From: a virus
IMG/VR virus record: IMGVR_UViG_3300012931_000002
Location: 1-64,000 of that record
Length of the DNA: 64,000 nucleotides
Reading direction: 5' to 3' (one strand)
Shown: piece by piece, positions 1-64,000 of the stretch
Layout: each line of letters starts with the position of its first letter
Position numbering within the stretch: position 1 is the stretch's first letter
Program-made: the position numbers and the translations under genes
Notes under the pieces: generated by a model
Told to the model about the DNA's origin: nothing
The model's database searches: none
Seen by the model: only the letters and a program-made list of their open reading frames with translations

Positions 1-1
1 C

Positions 2-436
2 CAGATCGAAGGCGACCTTCTGATAACGTGGCTTCCGACCGTCCTCTCGAATCTCGAAGCGCTGTCGAAGGCGTGCGGATCGCGGGCCGGATCGCTCGGG
101 GCGTTTATCGAGGATAAGGACAGCGGGCAGATACTGCTCCAGCAGTCCGCGCGGCGCGGGCTCAAGGCAACCGCGATCCCGTCGACGCTGACCTCGATCG
201 GGAAGGACGAGCGGGCGATTAGCGTATCGGGTTACGTTTACCAGGGCCTTTGCAAATTGTCGGTCGAGGCGTTCGAGAAGACGATTATGTATAAGGGCAC
301 AACGAAGAATCATTTGACGGGGCAAGTCACCGGATTCCGGATCGGGGACAAGGAAGCCGCGAAGAGGGCAGACGATTTGTTAGACGCATTTACATATGCG
401 GTCGCGCTCGGGCTCGGCAACGGGGACGGATACTAG
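2..436 (+). CDS. terL: Terminase large subunit, C-terminal part (5' truncated by window edge)
   Basis: ATP-driven DNA packaging motor; the visible part is the C-terminal nuclease (RNase H-like) domain that cuts concatemeric DNA. The frame is open from base 2 and ends in TAG. Seen are IEDKDSGQ followed by the LLQQ helix, typical of the large-terminase nuclease domain, and a terminal DDLLDAFTYAVAL segment matching the family's conserved acidic DDxxDA motif. The ATPase domain lies upstream of the window. It heads the structural operon, with the next start immediately after the stop. Identification rests on motif pattern and on position just before the portal. Confidence 0.85.
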   Translation, partial: QIEGDLLITWLPTVLSNLEALSKACGSRAGSLGAFIEDKDSGQILLQQSARRGLKATAIPSTLTSIGKDERAISVSGYVYQGLCKLSVEAFEKTIMYKGTTKNHLTGQVTGFRIGDKEAAKRADDLLDAFTYAVALGLGNGDGY

Positions 437-772
437 GTGGCAGCTCTCGGAAAGTTCCTGCGCATATTAGGTGGTAAAGACCATCTGATGTTCTGGTGCC
501 CCGGCTGTCGTCAAGGGCACGTCGTTCGAATCAATTCGACGGAACATCCGTTCTGGTCGTTCGACGGAAACGTTGAAGCGCCGACGATCACGCCGTCGTA
601 TCGCGAATATATTCCGGCGAACGCAGCTCGTGGGCGCCCCGAAAAGACGACGTGCCATTGTATCGTTACGCGCGGCGAAATCGCCTTCTGCGGGGATAGC
701 CCGCACGCGCTATCCGGAAAGACCGTTCCGATGGAACCGATCCCCGCCGATTACGGCGGCCTGGAGGACTAG
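437..772 (+). CDS. DUF6527-like small phage protein
   Basis: A 111-residue protein of unknown function. It has a CPGC knuckle near residue 22, a central EAPTITPSY segment, a CHCIV segment and a FCGDSPHALSG segment. This Cys/His order matches the DUF6527 family common in phage genomes, probably metal binding. The start is GTG directly after the terminase stop; a later in-frame ATG at 488 would remove only the N-terminal 17 residues. It lies in the terminase-portal operon, so a packaging or virion-linked role is possible but not shown. Confidence 0.6.
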   Translation: MAALGKFLRILGGKDHLMFWCPGCRQGHVVRINSTEHPFWSFDGNVEAPTITPSYREYIPANAARGRPEKTTCHCIVTRGEIAFCGDSPHALSGKTVPMEPIPADYGGLED

Positions 773-773
773 G

Positions 774-1046
774 ATGAAGCCTCTCAACGAAATTCGCCTC
801 GACGTCGCGCTCGCGAAGGCGGACGCTATCGCGAAGGTCGACGCGCAGCGTATGTTCCCGTCCTATACGACAGCACAGCTTAAGCAGTTCGTTGCGGAGG
901 GGGTTACGGAACTTCGCTCGGCCGAGAAGGTCGAACAGATCAAGCGCGAAATCGCCGCGCGAGAGAGTGGGGCTTCGGACGTAAAGGTTACGCCGCAGAT
1001 CGAGGGCGGAAAGCTTCATAGTATCGTCGGGCGGAGTCGCCAGTAA
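774..1046 (+). CDS. Small protein with KADAIA motif
   Basis: A 90-residue protein, not recognised as a named family. Near its N-terminus it carries [13 protein letters not shown], almost the same as segments in two other small proteins of this region (the genes at 8924 and 14941). The rest is helical and charged. ATG start one base after the preceding stop; the stop abuts the portal start, so translation is probably coupled. A virion-associated or ejected role is an inference from position and from the shared motif. Confidence 0.6.
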   Translation: MKPLNEIRLDVALAKADAIAKVDAQRMFPSYTTAQLKQFVAEGVTELRSAEKVEQIKREIAARESGASDVKVTPQIEGGKLHSIVGRSRQ

Positions 1047-2561
1047 ATGGCCTCCTTAAACCTTCGCGGCAGTGTAGTAGGAACGGCACTTCAAAATCTT
1101 TTGATGTGCGACGAAATCGTTCCCGGCGCTGCGCCGTCCTATCAGCTATGCCGCGAAATATACTGCTACCACGCGTTGGGCAAAAAACTCGTCGACAGCC
1201 CAATCGCGATGGCCCAATCGCAGCCCCGCGAGATCGCGGTCCCGGCCGCGCCGGATCGCGTCGCCGAAGCTTTCGAGGAAGCCTGGAAGAACCTCGGCGC
1301 CGACCGGCACATCGCGAATGTCATGCGGACGTCACGCATCTACGGCATCGGGAGCATCGCGGTCCTCGATGGCGAGGAGACCGACCCCGCGGTCCCTCTC
1401 GACTACGCGAAGATTTCCGATCACCAGCTCTCGTTCAACGTCCTCGACCCCCTGAATACGGCGGGTTCGCTCGTCCTCGATCAGAATCCGAACTCTCCGG
1501 CATTTCAGAAGGTTGAATCGATCTCCGTCGCCGGAAAGCACTATCACCGGAGCCGCGCCGCGGTCGTTTTGAACGAGGACCCGCTCTACATCGAATATAC
1601 GACCTCCGCCTTCGGCTTCGTCGGCCGGTCGGTTTACCAGCGCGCGCTGCTCCCGCTCAAGACCTACGTGCAGTCGATGATCACGGACGACATGATCGTT
1701 CGGAAGGTCGGCGTCCTGATCGCGAAGCAGAAGCAGGCCGGGTCCGCCATCGATCAGGCGATGGCGATGATCGCCGGGCTCAAGCGCTCGCTCCTTAAGG
1801 AGGCCGAGACCGACAACGTCTTGAGCATCGGGCTCGACGAGGACGTCGAGTCGCTCAACTTCCAGAACGCCGAAGGTCCGTACGCCCTCGCGCGGAAGAA
1901 CCTCCTCGAAAACGTCGCAACCTCCGCCGACATGCCGGCGGTGATCATCAACTCGGAGACGTTCGCTGAAGGCTTCGGCGAGGGTACCGAAGACGCGAAG
2001 CGCGTCGCGAGCTACGTCGACCGCGTTCGGATCGAGATGGCGCCCCTCTACGCGTTCTTCGACCCGATCGTGCAGCGCAAGGCGTGGACGCCGGACTTTT
2101 ATAAAACGATCCAGGCCGAGTTCCCGGAAGAGTACGGCGACGTCGACTTCAACGAGGCGTTTTACCGCTGGTCGAATTCGTTCGCCGCCGAATGGCCTTC
2201 GCTCCTCACCGAGCCGGAATCGGAACAGATCAAGGTGGACGACGTCCGGCTCAAGGCGGTCGTCGCTATGATCGAAGTCCTTGCGCCGAAGCTCGACCCC
2301 GAGAACATGGCGATCACGCTTAAGTGGGCGCAGGAGAACTTCAACCAGCGTAAGCTCCTCTTCCAGACGCCGCTCGAACTCGACTTCGACGCCTTGCGCG
2401 AATACGTTCCGCCGGAGCCAGCGAAGGAGCCGGACGCGCCGAAGCCGTTCGCCGATAGCGAGCGCGTCGGGAAGGCCCTTGCGGCTTTAAGCGATGCCGT
2501 AGGGGCGCTTCCGTCTCGGGTAGGGGGGAAGTCTCCGCCGCCTCCGGCGAAGCGCTCTTGA
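1047..2561 (+). CDS. Portal protein (DUF1073-like)
   Basis: Forms the dodecameric channel at the packaging vertex. The 504-residue length fits portal proteins. The middle has the long helical stem-like region with LKTYVQSMITDDMIVRK and a following GVLIAKQK stretch, and an earlier YGIGSIAVLDG turn, as in the DUF1073 portal family. The C-terminus is proline and charge rich and probably disordered. It follows terminase and precedes head genes, the standard portal position. The stop overlaps the next start by 4 bases (TTGA). Confidence 0.8.
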   Translation: MASLNLRGSVVGTALQNLLMCDEIVPGAAPSYQLCREIYCYHALGKKLVDSPIAMAQSQPREIAVPAAPDRVAEAFEEAWKNLGADRHIANVMRTSRIYGIGSIAVLDGEETDPAVPLDYAKISDHQLSFNVLDPLNTAGSLVLDQNPNSPAFQKVESISVAGKHYHRSRAAVVLNEDPLYIEYTTSAFGFVGRSVYQRALLPLKTYVQSMITDDMIVRKVGVLIAKQKQAGSAIDQAMAMIAGLKRSLLKEAETDNVLSIGLDEDVESLNFQNAEGPYALARKNLLENVATSADMPAVIINSETFAEGFGEGTEDAKRVASYVDRVRIEMAPLYAFFDPIVQRKAWTPDFYKTIQAEFPEEYGDVDFNEAFYRWSNSFAAEWPSLLTEPESEQIKVDDVRLKAVVAMIEVLAPKLDPENMAITLKWAQENFNQRKLLFQTPLELDFDALREYVPPEPAKEPDAPKPFADSERVGKALAALSDAVGALPSRVGGKSPPPPAKRS

Positions 2562-2782
2562 GCATCGATTCCGACGTCTCAAAAAGCCTTCGCGAAGCGA
2601 CTCGCGCTTGGCAGCTATTCGAAGCCGGGCTGCAAGCGTTTGGAGCCGCGATCACCCGGCGCGAGTGGGCCGCAGCCGATGCCGAGCGCGAGCGGATCGA
2701 AGCGGCTCTCGACAGTTATCTCGACGCGCTCGCGGCGGCGAATGTCCGCATAGAGTTCGAAGAACGAAGGATGCCCCGATGA
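2558..2782 (+). CDS. Short coiled-coil protein
   Basis: A 74-residue, nearly all-helical, charged protein of unknown function. It uses a TTG start overlapping the portal stop, and its own stop overlaps the next ATG, so it sits inside a tightly coupled operon. No motif is recognised. Its place between portal and head genes suggests a head assembly accessory. Codon use matches its neighbours, which supports a real gene. Confidence 0.5.
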   Translation: MSIDSDVSKSLREATRAWQLFEAGLQAFGAAITRREWAAADAERERIEAALDSYLDALAAANVRIEFEERRMPR

Positions 2783-3174
2783 GCTTTCCGAACAAGCAGA
2801 CGAATCCTGCCGCCGCGATCCCCGTCTACCTCGCGGCTGGGCCGGTCGCGGTCGTCGTACCGACGGAGCCGTTTCCGGAGACGATCGCCGGCAGCGGCTC
2901 CTACGAATCCGGCGTACTGCCCGCGGGCGGTTACCGGAACCTCGCGGCGACGGCGCAGCTTAGCACCGCTGGAACGCTCTCGATTCAGCGCTACTACGAC
3001 GCCGCGGAATCCGTTCCGATCGGGGCGCCAGTCTCCGTCGTCCTTTCGGCGGGCGTCGCGAATTCCGTGACGATTTCCGACGGCGTTCCGTACCTCTTCT
3101 ACGAGGTCTCGATCGCGAATACGGCGGAAACGACCGGAACGCTGACGAACGCGAACATCTTGCAGGGGGCCTAA
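2779..3174 (+). CDS. Small beta-rich virion protein candidate
   Basis: A 131-residue protein rich in Gly, Ala, Ser, Thr and Val, predicted to be beta-strand rich (for example AAGPVAVVV and GTLSIQRYYD). No family is recognised. ATG start overlaps the preceding stop by 4 bases. The composition resembles phage decoration or fibre-type proteins, but this is inference from composition and place only. Confidence 0.5.
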   Translation: MSFPNKQTNPAAAIPVYLAAGPVAVVVPTEPFPETIAGSGSYESGVLPAGGYRNLAATAQLSTAGTLSIQRYYDAAESVPIGAPVSVVLSAGVANSVTISDGVPYLFYEVSIANTAETTGTLTNANILQGA

Positions 3175-3175
3175 C

Positions 3176-3706
3176 GTGGCAGCGCGATTCTCCGGCCCCG
3201 CTTGGTGCTCCGAGTTCCCTTGCTCGACGCTGACGACGAATCTCGCTTCGCCGTTCCGCGAGAACGCCGAGCGCTTCATCGAGGCGCTTCGTAACGCCGG
3301 CGCGTCCGTTACGATCAGCACGACCTTTCGCCCCCCTGAGCGCGCGTATCTCATGCATTTCGCCTGGTTGATCGCGAAGAGGAAGATAGGCCCTGACGAA
3401 GTACCGTCGTATCCGGGGGTCGACGTCGACTGGACGTGCGGCGGTGATGAGACGGCCGCGATCGTCGCGGCGAAGGCGATGGTCGATGCTTATGGGATCG
3501 CTTACCAGCCGACGCTGCGCAGTCGCCATACCGAAGGCCGGGCGATCGACATGACGATTTTGTGGCGCGGGACGAGCGACGTCGTCGACGCGCGGGGCGT
3601 TACGCATTCCTGCTCGAAGCAGGAAGACCTTTGGGCTGTCGGCGCGAGCTACGGCGTGCGCAAGCTGCCGTCCGACCCGCCGCACTGGTCGGACGATGGG
3701 CACTGA
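3176..3706 (+). CDS. M15-type peptidoglycan peptidase (putative endolysin)
   Basis: A 176-residue zinc metallopeptidase of the VanY/M15 fold, cutting stem peptides of the cell wall. Seen are the SRHTEGRAIDM segment (SxHxxGxAxD signature, giving His and Asp zinc ligands) and PPHWSDDGH near the C-terminus for the third ligand. GTG start two bases after the previous stop. No signal peptide or membrane segment is visible, so release would need a holin. It is the only free-standing wall hydrolase seen in the window, and lies about 25 kb from the holin and spanin genes. Confidence 0.75.
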   Translation: MAARFSGPAWCSEFPCSTLTTNLASPFRENAERFIEALRNAGASVTISTTFRPPERAYLMHFAWLIAKRKIGPDEVPSYPGVDVDWTCGGDETAAIVAAKAMVDAYGIAYQPTLRSRHTEGRAIDMTILWRGTSDVVDARGVTHSCSKQEDLWAVGASYGVRKLPSDPPHWSDDGH

Positions 3707-4527
3707 TGGCCTCTTCCAAGTCTGAATCCTACTTCGACGTTCTCACAGCCGCGATAAATGATTTTGTGGAGCACGGCTACGACGATCCAAGCCGTGTCAG
3801 CTACTGGTCCGAGCGCCTGCGCCAGGCCGCTGAACAATCTGCCACGCCGCCGCCGATCATGGACCGAATGATGCGCGAGCAGCTCGTGGCGATCTACCGA
3901 GCTCTGCTCGAGAAGGGTGGCCTGAGCAAGTACCACGGCCGAGTCGATCGTTACACTCTGCAGCGCATCGCTCCCCGGTTGCGCAGCGAACTAGACAGAC
4001 GGATTCTCGCTTCCGCGAGTCTCATCCGTCTGAATCGCGAAGAAGCGATTCAGTTGACTCTAAAACGGTTCCAGGGCTGGGCGACCAGTATTCCAGCCGG
4101 TGGCAGCGAGGCGCTGAGAAAGCAGAGGACGAAGGCCGAGGTGCGCAAGCCGATGGCTAGTCTGCCGTTCGTCGAGCGGCGCGTGCTCATCGATCAGGGC
4201 CACAAGCTCACTGCCGCGATCAACGACATCGTCGCGCAGGATGGCGGTGCGATTGCTGCGATTTGGCACTCGAACTGGAGGCAGGCAGGCTACGACTATC
4301 GTGATACGCACAAGGCGCGTGACGGCAAGGTCTATCTTATCCGCAACTCGTGGGCACACAAGGCCAGTTACGTGAAGCCGGGGAAGGCTGGTTATCTCGA
4401 CGAGATCACGCAGCCCGGCGAAGAAGTCTTCTGTCGCTGCTACGTTTCCTACGAATACGCCATCAGCGAACTGCCGTTGGACATGATTTCTAAGAAGGGC
4501 GCCGAGGCGCTGAGGAAAGTCGCATGA
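3706..4527 (+). CDS. MuF-like minor head protein, copy A
   Basis: A 273-residue head morphogenesis protein. The C-terminal part has YRDTHKARDGKVY and EEVFCRC, matching the Mu gpF-like pattern (His, RDG, then a CRC turn). It is a clear paralogue of the gene at 7081; by eye well over half of residues match, including DVLTAAI, RRILA-ASLI, LKRFQGW and WRQAGYDYR. Codon use differs from copy B and from the rest of the head operon (more CTG, CAG and GCC), suggesting transfer from another phage. It overlaps the next gene by 4 bases. Confidence 0.75.
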   Translation: MASSKSESYFDVLTAAINDFVEHGYDDPSRVSYWSERLRQAAEQSATPPPIMDRMMREQLVAIYRALLEKGGLSKYHGRVDRYTLQRIAPRLRSELDRRILASASLIRLNREEAIQLTLKRFQGWATSIPAGGSEALRKQRTKAEVRKPMASLPFVERRVLIDQGHKLTAAINDIVAQDGGAIAAIWHSNWRQAGYDYRDTHKARDGKVYLIRNSWAHKASYVKPGKAGYLDEITQPGEEVFCRCYVSYEYAISELPLDMISKKGAEALRKVA

Positions 4528-6743
4528 AGTTACTTCGTTACATTGCTGCGTTTGTTCTGGCTGCCAGCGCTGCACTGGCAAACTCCGCGTATCCCAGCAC
4601 GAAGGCACCTGCCACACCGCTGACGCGCGCTAATGTCGCAGTGCTTACGGCTGCACAGGCGGTGTCTGGCACCTACGGCAACGTTCTCGTCAACGAGGAT
4701 GGCTATACCGCAGTCTATGTTTGGCGTGCCTCCGCAAGTCAGACGTGCTCAACACCAAGTTTTATTGCGGCCGACAGTTCTTACATTTGCCCGTCCGACG
4801 CGACACCTCCCGCGACTGGCCGCTGGGTACGCGGGCCAACTGAATCGCCGCCAATAACCGCGGTTACTGGTCTCGGCACCGGCGTAGCGACGGCGCTTGG
4901 GACAAATGTGGGATCGGCCGGGGCGTTTGCGATTGATGGGGCTACCGCAGTCAGCCTTTACAACTACAGCGGAAATCTGACCACGGCTGCGGCCGCAGCA
5001 ACGGCGGCTGGAAAGCCGCTTTTAATCGACATGACCGTTTCGCTGGCGGGCAATACGGTGGTCAATGCGCCAGCGTTTGCGTTTGCCCCAGGAGCAAAAA
5101 TTGTTACTGGTTCATATACGCTTCGCCAAAATGGTCTTCTTTCTGTGCCGGACAACCAGGTTATTTACGACAGCACCGGCACTGGGGTCATCACTCTCCC
5201 ATATAACAACAAGCTTTCAGCCATTTGGTTTGGCGCGGACTACACTGGTGCTACAAATAGCCTCGTAGCGATTACGCGGGCCAGCGCGTCTCTGGACGCA
5301 TCGGTCTCTGCTTCGAACAGCCTGAGCAACGTCACACATGGAGGGACGCTGTATTTTCCGGCAGGCCAGTACAAGTACACCTGCAAGTGGATTTGGGGCA
5401 CCGGGGTAAACTACACCAACATTGTCGGTGACGGGGCACTCGCGACGAATTTTCAGTTCGTTCCGGGCGGGTCGTGTTCGGCGGATGCAGACGGATACTA
5501 CGTCGGGATGCAGTTGCTGATGAGTGGCGGGTCTGGTTATGCGTACAAGCACAATCTTATCGGCATTGGTTTTGGATCGTCCGACACAACCAACCAGAAA
5601 GTCGCCGTTGATTTCGTTGATGTCGGCTCTGTTATGGTCAAGGATATTTTCGTCTATGGTAGTGGTCCTGGGCAGTATTTCCAAGGTGGCACATCCGGAA
5701 GCATTGGTATCCGGATCAAGGGGCGCGACAACTCCGACATCACGGACGCAGTCATGGTCGCACAACGACCGATCTACGTAGATGCTAACCCAAACGAAGC
5801 TGCCACGAACAACGAAGACCTCGACCACTGGAATTTCCACAATTTCCTCTGGTACTGCAAGGGCGACTATCCGGCGGTGCAAATCGCGGATGGGCACGGC
5901 GTCAGCAACGTTTCTTTTGATGGGCGGCACGCGATCGTCGGTTGCCCGACGTTTTTCAAACTCAACGATACGCGGGTTAGCCCGTTGATCAACAGCCGCA
6001 ACATCACATTTAGCAATCTGCGCGGGGAATCCGGAAGCTCGGCCGGTGCTAACTATTGGATCGACCTTGTCGCGGATAGCACTGGGCCGATTGGAACTGT
6101 GTCGCTGCGGGATTCGCTGCTTGGCTCCGGTAACGCTGGCCTTCAGATCACTTCGTACAAAAATTTGCGCTTGGACAATGTGACCCTTGGGCACCCTAGC
6201 ACCTACGCAATCCTCGCCACAATGCCGAGCCAGATTTCCAGCGTAACCATGAACAACGTCGAGTGCGCAGCGACGGTGTTGTTCTCAATCGCAGGCATGG
6301 CGTCAACCTATGTCGGAAATCACAATACGAATTCAGGCTATGCTGGGTGCCCGAATACTGCGGTGTACGCATACAGCCACCCGTCAATCTCCTCGTACAG
6401 AAACCCCCTCTTCGGGTGCGGCGCGGCAGGCGGTACGAGCGGGACGGGAGAGACAAAAGTCTGCGTCTGGAAAGAAACTGTAGCCGCTGGGGTAAGCACC
6501 ATCCTTGGACCGCCGCAGGCCGGATTTAACGCGACCGTTTCGGCGACCGGCGCTACCGCTTCTGAGGCAGGTACATTTTATGGTACATCCAGTGCCGTGA
6601 GTTGCCTGACCTGCACGACCAACATGGCGGCAACTGATACGGCCGGTAAGGTCAGCTTCTTCTACAGCGGATCAAATATATATATTAAAAACAATCTCGC
6701 CGAGAGCATCGTAGTTGTGATAACGATGTACATCGGGTTGTGA
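4524..6743 (+). CDS. Beta-helix tailspike-like protein with N-terminal signal peptide
   Basis: A 739-residue protein. It starts with an export-type signal (MKLLR, then a hydrophobic AAFVLAASAALA stretch, likely cut near residue 20). Residues about 25-110 form a small Cys-containing domain ending ATGRWVRG. From about residue 270 the chain turns into a parallel beta-helix, with GGTLYFPAGQY and NIVGDG typical of pectate-lyase-like phage tailspikes, suggesting surface glycan binding or cleavage. No catalytic residues can be assigned by eye. GC is lower and codon use unlike the core phage genes. A signal peptide on a spike-like protein is odd. Confidence 0.65.
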   Translation: MKLLRYIAAFVLAASAALANSAYPSTKAPATPLTRANVAVLTAAQAVSGTYGNVLVNEDGYTAVYVWRASASQTCSTPSFIAADSSYICPSDATPPATGRWVRGPTESPPITAVTGLGTGVATALGTNVGSAGAFAIDGATAVSLYNYSGNLTTAAAAATAAGKPLLIDMTVSLAGNTVVNAPAFAFAPGAKIVTGSYTLRQNGLLSVPDNQVIYDSTGTGVITLPYNNKLSAIWFGADYTGATNSLVAITRASASLDASVSASNSLSNVTHGGTLYFPAGQYKYTCKWIWGTGVNYTNIVGDGALATNFQFVPGGSCSADADGYYVGMQLLMSGGSGYAYKHNLIGIGFGSSDTTNQKVAVDFVDVGSVMVKDIFVYGSGPGQYFQGGTSGSIGIRIKGRDNSDITDAVMVAQRPIYVDANPNEAATNNEDLDHWNFHNFLWYCKGDYPAVQIADGHGVSNVSFDGRHAIVGCPTFFKLNDTRVSPLINSRNITFSNLRGESGSSAGANYWIDLVADSTGPIGTVSLRDSLLGSGNAGLQITSYKNLRLDNVTLGHPSTYAILATMPSQISSVTMNNVECAATVLFSIAGMASTYVGNHNTNSGYAGCPNTAVYAYSHPSISSYRNPLFGCGAAGGTSGTGETKVCVWKETVAAGVSTILGPPQAGFNATVSATGATASEAGTFYGTSSAVSCLTCTTNMAATDTAGKVSFFYSGSNIYIKNNLAESIVVVITMYIGL

Positions 6744-6759
6744 CGCAACGGAGGTTCAA

Positions 6760-6894
6760 ATGGCACATTCATCGTTGAGATTTTGCCCCGAGTGCGAAGC
6801 GGAATGCTTCGATCCTGAGAGGGGCATCTGTAAAAAGTGCGGCGCCGAACTTGGTCCGAATGCGAAGGCGCGGCCAGATACTGAGGAAAAATGA
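6760..6894 (+). CDS. Zinc-ribbon micro-protein
   Basis: A 44-residue protein with two Cys pairs, CPEC near residue 9 and CKKCG near residue 24, a minimal zinc ribbon. A good ribosome site (CGGAGG) lies 6-8 bases before the ATG. Its stop overlaps the next ATG by 4 bases, supporting translation. It belongs to the compositionally distinct insert. Function unknown; nucleic-acid binding is possible. Confidence 0.6.
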   Translation: MAHSSLRFCPECEAECFDPERGICKKCGAELGPNAKARPDTEEK

Positions 6895-7094
6895 GCGACC
6901 TTGGGCAGTCTGTAAGCCAGTTTCTGCAAATCAACGCTAGCCCATCTCAGATAGAGACGAAGTGGCTGCGCGAATCTGTGCTGGCAGTTTCCATTCTGGC
7001 GCGCCCAGTCGGGATCGGGCTATGCGGGATGGCGCTATCGGCGCCCGGGTTTGTGATAGCATTCTTGGCAGTTTTACCTAATGCCGTCCTCTGA
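6891..7094 (+). CDS. Small membrane protein
   Basis: A 67-residue protein with a polar N-terminal half and a hydrophobic C-terminal half (residues about 30-65), likely one or two membrane passes. It overlaps the preceding gene by 4 bases and the following MuF-like gene by 14. The 14-base overlap lies at the junction where base composition returns to that of the core genome, so the end of this gene may mark the insert boundary. A holin-like role is possible but unsupported. Confidence 0.45.
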   Translation: MSDLGQSVSQFLQINASPSQIETKWLRESVLAVSILARPVGIGLCGMALSAPGFVIAFLAVLPNAVL

Positions 7095-7914
7095 ATCCTA
7101 TTTCGACGTGCTTACCGCCGCGATCGCCGATGTCGCCGAGCACGGTTACGATTCAGCAGAGCGAATCGCATATTGGTCGCAGCGCCTCAAGGAAGCCGCC
7201 GAGCGGACGATGGGTTCCGAGAGTGAAATGGAGCGTCAGCTTCGCGAAGCGCTCCGGGCCGAGTATTCGCGGCTAATCGAACGAGGCGGCATCGCGCAGT
7301 TCCATCAAGGCGTCGCGCGGTTCACGATCGAGCGCATTCGGCCGCAGCTTCGCGCGGAACTCGATCGTCGAATCCTCGCGGCGGCGAGCCTTATCAAGCT
7401 CAATCGGAAGGCGGCCGTCGAAAAGACGCTTCGGCGCTTTCAGGGTTGGTCGACGTCGATTCCGAAGGGCGGCTCCGACGCCGTCGGTAAGCGCGAAGAG
7501 AAGACGGCAATCCGGAAGTCGATGACGGCGCTGCCGTTCGAAGAGCGCCGCTGCCTGATCGATCAGTCGCATAAGCTCGCGTCTGCGATCAACGACATCG
7601 TCGCGACCGACGGCGGCGCGATTGCGGTCGTATGGAAAAGTCACTGGCGGCAAGCGGGCTATGACTATCGCGAAGAGCACAAAGAACGCGACGGCCGCGT
7701 TTACATGATCCGCGGAAACTGGGCTCTCGCGAAAGGACTCGTTAAGCCTAGCGAAGACGGCTACTACGACGAGATAACAGCCTTCGGCGAGGAAGTTTTT
7801 TGCAGGTGTTCGGGGCGCTACCTGTATTCGCTCTCCGCTCTCGCGAAGATCGCGCCGGAGATGATCACGAAGAAAGGCGAGGCGGCGCTCGAAGCCGCGA
7901 GGAAAGCAGCATGA
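7081..7914 (+). CDS. MuF-like minor head protein, copy B
   Basis: A 277-residue paralogue of copy A with the same order of blocks, including LRRFQGWSTSIP, INDIVATDGGAI, WRQAGYDYREEHKERDGRVY and EEVFCRC. Its codon use matches the rest of the head operon, so it is probably the resident gene. In Mu and relatives gpF-type proteins are minor capsid or morphogenesis factors, often near the portal vertex. It overlaps the next gene, which has a signal peptide, by 4 bases, repeating the gene arrangement of copy A. Confidence 0.75.
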   Translation: MPSSESYFDVLTAAIADVAEHGYDSAERIAYWSQRLKEAAERTMGSESEMERQLREALRAEYSRLIERGGIAQFHQGVARFTIERIRPQLRAELDRRILAAASLIKLNRKAAVEKTLRRFQGWSTSIPKGGSDAVGKREEKTAIRKSMTALPFEERRCLIDQSHKLASAINDIVATDGGAIAVVWKSHWRQAGYDYREEHKERDGRVYMIRGNWALAKGLVKPSEDGYYDEITAFGEEVFCRCSGRYLYSLSALAKIAPEMITKKGEAALEAARKAA

Positions 7915-8513
7915 CCATGAAGCGAATCGCCGTAGCGCTCGTTCTTCTCGCCAGTACGCTCCTAAGCCCCCCTGCTTCGGCGGATAAGTATCCGAGCGTC
8001 TACGCGACGCTCGCCGCGATCCCATGCTCGTCCGAAATCGCCTGTACGAACGTCGCGCACGTTCAAGTTAGTACGGTGACAGTTTCCGGCGCGACGGGGA
8101 TGGTTTCGTACGATTGGCACGCGGTCGGCGACGGCCTCTGCGTCGGGAACTATTACCGGCCGAGCGGGTCGGCGACGGGTTGCTTTGTTCCTCTAACGCC
8201 GTCGTCGAGTACGGTCTTTGTGGGAACGCGGGCCGTTTCCGCCGCGACGACGCTTACCGCCGGAGACGGCGTCGTTCTCGTCACGAATTTCGGCGCCGAT
8301 ACGATCATAACGGCGCCGCCGGCCGTAGGCTCGGCGACAGCGATCAAGCGCGTCCGCGTTGAGAAGGTCAGCAGCGATGTGTACTCGGTGATCATAACGA
8401 CCGACGGAGTTACCGAGATCGGTCGCGTAATCAACACGAACGATGACGGCGGGGCGGGCTACCTTGACGTAGAGATGAACGGTACGACGACGCGCGTATT
8501 CGGAATCCCGTAA
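7911..8513 (+). CDS. Signal-peptide protein following MuF copy B
   Basis: A 200-residue protein. The N-terminus MTMKR followed by a hydrophobic stretch and PPASA is a classical Sec signal peptide with cleavage near residue 24; ATG at 7917 is an alternative start. The mature N-terminus begins DKYPS, and the Cys-containing domain ends SATGCFVPL, resembling the same region of the beta-helix protein after copy A (AYPST to ATGRWV). The C-terminal half is beta rich. This looks like the short, resident counterpart of that protein. Function unknown. Confidence 0.6.
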   Translation: MTMKRIAVALVLLASTLLSPPASADKYPSVYATLAAIPCSSEIACTNVAHVQVSTVTVSGATGMVSYDWHAVGDGLCVGNYYRPSGSATGCFVPLTPSSSTVFVGTRAVSAATTLTAGDGVVLVTNFGADTIITAPPAVGSATAIKRVRVEKVSSDVYSVIITTDGVTEIGRVINTNDDGGAGYLDVEMNGTTTRVFGIP

Positions 8514-8518
8514 GAACG

Positions 8519-8548
8519 TTGCGCGAAACTATACGAACCGAGTAAGAT
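8519..8548 (+). promoter_or_regulatory. Possible sigma70-like promoter in AT-rich gap
   Basis: The 67-base gap before the next gene is much more AT-rich than its surroundings. TTGCGC, an 18-base spacer and TAAGAT form a weak sigma70-like pair, followed by TATATATCATCAAATTATGAGG. This is one of few non-coding gaps in the head operon. Sequence match is modest, so the call is tentative. Confidence 0.25.
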
Positions 8549-8580
8549 TATATATCATCAAATTATGAGGGCCGGTCGAG

Positions 8581-8913
8581 ATGACGGAAGACGGGATGCA
8601 GAGGGCGCTAGGGCGAATCGAAGGCGCTCAAAACCAGATACTCGCCGAGCTTCGTTCGTTCAAAGAAGACTTCGCGGCGCACCAACGGGACAACGCGGAG
8701 AGCTTTCGAAGGGTCGACCAGGAGTTTATTTCGCAGGCCGCAGAGCGCGACGAGCGCCTGATGGCGCAGGACGTAAGTATCGCCGCGCTCGTCAAGGCGA
8801 AGGCCGTCGTCGAAGGGCAGCTAACGCTCGGGCAAAAGATTCTATATATTACGGGCTCGGTCGCCGTCTTCATCTGGGCGGTATTCGCCACGTTCTTCAA
8901 TCATCATTCGTAG
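8581..8913 (+). CDS. Coiled-coil protein with C-terminal membrane anchor
   Basis: A 110-residue protein: residues 1-80 form a charged helix likely to be coiled coil, and residues about 85-105 ([20 protein letters not shown]) form one membrane segment, leaving a very short tail. This layout occurs in phage holin or antiholin-like proteins and in DUF1515-type proteins. It sits in the head operon rather than with the spanins. Lysis timing or infection-stage membrane function is a guess. Confidence 0.5.
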
Positions 8914-8923
8914 GAGTATCTCG

Positions 8924-9562
8924 ATGCCGCTTGAAGCCGGGAAATCGGAAGAAGCGTTTTCTCACAACGTGAAAACGGAAATCGCCGCGGGGAAGCCGCA
9001 GCGCCAAGCCGTGGCGATCGCGTATAAACAGGCCCGCGGCGACATGGACGATGCGAAGTTCGGCACGCTCAAGAAGCTCCTCGACGAGTTCTTCTCCGAA
9101 GAGGCGAAGGAGCCGGAGCACAAGAAGGCAGACGGAAATAACACATATAAGGTCGAAGTGCGATTAAAAGATGAATCTTTCCCGAAATCACAAAGCTTTG
9201 TGTATCGCACTATAACCGTATCGGCGGAATCGGAAGATCGCGCAAAGGCACTTGCTCTTAGCAAGGTTTCTGGTGCCGGAAAGTCCGTAACGAATATCCA
9301 CCGCGCCGACGAAGACCGTTCGGCCAAGCTCGACGCCGCGCTCGCGAAGGCGGACGCGATTGCGGCGAAGAAGGACGAAGGTTACGATCGTGAAGCCGTC
9401 GAAAAGGCGAAGGCAGAACGCAAAGCGATAACCTCGAAGAAGTCACTTACGCAGAAAGACGTCGACCGGCTCAATGAGCTGGGCGTTCCGGCCGTTGTTT
9501 ATCCGAAGAAGGGCGAAGTCAGCGTAAGCGGTTTCCAGAAATTTAAATTCGCTGGACATTAA
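8924..9562 (+). CDS. Modular head-region protein with DUF6496-like N-terminus and KADAIA motif
   Basis: A 212-residue protein of at least three modules. Residues 1-40 ([12 protein letters not shown], then [18 protein letters not shown]) match the short DUF6496-like motif common in phage head regions. Residues about 70-125 form a beta-rich block encoded by noticeably AT-richer DNA, as if inserted. Residues about 137-150 carry [14 protein letters not shown], shared with the genes at 774 and 14941. The C-terminus is charged and helical. It lies just before the protease-scaffold gene. Exact role unknown. Confidence 0.6.
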
Positions 9563-9581
9563 CGGAACGGCGCTATTCCAA

Positions 9582-11441
9582 ATGATTAAAGCCTCTGGTA
9601 TATTGTTCCGAACTTCCGAGACGCCTCCCCGCGCTTTGTTCCTCAAGCGCGGCGGGCGCGGAGCGTTACCGGGAACGTGGGCCTTTCCGGGCGGCGTCGT
9701 CGAGGACGGCGAAACCGCCGAAGCCGCCGCGATCCGCGAGGCCGAGGAAGAGACCGGCGCCTCCCCGAAGATTTCGAAGGGCCTTACCCTTCTTACCCGC
9801 CGCCTCTCGGTCGCCGAGACGGGCGCGGCGCTTCCGGGCGCTACCGTAGCCCCGGCGGGCGAACCGCCGCCTAGCCCCCCTGGAACGGCGGCTCCGGCCC
9901 CTTTAGCGGTCGATCCTGAAGTCTGCGACTTCTCGACCTTCCTCGTCGCGGTTGAGAAGCCCTTCGAGGTCGTTCTGAACGACGAATCCGACGCCTTTAG
10001 CTGGTGCCCGGTCGACTCGCCGCCGGAACCCCTCCATCCCGGATGCCGGATCGCCCTCGATCGTCCGGCGATGAATGAACTCGACGTCGCCCGCGCGATG
10101 GCCACCGGGGAGCTTTCGAGCCCCCAGCGCTACATGAACGTTTCGCTCTTCGCGATCCGGATCACGGGAACCGGCGCCGCCTACCGACGAGCCCTCGACG
10201 AATACGTCTGGCGCAAGCCGGAAATGTACCTCAACGACGAGTTCGTCGCGCGCTGCAACGGCCTCCAGGTGATCTTCGAGCATCCGGACGGTGCGACCCT
10301 GAACTCGAAAGAGTTCGCGGAACGTTCCGTCGGCTCGATCATGCTCCCCTACGTCATGGGGGACGAGGTCTGGGGAATCGCGAAGATTTACGACGACGAG
10401 GCGATCGGCGTCCTCCTGACGGACCCGATGAGCACGTCGCCGACCGTCGTCCTTTCGCCGGGCAGCAAGACCTATAAAGCCAATGACGGCTCGACCATCC
10501 TCGACGAAAGCGAACCCCTCCTGCTGGATCACGTCGCCATCTGCGCGAGGGGCGTTTGGGACAAAGGCGGCGAGCCGCGAGGCGTGACTTCTGCAACCAT
10601 TGGAGACTCTGACATGACCGAAGAAGAGAAGGCCGCCCTCGCCGCCAAAGCGAAGTCGGACGCCGAAGAGAGCCGCGCGAAGGCGGACGCCGAAGCGGGC
10701 GAGAAGCTCGACAAGCTGCTGACGCACATGGATTCGTTCGGCAAGCGGATGGACACCGACGCCGAAGAGCGCGCCGAACTCGCGAAGCGCATGGACGCCG
10801 TTTGCTCCCGCCTCGACGCGATTGAGGGCAAGAAGCCCGACGCCGAAAAGACGCCGGAAGAACTCGCCGCCGAGAAGAAGGACGCCGACGAAGCCGCCGA
10901 AAAGGAGGCTCAGGCGAAGAAGGACGCTGAGGAAGAGGTGAAGAAGGAAGCGAAAGCTGACTCCGACATCGCCGCGATCAAGTCGGCCGTTGCCGACCTC
11001 GCGAAGCGGACGCCGCGCTCGATGACCGACGCCGACTATTCCGCGCTCGCCGACGCGCAGGCTCGCGCCGACGCGGTGATGAGTATGCACGGCGTTCGCG
11101 CCGGGCGGCCGATGGACGGCGAGACCGTCGACGCCTACCGCCTCCGTCAGGCGAAGGCTTTGCAGGTCCATTCGGATTCCTGGAAGGACGTCGACCTGAC
11201 GAAGATCGCCGATAGTACGGCCTTCGGCATCGCCGAAAAAGCGATCTTCGCCGACGCCGAAGCCGCTGCCCTTCGCCCCGTCAACGGCCCCGCCGGCGAG
11301 CTTCGCCCCGTCGTCCGCGTCGATTCCGAGACCGGGCGCCGGACGACCGAATTCTACGGTCGGGGGACGTTCGTACGCCAGTTCAAGCAGCCGAAACGCT
11401 TGATCGCCGCAACCAACCTCGGGCGCCGCGACCGGGGCTGA
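9582..11441 (+). CDS. Nudix hydrolase - DUF2213-like prohead protease - scaffold fusion
   Basis: A 619-residue three-part protein. Residues 1-150 form a Nudix domain with an exact Nudix box at about 38-60 (GGVVEDG, then REAEEETGA). Residues about 165-335 match DUF2213-type proteins beside DUF1073 portals; FEHPDG and the later STSPTV segment may hold the His and Ser of an S78-like maturation protease. Residues about 345-620 are Ala/Glu/Lys-rich coiled coil, as expected for a scaffold core. The Nudix part is unusual here and might clear modified nucleotides or simply be structural. A nested start inside the gene is listed separately. Confidence 0.7.
   Translation: MIKASGILFRTSETPPRALFLKRGGRGALPGTWAFPGGVVEDGETAEAAAIREAEEETGASPKISKGLTLLTRRLSVAETGAALPGATVAPAGEPPPSPPGTAAPAPLAVDPEVCDFSTFLVAVEKPFEVVLNDESDAFSWCPVDSPPEPLHPGCRIALDRPAMNELDVARAMATGELSSPQRYMNVSLFAIRITGTGAAYRRALDEYVWRKPEMYLNDEFVARCNGLQVIFEHPDGATLNSKEFAERSVGSIMLPYVMGDEVWGIAKIYDDEAIGVLLTDPMSTSPTVVLSPGSKTYKANDGSTILDESEPLLLDHVAICARGVWDKGGEPRGVTSATIGDSDMTEEEKAALAAKAKSDAEESRAKADAEAGEKLDKLLTHMDSFGKRMDTDAEERAELAKRMDAVCSRLDAIEGKKPDAEKTPEELAAEKKDADEAAEKEAQAKKDAEEEVKKEAKADSDIAAIKSAVADLAKRTPRSMTDADYSALADAQARADAVMSMHGVRAGRPMDGETVDAYRLRQAKALQVHSDSWKDVDLTKIADSTAFGIAEKAIFADAEAAALRPVNGPAGELRPVVRVDSETGRRTTEFYGRGTFVRQFKQPKRLIAATNLGRRDRG
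10614..11441 (+). CDS. Nested in-frame scaffold product (putative)
   Basis: An in-frame ATG is preceded by TGGAG about 7 bases upstream and opens exactly at the border between the protease-like domain and the coiled-coil region (MTEEEKAALAAKAK). The product would be 275 residues, almost wholly scaffold-like. Lambda C and Nu3 use the same arrangement: a protease-scaffold fusion plus a scaffold-only product from an internal start. Inference from start context and domain border. Confidence 0.5.
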   Translation: MTEEEKAALAAKAKSDAEESRAKADAEAGEKLDKLLTHMDSFGKRMDTDAEERAELAKRMDAVCSRLDAIEGKKPDAEKTPEELAAEKKDADEAAEKEAQAKKDAEEEVKKEAKADSDIAAIKSAVADLAKRTPRSMTDADYSALADAQARADAVMSMHGVRAGRPMDGETVDAYRLRQAKALQVHSDSWKDVDLTKIADSTAFGIAEKAIFADAEAAALRPVNGPAGELRPVVRVDSETGRRTTEFYGRGTFVRQFKQPKRLIAATNLGRRDRG

Positions 11442-11486
11442 TAGCCGCCGACCACGACTCGAAACTCAAGAAGGAATTGGAAAGCC

Positions 11487-12386
11487 ATGGCTGGCAATAT
11501 CGCGTTTAATCCGAGCGTCACTACGACCGCGTCGGGCAGCTTCAACGTCTCGGCGGACGGCCTTATCCAAGGCACGGCGTTCGACGATCCCGCAACCCGC
11601 TACCGCCTCCGCGGCGGTATCCTCGCGACCGATGAAACGCTCCCGATGTGGGGCGGCGTCGGTATCTATGAACTCGTCACGGGCGCGACGACCGCGAGCC
11701 TCCCGTCGTCGAACCTCGGCGGAACGGTCGGTCGCGCGAATACGCTTACGGCGCAGGCCGCGAAGCAGCTCGTCGGCTTCTCCGTCTTCGATCAAGCGTA
11801 TCACGCGATCAATACTCCGCAGTCGCCGGTTCCGCTCCTCGCGTCCGGAATGTCCGTTAACTACTACCCCCTGGGATCGCTCGCCCGCATCGCCGTCGCG
11901 GCCGATCCTTCGCTGATTAGCCTCGAAGGCGGGATCACGACCCAGCTCGTTTCTTGGGACTTTACCGCTCAACGGTTGATTCCGTATTCGGCGACGTACG
12001 GCGCCGGCACGATCACGGGCGCGGTTTGGGCGAATACCCTCGGCGGGCAGATCGACTACACCGTCAGCACCGACCTGACGTCGTACATCAACGCGGGCGA
12101 CGACATCAACGTGACCGGCGTCGTATCAACCGGCGCGACGACCGACGGCTATAACGGGAACTACGCCGTCGTATCGATTACGTCGACGCACATCGTCGTG
12201 ACGGCCCCGCGTACGGCGTCGCCGGGTACTTACGCGTCCGGCGGGTCGGTCGTCGCCGGTGGCGGCGCGCTTCCCATTCGCATCCTGCGCGTCAAGGCCG
12301 ACAACTGCATGAACGTCAGCTACGATTTGGATACAGGTTTCGCGACCTGGGATCGGAACGGCGCGGGCGCGGTCATTCAAATCTGA
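11487..12386 (+). CDS. Head decoration / structural cement protein with inserted beta domain
   Basis: A 299-residue protein between the scaffold and major capsid genes, the usual position for a capsid decoration protein. The N-terminal 170 residues and the last 35 (ILRVKADNC, SYDLDTGFATW) read as one fold. Between them, residues about 170-260 form a Gly/Thr/Val-rich block (YINAGDDINVTGV, then TDGYNGNYAVVSI) like the E1-FCCH-like beta domains inserted in other phage proteins. Start has AAGGAATTGG upstream. The cement name is by position and pattern. Confidence 0.6.
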   Translation: MAGNIAFNPSVTTTASGSFNVSADGLIQGTAFDDPATRYRLRGGILATDETLPMWGGVGIYELVTGATTASLPSSNLGGTVGRANTLTAQAAKQLVGFSVFDQAYHAINTPQSPVPLLASGMSVNYYPLGSLARIAVAADPSLISLEGGITTQLVSWDFTAQRLIPYSATYGAGTITGAVWANTLGGQIDYTVSTDLTSYINAGDDINVTGVVSTGATTDGYNGNYAVVSITSTHIVVTAPRTASPGTYASGGSVVAGGGALPIRILRVKADNCMNVSYDLDTGFATWDRNGAGAVIQI

Positions 12387-12425
12387 TCGGCGGGTCCGAT
12401 CTTCAACTCTCCGAGGAGATAGTCC

Positions 12426-13445
12426 ATGCCGAATCTGAGTCCCAGCTACTACACCGTCAACCCCTCATATACGCTCCCCGAAATGCTCCTGCCCTACTCG
12501 CAGGCGTCGGGCGCGTTCGAGCTTCTCCCGACCGGCGAACCACTCGTCCGCTTGAGCGAAGGCGACCTCTACGTCTACGCGAATCGGATCGAGCTACGCA
12601 CGAACGTCGCCGCCGGCCAGTCCGCCTACAACGAACTGCCGAGCGTCGGCGTCGCGCTCTCGCAGATTTCGACCGCGACCTACCTACTTCGGGTCCGGGC
12701 GGAATACGATCATCACGACACCGCCGCGATGGGCCGTCGCGGCGTTTCGATCGTCGAAGCGCAGCGCCTCGGTATGCGGCAGGCGCACAACCAGCTACTC
12801 CGCAACATGCTCCTGAACGGTATGAACCCGGCAAACGGCGAGGGAATCCTCAATACCCCCGGCGCCGTCAACGTTACGCTGCCGCCGGACTCGAACGGGG
12901 CGACGACGCTCTCGACGTACGACAACGGCGAGCTTGCGTTCTTCGTCCTCGGTCAAATCCGGGCGATTAAGAGCCGGACGAACCAGCTCGGTCTCGGGAC
13001 GAAGTTTACGATCCTCGGCCCGCAGCAAGACCTCGGCCGGCTCGAATACGACGACATCCTGCAACTGACGCAATTCCAGCGCGAAGGCGCCGGCAGTGCG
13101 ACGACCGCCGGAACCGTCAAAGACATCTTGAAGATGAACGGCGACGAAATCACCTGGGTCTACGACGACACCTTAATCGGCAAGGGCCTCGGCGGAACCG
13201 ACGCGATTATCATCAATATGCCCGAAGTTCAGAAGCCGGACGGCGGGAAGATCAACACGAACACCTTCGCATCGCTCGCGCCGGGCCTCGACGCGTGCGC
13301 GTTGCAGTTGATGGACATGGCGGCTCCCCGCGAGCTTCCGACCCCGCTCGCGGGCGGCGTCACCGACGTCCTGAGCGAACTCCGCGCGACGAGCGGTTGG
13401 GCGCTTCGCCCCGAGACCGTCACGATCATCAGCGCGGCTCCGTAA
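12426..13445 (+). CDS. Major capsid protein (DUF2184-like)
   Basis: A 339-residue HK97-fold-type capsid candidate. The middle contains AQRLGMRQAHNQLLRNMLLNG followed by NGEGILNTPG, the pattern of DUF2184 capsid proteins (long spine-like helix, then GxxGLLN). The C-terminus holds the usual short beta segments. AGGAGA lies upstream of the ATG. A strong terminator follows directly, fitting a highly expressed capsid gene. No N-terminal scaffold domain is present; the scaffold is encoded separately upstream. Confidence 0.85.
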   Translation: MPNLSPSYYTVNPSYTLPEMLLPYSQASGAFELLPTGEPLVRLSEGDLYVYANRIELRTNVAAGQSAYNELPSVGVALSQISTATYLLRVRAEYDHHDTAAMGRRGVSIVEAQRLGMRQAHNQLLRNMLLNGMNPANGEGILNTPGAVNVTLPPDSNGATTLSTYDNGELAFFVLGQIRAIKSRTNQLGLGTKFTILGPQQDLGRLEYDDILQLTQFQREGAGSATTAGTVKDILKMNGDEITWVYDDTLIGKGLGGTDAIIINMPEVQKPDGGKINTNTFASLAPGLDACALQLMDMAAPRELPTPLAGGVTDVLSELRATSGWALRPETVTIISAAP

Positions 13446-13450
13446 AGCTA

Positions 13451-13498
13451 CCGTCCGCAAAGACGGCGGGGCGTGAAACTCGCCCCTTCCTTTTTCGA
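13451..13498 (+). terminator. Rho-independent terminator after major capsid gene
   Basis: Two hairpins in a row: CCGTC/GACGG with a 6-base loop, then a perfect GGGGCG/CGCCCC stem with a 7-base loop followed by TTCCTTTTT. Its place just after the capsid gene suggests partial termination that sets head against tail gene dosage. Confidence 0.8.
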
Positions 13499-13522
13499 CT
13501 ATCTCTGGAGGGAGATTTCCCA

Positions 13523-14053
13523 ATGAAACTTTACGTCGCGAATGCCGCGAAGCAAGTCATCGACCTTACATGCCGAATCCCCGGTCTCGGGAGCCTCTAC
13601 CGGCAGACGATTCCGATCGGCTGCCAGATCGTGGTCGGCGGCGACCTCGACCTTACGCAGGTCAACGAGGTCGTCCGGCAACTCTCCGGCTATGGTCTGA
13701 CGAAGTACGACGAACTCGACCGCGCGAAGCCGTTCGTCGGCCTCTGCTATGCGGTCGACCGGCCGGTTCCGAACAAGCGAATCCTCTTCGCGATGGAGCA
13801 CAACGCGAAGGTTCTCGTCGAACGCGGTAAGGAAATGCGCGCGCAGGCGGCCGTCGCGACGAACAACGCGATCGAGCGGACGCTCGTCGAAGAGGGTCTC
13901 GGGAACATCGAGGCGCTCGACGTGACGGTCGTCGAAGAAGAGAACCGCCACGGGCCGAGCAATCCCGAACCAATCGCCGAAGGGGTCCTCGTGACGAAGG
14001 ACCCGGACATTCGCCCCGGCAAAGGCAACGCGAAGTCGCGCAAGGGCAAATGA
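13523..14053 (+). CDS. Conserved head-neck region protein
   Basis: A 176-residue protein of unknown family. The start is chosen at the ATG preceded by CTGGAGGGAG, the best ribosome site nearby; longer upstream reading would cross the terminator. The N-terminal half is mixed alpha/beta, and the last 40 residues are acidic then strongly basic (GKGNAKSRKGK), probably disordered. The stop overlaps the next start by 4 bases. Position after the capsid suggests a head-completion or capsid-associated protein. Confidence 0.55.
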   Translation: MKLYVANAAKQVIDLTCRIPGLGSLYRQTIPIGCQIVVGGDLDLTQVNEVVRQLSGYGLTKYDELDRAKPFVGLCYAVDRPVPNKRILFAMEHNAKVLVERGKEMRAQAAVATNNAIERTLVEEGLGNIEALDVTVVEEENRHGPSNPEPIAEGVLVTKDPDIRPGKGNAKSRKGK

Positions 14054-14496
14054 CCGTTCCGGCGCCGACGTTCGTAGGATTCCTCGCCTTCGTCCGCAGG
14101 ACGATGGGAATTTCGACGGCCGTCCTTCCGGATTCGGGGACGGTCCTCGAAGACTCCTACGCGCTCGCGCTCGAAACCGTCAACCGCGCGATCCGCGTTT
14201 CGCCACTAAACTACGTCAAGGCGGTCTACAACTTCGCCGGAGACGCGCTGATCAACGAGGCGCCGGATCAGACGGGGCAGACGTTCTTCGCCGATCTTCG
14301 CGAGAAGTGGAACATCCTCGACCCGATCAGCGGCGTCGTCGCGTCTTCCGGCGACGTCTCGACGAACCAATCGCTCGTAGTTCCCGAGCAGTTCTCGACG
14401 CTCACGCTCGCCGATCTTCAACAATTCAAAACGCCTTACGGTCGGGCGTACGTCGCGATCGCGCAACAGTACGGCGCGCTTTGGGGAATCTCGTGA
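14050..14496 (+). CDS. Probable neck / head-tail connector protein
   Basis: A 148-residue protein of unknown family. The N-terminal FVGFLAFVRRTMGI and the following ALETVNRAIR helix, then WNILDPISGVV, resemble small adaptor-type neck proteins that follow the capsid gene in related myoviruses. It overlaps both neighbours by 4 bases. The assignment is by position. Confidence 0.5.
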   Translation: MTVPAPTFVGFLAFVRRTMGISTAVLPDSGTVLEDSYALALETVNRAIRVSPLNYVKAVYNFAGDALINEAPDQTGQTFFADLREKWNILDPISGVVASSGDVSTNQSLVVPEQFSTLTLADLQQFKTPYGRAYVAIAQQYGALWGIS

Positions 14497-14939
14497 TCCT
14501 GCACCTTGGCGTTCTCGAAATCCCGTACAACGAGCCGCCCGCGAAAGGCAAACGGAAGAAGGTCGAAGCGGGAACACAAACGACTGGCGACGTCGCGGAA
14601 TGGCTCGAAAATAAATACAAGATCATGGCGACGTTCTACGAGCGCAATCAGGAAGAGATCGCGCAGCTTATCATAGACGGCCTAGCTGGTACGATCGAAA
14701 GTCTTTCGATGGGCGCGCCGCCGACGATCGACCCCTTTGGAGAAGCTACGAGCGCGATCAAGGATAAGTTTTCGCGCTTCCTCGAATCGAAGGCGATGGA
14801 CGGCCTTGAAGGCATCCCGACGCTCGCCTCGATCGAGGGCGTAAGTCATCGTTTCAAAAACCGCCGCGGAACACCGTATCGCCCGAGCTTTATTGATACG
14901 GGAAACTATGAGAACGCCTTTCAAGCGTGGATCGACTAG
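14493..14939 (+). CDS. Probable neck / tail completion protein
   Basis: A 148-residue protein with a GTG start overlapping the previous stop. The N-terminal third is basic; the middle is helical (LIIDGLAGTIESL), and the end reads RPSFIDTGNYENAFQAWID. Such a PSFIDTG...Y..SF..W ending occurs in phage neck or tail-completion proteins of this gene order. Role inferred from location between capsid and tail genes. Confidence 0.45.
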   Translation: MILHLGVLEIPYNEPPAKGKRKKVEAGTQTTGDVAEWLENKYKIMATFYERNQEEIAQLIIDGLAGTIESLSMGAPPTIDPFGEATSAIKDKFSRFLESKAMDGLEGIPTLASIEGVSHRFKNRRGTPYRPSFIDTGNYENAFQAWID

Positions 14940-14940
14940 G

Positions 14941-15234
14941 ATGGACAAGTTCTCGAAAATAGCTGCACTCGTAGCTAAGGCAGACGCTATAGCTGCCCGC
15001 GCCGACGTCGTAGGGAATAGCCGCGGGATCGGTTATAAGATTCAGTTCGACAATCGCTCCGAATTCTTTACGTCAATCCGAGATTTGCAGGCGTGGGTTC
15101 ACGACATAAAGCGGAAGGACCCATCGGTCATCGGAAAGATCGCGAAGATATGGAAGGGAGAGATTCCACAAGGCAGCGAATACATTTCCTATTCCGGAGC
15201 CCCTACGCAGATAAAAGTCACGGCGGACTATTAG
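14941..15234 (+). CDS. Small protein with KADAIA motif and separate C-terminal module
   Basis: A 97-residue protein. Residues about 7-20 read [14 protein letters not shown], the motif shared with the genes at 774 and 8924, here encoded by different synonymous codons. The remainder (YKIQFDNRSEFF, DLQAWVHDIKRK) is a distinct compact module. DNA is more AT-rich than neighbours. ATG start two bases after the preceding stop; stop abuts the next start. Its placement among neck genes suggests virion association. Confidence 0.55.
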   Translation: MDKFSKIAALVAKADAIAARADVVGNSRGIGYKIQFDNRSEFFTSIRDLQAWVHDIKRKDPSVIGKIAKIWKGEIPQGSEYISYSGAPTQIKVTADY

Positions 15235-16257
15235 ATGCCCTCCGTATCCGAAGCCTCCGGCGACCAGCGGACCCCGCTAGGCGCGGCACTCGCGGCGGGG
15301 CTAGAGAACGTCGCGTATAGCAAGACGGTTACGTTCACGAAGTACGTTCGCCTCGTCCTCCCGCTCGACGGCTTCGTGTTCTGGGTCAAGTCCGACCTCA
15401 TATCGAACGGGGCGCTCTTAAACGGAGACCCCCTGAACGTCGCCGCCCCGGATCAGGGGGGTTCCGTCCTTACCTCGGCGGCGACTATCGTCGCGAAGGG
15501 TTCGCTGCACTATTCGACGGAGGCGCGGCAGAACGAGAGCGAAGGGTCGAGCGTCAACCGGATCGTTTTTACGTCCGAGGTCGAAATAAACGACCTTAAC
15601 GTGACCGGGCCGAACGAGATTTACATTGCCGAAGTTGGCGGCGTTCGTTTTGCCTTTTCTTCGCAGGATTCGCGGTATCGGCAGTCTGGGCTTTGGCACT
15701 ACGGCGGAACCGCCGTCTACGCGGACACGGCTTCACAGATCGTCGACGCCTTGGACGGCTTCAATACGGCCGCGGTCGTCTCGAATAGCCTCCCGATTTG
15801 GCTTTCGATGAACGGCCTTCCGGTCGTCGATTGGCAGCCTCTTCGGAATCCGGTGACGTTCTACCCGTCCTTCCTCGTTCCTGGAAACTTCGTCCCGCCG
15901 TTCGCGGCCGTCCACGTCGAGAATACGCGCGGGATCGCTTCCGCTGCTACGCTAGGGCCGACGCTTTCGCATTCGCAGCTCGCTACCGAGCGTGTCCGTG
16001 TAACGACCTACGGCCTTCGGAACGCCGCCGCGCAGGACTTCGTCGACTTCGTCTGCCAGTTTTCGCTCGATACCGATTTGATCGGGATTATGAACATTCC
16101 GATCGTCCGCGACGAGAAGAAGACGCAGGTCGAACTCGGAGTCCTTGCGCAGAAGAAGGTCGTCGAGTTCGACGTCAGCTACTACCAAACGGCCGCGCGC
16201 GACGTCGCGCGGAAGCTCATCATCTCCGCCGTCCCGACCTTCATCTTTACCGACTAG
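15235..16257 (+). CDS. Virion structural protein upstream of sheath
   Basis: A 340-residue protein with a long conserved-looking C-terminal half (DFVDFVCQFSLDTDLIGIMN, then KKTQVELGVLAQKKVVEFD). This pattern is found in uncharacterised structural proteins adjacent to DUF3383 sheaths. It may be a tail terminator or neck protein. The ATG directly follows the previous stop. No enzymatic motif is seen. Confidence 0.5.
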   Translation: MPSVSEASGDQRTPLGAALAAGLENVAYSKTVTFTKYVRLVLPLDGFVFWVKSDLISNGALLNGDPLNVAAPDQGGSVLTSAATIVAKGSLHYSTEARQNESEGSSVNRIVFTSEVEINDLNVTGPNEIYIAEVGGVRFAFSSQDSRYRQSGLWHYGGTAVYADTASQIVDALDGFNTAAVVSNSLPIWLSMNGLPVVDWQPLRNPVTFYPSFLVPGNFVPPFAAVHVENTRGIASAATLGPTLSHSQLATERVRVTTYGLRNAAAQDFVDFVCQFSLDTDLIGIMNIPIVRDEKKTQVELGVLAQKKVVEFDVSYYQTAARDVARKLIISAVPTFIFTD

Positions 16258-16267
16258 GGAGTTCACT

Positions 16268-17203
16268 ATGCCGCAGAACCCGATTCCCGCGCAGGCTTTT
16301 GCGCGCAGCCCCTCGAATGCCATCACGCAGGTTCGATCCGACGCGCTCGGAAACGTCTATGCGTCGCTCGGCGGAGGTACGCGCTGGAGCGTTAATACGG
16401 TTTCCGGCCTCGATACGAACGCCGGAACCGTTTATGCGCCATTTAAGACTATGTCCGCGGCGCTCGCGGTCGTCGCGTCGAACGATACGATCGAGTTCGT
16501 CGGGACAGTTCGCGAGCAGCTCGTCGCACCGCTTGGCGTTCGCGCCGTTACGATCATCGGAGCCGTTGGTGGTAACGTGCGTGACGACGACGGTGCGAAG
16601 TGGACGGTCCCCGCAAGTCCGGTCGCGGGTAAAGCGCTCCTTGAAATCCTCGAACAGGGCTGGGTGTTCGAGAACTTCCTGATGACGCCGGACGCAACCG
16701 GCGGGGCGTGCATCAAAGCGCACCGCGCCGAAAGCGCGACTTATCCCGATTCTTCGCACTTCATCTGCCGGAAGATACGCTTCGTGGGCGCAGGCGGGAC
16801 GCCGATCGGAATTGAAGACGTCGGTGGTAATCACCACTACGTCATCGACGACTGCGAGTTCCAGACGCTCACCAACGCGATCTACTGCTCCAGCACCAGC
16901 ATCGCCGTGCCGCTGCGCAATACGATCACGAACAACAAGTTCTACGACTGCACGAACGACATCAACTCTTCGCAGAGCTACGGGCGCATTGAAGGCAACC
17001 GGTTCTTTACCGATTCGACCGTGACGATCAATACGGTCGCGAACGCCGCGCAGGGGGGTTACAACATCGTCACCGGCAACGTATTCCCGAACGCCATCGC
17101 CGACATCGATCCGGCGCACGGCTACACTGGCGCGGCGACCGACGTGTGGACTGGAAATCTCGTGACGGATCAGGCGGCGTTCGCATACGGCGTTCCTGCT
17201 TAA
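16268..17203 (+). CDS. Right-handed beta-helix tail-associated protein
   Basis: A 311-residue protein whose central part repeats short hydrophobic strands with Asn and Gly turns (GWVFENFLM, HHYVIDDCEF, RNTITNNKFYDC, GRIEGNRF), a right-handed parallel beta-helix. Residues 45-90 (DTNAGTVYAPFKTMSAAL) are the usual cap seen in surface-fibre and tailspike folds. Located between neck and sheath genes, so probably a neck fibre or appendage; carbohydrate binding is possible. No catalytic acids can be assigned. Confidence 0.6.
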   Translation: MPQNPIPAQAFARSPSNAITQVRSDALGNVYASLGGGTRWSVNTVSGLDTNAGTVYAPFKTMSAALAVVASNDTIEFVGTVREQLVAPLGVRAVTIIGAVGGNVRDDDGAKWTVPASPVAGKALLEILEQGWVFENFLMTPDATGGACIKAHRAESATYPDSSHFICRKIRFVGAGGTPIGIEDVGGNHHYVIDDCEFQTLTNAIYCSSTSIAVPLRNTITNNKFYDCTNDINSSQSYGRIEGNRFFTDSTVTINTVANAAQGGYNIVTGNVFPNAIADIDPAHGYTGAATDVWTGNLVTDQAAFAYGVPA

Positions 17204-17248
17204 CGCGGTTCGATTCGCTTTCGTACTAGGCAATAGAGGACGCGCTAA

Positions 17249-18868
17249 ATGGCAAATCAGATCGTTACCGTAAACGTCTCGCAGCGCGTCGCGCCGGAGC
17301 CGAGCGACCTTCAGAAGTCCGGCGCGTTCGTATCGCAGGGTGGCACGACGCTCGCTGCGGGCGCGACGGCGTTCCTTACCGAGGAAGCGGACCTCGCCGC
17401 GATCCTCGCCGCGGTGAAGCCGGTACACTCTTTGACGTGGTCCGGCGGCGTCGTCACGGCGACGACCGAGCAGTTCGCGGCCACGGGAACCTATGATTCG
17501 GGAACCGGCGTCGTTACGCTGACGTTGACGCCGACTTCGACGATCGAGGTCGGCGATAGCGTCGTCGTTTCGGGTGCTACCGGAACCGGCGACTATGCCG
17601 ACATCGACGGCGCGCGCGTCGCCGGGGCGAGTTCCGGTGGGGCGACGCTCAAGTACACGATCACGACCGGGCTAACGATGACGATCACGGCGGCAACCGT
17701 CAACGTCGCAATCGGGATGACGGTTTCCGACACGTTCCTGACGACGATCGCCGGCGCGACTCCGGCCACATACAACGGCGAAGTCCTCGCGACCGTCGCT
17801 TCGTCGACGACGTTTACGTACCCCCTAACGACCGATCCAGGAACTTCGCCGGCAACCGGAACGGTTACCTATACGCCTCGCGGCGTCGCCGAACTCTCCG
17901 CCAACATGAACCCGGTGTTCTTCGCGCAGGGGAGCGCGCAGGGCGTCTTCGTCCTCGAACTCGGCGCGGGCGAAGATGCGGCGGCAATCGCCGTCCTCGA
18001 CGCGTGGATTACAGCGAATCCCGGCGAGTTCTACTCCTACCTCGTTCCGAAGTCGTGGAACGCCGCCGCGACCTTCGTTACGCTCGTCAATAAGTACACC
18101 GCGAACACGGCGAAAACCTATTTTTTCACTACCTTGACGGCAGGGACCTACGCGAGTTTCGCCGGTATCAAGAGCGTCGTCGGGCACGTCGAATCGCCGG
18201 ACTCTCCGATTACCGAATTCTCGGCGGCGGCGGACTTCCGCGCGACGCTGAACTACGCCCCGAGCCCGACGAACAAGGTCACGCCGCTCGCGTTCACGTA
18301 CCTTCAGGACGTTACGGCCTATCCGACGAAGGGGAACGGCGCGACGCTTACGGCCTTTAAGGCGGCAGGCGTCAACTACGTCGGGACCGGCGCCGAGGGC
18401 GGGATCAGTAGCGAAATCCTGTTCTGGGGAACGACCATGGACGTGAGGCCGTTTACCTACTGGTATTCGGTCGACTGGATTCAGATCAATACCGACCTCG
18501 ACGTGACGAACGCGGTCATCAATGGGTCGAACGACCCGACAAACCCGCTCTACTACAATCAGAACGGCATCGACCGCCTTCAGGACGTTGGCGCGGCGAC
18601 GCTGTCGAAGGCCGTTTCGTACGGCCTCGCGAACGGGACCGTGACGCAGACGGCCTTGTCGCCTACGGCGTTCAACGATGCCCTAGACGCGGGAGACTTC
18701 GACGGGCAACTCGTGATCAACGCCGTTCCGTACGCGACGTGGCTCGCGGCGAACCCGAGCGACTACAAAGACCAGACGTACGGCGGCTTTACGGTCGTCT
18801 ACGTCAACCAGAATGGTTTCATCGAAATCATCTTCAACATCGTCGTAACCGATTTCGTCACGACGTAA
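17249..18868 (+). CDS. Tail sheath protein (DUF3383-like) with inserted beta domains
   Basis: Contractile tail sheath subunit, 539 residues. The first 60 residues (IVTVNVSQRVAP to LAAILAAVKP) and the region after about 215 (MNPVFFAQG, ELGAGEDAAAIAVLDAW) match DUF3383 sheaths. Residues about 65-210 are Thr/Gly/Val-rich and look like two tandem FCCH-like beta insertions that would decorate the sheath surface. The tube gene follows after 16 bases. Together they define a contractile tail. Confidence 0.8.
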   Translation: MANQIVTVNVSQRVAPEPSDLQKSGAFVSQGGTTLAAGATAFLTEEADLAAILAAVKPVHSLTWSGGVVTATTEQFAATGTYDSGTGVVTLTLTPTSTIEVGDSVVVSGATGTGDYADIDGARVAGASSGGATLKYTITTGLTMTITAATVNVAIGMTVSDTFLTTIAGATPATYNGEVLATVASSTTFTYPLTTDPGTSPATGTVTYTPRGVAELSANMNPVFFAQGSAQGVFVLELGAGEDAAAIAVLDAWITANPGEFYSYLVPKSWNAAATFVTLVNKYTANTAKTYFFTTLTAGTYASFAGIKSVVGHVESPDSPITEFSAAADFRATLNYAPSPTNKVTPLAFTYLQDVTAYPTKGNGATLTAFKAAGVNYVGTGAEGGISSEILFWGTTMDVRPFTYWYSVDWIQINTDLDVTNAVINGSNDPTNPLYYNQNGIDRLQDVGAATLSKAVSYGLANGTVTQTALSPTAFNDALDAGDFDGQLVINAVPYATWLAANPSDYKDQTYGGFTVVYVNQNGFIEIIFNIVVTDFVTT

Positions 18869-18884
18869 CGGAAAGGCGCCGCAG

Positions 18885-19325
18885 ATGGGCAACCAACTCG
18901 TATCGCAGGGAACGCTCAACCGGCTCCGGGGCAGCGTCGTGATCACCGACCATCCGACGCTCAACATCACCGCCCCCTTCCTCGGCGACGGCGGCATCGG
19001 GCTAACGCTCGAAGGCGAAACGACGACGATGATTCCGACGCTCACCGGAACCGCGACGTCACCGGAACCGTACCAGATGTGCTCCTTAACGGTTCACCTG
19101 CTCAAGACGCAGCCGCTCTCGGACTCATACAAGAAGCAGATGGAAGTGCTCGCGCTGATCGGCGACATCACCGTTCGACCGGACGCGAAGACGCTTTCGC
19201 CGTATCCCTTGAAAAACTGCGCAATCAACGCAGTCGCCCCCCTGTCCTTTAACGGTAAGGACGCGGGATTCTTAGTGACGATCAAGGGGTACTATCAGAT
19301 CAACTCGTCGCTCTTCGACGGTTGA
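18885..19325 (+). CDS. Tail tube protein
   Basis: A 146-residue protein directly after the sheath. It has a compact beta pattern (GSVVITDHPTLNIT, YQMCSLTVHLLKTQ) and GDITVRPDAKTLSPY, fitting tail tube subunits of DUF3277-like myovirus tails. Sheath-tube order and size are standard for this group. Confidence 0.75.
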   Translation: MGNQLVSQGTLNRLRGSVVITDHPTLNITAPFLGDGGIGLTLEGETTTMIPTLTGTATSPEPYQMCSLTVHLLKTQPLSDSYKKQMEVLALIGDITVRPDAKTLSPYPLKNCAINAVAPLSFNGKDAGFLVTIKGYYQINSSLFDG

Positions 19326-19354
19326 CCGTCTAAACAGTTCGGAGGGAACGAACC

Positions 19355-19933
19355 GTGGAACTCGACAAAAAGCTCAACCTCGTGATCCCGGTCGGCGACG
19401 CCTGGGTTCACTCGACGCCGATATTGCCGGAAGCGTTCGCGCGCTACTACCTCGTCCTCGGCAAGACGTTCGCGAAGATTTATACGGGGGGCCTCGGCCA
19501 AATCGCGGGACCGCGCCTCGCGATGCACGTCCTTCGCGACGTTGCGCGCGACCTCGGAGGAAACGACGAATCGCTTCGCGCGGCGTCCCTCGCCGACGTC
19601 GAGAACGGCCTGATCGCCGAAATCGTTCGGCTATCGAACTACGTTTCCTTGACGCCGTCAGGCTGGGCCTCGGTCCCTCTCCAGGAAGCAATCTCCCAAA
19701 ACACGATCGACGAAGAGTCGCGCGACGAGGTCCTCAACGCCGTGGCTTTTTTTATTGTGACCTGGGCGATGCATCTGAGGGAAGTCCGGGTAGCGATCAT
19801 CGAATCGGCGATAAGCTTGTGGTCCGGGCATCTCGTGTCGTCGAACTCTACGGCGTTCGCCGCTTCCTTGCCGACGTCGACCGAGACCGCGCCTTCTGGC
19901 GCGAAGGCGGCGGTATCGTCGGTTCCCTCCTAG
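19355..19933 (+). CDS. Tail assembly chaperone, short form (G-like)
   Basis: A 192-residue helical protein between tube and tape-measure genes, the position of lambda G-like chaperones that coat the tape measure during tail assembly. GTG start with a clear CGGAGGG site. In-frame translation passes a T_TTT_TTT heptamer (codons GCT TTT TTT ATT) and ends after a Ser/Ala/Thr-rich tail. That low-complexity tail is what the normal frame produces; a -1 slip gives the longer, better-structured product listed next. Confidence 0.8.
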   Translation: MELDKKLNLVIPVGDAWVHSTPILPEAFARYYLVLGKTFAKIYTGGLGQIAGPRLAMHVLRDVARDLGGNDESLRAASLADVENGLIAEIVRLSNYVSLTPSGWASVPLQEAISQNTIDEESRDEVLNAVAFFIVTWAMHLREVRVAIIESAISLWSGHLVSSNSTAFAASLPTSTETAPSGAKAAVSSVPS

Positions 19934-20055
19934 ACTGGGCCGCGGACGAAGGATTCTCTGAAATTATGAATCACTACGGCGCCGCTTCCTGGGAATCCGC
20001 CCACGAGTTCCGGCAACGGCACGTCCTCCGCGCGCTCTCGCGCCAGGGGGGTTAG
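19355..20055 (+). CDS. Tail assembly chaperone, -1 frameshift form (GT-like)
   Basis: Slipping back one base at the heptamer continues translation as YCDLGDASEG and on to a structured segment (YGVRRFLADVDRDRAFW, then SLLDWAADEGFSEIMNHYG) before a TAG. The -1 frame has no stop between the slip site and its end, giving about 233 residues. The T domain of GT proteins recruits the tape measure to tube subunits. The gene order, -1 direction and overlap are those conserved in long-tailed phages. Confidence 0.75.
19747..19791 (+). promoter_or_regulatory. Programmed -1 ribosomal frameshift signal
   Basis: The heptamer T_TTT_TTT is in the correct reading phase (zero-frame codons TTT TTT, which re-pair perfectly after a -1 slip). 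Six bases later ACCTGG can pair with CCGGGT (19760-19765 with 19786-19791), a 6-bp stem including one G-U pair at the spacing expected of a stimulatory hairpin. Slip site and stem are seen directly; efficiency is unknown. Confidence 0.75.
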
Positions 20056-20058
20056 GCC

Positions 20059-21684
20059 GTGGCGAAGTCGATCATCGACGTCGAGGTCAACGACGAAGAT
20101 TTCAAGGCGTTCGCCGCGCTTTACGAAAAGTTTCGCGCCGCCGCCGAAAAGGCTCCGAAAGGTTGGGGCGGTGGGTCTCCCGAAGATCGCAAGAAGCGTG
20201 ACAATGAAGATTCGACGCGGCGAACACGCGACGAGCGCTCGGATAAGGACCGCGAGCGCAGCGAGAAGCGGGCGCGGACGACGTGGGCCGACGTCGCGAC
20301 GAAGTCGAAGCTCGTCTTCGACAACGTCAAGGGTATCACGGCATCCCTACTTCGCTGGGCATCGATCGGAACGGTCTTTACGGGTCTTCTAGGCGGCGGA
20401 GGGCTCTTCGGCCTCGACCGCCTCGCCGGGTCCGTAGGCGCGAACCGGCGGGCCTCGATGGGCCTCGGCGTCTCCTATGGCGAGAAGAAGGCGTTCGACG
20501 TAAACTACGGGCGGGTCGTCGATTCGGAAGGGTTCCTTTCGAGTATTAATGCCGCCACGCACGACGCTTCCCTTCGCGCGAAGCTTTACGGCGCTGGGAT
20601 CGGCGAGAATCAGCTACGGGGGAGCACGGCCGACGTAAGCCTCCGCCTTCTCCAGCAGATAAAGCGGATCGCGGATCAGACGCCGGCGGCGCTCCTTCAG
20701 CAGACTATGTCCGCGCGGGGACTCGATCAGTTCATCTCCTTGCAGGAGTTTGAGCGGATCAAGGCTACGTCGCGCGGCGAACTCGCCGGATACGCGGACG
20801 CGTTCGGTCGCGATAAAAGGGAGTTCGGTCTTGACGCGACGGCGCAGCTTGCGTGGCAGAACTTCGCTGTTCGAATGACTCGCGCCGGGCAGAAGATCGA
20901 GAACGTCTTCGTCGTCGGTCTCGGGCGTGCACATATTCCGGAAGCGCTTGACAAGCTTTCCGACGCCTTCGCGAAATCGGTCGAGACGTTTATGAGCAGT
21001 CCCGACCTCGAGAAATGGCTCAAGTCCGTAGGCGACGGGATTCAGGGCTTTGCCGGGTACGTCGGAAGCGGGAAGTTTCAGACGGATATAAAGGAGTTTA
21101 CAGCGAATATCGGCCTCGCGGCTCAGGGAGTCGTTAAAGCGCTTCAATGGCTGCGCTTGATACCGACAAAGGTCGATGTACCGAATATGGCACCTAGCGG
21201 CGGCGCCGCTGCGCGGAAGCGCCAGGATGATTTTCGCGCGGGGATACTTCAAGGAAATAGCCCCGAAGCTAAAAAGTGGCTCCTTCAAAATAGTAGGCGT
21301 ATTTCCGTCGACGAGCTTCTTCCTTCAATCGCGAAAGTCGAATCCGCGAACGGGAAGTTCAACCTTTCGCCGAAAGGCGCCCGTGGCATGTATCAAATCA
21401 TGCCTGCGACCGCTGCTGCGTACGGGAAAAACCCTGACGATCCGAAGCAAGCTCGCGAAATGGCAAAGGCCGAGCTATTGCGGATGATTCGTCATTACTC
21501 TGGAGACCTCGAAAAAATCCTCTCCGGATATAATTGGGGTCAAGGGAACACCGATAAGGCGATCGCGAAATACGGCGCGAACTGGAAAGCCCACGCCCCC
21601 GCCGAGACGAAGGCATACATTATCAAGATCGAGAACAACACCGGCGGTAACGCCGTCGTAACCGCGAGCCAGCTTCCGCAATGA
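20059..21684 (+). CDS. Short tape measure protein with C-terminal lytic transglycosylase domain
   Basis: A 541-residue protein that would set tail length and aid wall penetration. The N-terminus is charged and coiled-coil-like; residues about 95-125 (LLRWASIGTVFTGLLGGGG) are hydrophobic, as in tape measures. From about residue 420 an SLT domain appears: catalytic Glu in KVESANGKFN, then SPKGARGMYQIMPATAAAYG and LSGYNWGQGN. At roughly 0.15 nm per residue (known from other phages) the tail would be near 80 nm. GTG start follows the chaperone frame end by three bases. Confidence 0.75.
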   Translation: MAKSIIDVEVNDEDFKAFAALYEKFRAAAEKAPKGWGGGSPEDRKKRDNEDSTRRTRDERSDKDRERSEKRARTTWADVATKSKLVFDNVKGITASLLRWASIGTVFTGLLGGGGLFGLDRLAGSVGANRRASMGLGVSYGEKKAFDVNYGRVVDSEGFLSSINAATHDASLRAKLYGAGIGENQLRGSTADVSLRLLQQIKRIADQTPAALLQQTMSARGLDQFISLQEFERIKATSRGELAGYADAFGRDKREFGLDATAQLAWQNFAVRMTRAGQKIENVFVVGLGRAHIPEALDKLSDAFAKSVETFMSSPDLEKWLKSVGDGIQGFAGYVGSGKFQTDIKEFTANIGLAAQGVVKALQWLRLIPTKVDVPNMAPSGGAAARKRQDDFRAGILQGNSPEAKKWLLQNSRRISVDELLPSIAKVESANGKFNLSPKGARGMYQIMPATAAAYGKNPDDPKQAREMAKAELLRMIRHYSGDLEKILSGYNWGQGNTDKAIAKYGANWKAHAPAETKAYIIKIENNTGGNAVVTASQLPQ

Positions 21685-22397
21685 GCATCGGGAAGGACAT
21701 CTTCAAACTCGCGTTCGAGATTTCGCCCATCATCTTGAAAGGTGGGATCGCGAAGGAAATCCTCGGAGGCATGCTGCCGATCATTGCAATTACGGAGTCG
21801 CTCAACTTCGTCGACGGTCTCCTTAGCGGCGGAGACGTTCTCAACCTCGACAACTACTTCGCCCACTTCGCGCCGCTTCCCGGTATGACACTGATCGAGC
21901 AGCAGGTTGGAGCGTACCCGTTCGCGAATCAAGCCGTCGCGGCGAACGCGACGATCGCGCAGCCGCTCGCCGTATCGCTCTTGATGACATGCCCCGCGAA
22001 GGCTGCGCTCGGGTACTTCACCAAGCTCGCGACGATGACCGCGCTCAAGGCCGTTCTTGAAAAGCACAACCTCGCCGGAGGGACCTATACCGTCGCGACG
22101 CCGAGCTGCATTCTTACGAACCTCCTCCTCTTGAAGCTTTCGGACGCCTCGAACGCGCCGACAGCACAAGCACAGACGGCGTGGCAGTGGGACTTCTACC
22201 GCCCCCTGCTAACCCTCGATGACGCCGCGGCGGCCGAGAACGCGCTCATGAGCAAGATTACGGGCGGTACGGCGATCGACGGCGAGCCGACGTGGTCCGG
22301 CCTCGCGCAGACGGCGGGATCGTCGATAGCGAGCATGGTTTCGTCGATCATTCCGAGCGCGTCCGGCGTCTTAGGCGCCAACGTCAGCGGATCATAG
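21681..22397 (+). CDS. Tail / baseplate protein after tape measure
   Basis: A 238-residue protein overlapping the tape measure stop by 4 bases. The first 50 residues are hydrophobic, followed by LDNYFAHFAPLPGMTLIEQQ and helical segments; the C-terminus is Ser/Gly rich. Proteins of this size directly after the tape measure in DUF3383 phages are hub-proximal tail proteins. No domain is recognised with certainty. Confidence 0.5.
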   Translation: MSIGKDIFKLAFEISPIILKGGIAKEILGGMLPIIAITESLNFVDGLLSGGDVLNLDNYFAHFAPLPGMTLIEQQVGAYPFANQAVAANATIAQPLAVSLLMTCPAKAALGYFTKLATMTALKAVLEKHNLAGGTYTVATPSCILTNLLLLKLSDASNAPTAQAQTAWQWDFYRPLLTLDDAAAAENALMSKITGGTAIDGEPTWSGLAQTAGSSIASMVSSIIPSASGVLGANVSGS

Positions 22398-22401
22398 CTA
22401 G

Positions 22402-22668
22402 ATGACGGCATACGACTTTCAACCATCATCGTCGGCGCCGTTCCAGTTCCAGCCGACGCTGGACGGCAGTGTCTATACGGTCGTCGTTAAGTGGAGCCTC
22501 GCTGGGCAGCGCTACTACGCCGAGGTCTCGGCGCTCGACGGAACTTTGATCGCGACGGTCGCCGTCGTCGGATCGCCGCTCGGCTACGACATCAACCTCG
22601 TCGGAGGCTACTTCGCGTCGTCTATCGTCTTCCGGGAAGCCTCGCAGCAGTTCGAGGTTTCACCGTGA
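22402..22668 (+). CDS. Small baseplate protein
   Basis: An 88-residue beta-rich protein (FQFQPTLDG, YTVVVKWSLAGQRYYAEV) in the hub gene cluster. Its size, strand pattern and position match small baseplate components between the tape measure and hub genes in related phages. The stop overlaps the next GTG. Confidence 0.5.
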   Translation: MTAYDFQPSSSAPFQFQPTLDGSVYTVVVKWSLAGQRYYAEVSALDGTLIATVAVVGSPLGYDINLVGGYFASSIVFREASQQFEVSP

Positions 22669-23672
22669 GGTACTACTCGATCATCATAAGCGACCCCGAC
22701 AGCGGCGAAGTCGTCAAGCCGAAGAGCCTCGCGGGTCTCAAGTCGGACGCGACGTATACGAGCTACGTCAACGGCGCAAATCTTCCGGGTGCCTTCAACG
22801 TCGAACTTGACATTACCGTCTCGAACCTCGCCGTCCCCATTCAAGACGGGTGGATTCGCGTTTGGGGTATCGCGCTCGAAGACATTAGCCAAGCGCACGA
22901 CCTCGTCGGAAAACGGATCGAAGTCTACGGCGGAATGAAGAAGGGCCTCCCGCTCGCGAAGGAAAAGCAAAGCGGCCTGATTCTTCAAGGCTATATCTTA
23001 AAGGCTTGGGGAAACTGGATTGGTCTCGATCAGACCCTCGACATGGTCGTAACCGCGAATCTAGGGACGAACGCTGCTCCGAAGAATATCGTCCACAACT
23101 GGAAGAAGGGAACCCCCCTAGCCGACGCGATAGCGTCGACGCTCAAGACGGCGTTTCCGAAATACGATTCAAAAATCGACATTAGCTCTAAGCTGATTCT
23201 TTCGGAAGACGATGTCGGCTACTATTATTCGGCGGCGCAGTACGCGAAGCACCTTCTCGACACGAGCACGAGCATCGTCGGTGGAAATTATCAGGGGGTA
23301 AAAATCCTCCTGACGGAAACGACCTTCAACGTCTACGATGGGTCGACGCAGAAGACGCCGGTCGCGATAGCCTTCGAGGACTTGATCGGTCAACCGACGT
23401 GGATCGACCCGAACAAGATTCAATTCAAGTGCGCAATGCGCTACGACCTCTCGGTCGGAGACTATGTTACGCTTCCGAAGAGCGCGATAACGACGACGTC
23501 GGCCGCAAGCGCGATACCGGCTGGAAGTTCGCAGAACGCAAAGAGCATTTTCCAAGGCACGTTCTGGATTGCCGAAGAGCGCCACCTCGGAAACTTCCGG
23601 CAGCCCGACGCCGCGAGCTGGGTTACGGTCTTCAACGCGTCGTCGATCCCTGCGTCCGGTGGAACCGCGTAA
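22665..23672 (+). CDS. Baseplate hub protein (Mu gp44 / gpD-like)
   Basis: A 335-residue hub candidate. The N-terminal GAFNVELDITVSNLAVPIQDG and IEVYGGMKKGLPLAK match the first barrel of gp27/gp44-type hubs. The C-terminal YDLSVGDYVTLP and FWIAEERHLGNFRQPDAASW are typical of the closing domain. GTG start overlaps the preceding stop. The next gene encodes the spike, the usual hub-spike pairing. Confidence 0.65.
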   Translation: MRYYSIIISDPDSGEVVKPKSLAGLKSDATYTSYVNGANLPGAFNVELDITVSNLAVPIQDGWIRVWGIALEDISQAHDLVGKRIEVYGGMKKGLPLAKEKQSGLILQGYILKAWGNWIGLDQTLDMVVTANLGTNAAPKNIVHNWKKGTPLADAIASTLKTAFPKYDSKIDISSKLILSEDDVGYYYSAAQYAKHLLDTSTSIVGGNYQGVKILLTETTFNVYDGSTQKTPVAIAFEDLIGQPTWIDPNKIQFKCAMRYDLSVGDYVTLPKSAITTTSAASAIPAGSSQNAKSIFQGTFWIAEERHLGNFRQPDAASWVTVFNASSIPASGGTA

Positions 23673-24382
23673 TGGCCGACAACGCGCAAAAGACATGGTT
23701 CGGCCGTGATATGAACCGGTTCGCGGAGGGGAAGGTCCTCGACGCGATTCAGCTTACTGGTAAGTCGCTACCGGCGTCGGTCGTGGCCGTCTTCGGATCG
23801 ATCGTCGAAGTCAAGTTCGAGGTCGACGCGGCGCCGTTTACGCTTCCGCATGTCATAGTTCCTCTCGCCGGTCCGGAATGGATTCGCTATCCGACGCAGA
23901 TAGGCGACAAGGGTCGCGTGAGTTCTTCCGACGCGCGGCTCGGAGCTATGAGCGGCCTCGGAAGCGGAACGCCGAAGCTAACGCTTCCTGCGAACCTTTC
24001 AGCGCTCGTATTCGAGCCATTTGGGAACAAGAACTGGTCGACTACGGACGACGCGCAGGCGGTCGTCATCTATGGCCCGAACGGCGCGATCCTTCGGACG
24101 GTCGACAAGAACTCGACGGTAACGGTCAATTCGAGCGGGATCGTCGCGAACTTCGGTGGTAAGAAGATCACGATCGACGCTACCGGAATCGTCGCCGAGT
24201 TCTCCGGGAAAAAGTTCACTCTAAATGGAACGGGGCTTACTTTGGATTGCGACCTGATCGTCAACGGCAAGATCGAAAGCACCGGCGACGCGACGCTTGC
24301 CGGTACGGTCTCGTTCGGCGGAGGGTCGCAGGCCGTCATGCTCGCGGACAATTCCGCCGCTACGAAGGTTATGGCGACGTGA
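23672..24382 (+). CDS. Baseplate spike protein (gpV / gp45-like)
   Basis: A 236-residue spike. The N-terminal half reads as an OB-fold (VVAVFGSIVEVKFEV, then IRYPTQIGDKGRV). Residues about 140-215 show a regular repeat of short strands (VTVNSSGIVANFGGKKIT, IDATGIVAEFSGKKFT, LNGTGLTL), an intertwined beta-helix that pierces the outer membrane in contractile tails. It overlaps the hub stop by one base and the next GTG start by four. Confidence 0.7.
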   Translation: MADNAQKTWFGRDMNRFAEGKVLDAIQLTGKSLPASVVAVFGSIVEVKFEVDAAPFTLPHVIVPLAGPEWIRYPTQIGDKGRVSSSDARLGAMSGLGSGTPKLTLPANLSALVFEPFGNKNWSTTDDAQAVVIYGPNGAILRTVDKNSTVTVNSSGIVANFGGKKITIDATGIVAEFSGKKFTLNGTGLTLDCDLIVNGKIESTGDATLAGTVSFGGGSQAVMLADNSAATKVMAT

Positions 24383-24729
24383 GAACCTGGGGGCGTACGT
24401 ACGCCGAAGACGGAAGCTATACGTGGGTCAAGGTCGAGACCGACGCGAACGGCTTCAACGATATGGTTATGCTGACGACGCTCGTTCAAGTTCTCAAGCT
24501 GAACCTCGGCGAATCCCCGTTCTTTGCGAATTGGGGCATTCCCGCGAAGCAGACGATCGTCCAACAGGTATTTCCCGACTACTACGTCGCAATGACGCAG
24601 CAGCAGTTTTCGAGCGCCTTCGCGAGCCTTATCGTCGCGAAAGAAGACAGCGCGACGCCTAAGTACAAGATCAACATTACGACGCACGACGGCGTCAAAC
24701 TCAACGCGGAGGTCCCGATTCCGACATGA
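24379..24729 (+). CDS. Baseplate wedge protein (gp25 / gp46-like)
   Basis: A 116-residue protein. TTLVQVLKLNLGESPFFANW places a helix and a GE pair in the position of the gp25-like wedge signature (LxTxxGE). It lies between the spike and baseplate J-like genes, the conserved myovirus order. GTG start overlapping the upstream stop. Confidence 0.65.
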   Translation: MRTWGRTYAEDGSYTWVKVETDANGFNDMVMLTTLVQVLKLNLGESPFFANWGIPAKQTIVQQVFPDYYVAMTQQQFSSAFASLIVAKEDSATPKYKINITTHDGVKLNAEVPIPT

Positions 24730-26147
24730 CCGACGTACCGATCGTCATGACGAAGGCGGGCCGGACGGTGACGACACCCGCGACGCTTCGCGCGGAACTT
24801 ATAGCCGCGGTCGCGGCCGACGTTCCAGGCTACACCGCGAATCTTCCTGGATCGCTGATCGAGGATGTTTCGTCGACCGAAGTCGCTGGCCTGTCCGTAG
24901 CGGATTCCTTCGTCTCTGAACTGATCAACTCCTTGACGCCATACGGCGCGAACGCGTTCCTCAATAACCAGCTCGGGCAGGTCTACGGCGTCCCGAAAGG
25001 CGTAGGGTCGAACGGGTCCGTCTACGTTACCTTCTACGATGGAACGCCGGGGTATCAGATTTCACAGGGCTTTACGGTATCCGATGGCACCTACCAGTAT
25101 GTTCTTCGCGAAGGCGGCACCGTCAAATCGGACGGCACAACTTCCCCCCTATACGCCGTCGCTTCGCTCTCCGGCACGTGGGCGATTCCCGAGAACACCG
25201 TTACGACGATCGTAACGTCGCTTCCGGCAGGCATCGCCCTATTCGTCACGAATCCGCAAGACGGCACTCCGGCGTCGAGCGATCAAACTGAAGGCGAGTA
25301 CCGCGCGCAGGTTCTCGAAGCCGGGCTCGCCGCCGCGACGGGCTTTACGAAGCTCTTAAAGACTGCACTGAAAAAGATCACCGGCGTTCAGTCTCGGCTC
25401 GTTTCCGTTCGGCAGGCGACGGGGGGATGGGAAGTTCTCGTCGGAGGCGGTGACCCTTACGAAGTCGGTGGCGCTATATTCGACGCCTTGTTTTGGCTTC
25501 CCGGACTCGTCGGGTCGACGATGATGATTTCTGGAATCACGAAGGCGAATCCCGGTGTCGTCACGACCGAACTCAATCACGGCCTCGCCACCGGGCAGTC
25601 GAACGTCTACATTTCCGATGCGCTAGGGATGACCGGCGCGAACGGCGGTCCCTATACAGTTACGGTTCTTTCGCCGACGACGTTCTCGTTCGGCGTCGAT
25701 ACGACGGGATTCGGGACCTATACGGGCAGCGGCGTCGTTACGCCGAATGCCCGAAACATCGTCGTTTCGATTAACGACTACCCCGACGTCTACACGATTC
25801 CGTTTGTCAATCCGCCGCTTCAAACGGTCACGATGGCCGTCACGTGGAACACGACGTCGACTAACTCCGTTTCGGACACGTCCGTCGCGCAGGCCGCTGC
25901 TCCGGCGATCGCCGACTACGTCAACGCGATTGCGGCAGGCGTTTCAATGAATTTGTTCGAGCTTCAATCGACCTTTCAGACCGCCGTCGAGTCGCTGATA
26001 GCAACTTCGCTTCTGACGCGGCTCGTGTTCGCGGTTTCGATCGACGGAATAGGTGTGTCGCCGGAGGCCGGAACTGGAATAATCGCGGGCGATTCCGAAA
26101 GCTACTTCTCGACGGCTTCGTCGAACATCTTGATCGTGAGGGGCTAG
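24726..26147 (+). CDS. Baseplate J-like protein with inserted FCCH-like domain
   Basis: A 473-residue baseplate J/gp47-type wedge protein. The N-terminal half (SVADSFVSELINSLTPYGAN, then EGEYRAQVLEAGLAAATGFT) is typical. Residues about 255-345 (ISGITKANPGVVTTEL, YTVTVLSPTTFSFGVDTTGF) are an inserted beta domain like those annotated as E1-FCCH-like in phage proteins. The J-type fold resumes with NIVVSINDYPDVYTIP. Overlaps the upstream stop by 4 bases. Confidence 0.75.
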   Translation: MTDVPIVMTKAGRTVTTPATLRAELIAAVAADVPGYTANLPGSLIEDVSSTEVAGLSVADSFVSELINSLTPYGANAFLNNQLGQVYGVPKGVGSNGSVYVTFYDGTPGYQISQGFTVSDGTYQYVLREGGTVKSDGTTSPLYAVASLSGTWAIPENTVTTIVTSLPAGIALFVTNPQDGTPASSDQTEGEYRAQVLEAGLAAATGFTKLLKTALKKITGVQSRLVSVRQATGGWEVLVGGGDPYEVGGAIFDALFWLPGLVGSTMMISGITKANPGVVTTELNHGLATGQSNVYISDALGMTGANGGPYTVTVLSPTTFSFGVDTTGFGTYTGSGVVTPNARNIVVSINDYPDVYTIPFVNPPLQTVTMAVTWNTTSTNSVSDTSVAQAAAPAIADYVNAIAAGVSMNLFELQSTFQTAVESLIATSLLTRLVFAVSIDGIGVSPEAGTGIIAGDSESYFSTASSNILIVRG

Positions 26148-26150
26148 TCG

Positions 26151-26561
26151 ATGGCATCCGTTCAATCTAACCCCGGCTGGCTGCTCGGATACGTTCCATC
26201 ACCGGCCGAGTGGGCTGCGGCGTTCTCAGGAAAGCAAGACGCGCTGCTCTCGAATACGTCGGTAAGCGCCGACGCGACGATCCTCGATACGGCGTGCAAG
26301 GTCACGGTCGATACGAGCGCAGGCGACGTCGTTCTTCGCTTCAATCCGACTTCCGGAACAAGCATCCTTCAAAATACCGTCCGCGTCGTCAAGCGTAGCG
26401 CAACCCCGAACGCGAACATAGTCTACATTACGCTAGACGGAGTCGCTGCGAACGCGGTCGCGACCATTACGACGGAAAATGGTTCGGCGGGGGCGAACGG
26501 CGCCGGATTCATGATCGTCGACGCGAACGGTTCGACGATCGAGGCGTACGGCGTAAGCTGA
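26151..26561 (+). CDS. Tail fibre-related small protein
   Basis: A 136-residue beta-rich protein. It begins with GYVPSPAEWAAAFSGKQDAL, a short motif common at the start of phage tail-fibre modules. The rest resembles fibre shaft or tip beta structure (GDVVLRFNPTSG). Located among baseplate genes, its final base overlaps the next ATG. Likely a small baseplate-fibre connector. Confidence 0.5.
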   Translation: MASVQSNPGWLLGYVPSPAEWAAAFSGKQDALLSNTSVSADATILDTACKVTVDTSAGDVVLRFNPTSGTSILQNTVRVVKRSATPNANIVYITLDGVAANAVATITTENGSAGANGAGFMIVDANGSTIEAYGVS

Positions 26562-27262
26562 TGCTTTCCAAAACGATCCCGGCCTATCTCTATCAACAGT
26601 ACAACGACGACGAGTCGCTTCAGGCGTTCGTCAGTGCGTATAATACAAAGTCGCAGGACTACGTCGCGTGGTTCAACGCGATCAACCTCCCAATCTATAC
26701 GGGGGCGCCGATCGTCGGCGACCTTTTAGATTGGGAAGCTGCGGGCCTCTATGGTATGGTCCGGCCGTCGCTTTCGGCATCGGGAAGCGCGGAGACGACC
26801 GGCCCCTTGAATACGGCCGCGCTAAACACGGCACCGTTAAACGGATATGAATCCGTAGGCGGGTCATCCCCGGACCCGGCCGTTACGGACGACATCTTCA
26901 AGCGCATTCTGACGTGGCACTTCTACAAAGGCGATGGAAAGACCTTCAGCGTTCGGTGGCTCAAACGCCGCGTCGTTCGGTTTCTTTACGGGGTGAACGG
27001 AACCGACGTCGACGTAGGATCGACCTACGACGTTAGCGTCACGTTCGGCCCCGACACGCTCGCTACGATTACGCTTACATACGCCGAAAACGCCTTCTCC
27101 GGAATCGGGATATTCGCCATCGGCGTTTCTCCGATCGGCGGCGTCCCGATCCCTTCCGATCTTTTCGCCTTCGCGCCGGTCCTAAAAGCCGGAATCGAGG
27201 GCGGTGTACTCGAACTGCCGTTCCAGTTTACCTACGCGGTCGACATTTCCGCGGTCACGTGA
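26561..27262 (+). CDS. DUF2612-like baseplate protein (tail protein I-like)
   Basis: A 233-residue protein with AYLYQQYNDDESLQAFVSAYN, then INLPIYTGAPIVGDLLDW and GLYGMVRPSL, the pattern of DUF2612 family baseplate proteins. It follows baseplate J-like and precedes the tail fibre, matching the gpI position in other myoviruses. Confidence 0.75.
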   Translation: MLSKTIPAYLYQQYNDDESLQAFVSAYNTKSQDYVAWFNAINLPIYTGAPIVGDLLDWEAAGLYGMVRPSLSASGSAETTGPLNTAALNTAPLNGYESVGGSSPDPAVTDDIFKRILTWHFYKGDGKTFSVRWLKRRVVRFLYGVNGTDVDVGSTYDVSVTFGPDTLATITLTYAENAFSGIGIFAIGVSPIGGVPIPSDLFAFAPVLKAGIEGGVLELPFQFTYAVDISAVT

Positions 27263-27269
27263 GGACCTC

Positions 27270-28946
27270 ATGGCACTGATCCTTTGGAGCAATAACGCGA
27301 AGACGACAATCGCGGGCTCGATCGCGGCCGACGCGACGACGGTCAACCTCGCGAGCGGCGCTGGGGCTTTGTTCCCAAATCCGACCGACGGCGACTACTT
27401 CCTTTTGACGTTCGTCGATGCCGCGACGAAGCTGATTTCCGAAATCGTCAAAGTCACCGCGCGAAGCACCGACGCCTTGACGATCGTCCGCGCGCAAGAA
27501 GGCACCGCTGCGCGGGCGTGGACCGCCGGAGATATTGCATCGAATCTTTGGACCGCCGGTGCCGCCGCAGCCATGACGCAACCGCCTACGCTACAAGCTC
27601 AAGCGACGAATTACGCCGTCGACGCGGGAACCGCGAACGCGATCGTCGTGTCGCTTACGCCAGCCCCGGCGGCACTCGCCGCCCTTACCGGCGCCCCGCT
27701 CCGCGTCAAAAAGTCCGCGGCGGCGAACACGGCGGCCGTCACGATCGCCGTCGACGGTCTCCCCGCTACCCCCCTGGTTCACGGCGATGGCACGGCGATC
27801 GGTAGCGGAGAGCTTCCGGCGAATGGATTGTTTTCGACCATCTTCGACGGAACGAACTTCATCCTCCAAAGCCCTATGAACGTCGCAGGCGGCGTTACGA
27901 CGGCGCAGCTTCAGGCGCAGGGGGGGAACTACGCGGCGGATTCGGGCACCGCGAACGCGGCGGCCGTGACGCTTGCGCCCGTTCCGGCGAACCTCGCCGC
28001 GATCCTCGGGGCGCCGATCCGCGTCAAGAAGATCGCGTCGATCAATACCGGGGCGATCACGCTTTCGGTCAACGGCCTGACGGCGACGCCGATCAAACTT
28101 CCGAATGGGGCCGACCCGCTTTCGGGGATGCTCGCGGCCTCTGCGATTTTCGAGGTCGCATATGACGGAACGAACTTCGAGCTTTTGTCGACTCCGACCG
28201 GCCTCGCGCCGCTGAACGCTCCGGCGCTCGTCAACCCGACTGCGACGACACCGACGGACCCGGCGGACGATTCACAGAAGATCGCGACGACGGAGTGGGT
28301 CAACGACTCGTCGATTGTTGCCGCGAAGATTCAGGCGCAGGCCGGAAACTACGCGGTTGATTCCGGAAGCACCAATACGGTGCTCATATCCTTGACGCCA
28401 GCACCGGCGTCGCTTACGGCGCTCGCAGGCGTTCCGATCCGGATTAAAAAAAGTAGCACGGACGCGAGTATACCGACGCTCAAAGTAGGGTCGCTGGCCG
28501 CGAAGTCCATCGTATATCCGAAAATGCCTGGGGGATCGTTTAGGACGACTGTGTACATTCCTCGCAATTCGATCTTCCAGGTGATGTACAACACGACCAG
28601 CGACAGCTTTGAAATCTTTTCTGCCGTCGCCTACGCCTCTCGTGCCACGAACGGCTATACGATTCATCCCGATGGAACGATGGACGCTTGGGGAACGACT
28701 TCGGCGTATAGTCAAGGGGATGGCGCATTCGTCGTGTCGTTTCCTATCACGTTTACTGCATGCTACAATGTTCAAGCGTCTTTGATAAACTCAAGCGCCG
28801 GTTTAGGTACCGACTATGATCAAGTAGCTCATGTCGTTTCGTGGAATACGACCGGAACTACGCTGCTTGTGCAAGCGTTTGGAAGCGCGAGCACATCGCA
28901 GGCGTTCCCCGTTTCGTGGCGCGCGGTTGGGCTTTATGGGACTTAA
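27270..28946 (+). CDS. Tail fibre with three tandem modules and gp53-like tip
   Basis: A 558-residue adhesin. Residues 1-95 form an N-terminal attachment domain. Three modules of roughly 100-150 residues follow, each with NYA-D-G-N, SLTPAPA or close variant, GxPxRxKK and a conserved Asp-Gly-Thr-Asn-Phe. The C-terminal 110 residues (NGYTIHPDGTMDAWGTT, FPITFTACYNVQAS) match gp53-like receptor-binding tips. The C-terminal DNA is AT-richer than the first modules, as expected of a swapped tip. Start chosen at the ATG 7 bases after the upstream stop, next to GAGGAC. Confidence 0.8.
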   Translation: MALILWSNNAKTTIAGSIAADATTVNLASGAGALFPNPTDGDYFLLTFVDAATKLISEIVKVTARSTDALTIVRAQEGTAARAWTAGDIASNLWTAGAAAAMTQPPTLQAQATNYAVDAGTANAIVVSLTPAPAALAALTGAPLRVKKSAAANTAAVTIAVDGLPATPLVHGDGTAIGSGELPANGLFSTIFDGTNFILQSPMNVAGGVTTAQLQAQGGNYAADSGTANAAAVTLAPVPANLAAILGAPIRVKKIASINTGAITLSVNGLTATPIKLPNGADPLSGMLAASAIFEVAYDGTNFELLSTPTGLAPLNAPALVNPTATTPTDPADDSQKIATTEWVNDSSIVAAKIQAQAGNYAVDSGSTNTVLISLTPAPASLTALAGVPIRIKKSSTDASIPTLKVGSLAAKSIVYPKMPGGSFRTTVYIPRNSIFQVMYNTTSDSFEIFSAVAYASRATNGYTIHPDGTMDAWGTTSAYSQGDGAFVVSFPITFTACYNVQASLINSSAGLGTDYDQVAHVVSWNTTGTTLLVQAFGSASTSQAFPVSWRAVGLYGT

Positions 28947-28950
28947 GCAA

Positions 28951-29325
28951 ATGAGTAGCATCGGTGAACTCGCGTCGAAGGCAAAAGAAGTGCTGGTTTC
29001 TATCGGCAGTACGCCGCAACCAGAAGACCCGATGTTCGTGAAAATTACGCGTTCGGCCGTGCTCTGGATGTGCGGTATCACGCTGCTTTTTATGGGATGC
29101 TGGTCCGCGTATAAGGGCGATGGCATAATCGGAACGGCAGTCATTGCGTCGGTAACGGTCATTGCCCAGCAATTCGGCTCGCAGCGTACCGACGAAAAGA
29201 AGGCCGCATTCCTTGCCTCGACCGAGGACAAGAAAACCATCACGGGCGCCGCAACGATCGACAAACAAACGGCCGCAACTGCTTCGTCAACCGACAAGCA
29301 GACCGCGGCCATAGCAGGAGAGTAG
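28951..29325 (+). CDS. Membrane protein, holin candidate
   Basis: A 124-residue protein (an ATG at 28936 would add five residues). Residues about 35-72 hold two hydrophobic stretches (AVLWMCGITLLFMGCW and GTAVIASVTVIAQQF) around a short turn, then a polar tail with repeated TxDKxT segments. Two membrane helices and the place just before the spanins fit a holin. Codon use changes here relative to tail genes. Confidence 0.55.
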   Translation: MSSIGELASKAKEVLVSIGSTPQPEDPMFVKITRSAVLWMCGITLLFMGCWSAYKGDGIIGTAVIASVTVIAQQFGSQRTDEKKAAFLASTEDKKTITGAATIDKQTAATASSTDKQTAAIAGE

Positions 29326-29326
29326 C

Positions 29327-29479
29327 ATGACGAACAAAGTGACGGAAATCGTGAACGAAGCCGGCGAGAACTGGGGCACCTTCCGCAAGTGGCTGTCCCG
29401 CAATCCGCTGACCGGGTTTTGGTCCGGCGTCGGCGGTACGGCGGTAGTCATGGGTGTATTATGGGGGCTGCTCGGCTGA
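29327..29479 (+). CDS. Small membrane protein, lysis cassette
   Basis: A 50-residue protein with a polar N-terminus (VTEIVNEAGENWGTFRKWLS) and one hydrophobic C-terminal segment from about residue 30 (TGFWSGVGGTAVVMGVLWGL). GGAGAG lies upstream at suitable spacing. It sits between the holin candidate and the inner spanin, so it may be a second holin or antiholin. Confidence 0.55.
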   Translation: MTNKVTEIVNEAGENWGTFRKWLSRNPLTGFWSGVGGTAVVMGVLWGLLG

Positions 29480-29516
29480 TCCGAAACCAACCCGAATCGT
29501 AATCAGGGGGTCCGTC

Positions 29517-30104
29517 ATGTTGGCGCTTCTAAAAACCGCTTGGTCAGCCGCGTCCGGCGCGCTTGGCGGCGTGTGGGGATATGTTGCGGCCGGCGTCGTC
29601 TCGGCGGCGCTGGCCGGATACGCCTCCTACGCGGTCACCGCGGCCTTCAAGGACAACACTATCAAGGATATGACGATTGCCCAGCAGGCCGCCGTTGTAA
29701 AAGCGTACAAAAAGGGCTGGGTGATCCGCGACAAGCAGCAGGAGGAAACCCGCAAGGCGGACCTCGACAACGCCTACCAGCAGGGCAAGCTGGCCGGTAA
29801 TACGAAGGAGATTCTTCGCTATGTTACGAAGTACGTCACCGTTCAAGACGATGCTCGCTGCAAGCTGCCTGTTGGGTTTGAGCGCGTGCTCGACGCAGCC
29901 GGACTCGGTGTCCCCGTCGACGAGCTTCCCAACCGCTCCTCAGAGCCTGACAGTGCCGGTTCCAGCCTATCACTGTCTGATGCCACAGCACTGCTCGCCG
30001 ACAACCTCGGAACCTGCGCCGGCCTCCGCGCCCGTATCGTAAATGCGCGCGACGACTGGGCGGCGCAAGAGACGGTGGCGAAACCGTCGCCGCAACCTAA
30101 CTAG
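29517..30104 (+). CDS. Inner-membrane spanin, Rz-like
   Basis: A 195-residue i-spanin. One N-terminal membrane segment (about residues 15-45, GYVAAGVVSAALAGYASYAV) is followed by a charged periplasmic coiled coil (IRDKQQEETRKADLDNAYQQ) and the typical RYVTKYVTVQDDARCKLPVGF region. The outer spanin gene is nested inside it in another frame. It disrupts the outer membrane at the end of lysis, so the host is Gram-negative. GGGGG lies about 9 bases before the ATG. Confidence 0.8.
   Translation: MLALLKTAWSAASGALGGVWGYVAAGVVSAALAGYASYAVTAAFKDNTIKDMTIAQQAAVVKAYKKGWVIRDKQQEETRKADLDNAYQQGKLAGNTKEILRYVTKYVTVQDDARCKLPVGFERVLDAAGLGVPVDELPNRSSEPDSAGSSLSLSDATALLADNLGTCAGLRARIVNARDDWAAQETVAKPSPQPN
29851..30042 (+). 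CDS. Outer-membrane spanin lipoprotein, Rz1-like, nested in Rz
   Basis: A 63-residue lipoprotein embedded in the +1 frame of the Rz-like gene. The N-terminus MLAASCLLGLSACS has a lipobox (LSAC) after a short hydrophobic stretch, and the mature part is rich in Pro and Ser, as in Rz1. An upstream in-frame ATG at 29821 would add ten residues, but the chosen start leaves the normal n-region length. Confidence 0.75.
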   Translation: MLAASCLLGLSACSTQPDSVSPSTSFPTAPQSLTVPVPAYHCLMPQHCSPTTSEPAPASAPVS

Positions 30105-30116
30105 TACGGTTCGCCT

Positions 30117-30213
30117 AGCACCGCGGCGGTGGGCCGTTCGAACGGCGCCCGCCGGACCTAACCCCCTCCGGGTCCGACAGGCGGTCACTCGGACGGTCCT
30201 CCGCCGCGGTGTT
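30117..30213 (+). ncRNA. Structured non-coding element with 13-bp outer stem
   Basis: The 124-base gap between spanin and lipoprotein genes is highly self-complementary. AGCACCGCGGCGG (30117-30129) pairs with CCGCCGCGGTGTT (30201-30213). Inside are a 14-base palindrome GCCGTTCGAACGGC and CCGCC-GGACC pairing with GGTCC-GACA-GGCGG. A second GGTCC at 30195 could compete for GGACC. The result is a branched RNA ending just before an AAGGAGG site. It is not a tRNA. It could be a leader, processing site or small RNA. Confidence 0.5.
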
Positions 30214-30228
30214 CAATAAGGAGGTATC

Positions 30229-30600
30229 ATGAAGAAAATCGTTCTAGGCATCGCCGCGGTCTGGTTGATCGCCTTCGCCGTTCCGCTCGGCGGATGCTCG
30301 ACCGTTACGGCGGTCTACGACACGCTTACGTCGACGTCGCCGACGCAGGAGAACGCCGCCGCGGCGGCCGAGAACCTCTATACCGCCACGGTCTCGCTTG
30401 GAACCGCGTACGTTCGCTCCGGGAAGGCGACGGCGGCGCAGATCGACCGGATGGCGGCTATCGAGGCCGGGGCCTATGCCGCGCTCCTCGACGTCCGGAA
30501 AGCCGTCAAGAGCGGAAAATCGGGCGCGCTCGCCGCGGCGAAGGCCGCCCTCGACACCTACAACGCGCAGATGCGCGCCGCTACGGGAGAGCCGTCATGA
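30229..30600 (+). CDS. Small lipoprotein
   Basis: A 123-residue protein with a lipoprotein signal (MKKIVLG, hydrophobic core, then PLGGCS lipobox at about residue 24). The mature part is Ala-rich and helical. AAGGAGG is 7 bases upstream of the ATG, one of the best ribosome sites in the window. Cell-envelope lipoproteins near lysis genes may act in superinfection exclusion or lysis control; no direct evidence. Overlaps the next ATG by 4 bases. Confidence 0.65.
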   Translation: MKKIVLGIAAVWLIAFAVPLGGCSTVTAVYDTLTSTSPTQENAAAAAENLYTATVSLGTAYVRSGKATAAQIDRMAAIEAGAYAALLDVRKAVKSGKSGALAAAKAALDTYNAQMRAATGEPS

Positions 30601-30920
30601 GTGAATCCGGAAAATCCATTGCGAAGCCGACCGTCGAATCCGTCGTTTCCGAAATCTTCAACGTCGCGACGACCATCGCGGCCGTCTTCCCGGTCGGCGC
30701 CGAAGTCGCGGGCGCGATCAAGCTCGCCGCGACGGTCGCGAATGGCCTCGTCAACGCGGTCCCGTCCGTCGTCGCGCTCTACGACAACATCAAGGCCGCC
30801 GTAGAAGGCGGCGCGGCGCCGACCGCCGAGCAGTGGGCTTCCTACAACGCCGCGGCCGATACCGCTCACGTCAAATGGCTCGCGGCCGTAGCCGAAGCGC
30901 GGGGCACCAGTACGAGCTAG
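30597..30920 (+). CDS. Small Ala/Val-rich protein, end of late operon
   Basis: A 107-residue helical protein with moderately hydrophobic stretches (NVATTIAAVFPVGAEVAGAI, AVPSVVALYDNIKAAVEGG). Not recognised. It overlaps the lipoprotein gene by 4 bases and is the last plus-strand gene before the shared terminator. Confidence 0.55.
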   Translation: MSESGKSIAKPTVESVVSEIFNVATTIAAVFPVGAEVAGAIKLAATVANGLVNAVPSVVALYDNIKAAVEGGAAPTAEQWASYNAAADTAHVKWLAAVAEARGTSTS

Positions 30921-30945
30921 TTCGGCGCTTCGAGAATCGATCAGA

Positions 30946-30981
30946 AAGAAGGCCCGGCGCGAAAGCGTTCCGGGCCTTTTC
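30946..30981. terminator. Bidirectional terminator at convergent operon ends
   Basis: AAGGCCCGG (30949-30957) pairs perfectly with CCGGGCCTT (30970-30978), 12-base loop, with a T run after it on the plus strand and a weaker T-rich stretch on the minus strand. It separates the plus-strand late operon from the minus-strand early region, whose last gene ends at the T run. Confidence 0.8.
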
Positions 30982-31147
30982 ATCGGCGCGGTACGCCGCC
31001 CTTCCAAAAACGCTGCATGATCGCCGCCACGCATCCGACGAAGAAGATCGCGAAGAACGCTGCGAGTACCGTCCTCGGAAACGCGAAGGTGACCACGACG
31101 AAAATAACGAAGCTAAGTAGGCCGATGAACGTGTTCCAGAGAGTCAT
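30980..31147 (-). CDS. Small two-helix membrane protein
   Basis: A 55-residue protein, mostly hydrophobic (MTLWNTFIGLLSFVIFVVVT, then LAAFFAIFFVGCVAAI), with a short basic tail. Probably two membrane helices. It is the last minus-strand gene and ends against the bidirectional terminator. Function unknown; small early membrane proteins often act in exclusion or membrane remodelling. Confidence 0.5.
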   Translation of the reverse strand: MTLWNTFIGLLSFVIFVVVTFAFPRTVLAAFFAIFFVGCVAAIMQRFWKGGVPRR

Positions 31148-31162
31148 GTCAATGTTCCCTTA

Positions 31163-31345
31163 TCATTCGCAAAGGCAGACGGTGACGCATAGTTCCCGCG
31201 CGATTAGGAGTCCTCCGAGGACGGCGGGGCCGCCGAGGACGATCGCGGCGACGACCCATCCTATCGATAAAACACCCCCTGCCCGTTCGGCATCGCGGCG
31301 GCGCCAGGGGATTTTCGGCGGGTTCGGCGGGAAGTAGGCGGTCAT
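31163..31345 (-). CDS. Small proline-rich membrane protein
   Basis: A 60-residue protein: Pro-rich start (YFPPNPPKIPWRRR), then a hydrophobic span of about 25 residues (IGWVVAAIVLGGPAVLGGLL). One membrane helix. Its ATG overlaps the stop of the upstream reading frame by 4 bases (ATGA), supporting coupled translation. Confidence 0.5.
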   Translation of the reverse strand: MTAYFPPNPPKIPWRRRDAERAGGVLSIGWVVAAIVLGGPAVLGGLLIARELCVTVCLCE

Positions 31346-31470
31346 AACGCCAGCACCTTTATCCGCTCGCAGACGGCCCGTGCGGTCGTTTCCCAGTCGT
31401 CGTAGTAGCCTTCCGGGGCCGCGAGGACGGCGTTCCCTACGGCGTCACGTATCTCCAGGCCCTCGACCTT
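31342..31470 (-). other. Open frame continuing past the amber stop of the upstream ATPase-like gene
   Basis: Directly after the TAG of the upstream gene, the same frame stays open for 42 codons (KVEGLEIRDAVGNAVLAAPE and on to CERIKVLAL) and ends in TGA overlapping the next ATG by 4 bases, as all real genes here do. No ATG, GTG or TTG lies near its start; only CTG at codon five. Composition is protein-like. It may be a C-terminal extension reached by readthrough, a recent nonsense mutation, or a small gene with a near-cognate start. Confidence 0.45.
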
Positions 31471-32424
31471 CTACGGTCGCGGATGGGCGTTGAACAGGGA
31501 CCATGGGGCGCCCGGCCGCGGAGCCCGCCTCGACGGCGCGTAGGCGCCGTAGTAGGACCACGCGTTCTTCGAAATCCGAACGCGCCGGGCGCGCATAACG
31601 CTCTCGAAGGCTTCCGACGGCGCGACGTAGCCGGGAAGTTCGAGGCCGTGCTCCCAGGCTTCTTTCGGAGCGCTAAGGATCGCGGCGACTTGCTCTTCGG
31701 TCGCGGCGGAAAGAACCCATCGCGCGACGGCCGCCTTCGCGTAGAACTCGTACTTGATCGTCCGGTCCTCGGTAAGGTCGAGGTGTTCGAGGAAGTTGTA
31801 CTTGAAGATCGACGGCTTCTTAAGGTCGGCGGCGCGCATCGTCCGGTAGTAGAGGTGCTCGCTCGGCCCATCGAATGCTTCGAGGATTATGTCCTTCGCG
31901 CCTCGGCTCCCGCGCGGGAGGAAGATGTCGTCGATCGTGGCGGCGGCTTCGGTGAAGGGCGGAAGGTCAATCACGATCCAGGTCAGGTTCGAAGCGCCCT
32001 CGACGACGTCGGCAACGGAAAGCTCCGCGATAGCGTTGACGAGATAGGTCTTTCCGCCTTCGTCGCGGGTGTTGCTCTCCAGCTCGCGGAACGCCTGCCA
32101 AACTTCCCAATTCCGCCCGTACGCCGTTGTATAGGGAAGCTCGTAGGTCGTCGCGCGGCGGTTCCCGGCCTTGAGGACCCGCATCACGATGGTCTCTAAC
32201 GGGGAACCGCGGAAGGTCGAAGCCTTCTTCGAGAATGAGAACCGATCCTTGCCGATCCAGGCCACCGGCTCGGCGCCGAGCCGGACGAGGACGGTGAGCG
32301 CGAGCTTCAGGCCCGTTCCGAAGTAGCCGATAGGATTCGCGGAGTTCGGCTTCGCGTGCGCGCCCATGATCGTAAAGGCGCGGACGTCGATAAGGCCGGG
32401 GGTTTCGAAGACGACGGCGGTCAT
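31471..32424 (-). CDS. GHKL-ATPase-like phage protein
   Basis: A 317-residue protein. Residues about 20-50 read FTIMGAHAKPNSANPIGYFG followed by TGLKLALTVLVRLG, the pattern of a widespread phage ATP-binding family related to GHKL/Hsp90-type ATPases (the IGxFGTGLK glycine motif). Remaining parts are alpha/beta with no second catalytic motif obvious. Possibly rIIA-like in infection control; family membership by motif, role unknown. It ends in TAG with an open frame beyond. Confidence 0.6.
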   Translation of the reverse strand: MTAVVFETPGLIDVRAFTIMGAHAKPNSANPIGYFGTGLKLALTVLVRLGAEPVAWIGKDRFSFSKKASTFRGSPLETIVMRVLKAGNRRATTYELPYTTAYGRNWEVWQAFRELESNTRDEGGKTYLVNAIAELSVADVVEGASNLTWIVIDLPPFTEAAATIDDIFLPRGSRGAKDIILEAFDGPSEHLYYRTMRAADLKKPSIFKYNFLEHLDLTEDRTIKYEFYAKAAVARWVLSAATEEQVAAILSAPKEAWEHGLELPGYVAPSEAFESVMRARRVRISKNAWSYYGAYAPSRRAPRPGAPWSLFNAHPRP

Positions 32425-32435
32425 ATACGCAGTTC

Positions 32436-32702
32436 CTATAGATTGCGAACGAACGCTTCGGCTTCTTCTAGCGTTCCGAAGCGTATGTTCTGGCTCATGA
32501 CGGCATCCATAATTTCGAACGGGAGGAAGTCGGATGGTATCGGACGCCCACCGACCTTTGCCTGTCCGACCGATAGCGCCTTAAAATCGCCTTTCGACGT
32601 TTTCCCGACCGACCATCGGCACGAATATCCGCGGCTCGACTTGCAGCGGAACGAGCGGCGCGTTTCTCCCGGCTTCGCGGGGCTTACGAGTATCAGCTTC
32701 AC
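32436..32702 (-). CDS. Small uncharacterised protein
   Basis: An 88-residue basic protein (KPGETRRSFRCKSSRGYSCR) with an acidic helical end (FGTLEEAEAFVRN). Not recognised. It overlaps the upstream gene's stop by 4 bases and precedes the ATPase-like gene by 11 bases, consistent with the early operon. Confidence 0.5.
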   Translation of the reverse strand: MKLILVSPAKPGETRRSFRCKSSRGYSCRWSVGKTSKGDFKALSVGQAKVGGRPIPSDFLPFEIMDAVMSQNIRFGTLEEAEAFVRNL

Positions 32703-32896
32703 GACTGTTCTCCTTGCGCGGCGGTAGCCGCGGCCAATGCTTCGGCGCGGGCGCGCTTCTCGAACGCGACGAGGTTCGCGAAGACGGACGGGTCGAGGAA
32801 GATCGTCTGGTTGTTTCCGTCGCCGGTTCGTAGCTTGACATGGTAGCCGTCGAAGCTCGCGTAGACCGCGTCGCCGATGTAGGTTTCGTTATTCAT
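32699..32896 (-). CDS. Small conserved phage protein
   Basis: A 65-residue protein beginning NNETYIGDAVYASFDGYHVK and containing TIFLDPSVFANLVAFEKRA. This GDxxYASFDG...L..E.FL.P.V...L pattern is a recurrent uncharacterised small protein of phage early regions. Overlaps both neighbours by 4 bases. Confidence 0.55.
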   Translation of the reverse strand: MNNETYIGDAVYASFDGYHVKLRTGDGNNQTIFLDPSVFANLVAFEKRARAEALAAATAAQGEQS

Positions 32897-33150
32897 AAAT
32901 TAGGCTCCCCTTCATCTTCTTCCGCCGCATCTATAATAGCTTGTTGCGCAGGAGTCGGCTCCCAGTCCGACGGTATGGAGTTCGCCAAATTAGCGGCGCG
33001 CTCCGCCTCCGCTTCGCGAACGGCTCGGCAAGATTCGCAAACCGTTTCCGTCCAGTTCATCCGTCGCATATTCCCGACTTCAACGAAGCAGTCGGGATCG
33101 TCATCGGAGTCGATGAGGCGATCGCAATCTTTACATAAGCATACGCTCAT
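32893..33150 (-). CDS. Small zinc-binding protein
   Basis: An 85-residue protein starting MSVCLCKDCDRLID with further Cys at VCESC near residue 44, a likely zinc knuckle, then an acidic helical tail. The start is set by 4-base overlap with the upstream helicase stop. Function unknown; such proteins often bind nucleic acid or host factors. Confidence 0.55.
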   Translation of the reverse strand: MSVCLCKDCDRLIDSDDDPDCFVEVGNMRRMNWTETVCESCRAVREAEAERAANLANSIPSDWEPTPAQQAIIDAAEEDEGEPNL

Positions 33151-34706
33151 CTCGCGTACTCCCCTTCCATGAAGTAAAGCCCGAACTTCGTTCGCGTGTC
33201 GCGAACATATTGAAGATTGAGTTCCTGCTGATAAGCTTCGACGCTCTTCGCCGCCTTCGACGGCGAAAGCTCCGGCGCGAGCACCGCTACGTTCGACCAC
33301 TCCCTGCCCTTCGCCTTATGGATCGTCGAAAGCGTCAGGAGACCGTTCCCGGTCCCGTCGGCGAACAGCTCGGCGATCCGCGCCAACACGCTAGGAACCG
33401 TCCGGTCGGCCTCCGGAATCGAATCGGCGACGACTCGGATCGCGGCGGCGCGGTCGGCTGCGGCTTCGCCCTTGGCAGGCTTTCCGGCCTTCTCAGCTTC
33501 CGCGACTTCCTTCTCAACCCACGCGTCGAGCCGCTCGATGAGGTTCGGAACGCCCTTCGGCCGGAGCTTCTTGATCAGGTTCGCAAGGCCGGCGCCGATG
33601 TCCTTTCCGAGCACGAAATACCCCCTGCCATCCGCGATAAGGGCGAATGCAAGTGAGACCAGGGGGGCGGTTTGGCGGCAGAGTACTGCGTCAGCGTTCG
33701 AGAGCTTCGCGATCGCCTTTTTCGCCGGCAGCCACTCGACCTCGCCATCGGGGTTCGTATCGGCGACCTCGAAGTAAGGAACTAAGTCACGGGCGAGGGT
33801 GCCTACGGCCTTTGGGCAGCGGTAGGAGGTTGTAAGCGGAAGCTCTACGGTATGGAACTCGGCGGCGATAAGGTCCATCGCGTTCGAGTTCGCGCCCGTG
33901 AACGCATATATGCTCTGGCAAGGGTCACCAACGCCGACGAACCGTCCGGAAGGCTTCAGCGAACGGCGGGCGAAGAGGCGACGGACGGGGTTCGTATCCT
34001 GACATTCGTCGACGATCACCCAATCGTGCTGGAAGAGCCGAAGGTTCCAAAACAGCGGAAGATAAAGCTGGTCGTCGAAGTCGATCCACTTCTCCGTCTC
34101 GGCCTTGTGATTCGAGACCTTAAGCGCCTTGCGGGCGACGTCGATCGCGCGGGCCTCGGTCGCTTCTTCGTCGTCGAGCCACATCTCCTGTGTCGCGATT
34201 ATCTCGGACCACGTCGCGTATTCGTCCGGCGCAAGGCCGGGGATGCCGACGCCGACGCCCTTCGCGTATCCGACCAACTTGCAGACGAAATCGCCGTACA
34301 TATCGAGTTCGCGCTCCGAGAGCCGATCCTTAAGAATCTTCCGAACTTTGCCGCTGTCGACTTCGATCTTCGAATCGCGAGGCCAGCGCTTGCAAAGCGC
34401 GCGGAAGCCTCGGGAATGGAACGTCGCGGCTTCGATGTTACGGAACGGGCGCCCTACTTCGAGCCCGAAGTCGACGATCTTTCCTCGCATCTCCTTCGCG
34501 ACGGGCGCGTTAAAGGCGAGGATAAGAACGGTCGCGGTTTCTGGAATGCCTGCCAGGGCGCGAACGATGCTCGTCGATTTTCCCGATCCTGCGACTGCCT
34601 TGAGCGTCGCGGAGCCGGAGCCTACGGCGACCCATTCGAAGAATCTTTGTTGATGATTCGATGCGACGAAGGCGCGGGGCGATTTGACGGCGAGGGCGGC
34701 GCTCAT
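33147..34706 (-). CDS. UvrD-type SF1 helicase
   Basis: A 519-residue DNA helicase. Seen are LKAVAGSGKSTS (Walker A, about residue 37), FNAPVAKEM (motif Ia), VIVDECQDTNP (motif II), GDPCQSIYAFTGA (motif III), TTSYRCP (motif IV) and LSTIHKAKGREW (motif V/VI region). The N-terminal start is chosen at the ATG that overlaps the stop of the small upstream gene by 4 bases. Likely acts in replication or repair together with the second UvrD-type helicase at 48407. Confidence 0.85.
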   Translation of the reverse strand: MSAALAVKSPRAFVASNHQQRFFEWVAVGSGSATLKAVAGSGKSTSIVRALAGIPETATVLILAFNAPVAKEMRGKIVDFGLEVGRPFRNIEAATFHSRGFRALCKRWPRDSKIEVDSGKVRKILKDRLSERELDMYGDFVCKLVGYAKGVGVGIPGLAPDEYATWSEIIATQEMWLDDEEATEARAIDVARKALKVSNHKAETEKWIDFDDQLYLPLFWNLRLFQHDWVIVDECQDTNPVRRLFARRSLKPSGRFVGVGDPCQSIYAFTGANSNAMDLIAAEFHTVELPLTTSYRCPKAVGTLARDLVPYFEVADTNPDGEVEWLPAKKAIAKLSNADAVLCRQTAPLVSLAFALIADGRGYFVLGKDIGAGLANLIKKLRPKGVPNLIERLDAWVEKEVAEAEKAGKPAKGEAAADRAAAIRVVADSIPEADRTVPSVLARIAELFADGTGNGLLTLSTIHKAKGREWSNVAVLAPELSPSKAAKSVEAYQQELNLQYVRDTRTKFGLYFMEGEYAR

Positions 34707-34870
34707 GGCGTAAGCTTCCGTACAGCGCGAATCCACGATAACGCGTAGGGCAGCTTGCGCGACGCATCGAGAAGTATCTCTATTGCCTTTGCCGCGCCGT
34801 GAAGGCTTTTTAATTTTTTATAGATATGCGGGTATCTTTGATCGAGAGGGTATTTTACGCGTATCGTCAT
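34703..34870 (-). CDS. Small basic protein
   Basis: A 55-residue Lys/Arg-rich protein (KYPLDQRYPHIYKKLKSLHG). It has a strong GGAGGG site upstream of its ATG, and its stop overlaps the helicase start, so the two are probably translated together. It is the first gene behind a promoter-like box. Function unknown, perhaps nucleic-acid binding. Confidence 0.55.
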   Translation of the reverse strand: MTIRVKYPLDQRYPHIYKKLKSLHGAAKAIEILLDASRKLPYALSWIRAVRKLTP

Positions 34871-34927
34871 CTTCTTCCCTCCGGTCGCCCTCCCCGAAGT
34901 CGATCGGGGAATCGGGTCGACGGTCCA

Positions 34928-34957
34928 AACCTATTCCCGCTTTGCGGAAAAGTAAAG
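34928..34957 (-). promoter_or_regulatory. Phage promoter-like box, copy 1
   Basis: On the minus strand CTTTACTTTTCC (34946-34957) supplies TTTACT as a -35-like element, a 17-base spacer and TAGGTT as a weak -10, about 60 bases before the small gene and helicase. The same 12 bases recur at three other minus-strand sites. Confidence 0.5.
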
Positions 34958-34960
34958 CGC

Positions 34961-35599
34961 CTATTTCGCCTTGTGCCGGGCCAATCCAGGATGATTTTCG
35001 ACGACGCCGATCAGGTAGAGGTAGTCGGCCCGGTACGCCAGAGCGTCCTCGTCTTCGCTATCGGCGGGATACTCTTCGTCGAGTCGCGCTCGAAGGTCTT
35101 CGGTCGTCAAGGCGTGCTGGCAGCCGACCCACCACCGGAGGCCGTATTCGGCGGAGTAGACTGCCGTAGCCCAGGCGGCGCGCGAACCCTGCGGCCCGGC
35201 GACGAATAACCAGTCATCCTTCTCGATGCTCGCGCTTTCGCCGATGCTCGCGCCGTAGCCGATGCTCGCGCCGTAGCCGATGCTCGCGCGATTGCCGATG
35301 CTCGCGCCGTAGCCGATGCTCGCGCGATTGCCGATGCTCGCGCGATTGCCGATGCTCGCGCCGTAGCCGATGCTCGCGCCGTAGCCGATGCTCGCGCTCT
35401 CGCCGATGCTCGCGCTCTCGCCGATGCTCGCGCCTGCCATAACTTCGGAATTCGCCGGAATCGTAATCGCCGCCGCGATCTTCGCAGAGACTGCTACGAT
35501 GCCGCCTTCGGACCCGTCCGGGTTCGTATGACGCTGGCACAAAACTTCCGGCATCCAGCTGCGGAAGCGATGCATAAAGGTTTTTGGGGTTTCGGTCAT
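34961..35599 (-). CDS. Hexapeptide-repeat (left-handed beta-helix-like) protein
   Basis: A 212-residue protein. Residues about 55-125 consist of 11 exact-phase hexapeptides ASIG plus a variable pair (ES, YG or NR) and a twelfth degenerate one. I-G-x-x-A-S fits the left-handed beta-helix hexapeptide rule, so the centre is probably a short triangular solenoid. The flanks are unique: an N-terminal segment and a C-terminal domain with AVYSAEYGLRWWVGCQHALT. No acetyltransferase loop or active site is visible. Function unknown. Confidence 0.65.
   Translation of the reverse strand: MTETPKTFMHRFRSWMPEVLCQRHTNPDGSEGGIVAVSAKIAAAITIPANSEVMAGASIGESASIGESASIGYGASIGYGASIGNRASIGNRASIGYGASIGNRASIGYGASIGYGASIGESASIEKDDWLFVAGPQGSRAAWATAVYSAEYGLRWWVGCQHALTTEDLRARLDEEYPADSEDEDALAYRADYLYLIGVVENHPGLARHKAK
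35225..35433 (-). repeat. 18-base tandem repeat array (about 11-12 units)
   Basis: Units share GATGCTCGCG and differ in the last six bases, which take three states: CCGTAG with CC, CTCTCG or CTTTCG with CC, and CGATTG with CC on the plus strand, encoding YG, ES and NR. The array is wholly in frame within the hexapeptide gene. Near-identity between units at DNA level implies recent slippage or unequal exchange. Confidence 0.9.
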
Positions 35600-35614
35600 T
35601 TTTGGTTCTCCTGG

Positions 35615-35890
35615 TTATTTTCGATTTGCTGCTTCAACAATTTCCCGCGCCTTCTGGTCGAACTCGGTCTCCTTCGCGACGGCGGTTCCGTCGGCGATCC
35701 CGACCGCTTCGAAGAGCGCGGTGCGGAAGACGTTCCAGCCCGCCTTCGCCTTCGGAACCTTCTCCTCAGTAAGGGTCGTCAGGACGGTCGCCCTAGCCGC
35801 GGCGGCCCGCGGCCCGTAGAACGCGGCGAGCGGGCCGTTGATTACGACGAGGTGAAGCGCCGCGATCCGGCGCTCTTCGATAGTTTTCAT
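35615..35890 (-). CDS. Small helical protein
   Basis: A 91-residue, mainly helical charged protein (EERRIAALHLVVINGPLAAF, DQKAREIVEAANRK). Not recognised. It overlaps the upstream gene stop by 4 bases, and belongs to the three-gene unit behind promoter-like box copy 2. Confidence 0.5.
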   Translation of the reverse strand: MKTIEERRIAALHLVVINGPLAAFYGPRAAAARATVLTTLTEEKVPKAKAGWNVFRTALFEAVGIADGTAVAKETEFDQKAREIVEAANRK

Positions 35891-36072
35891 TGGCGAGCCG
35901 GAATACGCGCGTTCCGCTCCTTTAGGAGCGCGACGGCCTCACGACGATCTACGCGCGTAAGCGGGAGCCCTTCGACGTAGCGGGCGATCAGCGCGTCTTC
36001 GTAGGCGCGGGTCTTCTCCGCTTCTTCCTCGGGGGTCGTCCACCCCGGAATTCTTCTCGCTACCGACGCCAT
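35887..36072 (-). CDS. Small charged protein
   Basis: A 61-residue helical protein (TPEEEAEKTRAYEDALIARY) of unknown function. First gene downstream of promoter-like box copy 2, whose box lies about 45 bases before the ATG. The stop overlaps the next ATG. Confidence 0.5.
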   Translation of the reverse strand: MASVARRIPGWTTPEEEAEKTRAYEDALIARYVEGLPLTRVDRREAVALLKERNARIPARQ

Positions 36073-36096
36073 GCTTTGTGCTCCGATTCTTCGCCC

Positions 36097-36128
36097 TTAT
36101 TAGGCTCCCGGAATACGGAAAAGTAAAG
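36097..36128 (-). promoter_or_regulatory. Phage promoter-like box, copy 2
   Basis: CTTTACTTTTCC (36117-36128 on the minus strand) followed after 19 bases from TTTACT by TAATAA. It fills the gap between an HTH protein gene and the 61-residue gene, where no coding is seen. Confidence 0.5.
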
Positions 36129-36521
36129 CTACTTCTTCGGAAAGACGTACCCCCTCCGCTCCCAGAAGACCTTCAGACCCGGCCCGCCGTCTCGCTCCCA
36201 GGCAAGAAGCGTAACCTTGCTGACGCCGAGCGCCGCCGCCGTTCCGTCGAGGCCGAGTCCCGAGCGCCGCCGGGCGAGAGCGAGAAGGACCGGGAGGGAA
36301 GGCTTCGAAATCGGCGGGAAAGGGCTTTTAAAGGGGGTAGGAGCCCCAAACAGGACTTTCTCCGCCTTCCCGTAGGCCGTTTCGCCGACGCCTGCGAGCG
36401 CCGCTGCCTGGACCTGAGAGAGCCCGAGTCCCTTCCGGGCAAGCCAGAGCCTTTCTCCCGGCGTTCGGGTCCTGAGGTCTTTAGGGTCGAAGTCCTTTAT
36501 AGGGATTTTTTTCTTCGTCAT
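36129..36521 (-). CDS. Helix-turn-helix DNA-binding regulator
   Basis: A 130-residue protein with two HTH-like segments: TPGERLWLARKGLGLSQVQA with AAALAGVGETAYGKAE, and SGLGLDGTAAALGVSKVTLL with AWERDG. Both resemble Xre-type DNA-binding units; the paired arrangement occurs in an uncharacterised phage family. Probably a transcription regulator of early genes. Its stop is next to the promoter-like box. Confidence 0.65.
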   Translation of the reverse strand: MTKKKIPIKDFDPKDLRTRTPGERLWLARKGLGLSQVQAAALAGVGETAYGKAEKVLFGAPTPFKSPFPPISKPSLPVLLALARRRSGLGLDGTAAALGVSKVTLLAWERDGGPGLKVFWERRGYVFPKK

Positions 36522-36534
36522 AGGAAGACGTTCC

Positions 36535-37011
36535 TTATTCTACGAGGCGCCGGAGGATCGGCCCGAGCGGGAACTTTCCGCGGCCGACGACGAGCGGATG
36601 ATGCGGGCGAGAATCGTCCGCGTGTCGCCCCGCGACTATCGCGTCGGCGGTCCCGGCGTAAACACCCCCCTGATAAAGCGCCCGTATGCCAGGGGGGCTA
36701 AAGAGGAGGTAGAAGGGCGCCATCCGAAGCAAGAGGAACGCGCGGCCTCCGGCGGCGGACCAGTCCTCCGCGAACTTGACTTGGTCGATCGTCAGGTGAT
36801 GCGGGCGGATCGGCGTCATCGGCCGAACCGGAAGCTCGGCGACCTTGAGTTCGAGGAAGCCGGTAGCGGCGATCGAGCCGGGCTTTAGGCTGCGAAGGCA
36901 ATAGACGACATCGCCCTCGCCGGTCCCGATGGCATTCTCGAAGCGAACGAGCTTTCCGAACGGGGATAGGTTCGCCTTCGTCGTCGACCAGAGCGAGGAT
37001 TCGAGGGTCAA
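36535..37011 (-). CDS. PD-(D/E)XK nuclease-like protein
   Basis: A 158-residue protein. The core has TGEGDVVYCL, then GFLELKVAELPVRPMTPIRP and LTIDQVKFAEDWSAAGGRAF with LLLRM. Asp, then ExK, then a Q-helix and an aromatic strand fit VRR-NUC/Holliday-resolvase-like folds. A TTG start overlapping the upstream stop (TTGA) is chosen; longer frames read through another gene. Likely a replication or recombination nuclease. Confidence 0.55.
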   Translation of the reverse strand: MTLESSLWSTTKANLSPFGKLVRFENAIGTGEGDVVYCLRSLKPGSIAATGFLELKVAELPVRPMTPIRPHHLTIDQVKFAEDWSAAGGRAFLLLRMAPFYLLFSPPGIRALYQGGVYAGTADAIVAGRHADDSRPHHPLVVGRGKFPLGPILRRLVE

Positions 37012-37301
37012 AGGCCGTGCCCCAGGCCGTCCCGCGATTCGTCCGGGCGGAGTTCGTCGACGTGAATTCCGCAGATAGCGCAGATTTTTACGTCTAGCTG
37101 AGACGCTACGTGGCCGGGACAATCTTCGGGAGCAATCTTCTTCGACGCCGCGAGGACCTCGGCGCGAACCGCCCGTACGACCGCCCGCCATCTTTCGTTC
37201 TTTCGCTGCTCCGCCGTACCAGTCGCGAGGGGCTTTGACGCGGCCCAGGCGTCTTTCGCGATCTTCGCGAGCGCGATTTCCGCGCGTTCGGAGTCGGTCA
37301 T
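37008..37301 (-). CDS. Small protein with CxxC motif
   Basis: A 97-residue protein, helical with a C-terminal VKICAICGIHVDEL knuckle. CTGGAGGG lies upstream of the ATG. Overlaps both neighbours by 4 bases. Function unknown. Confidence 0.5.
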   Translation of the reverse strand: MTDSERAEIALAKIAKDAWAASKPLATGTAEQRKNERWRAVVRAVRAEVLAASKKIAPEDCPGHVASQLDVKICAICGIHVDELRPDESRDGLGHGL

Positions 37302-37543
37302 CGTAAGCCCTCCAGTAAGCCGTGTTCGGCGACGAACACTTCGCCTTCTTCGCGGGCGGTATCGCACGGGTCACACCGCAGCGTTCCGTCGGGCTGGCGG
37401 ACTAGCGGGCCGCCGCAGCACTCGCAGATGCAACCTTTACCGCCATAGTCTTCGCACTGCCCGATATCGGTTTCGAGGTACGGGTCGTCCGGTTGCGGGC
37501 CGTGCCGCATAGTACGCCCGTCGCCGCATCGCGTTCTGCTCAT
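37298..37543 (-). CDS. Small zinc-ribbon protein
   Basis: An 81-residue protein with CICECCGGPLV and LRCDPCDTA, a four-cysteine zinc ribbon. ATG overlaps the upstream stop by 4 bases; an internal ATG at 37510 is less likely. Function unknown. Confidence 0.55.
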   Translation of the reverse strand: MSRTRCGDGRTMRHGPQPDDPYLETDIGQCEDYGGKGCICECCGGPLVRQPDGTLRCDPCDTAREEGEVFVAEHGLLEGLR

Positions 37544-37953
37544 CTTCGTTCCTCCGCCCTCTTCGCCGATTTAAAGAGCGCCTCGGCCTGCGCTTCCGAA
37601 AGACGGCCTTTCGAATCCCACTGCGATTTCAAAGACGCGATGAAGTCCGCGAAGTCGCCGCGCGGGTCTGTATCCTCGATCACCGAGAACGCCTCTTCGA
37701 CCCGCTTCGCGTAAGCGGCCTTCCGCGCCGCGACCGCCGACGGCGATCCGTCCCGCGCGAAGCTCGTCGCCGCCTCGACCGACTCGATCTGGTTCTCGAT
37801 CGTTATGACGCGGTCGAGGATTCGGTCCCAGGTCGTGTCGGATCGCCGGACGATCTCGTTCGCCTTATCGATCGCGGTCAAGCGTTCCTGGTCGGCGCCG
37901 GAGAGGGTCATGTTCATTAAAAGCTTCAACTTACGAAAATCGGACAGCTTCAT
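37540..37953 (-). CDS. Helical uncharacterised protein
   Basis: A 137-residue helical protein starting MKLSDFRKLKLLMNMTLSG. Not recognised. The start is set by 4-base overlap with the homing endonuclease stop and an AGGCG site upstream. The C-terminal half is charged coiled coil-like. Confidence 0.5.
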   Translation of the reverse strand: MKLSDFRKLKLLMNMTLSGADQERLTAIDKANEIVRRSDTTWDRILDRVITIENQIESVEAATSFARDGSPSAVAARKAAYAKRVEEAFSVIEDTDPRGDFADFIASLKSQWDSKGRLSEAQAEALFKSAKRAEERR

Positions 37954-38585
37954 AGTTCGCGCCTCCTTTTCCATGCGGCAATAGCCGCTTTGCGCATTCG
38001 CTCGCACGATTCCGGAGACCGTTTCTTTCCTCGAAGTGCCGCGGCGTGCGCTTCTGATAACGGGACGCCTTTTCGCGCGTCGGATAGTTTTTGACAGTGC
38101 TCTTTCGAGTATTTTCTGCCGCGAATCTTCGACGCGCGCCGCTCAACTACTTCGCGATCCCATACGCGACCAGTATGAAGCATTGATACACTTTTACAAA
38201 ATTCCGGAGAGCGCTTCTTTCCCGACACCGCTTTGCTTATCTTTTCGCGCGTTTCTTTTGAAACCTTTATTCCAGAAAGTCCGCCATCTCCTCCGTCCGT
38301 TCTATTGACTAACGGCCCGCCGTTAGCCGTACGCCCTATCCGCGCGATCATCGCAACCTCAAACGCAGAAGCCTCTTCCATGGTTGCGAAGATTCCGAGC
38401 TTTTTCTTATTAATAGCTTTCCCTAGCGCCAAAATCGCTTTTATAATTTCATACTTCTGTCGATTTCCTTGAACTTCACCGCGTCGCGTAGCGCGTTCGT
38501 GACTTCCCCATCGCGCCTTTGTTCCACGACCCACGTAGAACGGCGTACCGTCTTCTCGATAAAGCGCGTAGACATACCATTTCAT
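37950..38585 (-). CDS. GIY-YIG homing endonuclease with NUMOD3 motifs
   Basis: A 211-residue free-standing homing endonuclease. The N-terminus MKWYVYALYREDGTPFYVGR gives the GIY-YIG core (here VYAL...FYVG), followed by an HERATRRGE segment. The C-terminus has repeated NUMOD3-type units (VSKETREKISKAVSGKKRS, YSKEHCQKLSDARKG) that bind DNA. The gene is more AT-rich than its neighbours, a sign of mobility, yet it overlaps them by 1 and 4 bases. Confidence 0.8.
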   Translation of the reverse strand: MKWYVYALYREDGTPFYVGRGTKARWGSHERATRRGEVQGNRQKYEIIKAILALGKAINKKKLGIFATMEEASAFEVAMIARIGRTANGGPLVNRTDGGDGGLSGIKVSKETREKISKAVSGKKRSPEFCKSVSMLHTGRVWDREVVERRASKIRGRKYSKEHCQKLSDARKGVPLSEAHAAALRGKKRSPESCERMRKAAIAAWKRRREL

Positions 38586-39187
38586 CACGCGCCCCTTTTC
38601 TTGATTTCGAACCAAATTCGCGCCGTAGCCCGCGCGTCGGCGAGGGCGCCGTGCGCGCCCTCGAACTTCTCGCCGAAGAAGTACTCGTAAGCCTCGATCA
38701 GCTTCGGCATCTTGAACTGATCGCCGCGCCCGGCCGCGATCATTCGTTCGGTAGGCGGCATCTCGCAGAGTGGCGTCGCGAAGGCCGCGACGTCGTCGAC
38801 GCCGTCCGGACCAGGAAGCGTCACCGGCTTGCCGAGCCGCGCGATCGCCTGCCGCATGATCGTCAGGTCGAAGGGCGCGTTGTAGGCGACGATCCGGCTC
38901 GCCAAGTGTCGCAGGCGGACGAAGGCGGGCACGACGAGGCTGAGGGGAACGCCCACGGCTTCCGCGAGTTCGGTCGTGATGCCGTGAACGCGGGCCGCGG
39001 AATCGGGGATGCGGTACTTCCCCGCGGGCTTGACGATCAGTTCGAGCGTCGCCCATTCGGCGCCGTTGTCTTCGTCGATCAGGAGCGCGCCGAGCTGGAC
39101 GAGCGGCGGCTGCGCCGGGTGGTCGTCGGGGAGGCGGTCGTTCGGAATCCCGCACGTCTCCGTATCGAATGCTAACAATAATCCCAC
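38585..39187 (-). CDS. DnaQ-like 3'-5' exonuclease
   Basis: A 200-residue DEDDh exonuclease. Seen are LAFDTETCGIP (Exo I), YNAPFDLTIM (Exo II) and HGALADARATA (Exo III, His and Asp), plus ARVHGIT typical of DnaQ and RNase T-like enzymes. It lies directly after the polymerase gene and may serve in proofreading or repair. Confidence 0.8.
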   Translation of the reverse strand: MGLLLAFDTETCGIPNDRLPDDHPAQPPLVQLGALLIDEDNGAEWATLELIVKPAGKYRIPDSAARVHGITTELAEAVGVPLSLVVPAFVRLRHLASRIVAYNAPFDLTIMRQAIARLGKPVTLPGPDGVDDVAAFATPLCEMPPTERMIAAGRGDQFKMPKLIEAYEYFFGEKFEGAHGALADARATARIWFEIKKRGA

Positions 39188-39203
39188 GGCTATTTTCCCT
39201 TCC

Positions 39204-41186
39204 TTATAACGCTTTTCCCCACGTCTCGCCGAGCTTCGCCGAAACTTGAACGGGGACCTTCAACTTGATCGCGTCGCGCATGCCGACTTGCAGGGCTTCC
39301 CAAGCCTCGCGCCCGCGCTTCGTCCGCGGAACGGACACGTTCGTTTCGTCGTAGATCGTCGAAAGGTACGGCCCGAGCGCGTCGGGCGCGGTCAACCCCG
39401 ATTCGGCGCCGTCGGCCATAAAAAGCTTGATCCAATCCGCGTTGCTCGATTGCATTTTGCGATTCAGCGCGGCGTACGTTTGATAGCGAACGATACGCGG
39501 CCCCCACTTCTTCAGCGCTTCTTCGCGGCGGAGCGGCGTCGCGGGATTGTCCCAGTCCTTCTTCGCCGGTTCCCAGAGGAGGAAGCGCTGGCGACGGCGG
39601 AGGATCGACCGAACGAAACCGTACTTGTTCGCGTAGTTCTGACACGCCTCGAACGTCGCCTTGTTGAACGGAAGCTTTTCGTCGTACAGGTCCATGAAGT
39701 CCTGCGCGTCCGCCTTCGAACAACCGAGCATCGTACTTATCTTGTTCGCGCGGGCTCCGTACGTTTTTCCGAAGTTCAGATTTTTCACGTATTTTCGCCG
39801 CTTCTTGTCCTCCGGCGGAATACCCGCAAGCTCCGCGCACATCTTGTGATAGTCGGTCGTCGGGTCTTCGTTGTAGCGCCGACGGACTTCTTCCGATCCG
39901 GGACCGACGGCGAAGTGCGCGAGCAACCGATACTCGATCTGCGATAAGTCCGCCGAACCCCAGTCCTCGCCCTCCTCCGGAAGGAACAGCCCCCTGATCA
40001 GGGGGGCGACCTCGCGAAGGGATTCGTCGGCGCGGTCGTCGTCGCGGCCTGGGATGTTCGCGAGGTTCGGGTTCGCGGAAGCCGTTCGCGCGATCGTTCC
40101 GCCGCCGTCGTCCTTGAGCTGCTTCCACTCGGAATGGATTCGACCGTTGACGTGATGGCCGAGGATGTTGCCTTCGATGAAGGTCGTGATCAGCGTATTG
40201 ACCTTCCGCGCGTTGAAGATCGCCGCGCAGAGGGGGTCGTCTAAGTGCGCCTGCAAGAATTCTTTTCGGATCGACGGCGCGGGTTCGCCGTTCGGAAGCT
40301 TCTTCTTCGGAGCCGTCGGGACCGTTATCCCGCGCGCGCGGATCGCGTCGACGAACGTGTCCGGGATCAGAATCTCCGCCTTCGGGCCGGCTAACCTCCG
40401 GACCTCGCCGACGATTCGGTCGCGAATCTTCGAAAGCTCTCCGTGGACGCGATCCGTTCCCGCGACGTCTACGCGAACGCCGCGCCGCGTCATCTCGATG
40501 AGCGGCTTTACGAGTCGCCTTTCGACGTCCCAAACCGCGCCTAGCTCTTCTTCCTCGATCTTCTTCCGCTGTAGCTTTATGATCTTGAGCGGAAGGTCGA
40601 CGTCGCCCTCGGCGTAGGCGCCGACGAAGGCCGCCGGGAGTCGCCAGAGGTTGCCCTTTATTTCCTTCTCGGTCTTCCATCCACGCGCCGCCGCGGCCTG
40701 TTCGAGGCCGCCCTGAACCTTTCGCTCACCGAGATAGTCCGCCGACAACGCGTTGAGGTTAAACTCGTAGCGCCACTCGTCGATAAGGGGCTCGGCGATT
40801 TGAACGTCGTCGAAGTATCGTACGTGCGGGAACGTAATGCCGTTCTCCGCGAGCCAGTCGAGGTCGTAGGCGAGCTTCGCCCCGACGACAGTCCCCCGAA
40901 AAGCATTTAGCTCTTCGCGTGCCCATCGCCAGACGAGCGCCTCGTCGAGGTTCCCGCCGCCCTCATGGCGGACGGGGAAGTACCATCGGCGACCGTCGTC
41001 AGTCCCAACGGCTAGGCCGACGACGTAGTTCCCCGGCCGTCGTACGCCGGGACCGAGCGCCTGTAAGTCCGGATCGCGCGTCTCGACGTCGACGGCGAGT
41101 TCGCCGGTTCTTGGTAACGTCGGGAGTTCGACCGGGGGGAACCACGGCTCGGCGTCCTCTAGCTCGACGGCGGAGAGGAGGTTCAT
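39204..41186 (-). CDS. polA: DNA polymerase, family A
   Basis: A 660-residue polymerase I-type enzyme. The N-terminal exonuclease-like domain has AVDVETRDPDL (about residue 31) and VGAKLAYDLDWLA; the polymerase domain has motif A SADLSQIEYRLLAHFA (about 411), motif B RRKYVKNLNFGKTYG (about 463) and motif C IYDE (about 611, a Tyr where His is usual). The start is the ATG after GAGGA, following the methyltransferase stop by 11 bases. Main replicative polymerase of the phage. Confidence 0.9.
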   Translation of the reverse strand: MNLLSAVELEDAEPWFPPVELPTLPRTGELAVDVETRDPDLQALGPGVRRPGNYVVGLAVGTDDGRRWYFPVRHEGGGNLDEALVWRWAREELNAFRGTVVGAKLAYDLDWLAENGITFPHVRYFDDVQIAEPLIDEWRYEFNLNALSADYLGERKVQGGLEQAAAARGWKTEKEIKGNLWRLPAAFVGAYAEGDVDLPLKIIKLQRKKIEEEELGAVWDVERRLVKPLIEMTRRGVRVDVAGTDRVHGELSKIRDRIVGEVRRLAGPKAEILIPDTFVDAIRARGITVPTAPKKKLPNGEPAPSIRKEFLQAHLDDPLCAAIFNARKVNTLITTFIEGNILGHHVNGRIHSEWKQLKDDGGGTIARTASANPNLANIPGRDDDRADESLREVAPLIRGLFLPEEGEDWGSADLSQIEYRLLAHFAVGPGSEEVRRRYNEDPTTDYHKMCAELAGIPPEDKKRRKYVKNLNFGKTYGARANKISTMLGCSKADAQDFMDLYDEKLPFNKATFEACQNYANKYGFVRSILRRRQRFLLWEPAKKDWDNPATPLRREEALKKWGPRIVRYQTYAALNRKMQSSNADWIKLFMADGAESGLTAPDALGPYLSTIYDETNVSVPRTKRGREAWEALQVGMRDAIKLKVPVQVSAKLGETWGKAL

Positions 41187-41197
41187 CCGTTCGGTCC

Positions 41198-41674
41198 TCA
41201 AAAGACCATCCCACCGTAGACCTTCGCCGCCGCGCGAAGTTTCGTCGCGTCCTTCGCGCGCATACCAATCAGGAGCGACGAGAACCACTTCTGCTCCCAC
41301 GGCTTCCCGGTCGTCTTAAAGAATGTTAGGCGACCTTCCGGAAGCCAGAGCGAATGACATGCCGCGAGAATACCCTGCGTTGCCCGCGTTTCCGTTGATC
41401 GGCCGTTGAGCAGCGCGATCCCGTTCCCGTGCTCTATGAACTTCTTCGCCCAAGCGCAGACGCCGCGGTACGGTGGATTCATGAAGACGCGACCCTTCCA
41501 AGGCGCCGCGAGACCGTCTTCGCGCGGAGCGATCATCTTCTTCGCCGTCGGCCAGGGCATCGTCTCCGGCGTCGCGACGTCGCAGTCGAAGGGTCCGAGG
41601 AGCTTGATCAGTTCCGGATCGGTCAAATAGTCGTTCGACCAGTTCTTCTGATCGGAGTAGGGCGCGGCTTTCAT
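41198..41674 (-). CDS. dam: Phage Dam-like N6-adenine methyltransferase
   Basis: A 158-residue methyltransferase of the phage-type Dam family. Seen are SNDYLTDPELIKLLGPFDCD (N-terminal signature), GRVFMNPPYRG (NPPY catalytic motif) and IALLNGRSTETRATQ. It overlaps the next methyltransferase by 4 bases. Together with three more DNA methyltransferases it probably shields DNA from restriction. Confidence 0.8.
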   Translation of the reverse strand: MKAAPYSDQKNWSNDYLTDPELIKLLGPFDCDVATPETMPWPTAKKMIAPREDGLAAPWKGRVFMNPPYRGVCAWAKKFIEHGNGIALLNGRSTETRATQGILAACHSLWLPEGRLTFFKTTGKPWEQKWFSSLLIGMRAKDATKLRAAAKVYGGMVF

Positions 41675-42321
41675 AACTTCTCCGTGAGCCAGGCGGCGAA
41701 ATCGCCGAACCGGAAAAACTCTACCGGGCTTCCGGGAAGGCACGAGACGTCGAGTGGCCTCTGGACGCCCGCGAGCGAAAGCTCCTTCGCGAGGACGTCT
41801 CCGGGAACCGCCCCGGCGCGGAGCTTCTCCGCTAGCGTAAGGCGCCAGAGGACCGTCGCAGGGTATCCCGACGCGGCCGGTGTCCGGTCGACGACGATCA
41901 TGACGCCGCCGACGCGGAGCTTTTCCCAGGCTCGGGCGAGGACGGCCTTCCGGCAGTCTGGAGGGAGGAACATGAGCGTCAGCATAAACACTGACGCGTC
42001 GTGCTCTACCCACTCGACGTCCTCGGCGGCCTTCCGGACGAGTTCACCGGGGCCGCGCCAGAGCGCCGACATCTCGGCGCTCGGTTCTACGGAAATCAGG
42101 TGGGCGCCGCGCGCGAGGAGGACCGGCGCGAGTTCCCGCCCGACGTTCCCGGTCGACGCGCCGACGTCGTAGACGGTTCCCTCGCGCGAGAGGTAGTGCG
42201 CCGCGACGTGCGCGACGGCCCTCGTCACGAAGGGGTAGAACGGGAGCTGCTCGACGACATGCTCGTCGAACTTCCGTGCGACCTCCTCGTCCTCGAAGGT
42301 CCAAGTTTCCGGTATTTTCAT
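41671..42321 (-). CDS. Class I SAM-dependent methyltransferase (CmoA-like)
   Basis: A 216-residue Rossmann-fold methyltransferase with VYDVGASTGNVGREL (motif I), HLISVEPSAEM (motif II acidic) and LRVGGVMIVVDRT (motif V/VI). No DNA target-recognition motif is seen, so the substrate may be RNA or a small molecule. The N-terminal FDEHVVEQLPFYPFVT resembles CmoA-like proteins. Located inside a methyltransferase cluster. Confidence 0.65.
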   Translation of the reverse strand: MKIPETWTFEDEEVARKFDEHVVEQLPFYPFVTRAVAHVAAHYLSREGTVYDVGASTGNVGRELAPVLLARGAHLISVEPSAEMSALWRGPGELVRKAAEDVEWVEHDASVFMLTLMFLPPDCRKAVLARAWEKLRVGGVMIVVDRTPAASGYPATVLWRLTLAEKLRAGAVPGDVLAKELSLAGVQRPLDVSCLPGSPVEFFRFGDFAAWLTEKL

Positions 42322-43415
42322 TTAGCCTTCCTCGCTTCTCTAAGCTCCCGGTACGGAATCAAGACGCGATCCCGAACCGTCGCCGCGATTGCCCACATCA
42401 TTAGCGGCGGAACGGCGCGGCCCATCCGCTCCCACTGCTGCTCGCGGCTTCCCGTAAGGGCGAAATCGTCGGGAAACGAACAAATCCGGCGAACCTCCGG
42501 AATCGAGAACTTCCGCTTCTCGGTCGGGTGGCAGACGCCCGCGATCCCCGGCGCGCCGTGGCTTGCGAGGATTGTCGGCGACGGCTTCGTCCGGCTCGCG
42601 CGGATTAGGTTAAAGTACCGATCCGACTGCTCGCCTTCCCGGCACTTCTCCCATTCCGGCCCGATCGCGTACCGCGAGATATCAGGACCGTCGCGCGGCT
42701 CCGGCGCTACTATTGAATCGTCGACCATCCAAGGGCAGGCGTCACCAAGCGTATAGCGGAAGTCGAACGGCTCCGGATGCGCCGGTTCGAGCCCGAGGTC
42801 CTCGCGGACACCGACGAAGATTATCCGCGTCCGCTGCTGCGGGACGCCGAGCCATTGCGCGTCGAGGAGCCGCGCCGCGACGCGGTATCCTAAAGCTTTC
42901 GAGCGCGAGAGGATTTCGTTAAAGTACCCGACGGCAACCCCCCTGACTAATCCGGCGACGTTCTCGGCGACGAAGGTCTTCGGGCGAATACCATCGAGGA
43001 GGCGGAGATATTCGAAGAAGAGGTCGTCGGTCCTCTGCGAGGAATCCGAATACTTCTTTACGCCGCCCCATCCTTTAGATTGAGAACCAGAAGTGGAAAA
43101 ACTGGCGCAGGGCGGCGAGCCATCAAAGAGGTCTAACTGCCCCGGCTTTAGCCCGATCCGTTCGAGGACGTCCTTGGCCGTCACCTCGCGAATATCGCGC
43201 CCGTCGACATAGGTATAGTCGGCGGCGTTTTCGGCGTAGGTTTTCCGCGCCTCGGGAATAAACTCGTTCGCGTAGGCAACGCGAAATCCCGCTATCCTGT
43301 AACCAAGAGATGAGCCACCACAGCCGCTGAACGTCGAAGCAACGACGAACCCATTCGGTTCGAGCGCGCGGATTTCCGCCATAGACGGAACGCGGTACGG
43401 AGGATGGTCGGTCAT
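42318..43415 (-). CDS. dcm: C5-cytosine DNA methyltransferase
   Basis: A 365-residue enzyme. ASTFSGCGGSSLGYRIAGF (motif I), YANEFIPEA (II), DLFDGSPPCASFSTSG (motif IV with catalytic Cys), FVAENVAGLV (VI), VPQQRTRIIFVG (VIII) and GRAVPPLMMWA (X) are in order. The start is chosen at the ATG that overlaps the upstream stop. No cognate endonuclease gene is nearby. Confidence 0.85.
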   Translation of the reverse strand: MTDHPPYRVPSMAEIRALEPNGFVVASTFSGCGGSSLGYRIAGFRVAYANEFIPEARKTYAENAADYTYVDGRDIREVTAKDVLERIGLKPGQLDLFDGSPPCASFSTSGSQSKGWGGVKKYSDSSQRTDDLFFEYLRLLDGIRPKTFVAENVAGLVRGVAVGYFNEILSRSKALGYRVAARLLDAQWLGVPQQRTRIIFVGVREDLGLEPAHPEPFDFRYTLGDACPWMVDDSIVAPEPRDGPDISRYAIGPEWEKCREGEQSDRYFNLIRASRTKPSPTILASHGAPGIAGVCHPTEKRKFSIPEVRRICSFPDDFALTGSREQQWERMGRAVPPLMMWAIAATVRDRVLIPYRELREARKAK

Positions 43416-43651
43416 TCGGTCGCTACTTTCGTGTCTTCTTCGTTCGGCTTCGCGTTTCCGCGCCACGCATACGCGCAGCAGGGACACGCATACTCGGTCT
43501 CGATACCGTTCGAGAAGTCAGGCCATACTTCCGGCGGAATCGCGCTCTCGGGATCATACCCGGCGAGGTCGGAAATCGCCTTGACGTCGAATAGCGCGCC
43601 GCCGGAGGCGATACTCGAAGGGCCTAGCGAGGAGGAGCGGAGCTTGGCCAT
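43412..43651 (-). CDS. Small CxxC protein
   Basis: A 79-residue protein with EYACPCCAYAW near residue 54, a zinc-knuckle half. Not recognised. ATG directly follows the upstream methyltransferase stop; the stop overlaps the cytosine methyltransferase start. Confidence 0.5.
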   Translation of the reverse strand: MAKLRSSSLGPSSIASGGALFDVKAISDLAGYDPESAIPPEVWPDFSNGIETEYACPCCAYAWRGNAKPNEEDTKVATE

Positions 43652-44398
43652 CTAGTCTAGCCCCGCGAGGAGATTTCCGTTAGCTCCCGCCTCTATACGG
43701 CTTGTCATAGCAGCGAAGTAGTCGGGATTTTTTTCAATTAATATATAGGCGCGTCCCGTAGACTTCGCGGCGATTCCGGTCGTTCCGGACCCGGCGCAGT
43801 TATCGAGGACGAGATCTCCCGGATTAGAGTATGTTCGGATTAAGAAGGAGAATAATGCTGCTGGTTTTTGCGTAGGATGATCGAGAGCGCCGTCGTCTAG
43901 TGGTAAGTCTATGATACTTTTCGGGTATCCGGTAAACTCTTGCTTGTAAGGCTCTTTCGGTGCTCCGGCATTAAAGTTTGTGCTTTTCGACGGAGCAGTT
44001 CCGCCCAGAGGCTTAGTTACCGGCGTTAGGTCGCGCGGAAAATAGTTCGGAGGCTCCCGGCCAAATACGACGACGTCTTCGTGTATCTTTAGTGGTTGCT
44101 TCTTTGCAAGCATAACGTTCGCAGGACGTACTTTTTTAAATACCCAGCAGTAACGGAACCATGCATAGTTAGACGCGATCAGCCGCGTCGTAAAAGGCTG
44201 GCTCGCCGTTAAAATGATCGGGGCGTTTGGCTTCGTGACGCGCGCGTAAGCAGCCCAGAGCGGCTCGAATGGGATAACTTTGTCCCATTCGTTCGACGTC
44301 GTTCCGTATGGAAGATCACATAGTATCATATCGATTGACGCGTTAGGAATCTCCTTCATGCGCTCTAAGCAGTCACCTTCGAGTATTACGTTCCGCAC
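43652..44398 (-). CDS. DNA adenine/N4-cytosine methyltransferase
   Basis: A 248-residue methyltransferase. ILEGDCLERMKEIPNASID then MILCDLPYGTTSNEWD (DLPY catalytic motif) and LVLDNCAGSGTTGIAAKSTG (SAM-binding FxGxG-like) occur in beta-class order, and DHPTQKP precedes the latter. GTG start chosen because GGGGAGGAA lies 8 bases upstream. Base composition is lower in GC than neighbours, suggesting recent acquisition. Confidence 0.8.
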   Translation of the reverse strand: MRNVILEGDCLERMKEIPNASIDMILCDLPYGTTSNEWDKVIPFEPLWAAYARVTKPNAPIILTASQPFTTRLIASNYAWFRYCWVFKKVRPANVMLAKKQPLKIHEDVVVFGREPPNYFPRDLTPVTKPLGGTAPSKSTNFNAGAPKEPYKQEFTGYPKSIIDLPLDDGALDHPTQKPAALFSFLIRTYSNPGDLVLDNCAGSGTTGIAAKSTGRAYILIEKNPDYFAAMTSRIEAGANGNLLAGLD

Positions 44399-44399
44399 G

Positions 44400-45413
44400 C
44401 TAATTCCTCCCCGTAACGAGCCCGCGTACGACCGGGCCGACGAACGCCGCCGGAGCCGGATAGGCCGACAAATCCCAGCCTTCCGCGTTCGCGACGACGA
44501 GGTCCGCGATCGCCTTATGCCACTTCGAGTATTCCCGGCCCTCGGGAACCACGCTCTCGACGAGTTCTTCGACGATAGCGATACGCTCTTCTCCGCCGTT
44601 TCCGATAATCTTACCTCGCGCGCCGACGATCCGGTCGGTATAAAACGCGACCTCGTCTTCGGCGAAGCCCGCGACCCGTACGAACGCCTCGCGCCATTCC
44701 GGCGATATTTCCGGCGGGTTCGCGCTCGTCGCTGCCTTTTCCGCGAGCCGGTCGATTGTTCCGGGAACTTTCCCGTCGACAAGTTGCGAGGCAAGCCAGG
44801 ACCCGTCCGGCCAGAAGAACGCGGCGCGGTTCGCCGAGAGTGCGATTCGATCAGGCGGCTCCTTCGCCGCGAGGACGGCCGCGAGCGCCCGCTTCGGGAT
44901 CAGCGCGTCCGTCCCGAAGTCGGGGATCGCGGCATAGGCGTAGACGACCGCGGAAGGCCCTACGGCCGACGCCCGGCCGCGTTGAATGATTAACGAGTTC
45001 ATCCAAGCCGGAACAGGGTCGTCGGAGATAAAGTTCGAGAGGACGGCGAACCGCGCAAGCGTCGCCGAATCGAGGGTATGCGCGTCCTCGTCGTCGGGAG
45101 CCGCCGGAAGGACCGGCGGAGATTCCGTCGCGAGCCGGACCTTCGCCTCGAAGCTCCCGGCGACGATCCGGAGGACACCGCGCTCGATCCGCATCTCGGG
45201 GTCGGACGGCATTCTCCCGAGAACGGCCTCAAACTCCGCGCCCGCGACGACGACGTCCCCTCCCCACGGAAAGGGAGCCGCCGCCGAAGCGAAGCGCGAG
45301 GTCGCGGCGATCGTCCCGCCGGAAATCGAAAGCCAGGAGAACGCTCCGCCGTCCTCCTTGTCGAGCGCGGATTTCACGCGGGCGATAGCCGCGACGGCGC
45401 GGGAGAGGTCCAT
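44400..45413 (-). CDS. Probable sliding clamp (DnaN-like)
   Basis: A 337-residue protein. The layout FEAVLGRMPSDPEMRIERGV, then LRIVAGSFEAKVRLATE and IALSANRAAFFWPDGSWLAS with QLVDGKVPGTIDR resembles the repeated beta-alpha-beta folds of beta clamps (strand pairs with GxF and VDGxFP-like turns). ATG is preferred over a GTG three bases earlier. Adjacent to methyltransferases and near the polymerase. Call rests on fold pattern only. Confidence 0.5.
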   Translation of the reverse strand: MDLSRAVAAIARVKSALDKEDGGAFSWLSISGGTIAATSRFASAAAPFPWGGDVVVAGAEFEAVLGRMPSDPEMRIERGVLRIVAGSFEAKVRLATESPPVLPAAPDDEDAHTLDSATLARFAVLSNFISDDPVPAWMNSLIIQRGRASAVGPSAVVYAYAAIPDFGTDALIPKRALAAVLAAKEPPDRIALSANRAAFFWPDGSWLASQLVDGKVPGTIDRLAEKAATSANPPEISPEWREAFVRVAGFAEDEVAFYTDRIVGARGKIIGNGGEERIAIVEELVESVVPEGREYSKWHKAIADLVVANAEGWDLSAYPAPAAFVGPVVRGLVTGRN

Positions 45414-45417
45414 CACC

Positions 45418-46134
45418 CTAGCGCCCGAAGACGGAATCGAGCGAGGCGCCCTTCGGCAGCGAGAAGGTGACCTTTCCGTCGTCGAACGCTACGGTTGACC
45501 CTTCGATCGCCTCGGAGACCTTCCGGAGGCGAATCTTCGCGCGGGTCGGCGCGTCGGTCGATCCCTCCGAAGACGTCCCGGCGCGGCTCGCGAGGGCCTT
45601 GAGGCTAATCCCCGGATTCTCGACCGCGATCCGGAGGAGCTTCCCGCGGTTCGACGATTCGCGGACGAGCGCCGCCGTTCCGCCGCTCTTCTTCTCGCGC
45701 GGGGCCTTCGGCGCTTTCGCGACCTTTTCGACTTTCGCCTTCTTCGCCTTGGCAGGCTTCTTCGTCGCCATTTCGTCTTCCTTATTAGCCGCGGTTTCGC
45801 CCGAACTCGTCGGCGCGGCAGCCTCCGGGGCTTGGTTCTGGTAGAGTTCCTCGATCAGCGCGAAGACACGCTCGGCGCCGGCCGTCCGTGACTTGAAGCG
45901 CTCGGTCGTTTCGCGCCCGAGGCGCTCGGCGAGGACGTTGTAGAGCCGGACGAGCCGCGGCCCCGAGAGGTCGGCGGCCGGGGCCTTCGAGATAAGGTCG
46001 AGGGGTTCGGCAATCGCGACGAGTTCCGCCGTATCGGCGTCGGAGGTACTTGCTATCGCGCTCTGCGCAACGCCGAGGCTCGCGGCGACCGTCGCGAAGC
46101 CGGTCGTCATGTTGACTACGTACGCTTTCGTCAT
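45418..46134 (-). CDS. Lysine-rich DNA-binding-like protein
   Basis: A 238-residue protein. Residues about 55-95 (LSGPRLVRLYNVLAERLGRE, then TTERFKSRTAGAERVFALIEE) form a motif seen in phage and plasmid proteins related to DUF3489. The middle is very Lys/Ala rich (KKPAKAKKAKVEKVAKAPKA), like histone H1 tails. The C-terminus reads as a winged-helix-like module (SLKALASRAGTSS, TRAKIRLRKVSEAIEG). First gene downstream of promoter-like box copy 3. Confidence 0.55.
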   Translation of the reverse strand: MTKAYVVNMTTGFATVAASLGVAQSAIASTSDADTAELVAIAEPLDLISKAPAADLSGPRLVRLYNVLAERLGRETTERFKSRTAGAERVFALIEELYQNQAPEAAAPTSSGETAANKEDEMATKKPAKAKKAKVEKVAKAPKAPREKKSGGTAALVRESSNRGKLLRIAVENPGISLKALASRAGTSSEGSTDAPTRAKIRLRKVSEAIEGSTVAFDDGKVTFSLPKGASLDSVFGR

Positions 46135-46168
46135 TTAGGAATCTCCCGATTCGTTGGTTAGTTCGCCA

Positions 46169-46198
46169 AGTGTATCCGCACGCGGCGGAAAAGTAAAG
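46169..46198 (-). promoter_or_regulatory. Phage promoter-like box, copy 3
   Basis: CTTTACTTTTCC (46187-46198, minus strand), TTTACT then a 17-base spacer and TACACT as -10, about 40 bases before the Lys-rich protein gene. It lies in a 67-base non-coding gap. Confidence 0.55.
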
Positions 46199-46201
46199 TA
46201 C

Positions 46202-46531
46202 TCATTTCGCGACGATATGAACTTCTCCGCCGAGGGCCGTCGCTTCGGCGATCCGACGCGCCGCGAGTTCGATTTCATTGCGGAGAGAGGCGGCCTCGTC
46301 GTGGCCGTATGGGAGCTTCGCGCGCGGCGCCGCGATCTGGTAGAGAATCGTACGGCCAACTTCGATCGGCGCCGTCGCATCCGTACCCTCGTGCGCAATA
46401 AGTATGCCTGCCTGCGTAAAGGCCCTCCGTAAATCTTCTTCGCCAGGAGAGCCTTCGCCGTCGGCAATAGCGTCCGCTACAGCCTCGCATACGGCGGACC
46501 AGTCAACATTTTCTTGATTCGGCGTCGTCAT
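46202..46531 (-). CDS. Small uncharacterised protein
   Basis: A 109-residue acidic, helical protein (VDWSAVCEAVADAIADGEGS, ASLRNEIELAARRIAEATAL). Not recognised. The start overlaps the upstream stop by 4 bases. Last gene of a short operon ending at promoter-like box copy 3. Confidence 0.5.
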   Translation of the reverse strand: MTTPNQENVDWSAVCEAVADAIADGEGSPGEEDLRRAFTQAGILIAHEGTDATAPIEVGRTILYQIAAPRAKLPYGHDEAASLRNEIELAARRIAEATALGGEVHIVAK

Positions 46532-46809
46532 TTCGATTCCCTTCCGGCACGCAGGAGCGCCCGCTCTTCCTTCGTCAACGTCAATTCGAGCCGCGCTATG
46601 ACGCATCCAGCGTCGGCGTTCCCGCGCGGCGGCTTAGCCGCGAGCGCGTAAAGCTCGCGATAGTACCGGCGCGCTACTTCGATACTCCCTTCGGCGTCCT
46701 CATCGCGCCGAAGGTACTCGATCACGTTCGAGGCGGCAAAGATCGGCCCCCAGCCGGCCGCGACGATCGCGTCCCATGCCTGAGGCTCGATGCGGCCGGG
46801 TTCGCTCAC
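46528..46809 (-). CDS. Small uncharacterised protein
   Basis: A 93-residue helical protein (SNVIEYLRRDEDAEGSIEVA). GTG start overlapping the upstream stop by 4 bases. Function unknown. Confidence 0.5.
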   Translation of the reverse strand: MSEPGRIEPQAWDAIVAAGWGPIFAASNVIEYLRRDEDAEGSIEVARRYYRELYALAAKPPRGNADAGCVIARLELTLTKEERALLRAGRESK

Positions 46810-46982
46810 GGCTTCTTCCTCCGAATCGGAACGACGTTGCTCGAACCGCCAGAAAGCTCGGCGAAGATGATCGCTTCCTTTCGACGAAGGTTCTCGACGA
46901 GGCGCTCGCGCTCTTCGATCGTGCCGGCGGCGCGAATCTTACTCGCCGTTTCCGCGTCCATGCGCGCGAAGTCGGGCATCAT
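46806..46982 (-). CDS. Small helical protein
   Basis: A 58-residue protein (MDAETASKIRAAGTIEERER, then basic end VPIRRKKP). It overlaps both neighbours by 4 bases, which supports translation despite its size. Function unknown. Confidence 0.5.
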   Translation of the reverse strand: MMPDFARMDAETASKIRAAGTIEERERLVENLRRKEAIIFAELSGGSSNVVPIRRKKP

Positions 46983-47230
46983 TTCCGCGCCTCCGCCTCG
47001 ATCTGATTCCGCGTAATCCCGGAAATGTCGCTCGCGCGGCGGATTCGTTCGGGGCGGTTATCGCTCGTCCCTTCGTTCACGAACCGCACGGCCGCGCGGA
47101 GGAGCGAAGTCCGCAGCGACGCGATCCTCTTCACCCCCTGATCTTCGTCGTAAGCGCCAGGGGGTTTCGCGCTCTTCTCCGCCTTCACGGCGGAGAGGAC
47201 TTCGGGGACGATCTTCAGGCTCGATCTCAT
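46979..47230 (-). CDS. Small basic protein
   Basis: An 83-residue basic protein (MRSSLKIVPEVLSAVKAEKS, RTSLLRAAVRFVNEG). Start fixed by a 4-base overlap with the upstream stop. Its gene contains an inverted CCCCCTG/CAGGGGG pair. Function unknown. Confidence 0.5.
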   Translation of the reverse strand: MRSSLKIVPEVLSAVKAEKSAKPPGAYDEDQGVKRIASLRTSLLRAAVRFVNEGTSDNRPERIRRASDISGITRNQIEAEARK

Positions 47231-47607
47231 TTCGATTCCTTCATCTTTTCTTGAGCCGCCGCGTTCGCGGCGTCGAACGTTTCGAACCGGCGGTCGTCGT
47301 AGACGCCGCTTATCGAAAAAGCGTACCGACGCGCCGATACTAGCGAGCACTTAGCGCTCCCGCGAGCCGGAATTCTCGCATGGTCGCGATGCGAAGCGTC
47401 TTTTCCGCATTTGACGCAAACGCGAATACCGAAGACCGCGATGGGCGAGTATGTCACCTGCGGATGGCGCTTTAGCGTAAACTTCTGCAGCGTTGCGGAC
47501 ATCGTTCCGTCGTTCATTAGCGCCAGTGCGTGCTTCGACGGCTTGAAGGACAGCCGCGTCGGAACGCCGTTTACGATCACGCGGTAGCCGCCAGTATAAT
47601 AGTCCAC
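47227..47607 (-). CDS. Small protein with CxxC motif
   Basis: A 126-residue protein with VCVKCGKDASHRDHARI, a likely zinc site (CxxC plus His). GTG start with CGGAGGG upstream. It is the first gene behind promoter-like box copy 4, which lies within the 3' end of the preceding gene. Confidence 0.5.
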   Translation of the reverse strand: MDYYTGGYRVIVNGVPTRLSFKPSKHALALMNDGTMSATLQKFTLKRHPQVTYSPIAVFGIRVCVKCGKDASHRDHARIPARGSAKCSLVSARRYAFSISGVYDDRRFETFDAANAAAQEKMKESK

Positions 47608-47609
47608 GA

Positions 47610-48404
47610 TCAGCCCTCCGATTCGCCATCGACTTTACTCTTCCTTTCCGGGAAAAGTAAAGGCGCGAATTCGTTCTCGATGGCTTTGGCTCGCGCTGCG
47701 AAGGATTCGATTCCTTTGAGGACGTTCTTTAGGCCGTTAAACCCATTTCCGGCGAATCCGAGTTCGACGACGACCTCGATGGCGCGGACGATCTGCGCTT
47801 CGGAAAGGTCGCCTAGTCCGCCGTAAGACTTGATCGCCCGCGCGAACGCTTCGTGCTTCTTCATGATTTCGTTCGACGACGCTAATCGCTGCGCGATCGA
47901 GCGCTCCGATCGTTCTTCGATCTTCTTACGCTCCGCTTCGACGCGAGCCGCGATGATCGATTCCATCATCCGTTCGTCGCGTCCGGCGGAAGCTCTAGCT
48001 AGGCTCGCGAAGAAGGAGCGGTCGACGACCGAAGCTTCCCGCTTGTCGGGTGCTTTTTTCTGGCAGACTTTGCCGTCGTCGACTTCGAAGAGGCCCCAAC
48101 CTACCGGCAATTCCTTCGGATCGATCAAGCCCTTCGGGGCCGCGATCAACCAGAAATCACAGAAACGCGCGATCGCTTCGGCCTTCGCCGGATCGGCGAG
48201 TTCGCGCTTGAAATCCCCACGCGACACCTTGATTTCGAATCCGAAGATCGCGAGCCCGCGGGAAGGCCACAGGTTCATGGCGACCGCGTCCGCATGCCGC
48301 CGCGCGGCTGCCCCCGTTCCGTCGGAAACTTCGAAGAACAGCGCCCATTCCGGCGCCTTATACGCTTCCGCGAGCGCGGCCTTGATTTCGGAGGAAGTCG
48401 TCAT
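47610..48404 (-). CDS. MmcB-like PD-(D/E)XK-fold protein
   Basis: A 264-residue protein. The first 130 residues read WALFFEVSDGTGAAARRHAD, then AVAMNLWPSRGLAIFGFEIK and VSRGDFKRELADPAKAEAIA, matching MmcB-type DNA repair proteins common in phages. Acidic D, then ExK (FEIKVSR), fits a PD-(D/E)XK core. The C-terminal half is coiled coil. Follows the helicase gene by 2 bases. Confidence 0.65.
   Translation of the reverse strand: MTTSSEIKAALAEAYKAPEWALFFEVSDGTGAAARRHADAVAMNLWPSRGLAIFGFEIKVSRGDFKRELADPAKAEAIARFCDFWLIAAPKGLIDPKELPVGWGLFEVDDGKVCQKKAPDKREASVVDRSFFASLARASAGRDERMMESIIAARVEAERKKIEERSERSIAQRLASSNEIMKKHEAFARAIKSYGGLGDLSEAQIVRAIEVVVELGFAGNGFNGLKNVLKGIESFAARAKAIENEFAPLLFPERKSKVDGESEG
47632..47662 (-). 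promoter_or_regulatory. Phage promoter-like box, copy 4
   Basis: CTTTACTTTTCC (47651-47662, minus strand) with TTTACT, an 18-base spacer and TAAAGT, about 30 bases before the GTG of the next gene. It overlaps the last codons of the MmcB-like gene; the flanks form a CTTTACT/AGTAAAG inverted repeat. Confidence 0.5.
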
Positions 48405-48406
48405 CG

Positions 48407-49876
48407 TCAAATCCTGAACCCGTAAGCCCCGCTCGGGGCGATCAGCGCGATTCCTTCCGAACAGCGCGTCAGCCCGACGTAGAAGGTCCGCGTCTCCGAA
48501 TCGGGGTCGAGTTCGTAACCTCGGCTCGTCCGGTACGTCATGTCGGTCGAAAGAAGGACGCGCCGCGCTTCGGCGCCCTTGCTCCCGTGAATCGTTTCGA
48601 CGCGGACGCGCGGCGGATCGGTCAACTTTCCCCCGCGCCGCATGATCGAAAGGTAGTATTCCCGCGCGTCGATCGAAATCCCCGTCAGCGCGTCGTGCCA
48701 TATCTTCGAAGCGTCGTAGCCGAGGCCCTTCGCGGTCCGCGTTTCTCCGCCGCCGGGGAACAGCTCGACGCCCGCCGCCTTTTCGAGGAACGGAACCTCC
48801 GCCGCTTCGATCGATCGCCCGGCGCGGAGCGCCTCGTGCGCCTTGATCGCGCGGACGTCGTCCCACTTCACCGAAGACTCGCCCTTGATCGAATACGCGA
48901 CCCCCTGCCTCCGCGCAGCCGCCGCGAGCGCCGGAAGCTGCGCGCGGGTTCGCGCGAGGAGGAGCCATTCGTCGTTCGCGAGGTCGACTTCGTCCGGCCC
49001 GGCGACCCAGTCGACCGATCCTTCGCGATCCGACGAAGACCATTCGCGCTCGTAGCGCCTTTCGATCCGGTCCCCGACCTCCTTCGCGAGTTCGAACGGC
49101 AAGCGCGGAAGGCGATGGGACAGGGGAAGGACCTCGACGGCGAAGCCCTCGCGTTCGAGGCCGAGGAAGCGGTCTTCGTCGGCCCCAGCCCAATGAAAGA
49201 TTTGTTGCATATCGTCTCCACCGACGACGAGTTCCGCCGCGCGCGCGAACGCGTGATTGACGACGGCCCACTGCGCGCGCGAAAGGTCCTGCGCCTCGTC
49301 GACGACGGCGAGTTCCAAATCGAGAGGCGGCAGCGACGATCGCGCGTAGAGTGTTAGCATGTCCGTAAAGTCGACGACGTCTTCGTCGGCCTTGTAGGCT
49401 TCGTACGCGCGCGAGAAGCGGAGGAGGCGAAACCATTCGAGTTCGGAGCCGTGGTTCGACCACGCGTCGGCGAGGCTCTGCCCGGTCGTCCGCGCGTAGT
49501 GGTCGAGGGTGAGCAGAGGATCGGCCGAACGCCCCGCCACCGGCGCGTCGGAGAACGGGCTTTCGAGGGTCGTCAGAAGCTCTCCCGTGACTTCGGAGAC
49601 CTTGTCGAGGTGATCGTCGTCGAGGACGCGACCCTTCGAAAGCCCTAACTCGCGGAAGGCGAGGGAATGAACGGTGCGGAAGTGCGGAAAGTCGTCGGGC
49701 TCACGCCCGAACTCCTCGACGGCGCGCCGAATCGCCTCGTTGACGGCGCCGCGCGTGAACGAGACGAAGGCGATCTTGTCGGGCTTTACGCCGCGGGCCA
49801 AAGCGCCGTGGACGATCTTGAGGAGTCGCTCGGTCTTTCCCGAACCCGGCCCCCCGAGCACTAGCGTCCTGCGCAT
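48407..49876 (-). CDS. UvrD/Dda-type SF1 helicase
   Basis: A 489-residue helicase distinct from the one at 33147. Motifs: LVLGGPGSGKTERL (Walker A near the N-terminus), FVSFTRGAVNEA (Ia), AVVDEAQDLSRAQW (II), VGGDDMQQIFHWAGA (III), PLSHRLP (IV), VETIHGSKGAEARRV (V) and RTFYVGLTRCSEGIAL (VI). The start is the ATG with GGAGGAAG upstream; a longer frame reading into the preceding gene is rejected. Confidence 0.85.
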   Translation of the reverse strand: MRRTLVLGGPGSGKTERLLKIVHGALARGVKPDKIAFVSFTRGAVNEAIRRAVEEFGREPDDFPHFRTVHSLAFRELGLSKGRVLDDDHLDKVSEVTGELLTTLESPFSDAPVAGRSADPLLTLDHYARTTGQSLADAWSNHGSELEWFRLLRFSRAYEAYKADEDVVDFTDMLTLYARSSLPPLDLELAVVDEAQDLSRAQWAVVNHAFARAAELVVGGDDMQQIFHWAGADEDRFLGLEREGFAVEVLPLSHRLPRLPFELAKEVGDRIERRYEREWSSSDREGSVDWVAGPDEVDLANDEWLLLARTRAQLPALAAAARRQGVAYSIKGESSVKWDDVRAIKAHEALRAGRSIEAAEVPFLEKAAGVELFPGGGETRTAKGLGYDASKIWHDALTGISIDAREYYLSIMRRGGKLTDPPRVRVETIHGSKGAEARRVLLSTDMTYRTSRGYELDPDSETRTFYVGLTRCSEGIALIAPSGAYGFRI

Positions 49877-50865
49877 CGCGCTTCCTCCGCCGCGAGGATG
49901 AATTCGGCGGCGAGCCACGGGTTTATCGCGTTGCCAGCGCCCCTGAGCAAGCCCACGCGGTTGCGAATGGTCCCAGCATCAACCAAAGGGAAAATGCCGG
50001 GTTCAATACGCCGTGCCTTTCCGTCGGCGCAAGGAACGAAGACGCCTGCGCCCCAAGGGGCTTCCCGCGCGAGTGCGCCCACCGTTTTTCGTCGTACGCC
50101 TTCGTCGCGCTTTCGCTTCTCCAGTCCCGTGCGCAGGGGGTCGCCCAGCCCGCTAGTTGCGCGAAGTCCCGTAGGTCGTTCGCGTGTGGCCCTATCGCCC
50201 GCGCAAGCGCTTTCATCGGGTCCTTGTATTCGCCCCCTGCTTTGATCTTCGCGTACGGCGTCGGCCACCCCGCCACGAGCGCTACCGTCTTTCTTCCGTT
50301 GTCCGTATTCCCCGCTTCGTTGTAGCCCTTCCGCGCCGGCGTTCCGGCCATCGGCGTAGGCCACCCAGTGTAGTCTTTGGCGGATGTGCGGCGCGCCGAC
50401 GCCCGCAGAGCAAAGATCGGCGGCCCCGAAATCATACCCCATTCCTTCAAGGTCAGTTCGTACTCCGGCGAGCCAAAGGCGGCCATCCTTGCTCGCAACT
50501 TGCTCGCCAAAGATCGCTGGAACATTTCCGATTCGGCGCTTTCGCTCGGCGACGATCCTTCGGAATTCCGGCCATAGGTGTCTTTCGTCATCGACGCCTT
50601 TTCGATTTCCGGCCGCCGAGAACGGTTGACAGGGGCAAGACCCCGTCCAGACTTCTTCGTCTTCGGGCCATCCGGCGATTCGCAATGCGAGGGACCAGCC
50701 ACCAATTCCCGCGAAGAAGTGACACTGAGCGAAGCCTTCGAGGTCTTTCGCGCGAACTTCTTTGATCGAACGCTCATCTACTTTTCCTTTCGGGATCAAT
50801 CCGTCTTCGATCAGCGCGCGAAGCCACGACGCCGCGAACTTGTCGTTTTCGTTGTAGTAATTCAT
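49861..50865 (-). CDS. dcm: C5-cytosine DNA methyltransferase with overlapping second frame
   Basis: A 334-residue enzyme. CHFFAGIGGWSLALRIAGWP (motif I), WTGSCPCQPFSAAGNRKG (IV), FGEQVASKDG (VI, EQV in place of ENV), GAPHIRQRLHWVAYA (VIII) and LLRGAGNAINPWLAAEFI (X) are present. Between VIII and X lies a long low-complexity region (ADGRNAGAEGLQRSGEYGQR and on) that is also open in the +1 frame. Start set by the 4-base overlap with the upstream stop. Confidence 0.8.
   Translation of the reverse strand: MNYYNENDKFAASWLRALIEDGLIPKGKVDERSIKEVRAKDLEGFAQCHFFAGIGGWSLALRIAGWPEDEEVWTGSCPCQPFSAAGNRKGVDDERHLWPEFRRIVAERKRRIGNVPAIFGEQVASKDGRLWLAGVRTDLEGMGYDFGAADLCSAGVGAPHIRQRLHWVAYADGRNAGAEGLQRSGEYGQRKKDGSARGGVADAVREDQSRGRIQGPDESACAGDRATRERPTGLRATSGLGDPLRTGLEKRKRDEGVRRKTVGALAREAPWGAGVFVPCADGKARRIEPGIFPLVDAGTIRNRVGLLRGAGNAINPWLAAEFILAAEEARCAGR
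49923..50777 (-). other. Protein-like ORF overprinted on the methyltransferase (+1 frame)
   Basis: A 284-codon ORF lies wholly inside the methyltransferase gene in the +1 frame. Unlike ordinary shadow frames it reads as a known kind of protein: SLASKLRARMAAFGSPEYEL with TLKEWG, ARRTSAKDYTGWPTPMAGTP, GYNEAGNTDNGRKTVALVAG, two more GWxTP turns and a closing GVLNPAFSLWLM ending WACSG. GWPTP repeats and LNPxFSxWLMG endings occur in methyltransferase-linked phage proteins. It may be a real overlapping gene or a frame whose product is annotated by habit. Confidence 0.4.
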
Positions 50866-51254
50866 ATGAGCGCCTCGTACCATCCGTCGGCGCGCTCGAC
50901 CAAAGCCCCGGCGGCGACGAGTTCGTCTAAGCCCTTCCGAAGGCTCCGCCGCAATATTCCGGCATTCGCCGCGAGTTTGCTAGGAAGGACGTCCGACTTC
51001 GCGGCCTTGACGGCGTTAAGCAACCGCCGCTGCTCGTCCGACAACCTCGCCGGGCGCTCCTTGAGCCGCCATTCGCCCGAAGCCGTCTTGACGACCCGCC
51101 CGGCGCTTTTGAGGTCGTAGAGGACGCCGGTAACGACGCCGAAGCGCGCGTTTAGCCGCTTCGCAACGTCCATCGTCGAAAGATAGGGCAGCGGGGCGGC
51201 GGGCGACGGCGGCGCGAGCGTTGCGAGTATCCGGCAGGCAAAGGCGGTTAGCAT
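50862..51254 (-). CDS. Winged-helix DNA-binding protein
   Basis: A 130-residue protein with two winged-helix-like units: LSTMDVAKRLNARFGVVTGV with LYDLKSAGRVVK, and LSDEQRRLLNAVKAAKSDVL with LRRSLRKGLDELVAAGALVE. Each ends in a short wing (SGEWRLK, ADGWYEA). Probable transcription regulator. Overlaps its neighbours. Confidence 0.6.
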   Translation of the reverse strand: MLTAFACRILATLAPPSPAAPLPYLSTMDVAKRLNARFGVVTGVLYDLKSAGRVVKTASGEWRLKERPARLSDEQRRLLNAVKAAKSDVLPSKLAANAGILRRSLRKGLDELVAAGALVERADGWYEALI

Positions 51255-51418
51255 AGTTCGAGCATTCCTCTTAGGTTATCCGCTGCCCTAGCGAGGTCGG
51301 AGGCGGCGGCTTCGACGACCGACCGCCTTATCCGCTTGAGGACGAGCATGGCGACCAACGACCCCGCTACGCGGAGGACGCGGGTCGTTTCAGCGTCGAG
51401 GATCGCGGCGGGGCTCAA
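51248..51418 (-). CDS. Small helical protein
   Basis: A 56-residue protein (LSPAAILDAETTRVLRVAGS, then VVEAAASDLARAADNLRG). TTG start with GGAAGGA upstream, overlapping the reductase stop (TTGA); its stop overlaps the next ATG by a few bases in another frame. May be a short amphipathic or membrane-linked protein. Unknown. Confidence 0.5.
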   Translation of the reverse strand: MSPAAILDAETTRVLRVAGSLVAMLVLKRIRRSVVEAAASDLARAADNLRGMLELC

Positions 51419-53142
51419 GCGCAGTCCTTCCGACCCGTCTCGGGATCGATAGCGCAGGTTCCGCCTTCGCCTTCGTTCTTCGGGCTTTCCGCGACGAGAA
51501 GCGCCATACGGGAACCGTCGGCGTTAAAGGTTGTACACCCCTTGCCGCCGCCCTCGTAAACGCGCCGATAGATTCCAGTAAAGTCGTCCCAGGGGGTCTT
51601 CTTCGTGACGTTGACCGTTTTCGAGACGGCAGAGTCGACGTAGCGCTGGGCGGTTACGAGGACTGCGACGTGCTCGTCCGGCGTTACGTCAGCCGCGAGC
51701 TTACCCCGAACGCCGAGGAACTCCGAGCCGTAATCGCCGATCGTAGATACGACCGGCCCGTCCGGAGCATTGATCGTCCGCTTCGTCGCGTAGGCGAAGA
51801 CCGGCTCGATTCCAGAGCTTACGTTATCGGCGCAGAGGGAGATAGTCCCCGTCGGAGCAATTGAGGTAAGGTGACTATTGCGAATGCCGTCGCGCGCGAT
51901 CGCGTCGCGAACGTCTTCCGGGAGCGTCTTGACGAATTCGCCTTCGAGATACTTCGTCCTATCGAGCATCGGGAACGATCCCTTCTCCTTCGCGAGCACC
52001 GTCGACGCGCGGTAGGTCTCGTCGCGAATCGCTTCGAGGATTTGTGCTTCGAGCGCGAGGAAGCCGGAAGAGCCGTAATCGTGGCCGCAGGATTCGAGCG
52101 CGTTCGCGAGTCCGGTAACGCCGAGACCCATACGCCGCTTCGCGAGCGCCTCCGCCTTCTGCGCCGGAAGCGGATAGTTCGTACGGTCGGTGACGTTGTC
52201 CATCGCGCGGACGATCGTCGGAACGTCGGAGCGGAGTTGGTCGAAGTCGAAGTAGTATTCATCACTATCTGCGGAAGGGTCCACCAGCTTCTTCCGCAGA
52301 TACTGAACGAGGTTAAACGACCCGAGCAAGCACGCGCCGTACGGAGGGAGTGGCTGTTCGCCACATGGGTTCGTAGCCGCGATCGTCTCGCAGTACCAAA
52401 GGTTGTTCATCCTATTGACGGTGTCGATAAATAACACTCCTGGTTCGGCATAATCCCAGGTACTTCGCATGATCTTTTCCCAAAGATCGACGGCGCGGAT
52501 TTCACGGTAGGTCGTTCCTCCAAAAGAGAGAGGAAAGAGGGAGTCGTTCGCGACGGCTTCCATGAACTTGTCCGTTACCGCGACCGACACGTTGAATCCT
52601 TCGAGCGCGCCCTTCTTCTTCTTCGCGTTCACGAAGACCTCGACGTCGGGATGATCGACGCGGAGGACCGCCATCTGCGCTCCCCGGCGGTGGCCGGAAG
52701 ACGCGACGCCGAGCCCGACGGTGTTGAAGTACTCCATGAACGAGACCGGCCCCGTCGCGTAGGTCTCGATCTTCTTTACGCGGTCGCCATGCGGGCGGAT
52801 CGTCGAGAAGTCGTAGCCGATTCCGCCGCCGAGCTTCGAAGTCGCGGCGGCTTCGAGGAGGCGCATCATGATACTTCCGTCGCCTTCGACGAGCGAATCC
52901 TCGATCGTTCCCGATACCATGCAGTTAAAGGCAGTAGTCTGCCGCGTTGCCCCGATCGCCCCCTGTATTCTCCCGCCGGGAAGAAAGCGCTGCGCAAGGC
53001 AGACGTCACGGATCGCGTGATAGTGATGTCCATCGTCCGCGAGCCCGAAGGCGAAGCGGTTTACCGATTCTTCAAAGTCCTCGCCGGGCGAGCGGTACTT
53101 CATCGCGTGTAGGCTATCGGCGGCTTCCGTTCTGGGGGTCAT
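51415..53142 (-). CDS. nrdJ: Class II (B12-dependent) ribonucleotide reductase
   Basis: A 575-residue reductase that makes dNTPs without oxygen-dependent radical subunits. Seen are FNCMVSGTIEDSLVEG (redox/first active Cys), KLGGGIGYDFSTIRPHG, ATNPCGEQPLPPYGACLLGS (thiyl radical Cys and Glu) and SIAPTGTISLCADNVSSGIE (substrate site). No N-terminal ATP cone is present, as in short phage NrdJ, and the end has an accessory Cys-rich tail. It needs adenosylcobalamin from the host. No NrdB-type gene is nearby, supporting class II. Confidence 0.85.
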   Translation of the reverse strand: MTPRTEAADSLHAMKYRSPGEDFEESVNRFAFGLADDGHHYHAIRDVCLAQRFLPGGRIQGAIGATRQTTAFNCMVSGTIEDSLVEGDGSIMMRLLEAAATSKLGGGIGYDFSTIRPHGDRVKKIETYATGPVSFMEYFNTVGLGVASSGHRRGAQMAVLRVDHPDVEVFVNAKKKKGALEGFNVSVAVTDKFMEAVANDSLFPLSFGGTTYREIRAVDLWEKIMRSTWDYAEPGVLFIDTVNRMNNLWYCETIAATNPCGEQPLPPYGACLLGSFNLVQYLRKKLVDPSADSDEYYFDFDQLRSDVPTIVRAMDNVTDRTNYPLPAQKAEALAKRRMGLGVTGLANALESCGHDYGSSGFLALEAQILEAIRDETYRASTVLAKEKGSFPMLDRTKYLEGEFVKTLPEDVRDAIARDGIRNSHLTSIAPTGTISLCADNVSSGIEPVFAYATKRTINAPDGPVVSTIGDYGSEFLGVRGKLAADVTPDEHVAVLVTAQRYVDSAVSKTVNVTKKTPWDDFTGIYRRVYEGGGKGCTTFNADGSRMALLVAESPKNEGEGGTCAIDPETGRKDCA

Positions 53143-53981
53143 TTCGGTCCTAACTCCTTCGTAAATAGCTTCGTCAATTCTTCGGAATACGCAAGGACAT
53201 ACGACGTATGATTATAGTGCTTCGCCTTCTCGGCTCGCGCCCAAAGGTTCCGAACGCCTACGGTCGAAACCGCGGCGAGAACTCCGGCGGAATCCTTCGC
53301 CCACTTCGGCGCGTCCCAGAGGACCGCCGCCGTCGCCTTGATCAGGGGGCTCTTGAGCATGCTTGGGTTTCCGTCGCCGGTTTCGACGACCGTTCGGAGC
53401 GCGAGTTCGGTCGCGGCGTGGCCGTAGCGCTTGAACGTTGTCTCAATCGCGTCGATCGCGACAGTCTCTCCGCGAAGATAGTTCTTCGCCGCCTTCGGCG
53501 TCTTGAGAACGCGAACGCCGACGGCGTCTAGCATACGGGACAATAGGATCGCGTCGTAATCTCCTGCGACGACGCGCGCAGCCCAAATCTGGGTTGGTAA
53601 TATTGCCGTAACCGCGCCATTGATTACCGCGAACGCCTTCGCTTCGTCGCTCGGGGACCCGTTGATAATCAGCGCCGGGACCTTCTCGATTCCGCCGTGC
53701 GTAAGCGCGGCTATTGCGCGGTGCTGTCCGTCAATAACCGCGAACCGCCCGCCTTGTCGCCGCGCGACAACAACCGGGGAAAAGAGCGCCCACGAGAAGT
53801 TCTCGATAACCTGCCGAATGTTCTTTTCGCCGCGGTCGTTGATCGGGCGCTGATATTTCGGATCGATAAAGAGGTCCGAGACAGGAACCCAGGCAAGTTC
53901 ACCGACGGCGTCCGTAGGCGCGGGATTCGGAAAGGGTGGTGCGAACGCGATTTCGGAAAGCGGCAAAAGGTCGTCGGTCAT
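53139..53981 (-). CDS. ParB/Srx-fold protein
   Basis: A 280-residue protein with LAWVPVSDLFIDPKYQRPIN, then FSPVVVARRQGGRFAVIDGQ and HRAIAALTHGG, the ParB N-terminal (ParB/Srx) fold with the GQHR motif. The C-terminal part is helical. In phages such proteins may act as DNA-binding CTPases or nucleases in segregation or defence evasion. Start set by a 4-base overlap with the upstream regulator gene. Confidence 0.7.
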   Translation of the reverse strand: MTDDLLPLSEIAFAPPFPNPAPTDAVGELAWVPVSDLFIDPKYQRPINDRGEKNIRQVIENFSWALFSPVVVARRQGGRFAVIDGQHRAIAALTHGGIEKVPALIINGSPSDEAKAFAVINGAVTAILPTQIWAARVVAGDYDAILLSRMLDAVGVRVLKTPKAAKNYLRGETVAIDAIETTFKRYGHAATELALRTVVETGDGNPSMLKSPLIKATAAVLWDAPKWAKDSAGVLAAVSTVGVRNLWARAEKAKHYNHTSYVLAYSEELTKLFTKELGPK

Positions 53982-54337
53982 TCGGTTAGTTCCTTCATAG
54001 GCTCGACGAGGCGGTAACCGCGGCCCCATACCGTCGCGATTTCCAGCCCGAGCGGAATCAGCTTCTTTCTGAGATGGCAAACGTAGACGTCTACGATCTT
54101 CGTGCCGCTAGGAACGTCTTCTTCCGCCGCGACGAGCTGATACATGCGGTCGAATAGCGCATCCTTACTCGCTACCATACCAGCCTTGTCGAGGAGGAAT
54201 CGGAAAAGTTCGAATTCCGTCGACGTCAGGTTACGGATCATCTTTCCGCCGAAGCGGATTTCGCCACGATCGGAGTCGGCGACGATCCCGCCGTATTCGG
54301 GGAGTACTTGCCCGCAACAGGAGCAGCGCTTTTCCAT
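53978..54337 (-). CDS. OmpR/PhoB-type winged-helix regulator with CxxC start
   Basis: A 119-residue protein. KRCSCCGQVLP forms an N-terminal zinc knuckle; the rest is a trans-regulatory C domain: MIRNLTSTEFELFRFLLDKA, then KIVDVYVCHLRKKLIPLGLE and IATVWGRGYRL (the recognition helix and wing). No receiver domain is present, so activity would be constitutive or set by partners. Likely regulator of phage or host genes. Confidence 0.75.
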   Translation of the reverse strand: MEKRCSCCGQVLPEYGGIVADSDRGEIRFGGKMIRNLTSTEFELFRFLLDKAGMVASKDALFDRMYQLVAAEEDVPSGTKIVDVYVCHLRKKLIPLGLEIATVWGRGYRLVEPMKELTE

Positions 54338-54338
54338 C

Positions 54339-55937
54339 CTACATCTCCGGTCCCGACGGCGTCCGCGGAACGTCGTGCTCTTCGGCTTGCTCGGGGAAGG
54401 CGGCTACGGACCAGAAGTCCGTGACCTTTCTCTTCAGCGGCATCTCGTGGTGCTCGGCGCCGCCCTTCCGAAGCCATCGCCACGCGTCGCGCTCGGAGAA
54501 GCCGGAGAAGCGGTGCGCGGAGAGGTAGGCGAAGAAGTCGGTCGAGCGGAAGTAGACGCGCCCCGCTTCCGCGCCCTTGAAGGCTTTGCCCGCGAGGTCC
54601 GTGTGCGCCTTGCCGAGCAGGATTTCGTCGAGCGTCCGCGCGCGGGCCTTGCCGGTGCAGAAGTTCGCGAGGTGTGCCCAGAACTGACCCTCGCGCGTTC
54701 CGTCTACGGGAACTTCGACGACCTTCGCGCGCGCGAGGCGGTCCCTTATCATCTTCGCCCATTCGTCGGGGTCGATCATGTTCGGCCACTTCGTCAGCTT
54801 CTCCATGACCGTCATTCGAAACTTCCGCTGATCGGCGAGGTCGGACGTCGCGCACTCGATCTCGGCGCCGTCGACGGTGAAGACCCACGTCACCGGGTCG
54901 GTCAGGACCTTGACGAGTTCGCCGTAGGTCACGCCCGGATCGGAAGGCCCGCCGACGCCGAAGTCGCGCTTGAGGCACGCTGTTTTGTTGCACGCCGAGT
55001 GAAGCGGGTCGTTTCGGCACTGATACTGGTACTTCTTCTTCTTGACCGACTTGACGATCGTCGCGACGTCCTTCGGGCCGAGGCCGAGGCCCGCCCACGC
55101 GGCGTTGTGCTTTTCGATCTGCGAATCCCAGTCGTCGCCGAAGCGCTTCTTCAGGTAAACCGCGACGTTGAAGAGCCCGTTATTTCCCCAATCGCCGAAT
55201 CCCTTCTGCGACAAGGTGACGAGGCACGGCGGCGCGCCGCGGAGCATCTCGTCCTCGTCGGCGAGCGCGGGCAATTCGAACGCGCGAAGCTCATCGACGG
55301 TCAAGGCTACGGCGTCGACGGCTTCGATGAACTCGTCGACGCTCATCGCCGAACCGTCGGGCTTCAGCGCGTAGCGGACGGAGCGGTTTCCTCCGGAATA
55401 TGGAACGTTTATCCAGGAGCCGTCGGATATCGGCGCGAGCTTGACCTGCTTCGGGAACACCTCGATTCCGGGATAGCCCAAAGCCGAGGCCCATTCGGTC
55501 AGCTTGTCGCGCACGAGCGCGGCGGGAGCCGGTTCCTTCAGGAAGACGTAGCCGTGCGCGCCGGCCGACTTCGACCGGCATAGGAGGACCGGGAGCTTCA
55601 GCTTCTGCGTCGCCGCGAGGAGCTTGCTCAGGTCGAGGGGGTAGACGTCGACGTCGAAGGCGCCGAAGACGACGGTGTCGTCCTCGCGGATCGGCACTAT
55701 GCCGAGGCCGAGCGCGCCGGTCATGGGCTCGTCGGTTTCCTCGTTCCGAACGTTCGCGGGCTTTCCGGAAAGGTGGTCCTCCCAGAGCGCGAGGGTCACC
55801 GGCGCCTTAGCCGTCCACGCGCGGCCGAGGACCTTCCCCTCCGCGTTCGGCTTCGCGCCGACGGGGACGACGTAGCGCCCCGACGAGCGTTCGAGCCCGG
55901 CGAATATTTTGGCGAAGCGTTCGGCGGCGTGGGTCAA
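54339..55937 (-). CDS. TOTE-type archaeo-eukaryotic primase
   Basis: A 532-residue primase-polymerase. The AEP core shows VVFGAFDVDVYPLDLSKLL (metal-binding DxD), LPVLLCRSKSAGAHGYVFLK and GIEVFPKQVKLAPISDGSWI, a pattern of the TOTE conflict-system primase domain. After about residue 300 is a Cys-rich segment (QYQCRNDPLHSACNK), then a C-terminal helical region. It probably primes phage replication, next to the DHH and ssDNA-binding genes. Confidence 0.75.
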   Translation of the reverse strand: MTHAAERFAKIFAGLERSSGRYVVPVGAKPNAEGKVLGRAWTAKAPVTLALWEDHLSGKPANVRNEETDEPMTGALGLGIVPIREDDTVVFGAFDVDVYPLDLSKLLAATQKLKLPVLLCRSKSAGAHGYVFLKEPAPAALVRDKLTEWASALGYPGIEVFPKQVKLAPISDGSWINVPYSGGNRSVRYALKPDGSAMSVDEFIEAVDAVALTVDELRAFELPALADEDEMLRGAPPCLVTLSQKGFGDWGNNGLFNVAVYLKKRFGDDWDSQIEKHNAAWAGLGLGPKDVATIVKSVKKKKYQYQCRNDPLHSACNKTACLKRDFGVGGPSDPGVTYGELVKVLTDPVTWVFTVDGAEIECATSDLADQRKFRMTVMEKLTKWPNMIDPDEWAKMIRDRLARAKVVEVPVDGTREGQFWAHLANFCTGKARARTLDEILLGKAHTDLAGKAFKGAEAGRVYFRSTDFFAYLSAHRFSGFSERDAWRWLRKGGAEHHEMPLKRKVTDFWSVAAFPEQAEEHDVPRTPSGPEM

Positions 55938-55953
55938 GGAATCAACAATCTAA

Positions 55954-56835
55954 TTAAACTTTATGATGAACCGGCGCGCTCGTCGTAAACCCGGCGGCGT
56001 TCTTATGGCCTCCGCCACCGAAGCTCTTCGCGACCGCGGAAACGTCAAAGTCACCGCGCGAGCGAAGCGAATACTGCCAGCGATCCGGAGCGACCTCGAA
56101 GTAACAAGCGCCGAAGTCCACCCCCTGGCCTTCGGCAAGTTCGCCTGCGACTTCGGACGCCGCGAAGTATGGTGCGTTAGCGATAGCAATCCTCGACGTA
56201 GCCGCGCTATCACCGCCGTCGTCCCATAAGATTACCGCGCGATACGCCGACCGTTTAAGTTCTTCGACGCGAAGGCGGTAGTAGCGCTGAATCGCTTTTC
56301 CTTCCGCGATCAGGGGGGCCGGACCGGAAGCGACGAGCGCGTCCCATATATAGAAGTCTTGTGGATACGAGCGGAGCGCGATCGTAAATTCATCTCCGCA
56401 AGGAAGTGCCTTTCGCCAGAGGTCGCGATCTTCGACGTAATCTATAAAATCCGGGCACGTAGAAGTCGGATGGAAGAAGGCCCAAGCGAGGCTCGCACCA
56501 CTACGGTTCATATCAAATAACGCGGCGGCGCCTTCGCCTTTTTCTGCCCATCTACCGAACGATCCTGGATTTGGTAGTCCCGCGAGGTCTTCCGCCGCCG
56601 TCTTATGGTGATCAAGGATAAGGACGGAAAGGGCAGCCTCCGCCATCATTTCGAGGACGGGCCGTTTATAGCTAAAGTCGACGAGGACGACGTGGCGACC
56701 GGCGACATCCGGCGGAGGATTACCGTAGACACCAGCGTAAAATTCGAACATATCCGGCGGCATCGCCGCGCGGAGAGCCCAGGCCGCCGCGAAGCCGTCG
56801 TCGCATCCGCCGTGGTATATACATAAAGGTTTCAT
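55954..56835 (-). CDS. DHH-DHHA1 family phosphoesterase
   Basis: A 293-residue phosphoesterase. CIYHGGCDDGFAAAWALRAA (motif I), VVLVDFSYKR (II), LSVLILDHHKTAAED (DHH motif III) and SFGGGGHKNAAGFTTSA (DHHA1 GGGH) are in order. Relatives degrade short RNAs, pApA-type nucleotides or ssDNA (RecJ-like). Substrate cannot be set from sequence. Located between primase and ssDNA-binding genes. Confidence 0.8.
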   Translation of the reverse strand: MKPLCIYHGGCDDGFAAAWALRAAMPPDMFEFYAGVYGNPPPDVAGRHVVLVDFSYKRPVLEMMAEAALSVLILDHHKTAAEDLAGLPNPGSFGRWAEKGEGAAALFDMNRSGASLAWAFFHPTSTCPDFIDYVEDRDLWRKALPCGDEFTIALRSYPQDFYIWDALVASGPAPLIAEGKAIQRYYRLRVEELKRSAYRAVILWDDGGDSAATSRIAIANAPYFAASEVAGELAEGQGVDFGACYFEVAPDRWQYSLRSRGDFDVSAVAKSFGGGGHKNAAGFTTSAPVHHKV

Positions 56836-56887
56836 GGTTCGCCCTTTAGAAGCGGGAGAGGACCTTAAGCCCTCTCCCGCGGTCGCT

Positions 56888-57820
56888 CTACATTTCGACT
56901 TCGTCTTCCGGCTTCGGCGCTTCTTCGGCCGCCGTCGAGTAGTCGACTTCGGCCTTACCGGCTTCGACGAACTTGCAGAACTCCTTGCCCATCGCGTAGA
57001 GCGGGTCCTTCATGCTGACGAAGGACTTGATCGGGAGGTCGTCGGAACCGTCCGGCTTCTTCGCGAGGAGGCCTATGACGTAGCCCTTGAACGAGCCCTT
57101 CTTGTTCTTTTCCTGGGCCGTCGTCATTATCCACTTGTGCGCCCAGAACGGCGGCTTGACGATCGAGCCGTCGGCAACGCGGTACTCAAAACTGTCCGCG
57201 CGATCGACGAGGGCCTGATACTTACCGATCTGCATACTGGAGAAGCTAACGACCGCCCGAAACTTCGCGCCGGTCTCGGGATCGATCAGAATCGCGTAGA
57301 TTTCGAAGCTCTCGACGATTTCGGTCCCGTCGAGGGCCTGCCCGGTCTGGTCGCGCTTCGTGACGTTGTAAGAAAGCTTGCCGAACTTCCCCTGCTTCGC
57401 GCGAAGCATCAGCACGATCGGATCGTCGGGCTTCCGGACGCCGACGAAGCCGGAGCCGATCGCGCGCGGGATGTACTCGATGTACTTATGATCGCGAGCG
57501 CACGGGATCATGATCAGCGACTTGTAGAGCTGCTTCGTCGCCGTGTTGATGAAGAGCCCCGCCTTCGCGTTCGGCATGAACTTCGTGTTGCCTTCCTCGC
57601 ACTCCGGCGAGTTCGTCTGGAGGATGCGGACGAACGGGACCTTCCGCTCGTTCGGGTCGATGTTCGAAATACCGGCCCCCCTGTCCTCCTCGTCGATTTC
57701 GACGACGGCGAGTTCGGTTCCGTAGTGCTGCGCGGCAAGTTCGGTGCCGGGAGCTTTTTCTTCAGGGGCAGGGGGGCTCTTCGGGTCTTTGCTGTTATTT
57801 TTGATGTCGTCTTTGCTCAT
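56888..57820 (-). CDS. Probable ssDNA-binding / replication accessory protein
   Basis: A 310-residue protein (an ATG five codons earlier at 57835 is possible; neither has a strong ribosome site). The N-terminus is disordered and acidic. The centre is beta rich (KVPFVRILQTNSPECEEGN, IVESFEIYAILIDPETGAKF) as in a conserved phage family often placed with primase and polymerase genes. The C-terminus is acidic and ends DEVEM, like the hydrophobic-tipped acidic tails of SSB proteins. Function by position and tail. Confidence 0.5.
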   Translation of the reverse strand: MSKDDIKNNSKDPKSPPAPEEKAPGTELAAQHYGTELAVVEIDEEDRGAGISNIDPNERKVPFVRILQTNSPECEEGNTKFMPNAKAGLFINTATKQLYKSLIMIPCARDHKYIEYIPRAIGSGFVGVRKPDDPIVLMLRAKQGKFGKLSYNVTKRDQTGQALDGTEIVESFEIYAILIDPETGAKFRAVVSFSSMQIGKYQALVDRADSFEYRVADGSIVKPPFWAHKWIMTTAQEKNKKGSFKGYVIGLLAKKPDGSDDLPIKSFVSMKDPLYAMGKEFCKFVEAGKAEVDYSTAAEEAPKPEDEVEM

Positions 57821-57840
57821 TGTGTTTTCTCTCATCTTTG

Positions 57841-58120
57841 GTCTGCCGGTGCTTGAAAGCCTCGACCGGCGGCGGGGCGGTTCCCGTTAGGGAATCTCCG
57901 AATTTGGTGCCGGTCTCTCCCGGCTTGTCTCGACTACGGCTGACCGCAGAACTTCCTCTCAGTTATTCCGCCTTCCAGTCTGTTACCCTACCGACCTAGC
58001 TGGCCGTCGTTCACCGTGGCATATCGCGGGCAGTACGCGTCCCCGGTATTAGCCGACGTATCTCCGGGGCTTTGGCTCCATCACGCTCCGTAGCGCTGTA
58101 GGATCGGCGTCAAGTATTCC
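57841..58120 (-). ncRNA. 280-base structured non-coding region
   Basis: No credible gene fits this gap, long for this genome. On the minus strand it has several strong hairpins: CCCCGG/CCGGGG around a 17-base loop, GCCGG-GAGAGA-CCGGC, TTCCC-TAAC-GGGAA and GCCGGT/ACCGGC with a 14-base loop. A stretch GGCCAGCTAGGTCGGTAG looks like a tRNA D-arm, but no acceptor stem or TPsiC arm could be matched, so I do not call a tRNA. It may be a leader RNA, small RNA or replication-linked element. Confidence 0.45.
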
Positions 58121-58783
58121 TCACATCTCCACCTCTTCGCCCTTCTTCGCCTTCTTCTTGTCCTTCGCGCCCGCGACCGCCTTCTCGGCCGGGTCGATAA
58201 GAACCGCGCGGACGTATTCGTAGACGCCGAAGAGGTCGCGGGGAAGCTTCTTCTCGGGCGGAACCGTTCCGGCGTTCTCCGCCTCGATCCGCTCGCGGAC
58301 GAACTTCTTGAGTGTTCCGGCGTGGACGGCGTCCGTCCGGTCGAACTTGAGCGGGCGCTTTCGGGCCGCGAGGTCGCGGAGGAACTTCGCGGCCCACTTC
58401 TCCTCGCCCATCCCGAACTCGATCGTGATCACGCGCTTGATCAGGCTGCCATAGTTGTTCTTTTCGAGGAACTCGTGCGCGGCAGCTTTGTGCTCCTTCG
58501 TGATGCTGCCGGTCACGCCCTTCTCGACGCTGACCTCGAAGCCGCCGGTCAGCTCGAAGCGCGTCATCCCGATCTTCGCCATGGCGTCGGGGATGACCTT
58601 CGTTTCGAGGACTTCGATCTCGTCGGCGAGCGCTTTCGCTTCGGCGAGCAGCTTGTCGACTTCGCGGCGCTTCTTCCAAAGCGCGGCGGCGTGATCGCGG
58701 ACGTTCTTGAGGTCCGCGTCCTTCGGCGGGGCCGCGGCTTCGATTTCGCCTTCGGGGAGGGCCGGGAGGTCTTCGATGGTCAT
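58121..58783 (-). CDS. Helical protein with acidic-tipped C-terminus
   Basis: A 220-residue protein. The first half is coiled coil (ALWKKRREVDKLLAEAKALA), the centre is mixed (RVITIEFGMGEEKWAAKFLR), and the end is Lys-rich then acidic, finishing GEEVEM. That ending matches the DEVEM tip of the ssDNA-binding candidate in the next gene. Possibly a recombination or replication mediator; not recognised as a family. Confidence 0.5.
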   Translation of the reverse strand: MTIEDLPALPEGEIEAAAPPKDADLKNVRDHAAALWKKRREVDKLLAEAKALADEIEVLETKVIPDAMAKIGMTRFELTGGFEVSVEKGVTGSITKEHKAAAHEFLEKNNYGSLIKRVITIEFGMGEEKWAAKFLRDLAARKRPLKFDRTDAVHAGTLKKFVRERIEAENAGTVPPEKKLPRDLFGVYEYVRAVLIDPAEKAVAGAKDKKKAKKGEEVEM

Positions 58784-58812
58784 CGTTCGGTCTTTCGGTT
58801 AGTTCTTTCAGG

Positions 58813-59172
58813 TTACGCCGATTCGCCCGGCGCGTCGCGCACTATCAAGGACGCGTAGGATTCTTTCCGACGGTCCCATTTCAGAAATCTAAGCTTCTCA
58901 CCGTCCTCGGCGTATTCGCCCAAGGCGAATCCCGCGAAGGCGACGAGCGCGTAGTCGCCAACGAGGACGAGGTAGTCGCCGTCGCGCCATAGTTCCTTCA
59001 GGCCCTTCCGGATCGCGGCGCAGCTCTCGTCGAAGCTTCGCGCCCGGCCCTTCGGCGTCAGCTCCACGACTTCGCCGTATTTGACCAAGGAGTCGAGCGG
59101 GAGGTACCGCTCCCACTCGCCGGTATTGGCGTTCTTGCGGAGGGGCTCGTTCGGGACGAAGACGCGGGGCAT
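58813..59172 (-). CDS. Conserved phage protein of unknown function
   Basis: A 119-residue protein. FVPNEPLRKNANTGEWERYL, then LVKYGEVVELTPKGRA, DYLVLVGDYALVAFAGFALG and LRFLKWDRRKESY match a widespread uncharacterised phage family (GDPxAIxxAxxxA, then xxLKWDRxxxxY). Its start directly follows the stop of the GNAT-like gene. Confidence 0.6.
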   Translation of the reverse strand: MPRVFVPNEPLRKNANTGEWERYLPLDSLVKYGEVVELTPKGRARSFDESCAAIRKGLKELWRDGDYLVLVGDYALVAFAGFALGEYAEDGEKLRFLKWDRRKESYASLIVRDAPGESA

Positions 59173-59691
59173 TTAATGATTCCTCCGTAAGGATTCTATA
59201 ATTTCCTTTACTTCGAGGGCCTCTCTATCAGAGGGTTGAATCGTAATAGGCCCAAGCTTTAAAAACATGAGCGCCCAACCGTCTAAATCAGCAGCCTCAA
59301 CGAAGCCAAATTTTTTAAAAAAACTCCTCCGTTTCGTCATTAGAAGCGCGAGTGCGGTTTCGTCTTCGCGCAGCTTCTTAAGCCGATGCTCCGTCAACGC
59401 ACTACCTACGCCGAATCCTTGATACTCCGGAAGAACATTTACCCATACGAGTTCTTTGACATTCCACAAAATCCACGCCGTCTTAAACCCCGCATAGCCA
59501 ACGATTTTTCCATCAATCTCCGCGACGAAGTAGTGCGGGCGCCATCTACTGCTTCCGAACATCTCTGCAATTTCGAGTAGCGCGTTATAGTAAAGCGCGT
59601 CGCCCCAATTCGCGCGTACTATGCTTGCACATTTTTCCGCGTCATCTTCACGTAAGTCGCGAATAGTGAAGACGGAATCGGCGTGCGACAT
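59173..59691 (-). CDS. GNAT-family acetyltransferase
   Basis: A 172-residue N-acetyltransferase. DSVFTIRDLREDDAEKCASI, YFVAEIDGKIVGYAGFKTAW and ELVWVNVLPEYQGFGVGSAL with TEHRLKKLRE (acetyl-CoA loop QGFGVGS) are typical. ATG chosen after the upstream stop; a longer frame would overlap the SLOG-like gene. DNA is more AT-rich than its neighbours, suggesting recent gain. Substrate unknown; host protein modification is possible. Confidence 0.75.
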   Translation of the reverse strand: MSHADSVFTIRDLREDDAEKCASIVRANWGDALYYNALLEIAEMFGSSRWRPHYFVAEIDGKIVGYAGFKTAWILWNVKELVWVNVLPEYQGFGVGSALTEHRLKKLREDETALALLMTKRRSFFKKFGFVEAADLDGWALMFLKLGPITIQPSDREALEVKEIIESLRRNH

Positions 59692-59692
59692 T

Positions 59693-60154
59693 TCAAAAAA
59701 TCTCCAAGACTTCGATTCCGGCATCGCGGGCTCGGCGGATCATGTCTGCGGTTCCGCGCCCTCCGGGAAACGCGACGACGAGGTCGGGGCGGCCTTCGTC
59801 GATCATCTTCTGGTTGCGGACGAAGCCCGCGAGGGCGTCGTACTTCTTTCCGGCGCGGTTGACTTTCACGACGGCGCCGGGGCGGTCGATGTTGTTCCAG
59901 TCGGCGGGGAACATGAGCGGAAGTTCGACTAGGTCCGAATAAGTCGGATGGTTGTCTTTGGCCCACTCCGCGGCGAGCGAATCTGCGCCCGAAGCGGCGC
60001 CGGAAATTATTAAAACCCGGCCCATCTTTGCGACGAACCCCTTGAGGACTATGCGCAGATAGCTACGCTCTAGCGCCCGCCGCTCGGCTTCTTCCGGCTT
60101 CTTCGGATCGACGACGCCGTAGTCGCGCCCGCCGCAGACGAGGATTCTTTTCAC
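59693..60154 (-). CDS. SLOG/YspA-type nucleotide-binding protein
   Basis: A 153-residue Rossmannoid protein. RILVCGGRDYG at the start, ISGAASGADSLAAEWAKDN, then RNQKMIDEGRPDLVVAFPGG with RGTADMIRRARDAG follow the DUF2493/YspA SLOG pattern. SLOG proteins bind or process nucleotides and nucleotide-derived signals. Its stop and the next ATG are 1 base apart; its own ATG overlaps the helicase stop by 4 bases. Confidence 0.75.
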   Translation of the reverse strand: MKRILVCGGRDYGVVDPKKPEEAERRALERSYLRIVLKGFVAKMGRVLIISGAASGADSLAAEWAKDNHPTYSDLVELPLMFPADWNNIDRPGAVVKVNRAGKKYDALAGFVRNQKMIDEGRPDLVVAFPGGRGTADMIRRARDAGIEVLEIF

Positions 60155-61902
60155 GACGCCGCTCCCTTCAATTGCCGCCAGAACTCCCCGGCGTTTTCGA
60201 GCTTTCCAAGCTGCGACGCAAGCTGGATGTCGTCATAAGTATCGTCTGCAACGACGTCGTAAATCGCCGTCCCCTTCGTACGCCCAACGACCTCGGCCCG
60301 GTCTTCGGACTGCGAGCGCTTTCGGCGCGACCACGTATTCTCGACGTAAGCGTGCCAGCCCGCCGCCGATAGGCAAAGCCCGCGCCCGCCCGAAGCCTCC
60401 TTCGAAACGAAGAGCCCGGAACGGCCCCCCTGGAACGCCGCCTTGTTCTTCGCCTTCTCTTCTTCGGAGACCTTCCCGTCGTAGCGAACGGGGTCGAGGC
60501 CGAGCTTCGTTCCTAACGCAAGAATCGCGTCGATCGTTTCGTCGAAGACGGCCCAAACGATTCCCGGCTCGCGGTTCGCGGTAATTATTTCCGCGAGCGC
60601 GTCGAGGCGCGGATTACTAACCGGGTCGATGATCTTCTTTTCCGTCGCGATCATGAGCGCGCCGACGTCGGCACAAACTTCACAGCCGTCGCCACCGCAA
60701 TCGGGGCATATCATCGGCAACTTCATAGAAGGCCAAAAATTACTGCCCACCTGATTTAGGCGGACCATGCGGGCCAAGGCGTGCGTAGCGCTCACGATCG
60801 TGCCGTCTCTAAGCTCGGCCTCGAACTCCTCGCGCAGGGGGTCATAGACTTTTCGCTGCGCCTTCGAGAGTTCGAAGCGATGCGTTTTGTAGAGCTTGTC
60901 GGGAACGTCGAAGCAGTCGGCGCGGCGAACGCGGAACGAGTATGGCGCGATCGCCTTCGCCATGACGTCGAGGTTCGCGTAGACCTTCTTACTCGTTCCT
61001 TCGTCTACGGATTGCTTTAGGACGTTCCGCGCTTCGGGGCGCCCGGTCTTCGGGTTCTTCACCCATATTTCCGCAACCTCCCACGATGCGTAAAACTTTT
61101 TGAATGCCGTCCACGAATCGAAGCCGAGTATCTTCCGGTCGAGGAACGAGAACTGCGCGAACGCGTCGAGGATCGACTCCTCGCATGGAGTCCCATCGAG
61201 AATCCGCCGCGCTATCGCGCCCGGCAGGCCCTTGATCGCGTCCATGACCTTCGCGCGGACGTTCCCGGGCTGCGAGCATATCAGCGACGTCTCGTCGCCT
61301 ACGGTCAAAGCGCGGCGGGTTCGGAGGAACGTCCCGATCGCCTTTCGCGCGAGCGCCGTAGGAATAGCTTCCCCGTTAATGAGAAAAGCAGCCCATCCCA
61401 TATGGCTAACGAAGCGGCGAAACTCTTCGGCGTAGGCGACGCCGTCGGCTTTCTTCGAGTCCCAGAGGAAGGTTCTCGGGGACATGCTGGGTGGGATTCG
61501 AAGTTCGATCTCGTCCCGCCAGTTTCGCGGAACGCCGCTCGGGAGCGCAACGACGATCATCGCGTCGAGGCCCTTCGAGGCCCACGCTTCCGGACGGTAG
61601 ATCATGCTGGGCTTCGAGGGCTTCTTCGGAAGGTCCGAGAGGCGCGCGAATTTCGGGAGGCGCGGGAGGTCGATCGTCGCCGCGCCGGCCGCCCCGAAGC
61701 CCCCGGCGGCGAGGAAGCGGCGGTACTGGAAGGCGGCCGTCCCGAGCGTCACGCCGGTCTTCCCCGTCCGCTGCTCCATGAGCAGCGCGAAGAGGCGCTC
61801 GCCGGAGGACTTCTGGTGCCCCTCCTCCTGCTTCGCCCAAGGCTTCTGACCTTCGGGCCATATAAGGAGTTCGGAGAGCGACGGGATCAGCTCTTTGGTC
61901 AC
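60151..61902 (-). CDS. SNF2-type SF2 helicase
   Basis: A 583-residue helicase. RLFALLMEQRTGKTGVTLG (Walker A), LDAMIVVALPSGVPRNW (Ia), RRALTVGDETSLICS (motif II, DET form) and RRILDGTPCEESILD (III) lie in the first half; the second half has a CPDCGGDGCEVCADVG zinc insertion, then SGLFVSKEASGGRGLCLSAA and SQSEDRAEVVGRTKG (V and VI). Likely a DNA translocase in replication or recombination. Confidence 0.8.
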   Translation of the reverse strand: MTKELIPSLSELLIWPEGQKPWAKQEEGHQKSSGERLFALLMEQRTGKTGVTLGTAAFQYRRFLAAGGFGAAGAATIDLPRLPKFARLSDLPKKPSKPSMIYRPEAWASKGLDAMIVVALPSGVPRNWRDEIELRIPPSMSPRTFLWDSKKADGVAYAEEFRRFVSHMGWAAFLINGEAIPTALARKAIGTFLRTRRALTVGDETSLICSQPGNVRAKVMDAIKGLPGAIARRILDGTPCEESILDAFAQFSFLDRKILGFDSWTAFKKFYASWEVAEIWVKNPKTGRPEARNVLKQSVDEGTSKKVYANLDVMAKAIAPYSFRVRRADCFDVPDKLYKTHRFELSKAQRKVYDPLREEFEAELRDGTIVSATHALARMVRLNQVGSNFWPSMKLPMICPDCGGDGCEVCADVGALMIATEKKIIDPVSNPRLDALAEIITANREPGIVWAVFDETIDAILALGTKLGLDPVRYDGKVSEEEKAKNKAAFQGGRSGLFVSKEASGGRGLCLSAAGWHAYVENTWSRRKRSQSEDRAEVVGRTKGTAIYDVVADDTYDDIQLASQLGKLENAGEFWRQLKGAAS

Positions 61903-62453
61903 GGCGTATCTCGCGTAAGCTCGTTAAACCGGCTCCAGAACATCACCATCGCAGTGTCGGGGTCCCAACACTTAAGCGTAATCCCATCCGCCTTCGGCGG
62001 CTCGGGAATGCCCCACTCTTCGACGGGAACCGCCGTAAGCGCCCGCGCTTCGAGGAAGAGGAGCTGAAGGTCCGCGAGCTTTACGGCATCCGAAAGCTCG
62101 ACCAGCGTTCCGAACCGCATCGCGACCGCGATCCGCGCGGAAACGTCGATTCGCTGATAACCCTCTCCGATCGCGACCTTGAGCGGCGACGAAACGTCCT
62201 GAACGTACGCCTCGTGAGCGTCGTGGAGCAGGGCCGCGAGCGCTTCTTCGGGAGGAACGAGGTAAGAGGCGTTCACGCTGTGCTCGGCGACCGAGTAGAA
62301 GCGGCTAACGTGTCCGGTGAAGCGGCAGAGGTTCGAAAGCGCGTGCGCGACGTCTTTGATGTTGATATCATCAGCGCGCGGATCGTCGAAGTAGTATCGG
62401 CCGCCGGAATAGGTCGCGATCCAGGGGCCTTTGCGGGTCGAGTAGTCGGTCAC
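61899..62453 (-). CDS. HD-domain phosphohydrolase (YfbR-like)
   Basis: A 184-residue HD hydrolase. LCRFTGHVSRFYSVAEHSVN gives the first His, LAALLHDAHEAYVQDVSSPL gives the HD pair and a downstream Asp (VKLADLQLLFLEA). This matches phage HD proteins related to YfbR 5'-nucleotidases, which act on dNMPs. GTG start. Overlaps the SNF2-type gene by 4 bases. Confidence 0.75.
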   Translation of the reverse strand: MTDYSTRKGPWIATYSGGRYYFDDPRADDINIKDVAHALSNLCRFTGHVSRFYSVAEHSVNASYLVPPEEALAALLHDAHEAYVQDVSSPLKVAIGEGYQRIDVSARIAVAMRFGTLVELSDAVKLADLQLLFLEARALTAVPVEEWGIPEPPKADGITLKCWDPDTAMVMFWSRFNELTRDTP

Positions 62454-62457
62454 GGCT

Positions 62458-63495
62458 TTATCTCCACGGCATCGATTCGAGGGCGTCAGCGAGTGCGTCG
62501 CCGGTCAACGGAACGCACGGTACGCAACCATCGTCGTGTGTACGAGGACGACGTAGCGCCGCCGCCAAAGCAAGGACGTCCGATTCGGTTAAAGCCCGAT
62601 TCTTCGGCTCTTTCGGCGCTTTCGGCGCTTCGTCCGCGGGCGGAGCTTCCCGCGGAGGAGACCACGCGCCCTTCGACGCCATCGCGTCGTTCCAATCTAA
62701 CTGAGCCACGGACGAAGGCGCGAGGACAGGGGGGCTTTTCGTTTTCGCCGCCTTCCGCATCGCGAGGTCGTAAGACGCGCGGTCTACCGGCGCGGGGAAC
62801 AATTCGGGACCGGGCATCAGGTCGAGGAGACGCGTCCGCGCGCGGCGCTCGAAGGCGGACTCTTCGGATGCCGACGGCCTTTCGGACGGGGAACCATTTA
62901 AGACGTCCCAGATCGCGCCAAAGAGTTCGGCACTCATCGGTAGAGACGGTTCGACCTTCGCGGGTTCTTCGTCGACGCGGACGATCGATCCGGTCGGCAG
63001 CGCGATTCGACCAACGAGGGTATCGAGGAACGAATCGCGGGATACGATGAAGGTCGAAAGGGTTCGCAGAAGCCTCGCCACAGATTCGTGCGAAGACTTC
63101 TCTGGCGCGCCGCCGCGCGCGGCGGGGGTGTTTTCGATGACGTCGGCTTCCAACGCGTCCCGCGCCGCGAGGGCGTCGGCGAGGGTCAAGAGGCGCTTGC
63201 CGCCGCGGCCGTAAAGTAACTCGACGTTCTCGAATTCCGGCGGTTTCGATCCCGCGCCGTGAATCGCTTCCCAGCGCCTACGCCAGCTAGGACGATCCTC
63301 GTCGAGGCCGTCTTCGTCCCAGCACTCGGCGACGGTGCGTAACGGTTCGAGGGCCTTCGCCAAGCGGTCGATCGCGTCGGCGGCGAGGGCGGCTAGGGGG
63401 TCGGGAACCGCGTTCGCGCATTCGCATGGCGACGCGAAGATCGTCCGCGCGCGGAGCGCTTTCGTAAGATCGGCGAGGGCTTTCGGGAGGGGCAT
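62458..63495 (-). CDS. Large uncharacterised early protein
   Basis: A 345-residue, Ala/Pro/Glu-rich protein. An early FASPCECANAVPDPLAALA segment with Cys pair, a helical centre and a proline-rich end (SPPREAPPADEAPKAPKEPK) are visible. No family is recognised. Follows a strong hairpin in the upstream leader. Confidence 0.5.
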   Translation of the reverse strand: MPLPKALADLTKALRARTIFASPCECANAVPDPLAALAADAIDRLAKALEPLRTVAECWDEDGLDEDRPSWRRRWEAIHGAGSKPPEFENVELLYGRGGKRLLTLADALAARDALEADVIENTPAARGGAPEKSSHESVARLLRTLSTFIVSRDSFLDTLVGRIALPTGSIVRVDEEPAKVEPSLPMSAELFGAIWDVLNGSPSERPSASEESAFERRARTRLLDLMPGPELFPAPVDRASYDLAMRKAAKTKSPPVLAPSSVAQLDWNDAMASKGAWSPPREAPPADEAPKAPKEPKNRALTESDVLALAAALRRPRTHDDGCVPCVPLTGDALADALESMPWR

Positions 63496-63524
63496 CGAGG
63501 TCTCCGGTTATTCGGTTTTGCGGG

Positions 63525-63602
63525 CTCCCCGCCGTCCCTACCTTCCCTTCGCGCGGGGGCTGGGGGCTTTAGCCGCGAAAGGTAGGCGAGACGACGGGGA
63601 GG
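63525..63602 (-). ncRNA. Long imperfect hairpin in leader of 345-residue gene
   Basis: On the plus strand CTCCCCGCCGTCCCTACCTT and TCGCG (63525-63553) pair with CGCGA, AAGGTAGG and GACGACGGGGAG (63574-63602), giving about 25 paired bases with small bulges and a loop of about 20. No T run follows on the minus strand, so it is not a simple terminator. It fills most of the 155-base gap and may be an RNase III site or translation control element. Confidence 0.5.
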
Positions 63603-63650
63603 CGAAAGCTACGCCCGATTCGGGAGCGATGGGAAGGGGCTTTCGAAGAT

Positions 63651-63989
63651 TTATTTTTCGGGCGCTTCGTCGCGGGGAATCGGTTCCTTAGTATTGGGAA
63701 TTTCGTCTTCGTCAAGCGCGGGATCGCCGTCGACGATGTCTTCGCCGGAAGGCGTAAGCCAAGAACCACCGATGCTTCCGCCGTATTCCATGACGCCGGT
63801 ATTATCGAGAAGATGAAGCATCGCGTGCGCGGCGGTCTCTGGATCGGATGTGATAAGCTTCGCGAGCGCGTCTTCCGCGCTTATCCATTCCTTCGTCGGC
63901 GGGTTATCGTGGTAGCCCCGACGATCGAACAAGGCGATGGCTTTTCGGAGGAAGTTATAAGCTTCTTTCGGATTTCCGCATCCGCACAT
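63651..63989 (-). CDS. Uncharacterised early protein
   Basis: A 112-residue protein. It begins MCGCGNPKEAYNFLRKAIAL, with helical body and an acidic, Pro/Glu-rich C-terminus (EDIVDGDPALDEDEIPN). Not recognised. The gene runs close to the window edge; upstream promoter is outside. Confidence 0.5.
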   Translation of the reverse strand: MCGCGNPKEAYNFLRKAIALFDRRGYHDNPPTKEWISAEDALAKLITSDPETAAHAMLHLLDNTGVMEYGGSIGGSWLTPSGEDIVDGDPALDEDEIPNTKEPIPRDEAPEK

Positions 63990-64000
63990 ACCGAGGACGC

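Follow-up and report, generated by a model that had tools for sequence, protein, structure and literature searches.

A second, imported MuF gene and predicted exported tail-like proteins in the head operon of an uncultivated myophage

Why would a phage carry two genes of the MuF head-morphogenesis family in one head operon, each followed by a gene whose product begins like a secreted protein? The question is raised by a virus record of IMG/VR totalling 67,728 bases, of which 64,000 bases were analysed here (the window; Table 1) and which, by profile matches of the window genes, belongs to an uncultivated myophage. Relatives have the gene order portal, MuF, NUDIX/protease, capsid, with the MuF and protease genes usually almost touching, and both copies in the window, here MuF A and MuF B, are likewise located after the portal gene. 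The genes that follow them are called spikeA and secB, respectively, and the loci used for comparison carry L numbers. An initial annotation had read MuF plus secreted-protein gene as a unit imported from a related phage and left as a tandem duplication. We find that the import holds and that MuF alone is doubled.

Table 1. Features of the window. Alignment z values are relative to letter-shuffled sequences and should not be read as E-values.
Feature	Position	Strand	Evidence and remarks
Portal gene	1047..2561	+	phrog_146 4.6e-49; PF06381; codon z +2.6, native composition
Small protein, start 'FPN.Q...AAAIPV'	2779-3174		Also in L012, and near MuF in L021
M15/VanY-like peptidase gene, probable endolysin	3176..3706	+	64% identity to L008 counterpart (best segment); VanY match sub-threshold only; codon z -0.3, native
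Foreign segment (MuF A, spikeA, two small ORFs)	3630..7084	.	Maximum-scoring segment and tetranucleotides
MuF A, imported head-morphogenesis gene	3706..4527	+	phrog_324 8.1e-27; 273 aa
spikeA	4524..6743	+	739 aa; signal peptide, then an N-terminal module as in tailspikes, then a pectate-lyase-like body
Predicted Sec signal peptide of spikeA	4524..4580	+	19 aa; simple rule, score 4.81
N-terminal module of spikeA	4581..4830	+	Common to L008, L094 and the tailspike of Pseudomonas phage KT1
PF12708 (pectate-lyase-like) match	5229..5462	+	20.9 bits, below the cut-off of 27
Zinc-ribbon-like ORF	6760..6894	+	44 aa; sub-threshold zinc-ribbon matches; codon z -5.9, foreign composition
ORF with hydrophobic C-terminus	6891..7094	+	67 aa; overlaps MuF B start; codon z -6.0
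MuF B, resident head-morphogenesis gene	7081..7914	+	phrog_324 1.9e-24; 277 aa; native composition
secB	7911..8513	+	200 aa: signal peptide, N region, C-terminal domain as in baseplate-region protein
Predicted Sec signal peptide of secB	7911..7982	+	24 aa; simple rule, score 5.49
Putative holin-like protein	8581..8913	+	110 aa, hydrophobic C-terminal segment; homologue is the gene just upstream of the secB homologue in L094, alignment z 8.8 / 9.5
NUDIX/head-maturation protease fusion	9582..11441	+	Usual MuF neighbour in relatives
Major capsid protein; sheath; baseplate hub; wedge; tail fibre	12426; 17249; 22491; 24726; 27204
Baseplate-region protein, virion-type (no signal peptide)	26151..26561	+	Carries the secB C-terminal domain, alignment z 9.2

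Both MuF ORFs lie where they had been annotated, match phrog_324, are full-length, and are 60% identical over 263 residues. The gathering score of PF04233 (29.6 bits) is reached by neither, as MuF A scores 16.8 bits and MuF B gives no match, so that family membership is assigned from phrog_324 and gene order. Of the 41 strongly conserved MuF residues, MuF A retains 39 and MuF B 40. Both proteins end just past the MuF core, with no toxin domain fused C-terminally, and none of six proteins searched matched a PADLOC anti-phage defence profile. Each copy joins the next gene through the same 4-base overlap that had been pointed out, ATGA in both, and the single MuF of phage record L008 does so as well.

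At a threshold of 1e-10, two MuF ORFs occurred in none of 104 MuF-bearing loci, whose lengths reach about 17 kb, or 25 kb in one case, and many of which are near-identical. Searched with MuF B, each of ten whole records gave a single match and no second MuF. A search of a phage collection returned two MuF places each in phages RothC and RothD, and the second place in RothD, which was examined, is a short ORF with the MuF core only, beside a repressor gene, not a full tandem copy. This core-only ORF of Klebsiella phage RothD (L147, 16644-17078) adjoins the CI repressor gene, and similar core-only matches are found in five other Klebsiella phages. Homing-endonuclease-like genes, recognised by eye, are present at L020 8813-9592, L004 5807-6586 and L019 10486-11319, in or near the MuF-to-protease interval, and the interval thus accepts other cargo too.

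The two copies differ sharply in composition. The foreign segment has its best left edge at 3630 (3589-3763) and its best right edge at 7083 (7054-7193), and scores 207 against 38 for the next best; since the segment model was trained on the block itself, this score is partly circular, whereas the other composition tests are not. The tetranucleotide correlation of 3706-7080 to the rest is 0.43 (0.38 with a wider reference), while the minimum among 105 equal-size windows outside the block is 0.80, making the block the most deviant part of the window. MuF A alone correlates at 0.53; among 140 outside windows, two match this, and both belong to a second stretch of foreign composition described below. 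The relative abundance rho(CA/TG) is 1.09 in the block versus 0.55 elsewhere. As the initial annotation had stated, codon use deviates in MuF A (z -5.8), spikeA (z -14.0) and the two small ORFs, and is typical in MuF B (z -1.0), as it is in the neighbouring secB (z -1.5) and M15-like gene; however, some native genes stray as well, namely the tail fibre gene (-5.0) and 20059-21681 (-4.7). Codon use alone is therefore not decisive, and it is the tetranucleotide and CpA tests that identify the block as foreign.

The window as a whole has a very strong CpA/TpG shortage, at the ratio given above for the sequence outside the block, and a CpG excess of 1.59. The nearest CpA/TpG ratios among the measured loci are only those of L004 (0.57) and L021 (0.65), and in the 50 loci L097-L146, of which 48 come from bacterial genomes or MAGs and two from the L008 record, the ratio is never below 0.78. 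A host search by RNR did not identify the host: of 289 genomes of one class, 112 contain relatives, at no more than 56% identity. The second foreign-composition stretch, 28521-29995, takes in the 3′ portion of the tail fibre gene together with a holin-like ORF and the larger part of a spanin-like gene pair, pointing to a joint exchange of fibre tip and lysis genes. In this pair, the Rz-like gene 29454-30104 matches phrog_4952 and weakly phrog_2536, and a lipoprotein-type ORF (29821-30042) lies inside it in another frame, an arrangement resembling embedded Rz/Rz1 genes. Rz, Rz1 and holin are presumptive names throughout, given on sequence appearance, except for the weak spanin-type PHROG match of 29454-30104.

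Trees of the two copies tell the same story as composition. In a tree of 42 MuF rows, kept from 91 once near-duplicates had been removed (L002 trimmed to 280 residues, L097-L111 absent), MuF A and the only MuF of L008 are sisters (support 100/100), and a sister relation of MuF A and MuF B is rejected (p-AU 0.0008); A, B and the L008 MuF form a weakly supported group (72/89). By best segment, identity to L008 is 70% for MuF A and 57% for MuF B, next to 59% for the portal, 56% for the major capsid protein, 56% for the sheath (its long segment), 57% for g18885, 55% for the wedge, 55% for g14050, 49% for the hub, 49% for g11487 and 30-46% for several others, the M15-like gene standing above all of these except MuF A (Table 1). 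The divergence of MuF B from L008 is thus that of the portal, capsid and sheath genes, so that B looks like the resident orthologue and A like the newcomer. L008 itself is excluded as donor by a third-position identity to MuF A of only 0.50, and synonymous divergence between the two is near saturation (dS 1.5); to judge from these sequences, the source of MuF A looks like a phage nearer to L008 than the present phage is. L008 is also the relative with a single unit for which a search had been suggested, with one MuF followed by one signal-peptide gene. This phage, therefore, has two full-length MuF genes of different descent, and a block of about 3.4 kb was recently acquired from an unsampled L008-related phage between the M15-like gene and MuF B.

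Two other histories of the doubled gene have to be weighed against this import. An internal doubling of MuF, followed by compositional drift of copy A, would suit the identity between the copies and their weak grouping with L008, but it is at odds with the firm sisterhood of A and L008, with the rejection of A and B as sisters and with the sharp composition edges, and we regard it as very improbable; the copies are neither each other's closest relatives nor equal in composition, the pattern that the initial annotation had named for simple duplication. Even more improbable is that MuF B is the newcomer and MuF A native: A is indeed the copy closer to the nearest relative, L008, but it is B, unlike A, that has the composition of the genome and a genome-typical divergence from L008. 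Import from a related phage beside the resident minor-head gene fits the composition, the tree and the ranking of identities to L008.

The genes behind the two MuF copies do begin alike, as had been claimed, in that each product has a signal-peptide-like start, called by a simple hand-made rule (n-, h- and c-region plus cleavage site) rather than SignalP. Read from the longest start, 11 of the 314 window ORFs of at least 60 aa pass this rule at any score; for secB, whose longest ORF begins further upstream, scoring started at the ATG of 7911. Signal-type N-termini occur in all five members examined of the spikeA and secB families (spikeA, secB, one protein of L008 and two of L094), with scores of 3.77-5.49, the L008 protein reaching only 3.77. 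The further claim of a similar Cys-containing domain in both secreted proteins did not survive: the pairwise z is 0.9, 61 of 300 shuffles reach the score, and the profile-profile probability is 0.3%. Homology of spikeA and secB was accordingly rejected, the mature N-terminal parts being without detectable likeness by shuffle test and profile-profile comparison. Since the secreted genes are not detectable paralogues, the event is better termed a tandem xenologous duplication of MuF than a tandem duplication of a two-gene unit.

In spikeA, the predicted signal peptide is directly followed by a module of 85 residues that aligns with proteins of L008 (z 21.0) and L094 (z 16.2) and with the KT1 tailspike (z 13.7), where it sits about 185 residues in, ahead of the body; L008 and KT1 compared directly give a weak z of 2.6. 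Profile searches found no virion anchor family in spikeA. A beta-helix body, as named by the initial annotation, is suggested by the one sub-cut-off Pfam match, the AlphaFold model being too poor (pLDDT 35). The L008 counterpart has the same start and a C-terminal part matching a GDSL esterase (2.8e-10, above cut-off), and it matches a phrog tail-fibre profile weakly (4.5e-4); the C-terminal parts of the two proteins are not clearly related (z 1.7). No whole-protein relatives of spikeA were found in viral contigs or the phage collection, a scan of genome contigs with the module gave no match, and a PDB sequence search gave nothing useful. L094 was reached by module alignments only, and its two proteins homologous to secB and spikeA have no relatives in the phage collection.

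The protein secB resembles a different tail protein. Its C-terminal domain recurs in the baseplate-region protein of the window (g26151) and in the L008 counterpart of that protein (z 12.6), and an AlphaFold model of this domain from three sequences was too poor (pLDDT 47). One full-length relative was found, in L094 (39% identity), and no whole-protein relative in viral contigs; no virion anchor was recognised in secB. Judged by sequence, both post-MuF proteins have a signal-peptide-like start and otherwise consist of tail modules.

Their neighbours are of the lysis type. L094, which comes from an 89-kb contig and has no MuF match, carries a run of adjacent genes: Rz-like, Rz1-like (a lipoprotein), one for a membrane protein homologous to that of 8581-8913, the secB homologue, the spikeA homologue and two further signal-type genes. 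Its fibre is homologous to that of the window (z 14.3). In L008, the signal-peptide gene is followed by a holin-like gene and an Rz1-like gene, the latter homologous to that of L094 (z 18.1). These neighbourhoods indicate that signal-type tail-like proteins accompany lysis-type genes in unrelated phages. In L021, a CpA-poor phage, a signal-type protein of 1941 aa (9563-15388) lies several ORFs past MuF and is followed by a signal-type ORF at 15390-16052; placement therefore varies.

Based on these findings, we consider it probable that a recent import together with MuF brought a member of a mobile late cassette of Sec-exported, tail-derived surface proteins into the head operon. Conserved stretches where the M15-like gene ends and where the MuF genes begin probably served the exchange, and an exact 11-base match between the two MuF starts is suggestive of this. 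MuF A would owe its presence to this use of conserved sequence close to the MuF start, and it may be a passenger or a second working head protein; at the other end, the 67-aa ORF may have been cut by the junction. SpikeA and secB would be made late with the head proteins and exported by Sec; their target would be the host envelope or surface glycan, reached from the periplasm or, at lysis, extracellularly, and they would not be parts of the virion. SpikeA might cut or bind surface polysaccharide, helping progeny to leave debris or blocking re-adsorption, and the attachment of rivals may be hindered as well. Against export, a Sec-exported spike would still have to pass the outer membrane.

The rival view of function is that spikeA and secB are ordinary virion tail proteins whose hydrophobic N-terminus is no working signal. 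The spikeA module in the KT1 tailspike, the secB domain in the baseplate-region protein and the weak tail-fibre match of the L008 protein favour it; however, signal-type N-termini run through every family member examined, neither protein has a recognised virion anchor, the genes lie in the head operon or, in L094, adjoin spanin-like genes, and the phage already has a fibre gene at 27204, so we hold this view to be rather unlikely. It is also unlikely, in our estimate, that the import is real and spikeA and MuF A are a decaying, functionless passenger: the block is recent and unameliorated, no second case occurs among the 104 loci, and the 67-aa ORF overlaps the junction, but both large ORFs are intact and the conserved residues of MuF A are nearly all retained, which recency alone could explain.

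The reading that we prefer, import with export, has partial counterparts in known systems. Both copies resemble the MuF family in profile and position; what sets them apart is that a single phage has two in full length, with separate descent. As in MuF polymorphic toxins (PMC3482391), where accessory domains or genes accompany MuF, there is an accessory gene, but in this phage it stands on its own, with a product predicted to be exported, and MuF has no fused toxin domain. SpikeA resembles tailspikes and depolymerases such as that of KT1 in its module and its sub-threshold pectate-lyase-like stretch, but has a signal peptide in place of some 185 other N-terminal residues, and its gene belongs to the head operon. 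WceF of Pantoea stewartii (PMC7949094) is likewise an exported tailspike-like glycan enzyme, likened by description and not by sequence, but it is a bacterial gene product with a Tat signal from a biofilm operon. Lys44 of phage fOg44 (PMC6116005) is a late phage enzyme exported by Sec as proposed here; endolysins of this type lyse peptidoglycan, and profile searches found no such domain in spikeA or secB.

More tentatively, and short of an even chance in our judgement, phages may possess exported counterparts of tail proteins in general, in which a Sec signal replaces the virion anchor, which spread with lysis genes between unrelated phages with their bodies swapped (pectate-lyase-like, GDSL esterase or other), and which strip or mask receptors late, so that progeny escape and rivals cannot bind. 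Such proteins are not named as a class in the literature searched, a body to which most subscription papers did not belong.

In conclusion, this locus captures cargo that has entered a phage head operon and has yet to drift in composition, its edges being located to about 150 bases, and indicates that cargo import can incidentally double a core head gene. If the export reading is true, secreted tail-derived proteins would constitute a late phage function otherwise annotated as tail fibres or hypothetical proteins.

Follow-up and report, generated by a model that had tools for sequence, protein, structure and literature searches.

Overlapping reading frames in a phage cytosine methyltransferase locus and a putative second subunit for target recognition

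Two overlapping frames at one locus

We analysed a 64,000-nucleotide stretch of DNA (hereafter the window), which forms part of a 67.7 kb IMG/VR virus record. A methyltransferase frame, termed alpha (M), lies on its minus strand. As listed, this open reading frame spans 49861-50883 (340 aa), but its likely start is the ATG at 50865 (MNYYNE...), where it has a 4-nt ATGA overlap with the stop codon of the upstream gene. An initial annotation of the same DNA had proposed a 284-codon frame at 49923-50777, in +1 relative to the methyltransferase, and we recovered this frame, termed beta (B), intact on the minus strand at exactly these coordinates. The GWPTP, GWPTP and GWATP turns and the LNPAFSLWLM...WACSG ending attributed to it were all found in the second frame. 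Two segments had been assigned to the main enzyme: GNAINPW is indeed read in the methyltransferase frame, whereas 'VEPGIFPL' had to be corrected to IEPGIFPL. The features of the two frames are as follows.

49861..50865, minus strand: alpha (M), C5-cytosine methyltransferase large subunit (Pfam DNA_methylase 2e-12, phrog_363 3e-68)
50698..50718, minus strand: alpha motif I, FFAGIGG, from sequence
50617..50640, minus strand: alpha motif IV, catalytic SCPCQPFS, from sequence
50497..50511, minus strand: alpha motif VI, FGEQV, from sequence
50362..50397, minus strand: alpha motif VIII, GAPHIRQRLHWV, from sequence
50053..50307, minus strand: alpha residues 193-277, predicted disordered (pLDDT <50); translated and unconserved over the beta modules
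49915..49941, minus strand: alpha motif X, GAGNAINPW, from sequence; the next helix has pLDDT ~95
49923..50777, minus strand: beta (B), the second protein; 284 aa from an intact, ATG-initiated +1 frame that lies wholly within alpha
50775..50805, minus strand: beta start, AAAGGAAAAGTAG-ATG, with a Shine-Dalgarno-like AAGGA upstream of the ATG at 50777
50382..50513, minus strand: beta conserved core, a helix plus a hairpin of two strands, sharing its DNA with alpha motifs VI-VIII (pLDDT 84-89)
50268..50363, minus strand: beta module 1, WPTPMAGTPARKGYNEAGNTDNGRKTVALVAG; recurs elsewhere in other phages with the beta frame conserved
50148..50267, minus strand: beta module 2, WPTPYAKIKAGGEYKDPMKALARAIG..., a W-P-T-P repeat
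50010..50147, minus strand: beta module 3, WATPCARDWRSESATKAYDEKRW..., a W-A-T-P repeat
49953..50009, minus strand: beta motif IX, VLNPAFSLWLMLGPFATAW, from a family profile of the segment; a slightly divergent copy

Alpha meets the criteria for a C5 methyltransferase, with motifs I, IV (PCQ), VI and VIII and an M.HhaI-like catalytic fold. Its family profile matches M.HhaI (1e-16), aligning only as far as motif VIII, and its predicted model matches the M.HhaI fold (4e-8). The model is confident at residues ~10-180 and 320-339 (the motif X helix) and disordered at residues 193-277 and 299-316 (pLDDT <50). As a complete single-chain enzyme alpha fails, with neither motif IX nor a folded target-recognition region found in the same chain.

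Beta matches phrog_1008 (4e-19) and phrog_31772 (3e-9) and has no match in Pfam. Homologues of its frame were detected by tblastn in 109 phage records; when the window's beta sequence was used alone to scan viral contigs, no relatives emerged, and an alignment was needed to find them. The AlphaFold model of beta alone was poor (pLDDT 59, pTM 0.30) and gave no match in the PDB, a search that is meaningless with a model of such low confidence.

Neighbouring genes on the minus strand encode a ribonucleotide reductase large subunit (51415-53142), a ParB-like protein (53139-54080) and a DHH phosphoesterase (55954-56835). A 617-codon open reading frame at 47610-49463, also on the minus strand, matches a DNA repair protein family over its C-terminal ~200 residues (phrog_14517, 8e-51; phrog_5429), and its first ~350 codons overlap a helicase gene (48407-49918) in a different frame; the upstream part of this open reading frame is probably spurious.

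Conservation and constraint of the second frame

The overlapping pair was present in 277 of 277 loci, of which 276 had the same +1 offset; in the lone exception (L262) the frames are disrupted by a poly-G run. These loci comprise viral contigs (found through B, the N-terminus of M or the peptide WPTPTARDWK), bacterial genomes (found through B), named phages and the window, with some contigs falling in more than one search set. M played no part in two of the searches: every match to WPTPTARDWK (32/32) had a methyltransferase in the -1 frame, as did all 80 of the 80 fetched matches to DNA encoding N-P-T-W-V-E-W-L-M-G-F-P (motif IX). Among these M-independent matches are many from a distant methyltransferase clade whose members end in EPDVGRVAHGVPNRVDRLKALGNAVVPQ. 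Loci found by the N-terminus of M likewise have M in the -1 frame relative to B.

The K1ind2 and PhiXhv-28 records label both frames 'DNA methyltransferase', and the BN12 record also has both, while those of epsilon15 and BcepC6B carry M only. The two-frame layout is shared by Paenibacillus BN12, Mycobacterium Rhynn, Microbacterium R1 and Pseudomonas phPA-G. In the record of Pseudomonas phage phPA-G (L284:1001-1729), beta alone is annotated, as a hypothetical protein, and the overlapping methyltransferase was missed. One contig also has, upstream of its main pair, an additional and more distant overlapping M/B pair (L051:497-1376). Intact copies of the arrangement occur in hundreds of phages and prophages that are unrelated to one another, usually with only one of the genes annotated. 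We found no description of the phage M/B overlap in the literature searched, which was limited to open-licence papers and is no proof of novelty.

Synonymous shuffling of the window's M produced a mean of 4.4 stops in the second frame, which was open in 0/300 shuffles. Across 78 loci, the same procedure predicted 338 stops in the B frame compared with 0 observed; the remaining frame of these loci contains 996 stops, and E. coli dcm, used as a yardstick, has 14 in the same relative frame. The comparison of 338 with 0 is partly conditioned on the search. More generally, the loci share phylogenetic history, which makes the shuffle-based figures descriptive rather than exact probabilities, and some loci were found via beta, which biases counts of openness; the constraint profile and the searches made with motif IX and with M are less affected.

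Constraint on M was assessed from synonymous codon identity relative to expectation, which was ~1.0 at codons 1-48, 1.2 at codons 49-96, 1.9-2.2 at codons 109-168, 2.5 at codons 289-300 and 1.07 past the stop of B. The ratio of 1.9-2.2 coincides with beta residues ~80-130, the core modelled at pLDDT 84-89. On these figures, synonymous constraint on M tracks the conserved zones of beta and is absent outside them. Substitution rates by codon position, derived from 1282 pairs at 72-97% nucleotide identity, gave an M3/M1 ratio of 3.67 before B, 2.61 in the N-terminal part of B, 1.10 in the B core and modules, 1.30 in the motif IX zone and 1.69 after B. The rate tests excluded L019 and L060, whose frames are broken by indels, as well as near-duplicates, and L262, the closest genome match, was unusable as a close pair because its poly-G run breaks the frames.

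The initial annotation had suggested true dual coding, to be refuted by stops or free substitutions in the second frame of close homologues. That test was run and did not refute it: virtually all homologues keep the frame open, and the fall of M3/M1 from 3.67 to ~1.1 within the overlap strongly supports dual coding. As far as sequence evidence alone can establish it, the 284-codon second frame is confirmed as a real coding sequence.

Beta, as predicted here, has its own independent start. An ATG is found at M codons 20-45 in 73 of the 78 loci (53.1±3.8 in shuffles), with a Shine-Dalgarno-like sequence at the beta start in 34 (14.5±3.5 in shuffles). Over M codons 36-100 the B frame contains 2 stops compared with 43.8 expected; its residues there are not conserved, though the frame stays open.

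Partition of motifs and modules between the chains

The motif IX pattern occurs in B in 229 of 277 loci and in M in 3, and the motif X pattern in M in 247 of 277 and in B in 2. All three loci with motif IX in the M frame (L172, its duplicate L179, and L221) read as indels. An (AC)n run in L172/L179 and a short G run in L221 shift motif IX in line with M, and the poly-G run in L262 does the same for B segments; sequencing slips and phase-variable tracts cannot be distinguished here. Pfam and PDB sequence profiles did not detect motif IX in beta, but a short position-specific profile did. Built from the C-terminal 18 residues of B, it selects exactly motif IX of M.HhaI (KLHPRECARVMGYPDSYK) and of E. 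coli Dcm (RLTPRECARLMGFEAPGE), with 4/2000 and 14/2000 shuffles, respectively, scoring as high. The motif absent from M therefore sits in B. The window's copy is slightly divergent (LMLGPFATAW versus LMGYPPEW).

The stretch from the B core to motif IX contains 1-5 units that open with W-P-T-P (458 units in 197 loci), and module 1 of the window is found at other positions in L030, L062, L021 and PhiXhv-28. We compared 445 module pairs picked by DNA similarity, a frame-neutral choice, 217 of which occupy different module positions. Identity between interior modules was 74% at the nucleotide level, 74% in B, 48% in M and 47% in the third frame, and substitutions clustered at the first codon position of M, equivalent to the third of B (5723 versus 2567 and 2141). 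In this zone M evolves in the manner of a non-coding frame. Because module identity is kept in B and not in M, the recognition-region zone is maintained in B, and M merely traverses it. We infer that the modules are target-recognition units, since they are placed between motifs VIII and IX and tandem recognition domains occur in Bacillus phage m5C methyltransferases (PMC8936443); their specificities were not measured. The initial annotation was right in linking the second frame to target recognition.

Two named phages depart from the window's layout. The gp76 gene of mycobacteriophage Rita carries modules, motif IX and motif X in M's own frame, giving a single chain that runs through motifs I-VIII, modules, IX and X, and a shortened +1 frame is retained. 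In Gordonia phage Jumbo, alpha (gp35) ends after motif VIII and the +1 frame continues alone through LPTP, IX and X, such that beta (which includes gp36) holds the core, LPTP, IX and X; B as predicted in Jumbo is plainly a protein of its own. Both layouts support a heterodimeric reading, insofar as gene layout can.

A proposed heterodimer and its relation to known systems

We interpret alpha and beta as the catalytic and recognition subunits, encoded on shared DNA, of one heterodimeric m5C methyltransferase (probability roughly 85%). The observations behind this reading are the dual coding, the partition of motifs, the independent start and the conservation of the modules in beta and not in alpha. 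One gene region would yield two proteins in overlapping frames. Alpha would be the large catalytic domain, with S-adenosylmethionine binding, the PCQ nucleophile and motifs I-VIII and X. Beta would be a small domain with its own ATG about 27-40 codons inside alpha, composed of a helix-hairpin core, 1-5 exchangeable W-P-T-P modules in the place of a recognition domain, and motif IX. By inference, both chains would be expressed, both would be needed, and they would assemble into one methyltransferase marking phage DNA at a target or targets chosen by the beta modules; the role of the modules as recognition units and the specificity of each for a target are inferred as well. Orphan phage methyltransferases usually serve to protect from host restriction, and the marking would most likely counter host restriction here. 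Several points count against the heterodimer, namely the poor model of beta alone, its lack of a Pfam match, the slightly divergent motif IX of the window and the published location of the predicted recognition domain of M.EcoHK31I in its large subunit (PMC3404938).

An alternative that accepts the dual coding holds that beta is a separate phage protein, such as a regulator, an anti-restriction protein or a DNA-binding factor, and that alpha works alone. We consider this unlikely. Although the poor folding of beta alone, its lack of a fold match and the absence of conservation in most of its N-terminal 73 residues would suit such a protein, motif IX is missing from alpha in 274 of the 277 loci and present in beta in 229, the module zone of alpha is disordered and unconstrained, and Rita fuses the modules, IX and X to the catalytic half.

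Less plausible still is programmed +1 frameshifting that would yield one chain with the catalytic N-terminus of M followed by the C-terminus of the second frame. The initial annotation had raised such a shift onto a different recognition domain, and we found it unsupported. The most conserved core of beta (M codons 101-168) lies on the DNA of motifs VI-VIII, and therefore no single frameshift product can contain both. The second frame is, moreover, open from codon 36 with its own ATG and enriched Shine-Dalgarno-like sites, and a fusion at motif VIII would be without motif X. These points stand against the constant +1 spacing of the frames, the indels that align motif IX with M in L172 and L221, and the in-frame motif IX of Rita, all of which a frameshift would accommodate.

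Finally, the idea that the second frame is a by-product of M codon bias and conservation is refuted on sequence grounds: high G+C (62%) lengthens spurious frames, and the N-terminal part of beta resembles its relatives simply because M does, but the 338 expected stops are missing from all 78 loci, beta is conserved within the modules where M is not, and Jumbo beta continues beyond the stop of M.

Beyond the single heterodimer, the balance tips slightly towards a broader proposal, in which the m5C methyltransferases of phages and prophages would include a very large, largely overlooked class that is obligatorily dual-coded, with catalysis in one frame and a plug-and-play, multi-module +1 recognition subunit whose modules are recombined by phages to change or add methylation targets, the first frame in that zone being a tolerated, disordered by-product. 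If the heterodimer reading is true, hundreds of phage genes labelled 'orphan cytosine methyltransferase' represent half an enzyme whose counterpart lies unnoticed in the adjacent frame, which would explain the apparent absence of motif IX and a recognition domain from these methyltransferases. Annotation tools that forbid long overlaps drop one member of the M/B pair. Few instances of extended dual coding on a single strand would be as widespread among double-stranded DNA phages as this one, and the two products would have clearly separate tasks; the recognition code of phage methyltransferases could then be tested one module at a time.

The beta family is already represented in databases, as beta matches PHROG 1008 and 31772 ('DNA methyltransferase'); these families carry the methyltransferase label yet are without any catalytic motif, and the overlap is not described there. 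Among characterized enzymes, the two-subunit M.AquI (CYCGRG) likewise has catalytic motifs I-VIII in one chain and recognition and motif IX in the other, a layout that Jumbo matches. Motif X is in the small subunit of M.AquI, however, whereas the window has it in the large subunit, as do 247 of the 277 loci overall; a split of the M.AquI type, which pairs IX with X in the small subunit, is absent from the window and was seen only in Jumbo.

M.EcoHK31I (YGGCCR) is an m5C methyltransferase made of two polypeptides (Lee, Kam & Shaw 1995; account in PMC3404938), in which the large subunit has motifs I-VIII and X, the smaller polypeptide has motif IX and the predicted recognition domain is placed in the large subunit. 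The phage pair resembles it in motif layout (alpha with I-VIII and X, beta with IX), a likeness for which we have no homology data, and differs in that the constrained, module-bearing recognition region lies in the small subunit and is conserved only in the beta frame. The two EcoHK31I genes are said to overlap in different frames, which would parallel the phage alpha and beta polypeptides from overlapping genes. EcoHK31I is part of a restriction-modification system, whereas M/B pairs are phage and prophage genes with a variable number of modules.

M.BatI from a Bacillus prophage is reported to be active as an m5C methyltransferase and to have an unusually short recognition region (PMC8936443). 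The modules themselves recall the multispecific methyltransferases of Bacillus phage H2 and the SPbeta group, in which several exchangeable recognition-like units lie between motifs VIII and IX; those enzymes are single chains read in one frame, whereas in M/B pairs the units are in a second frame.
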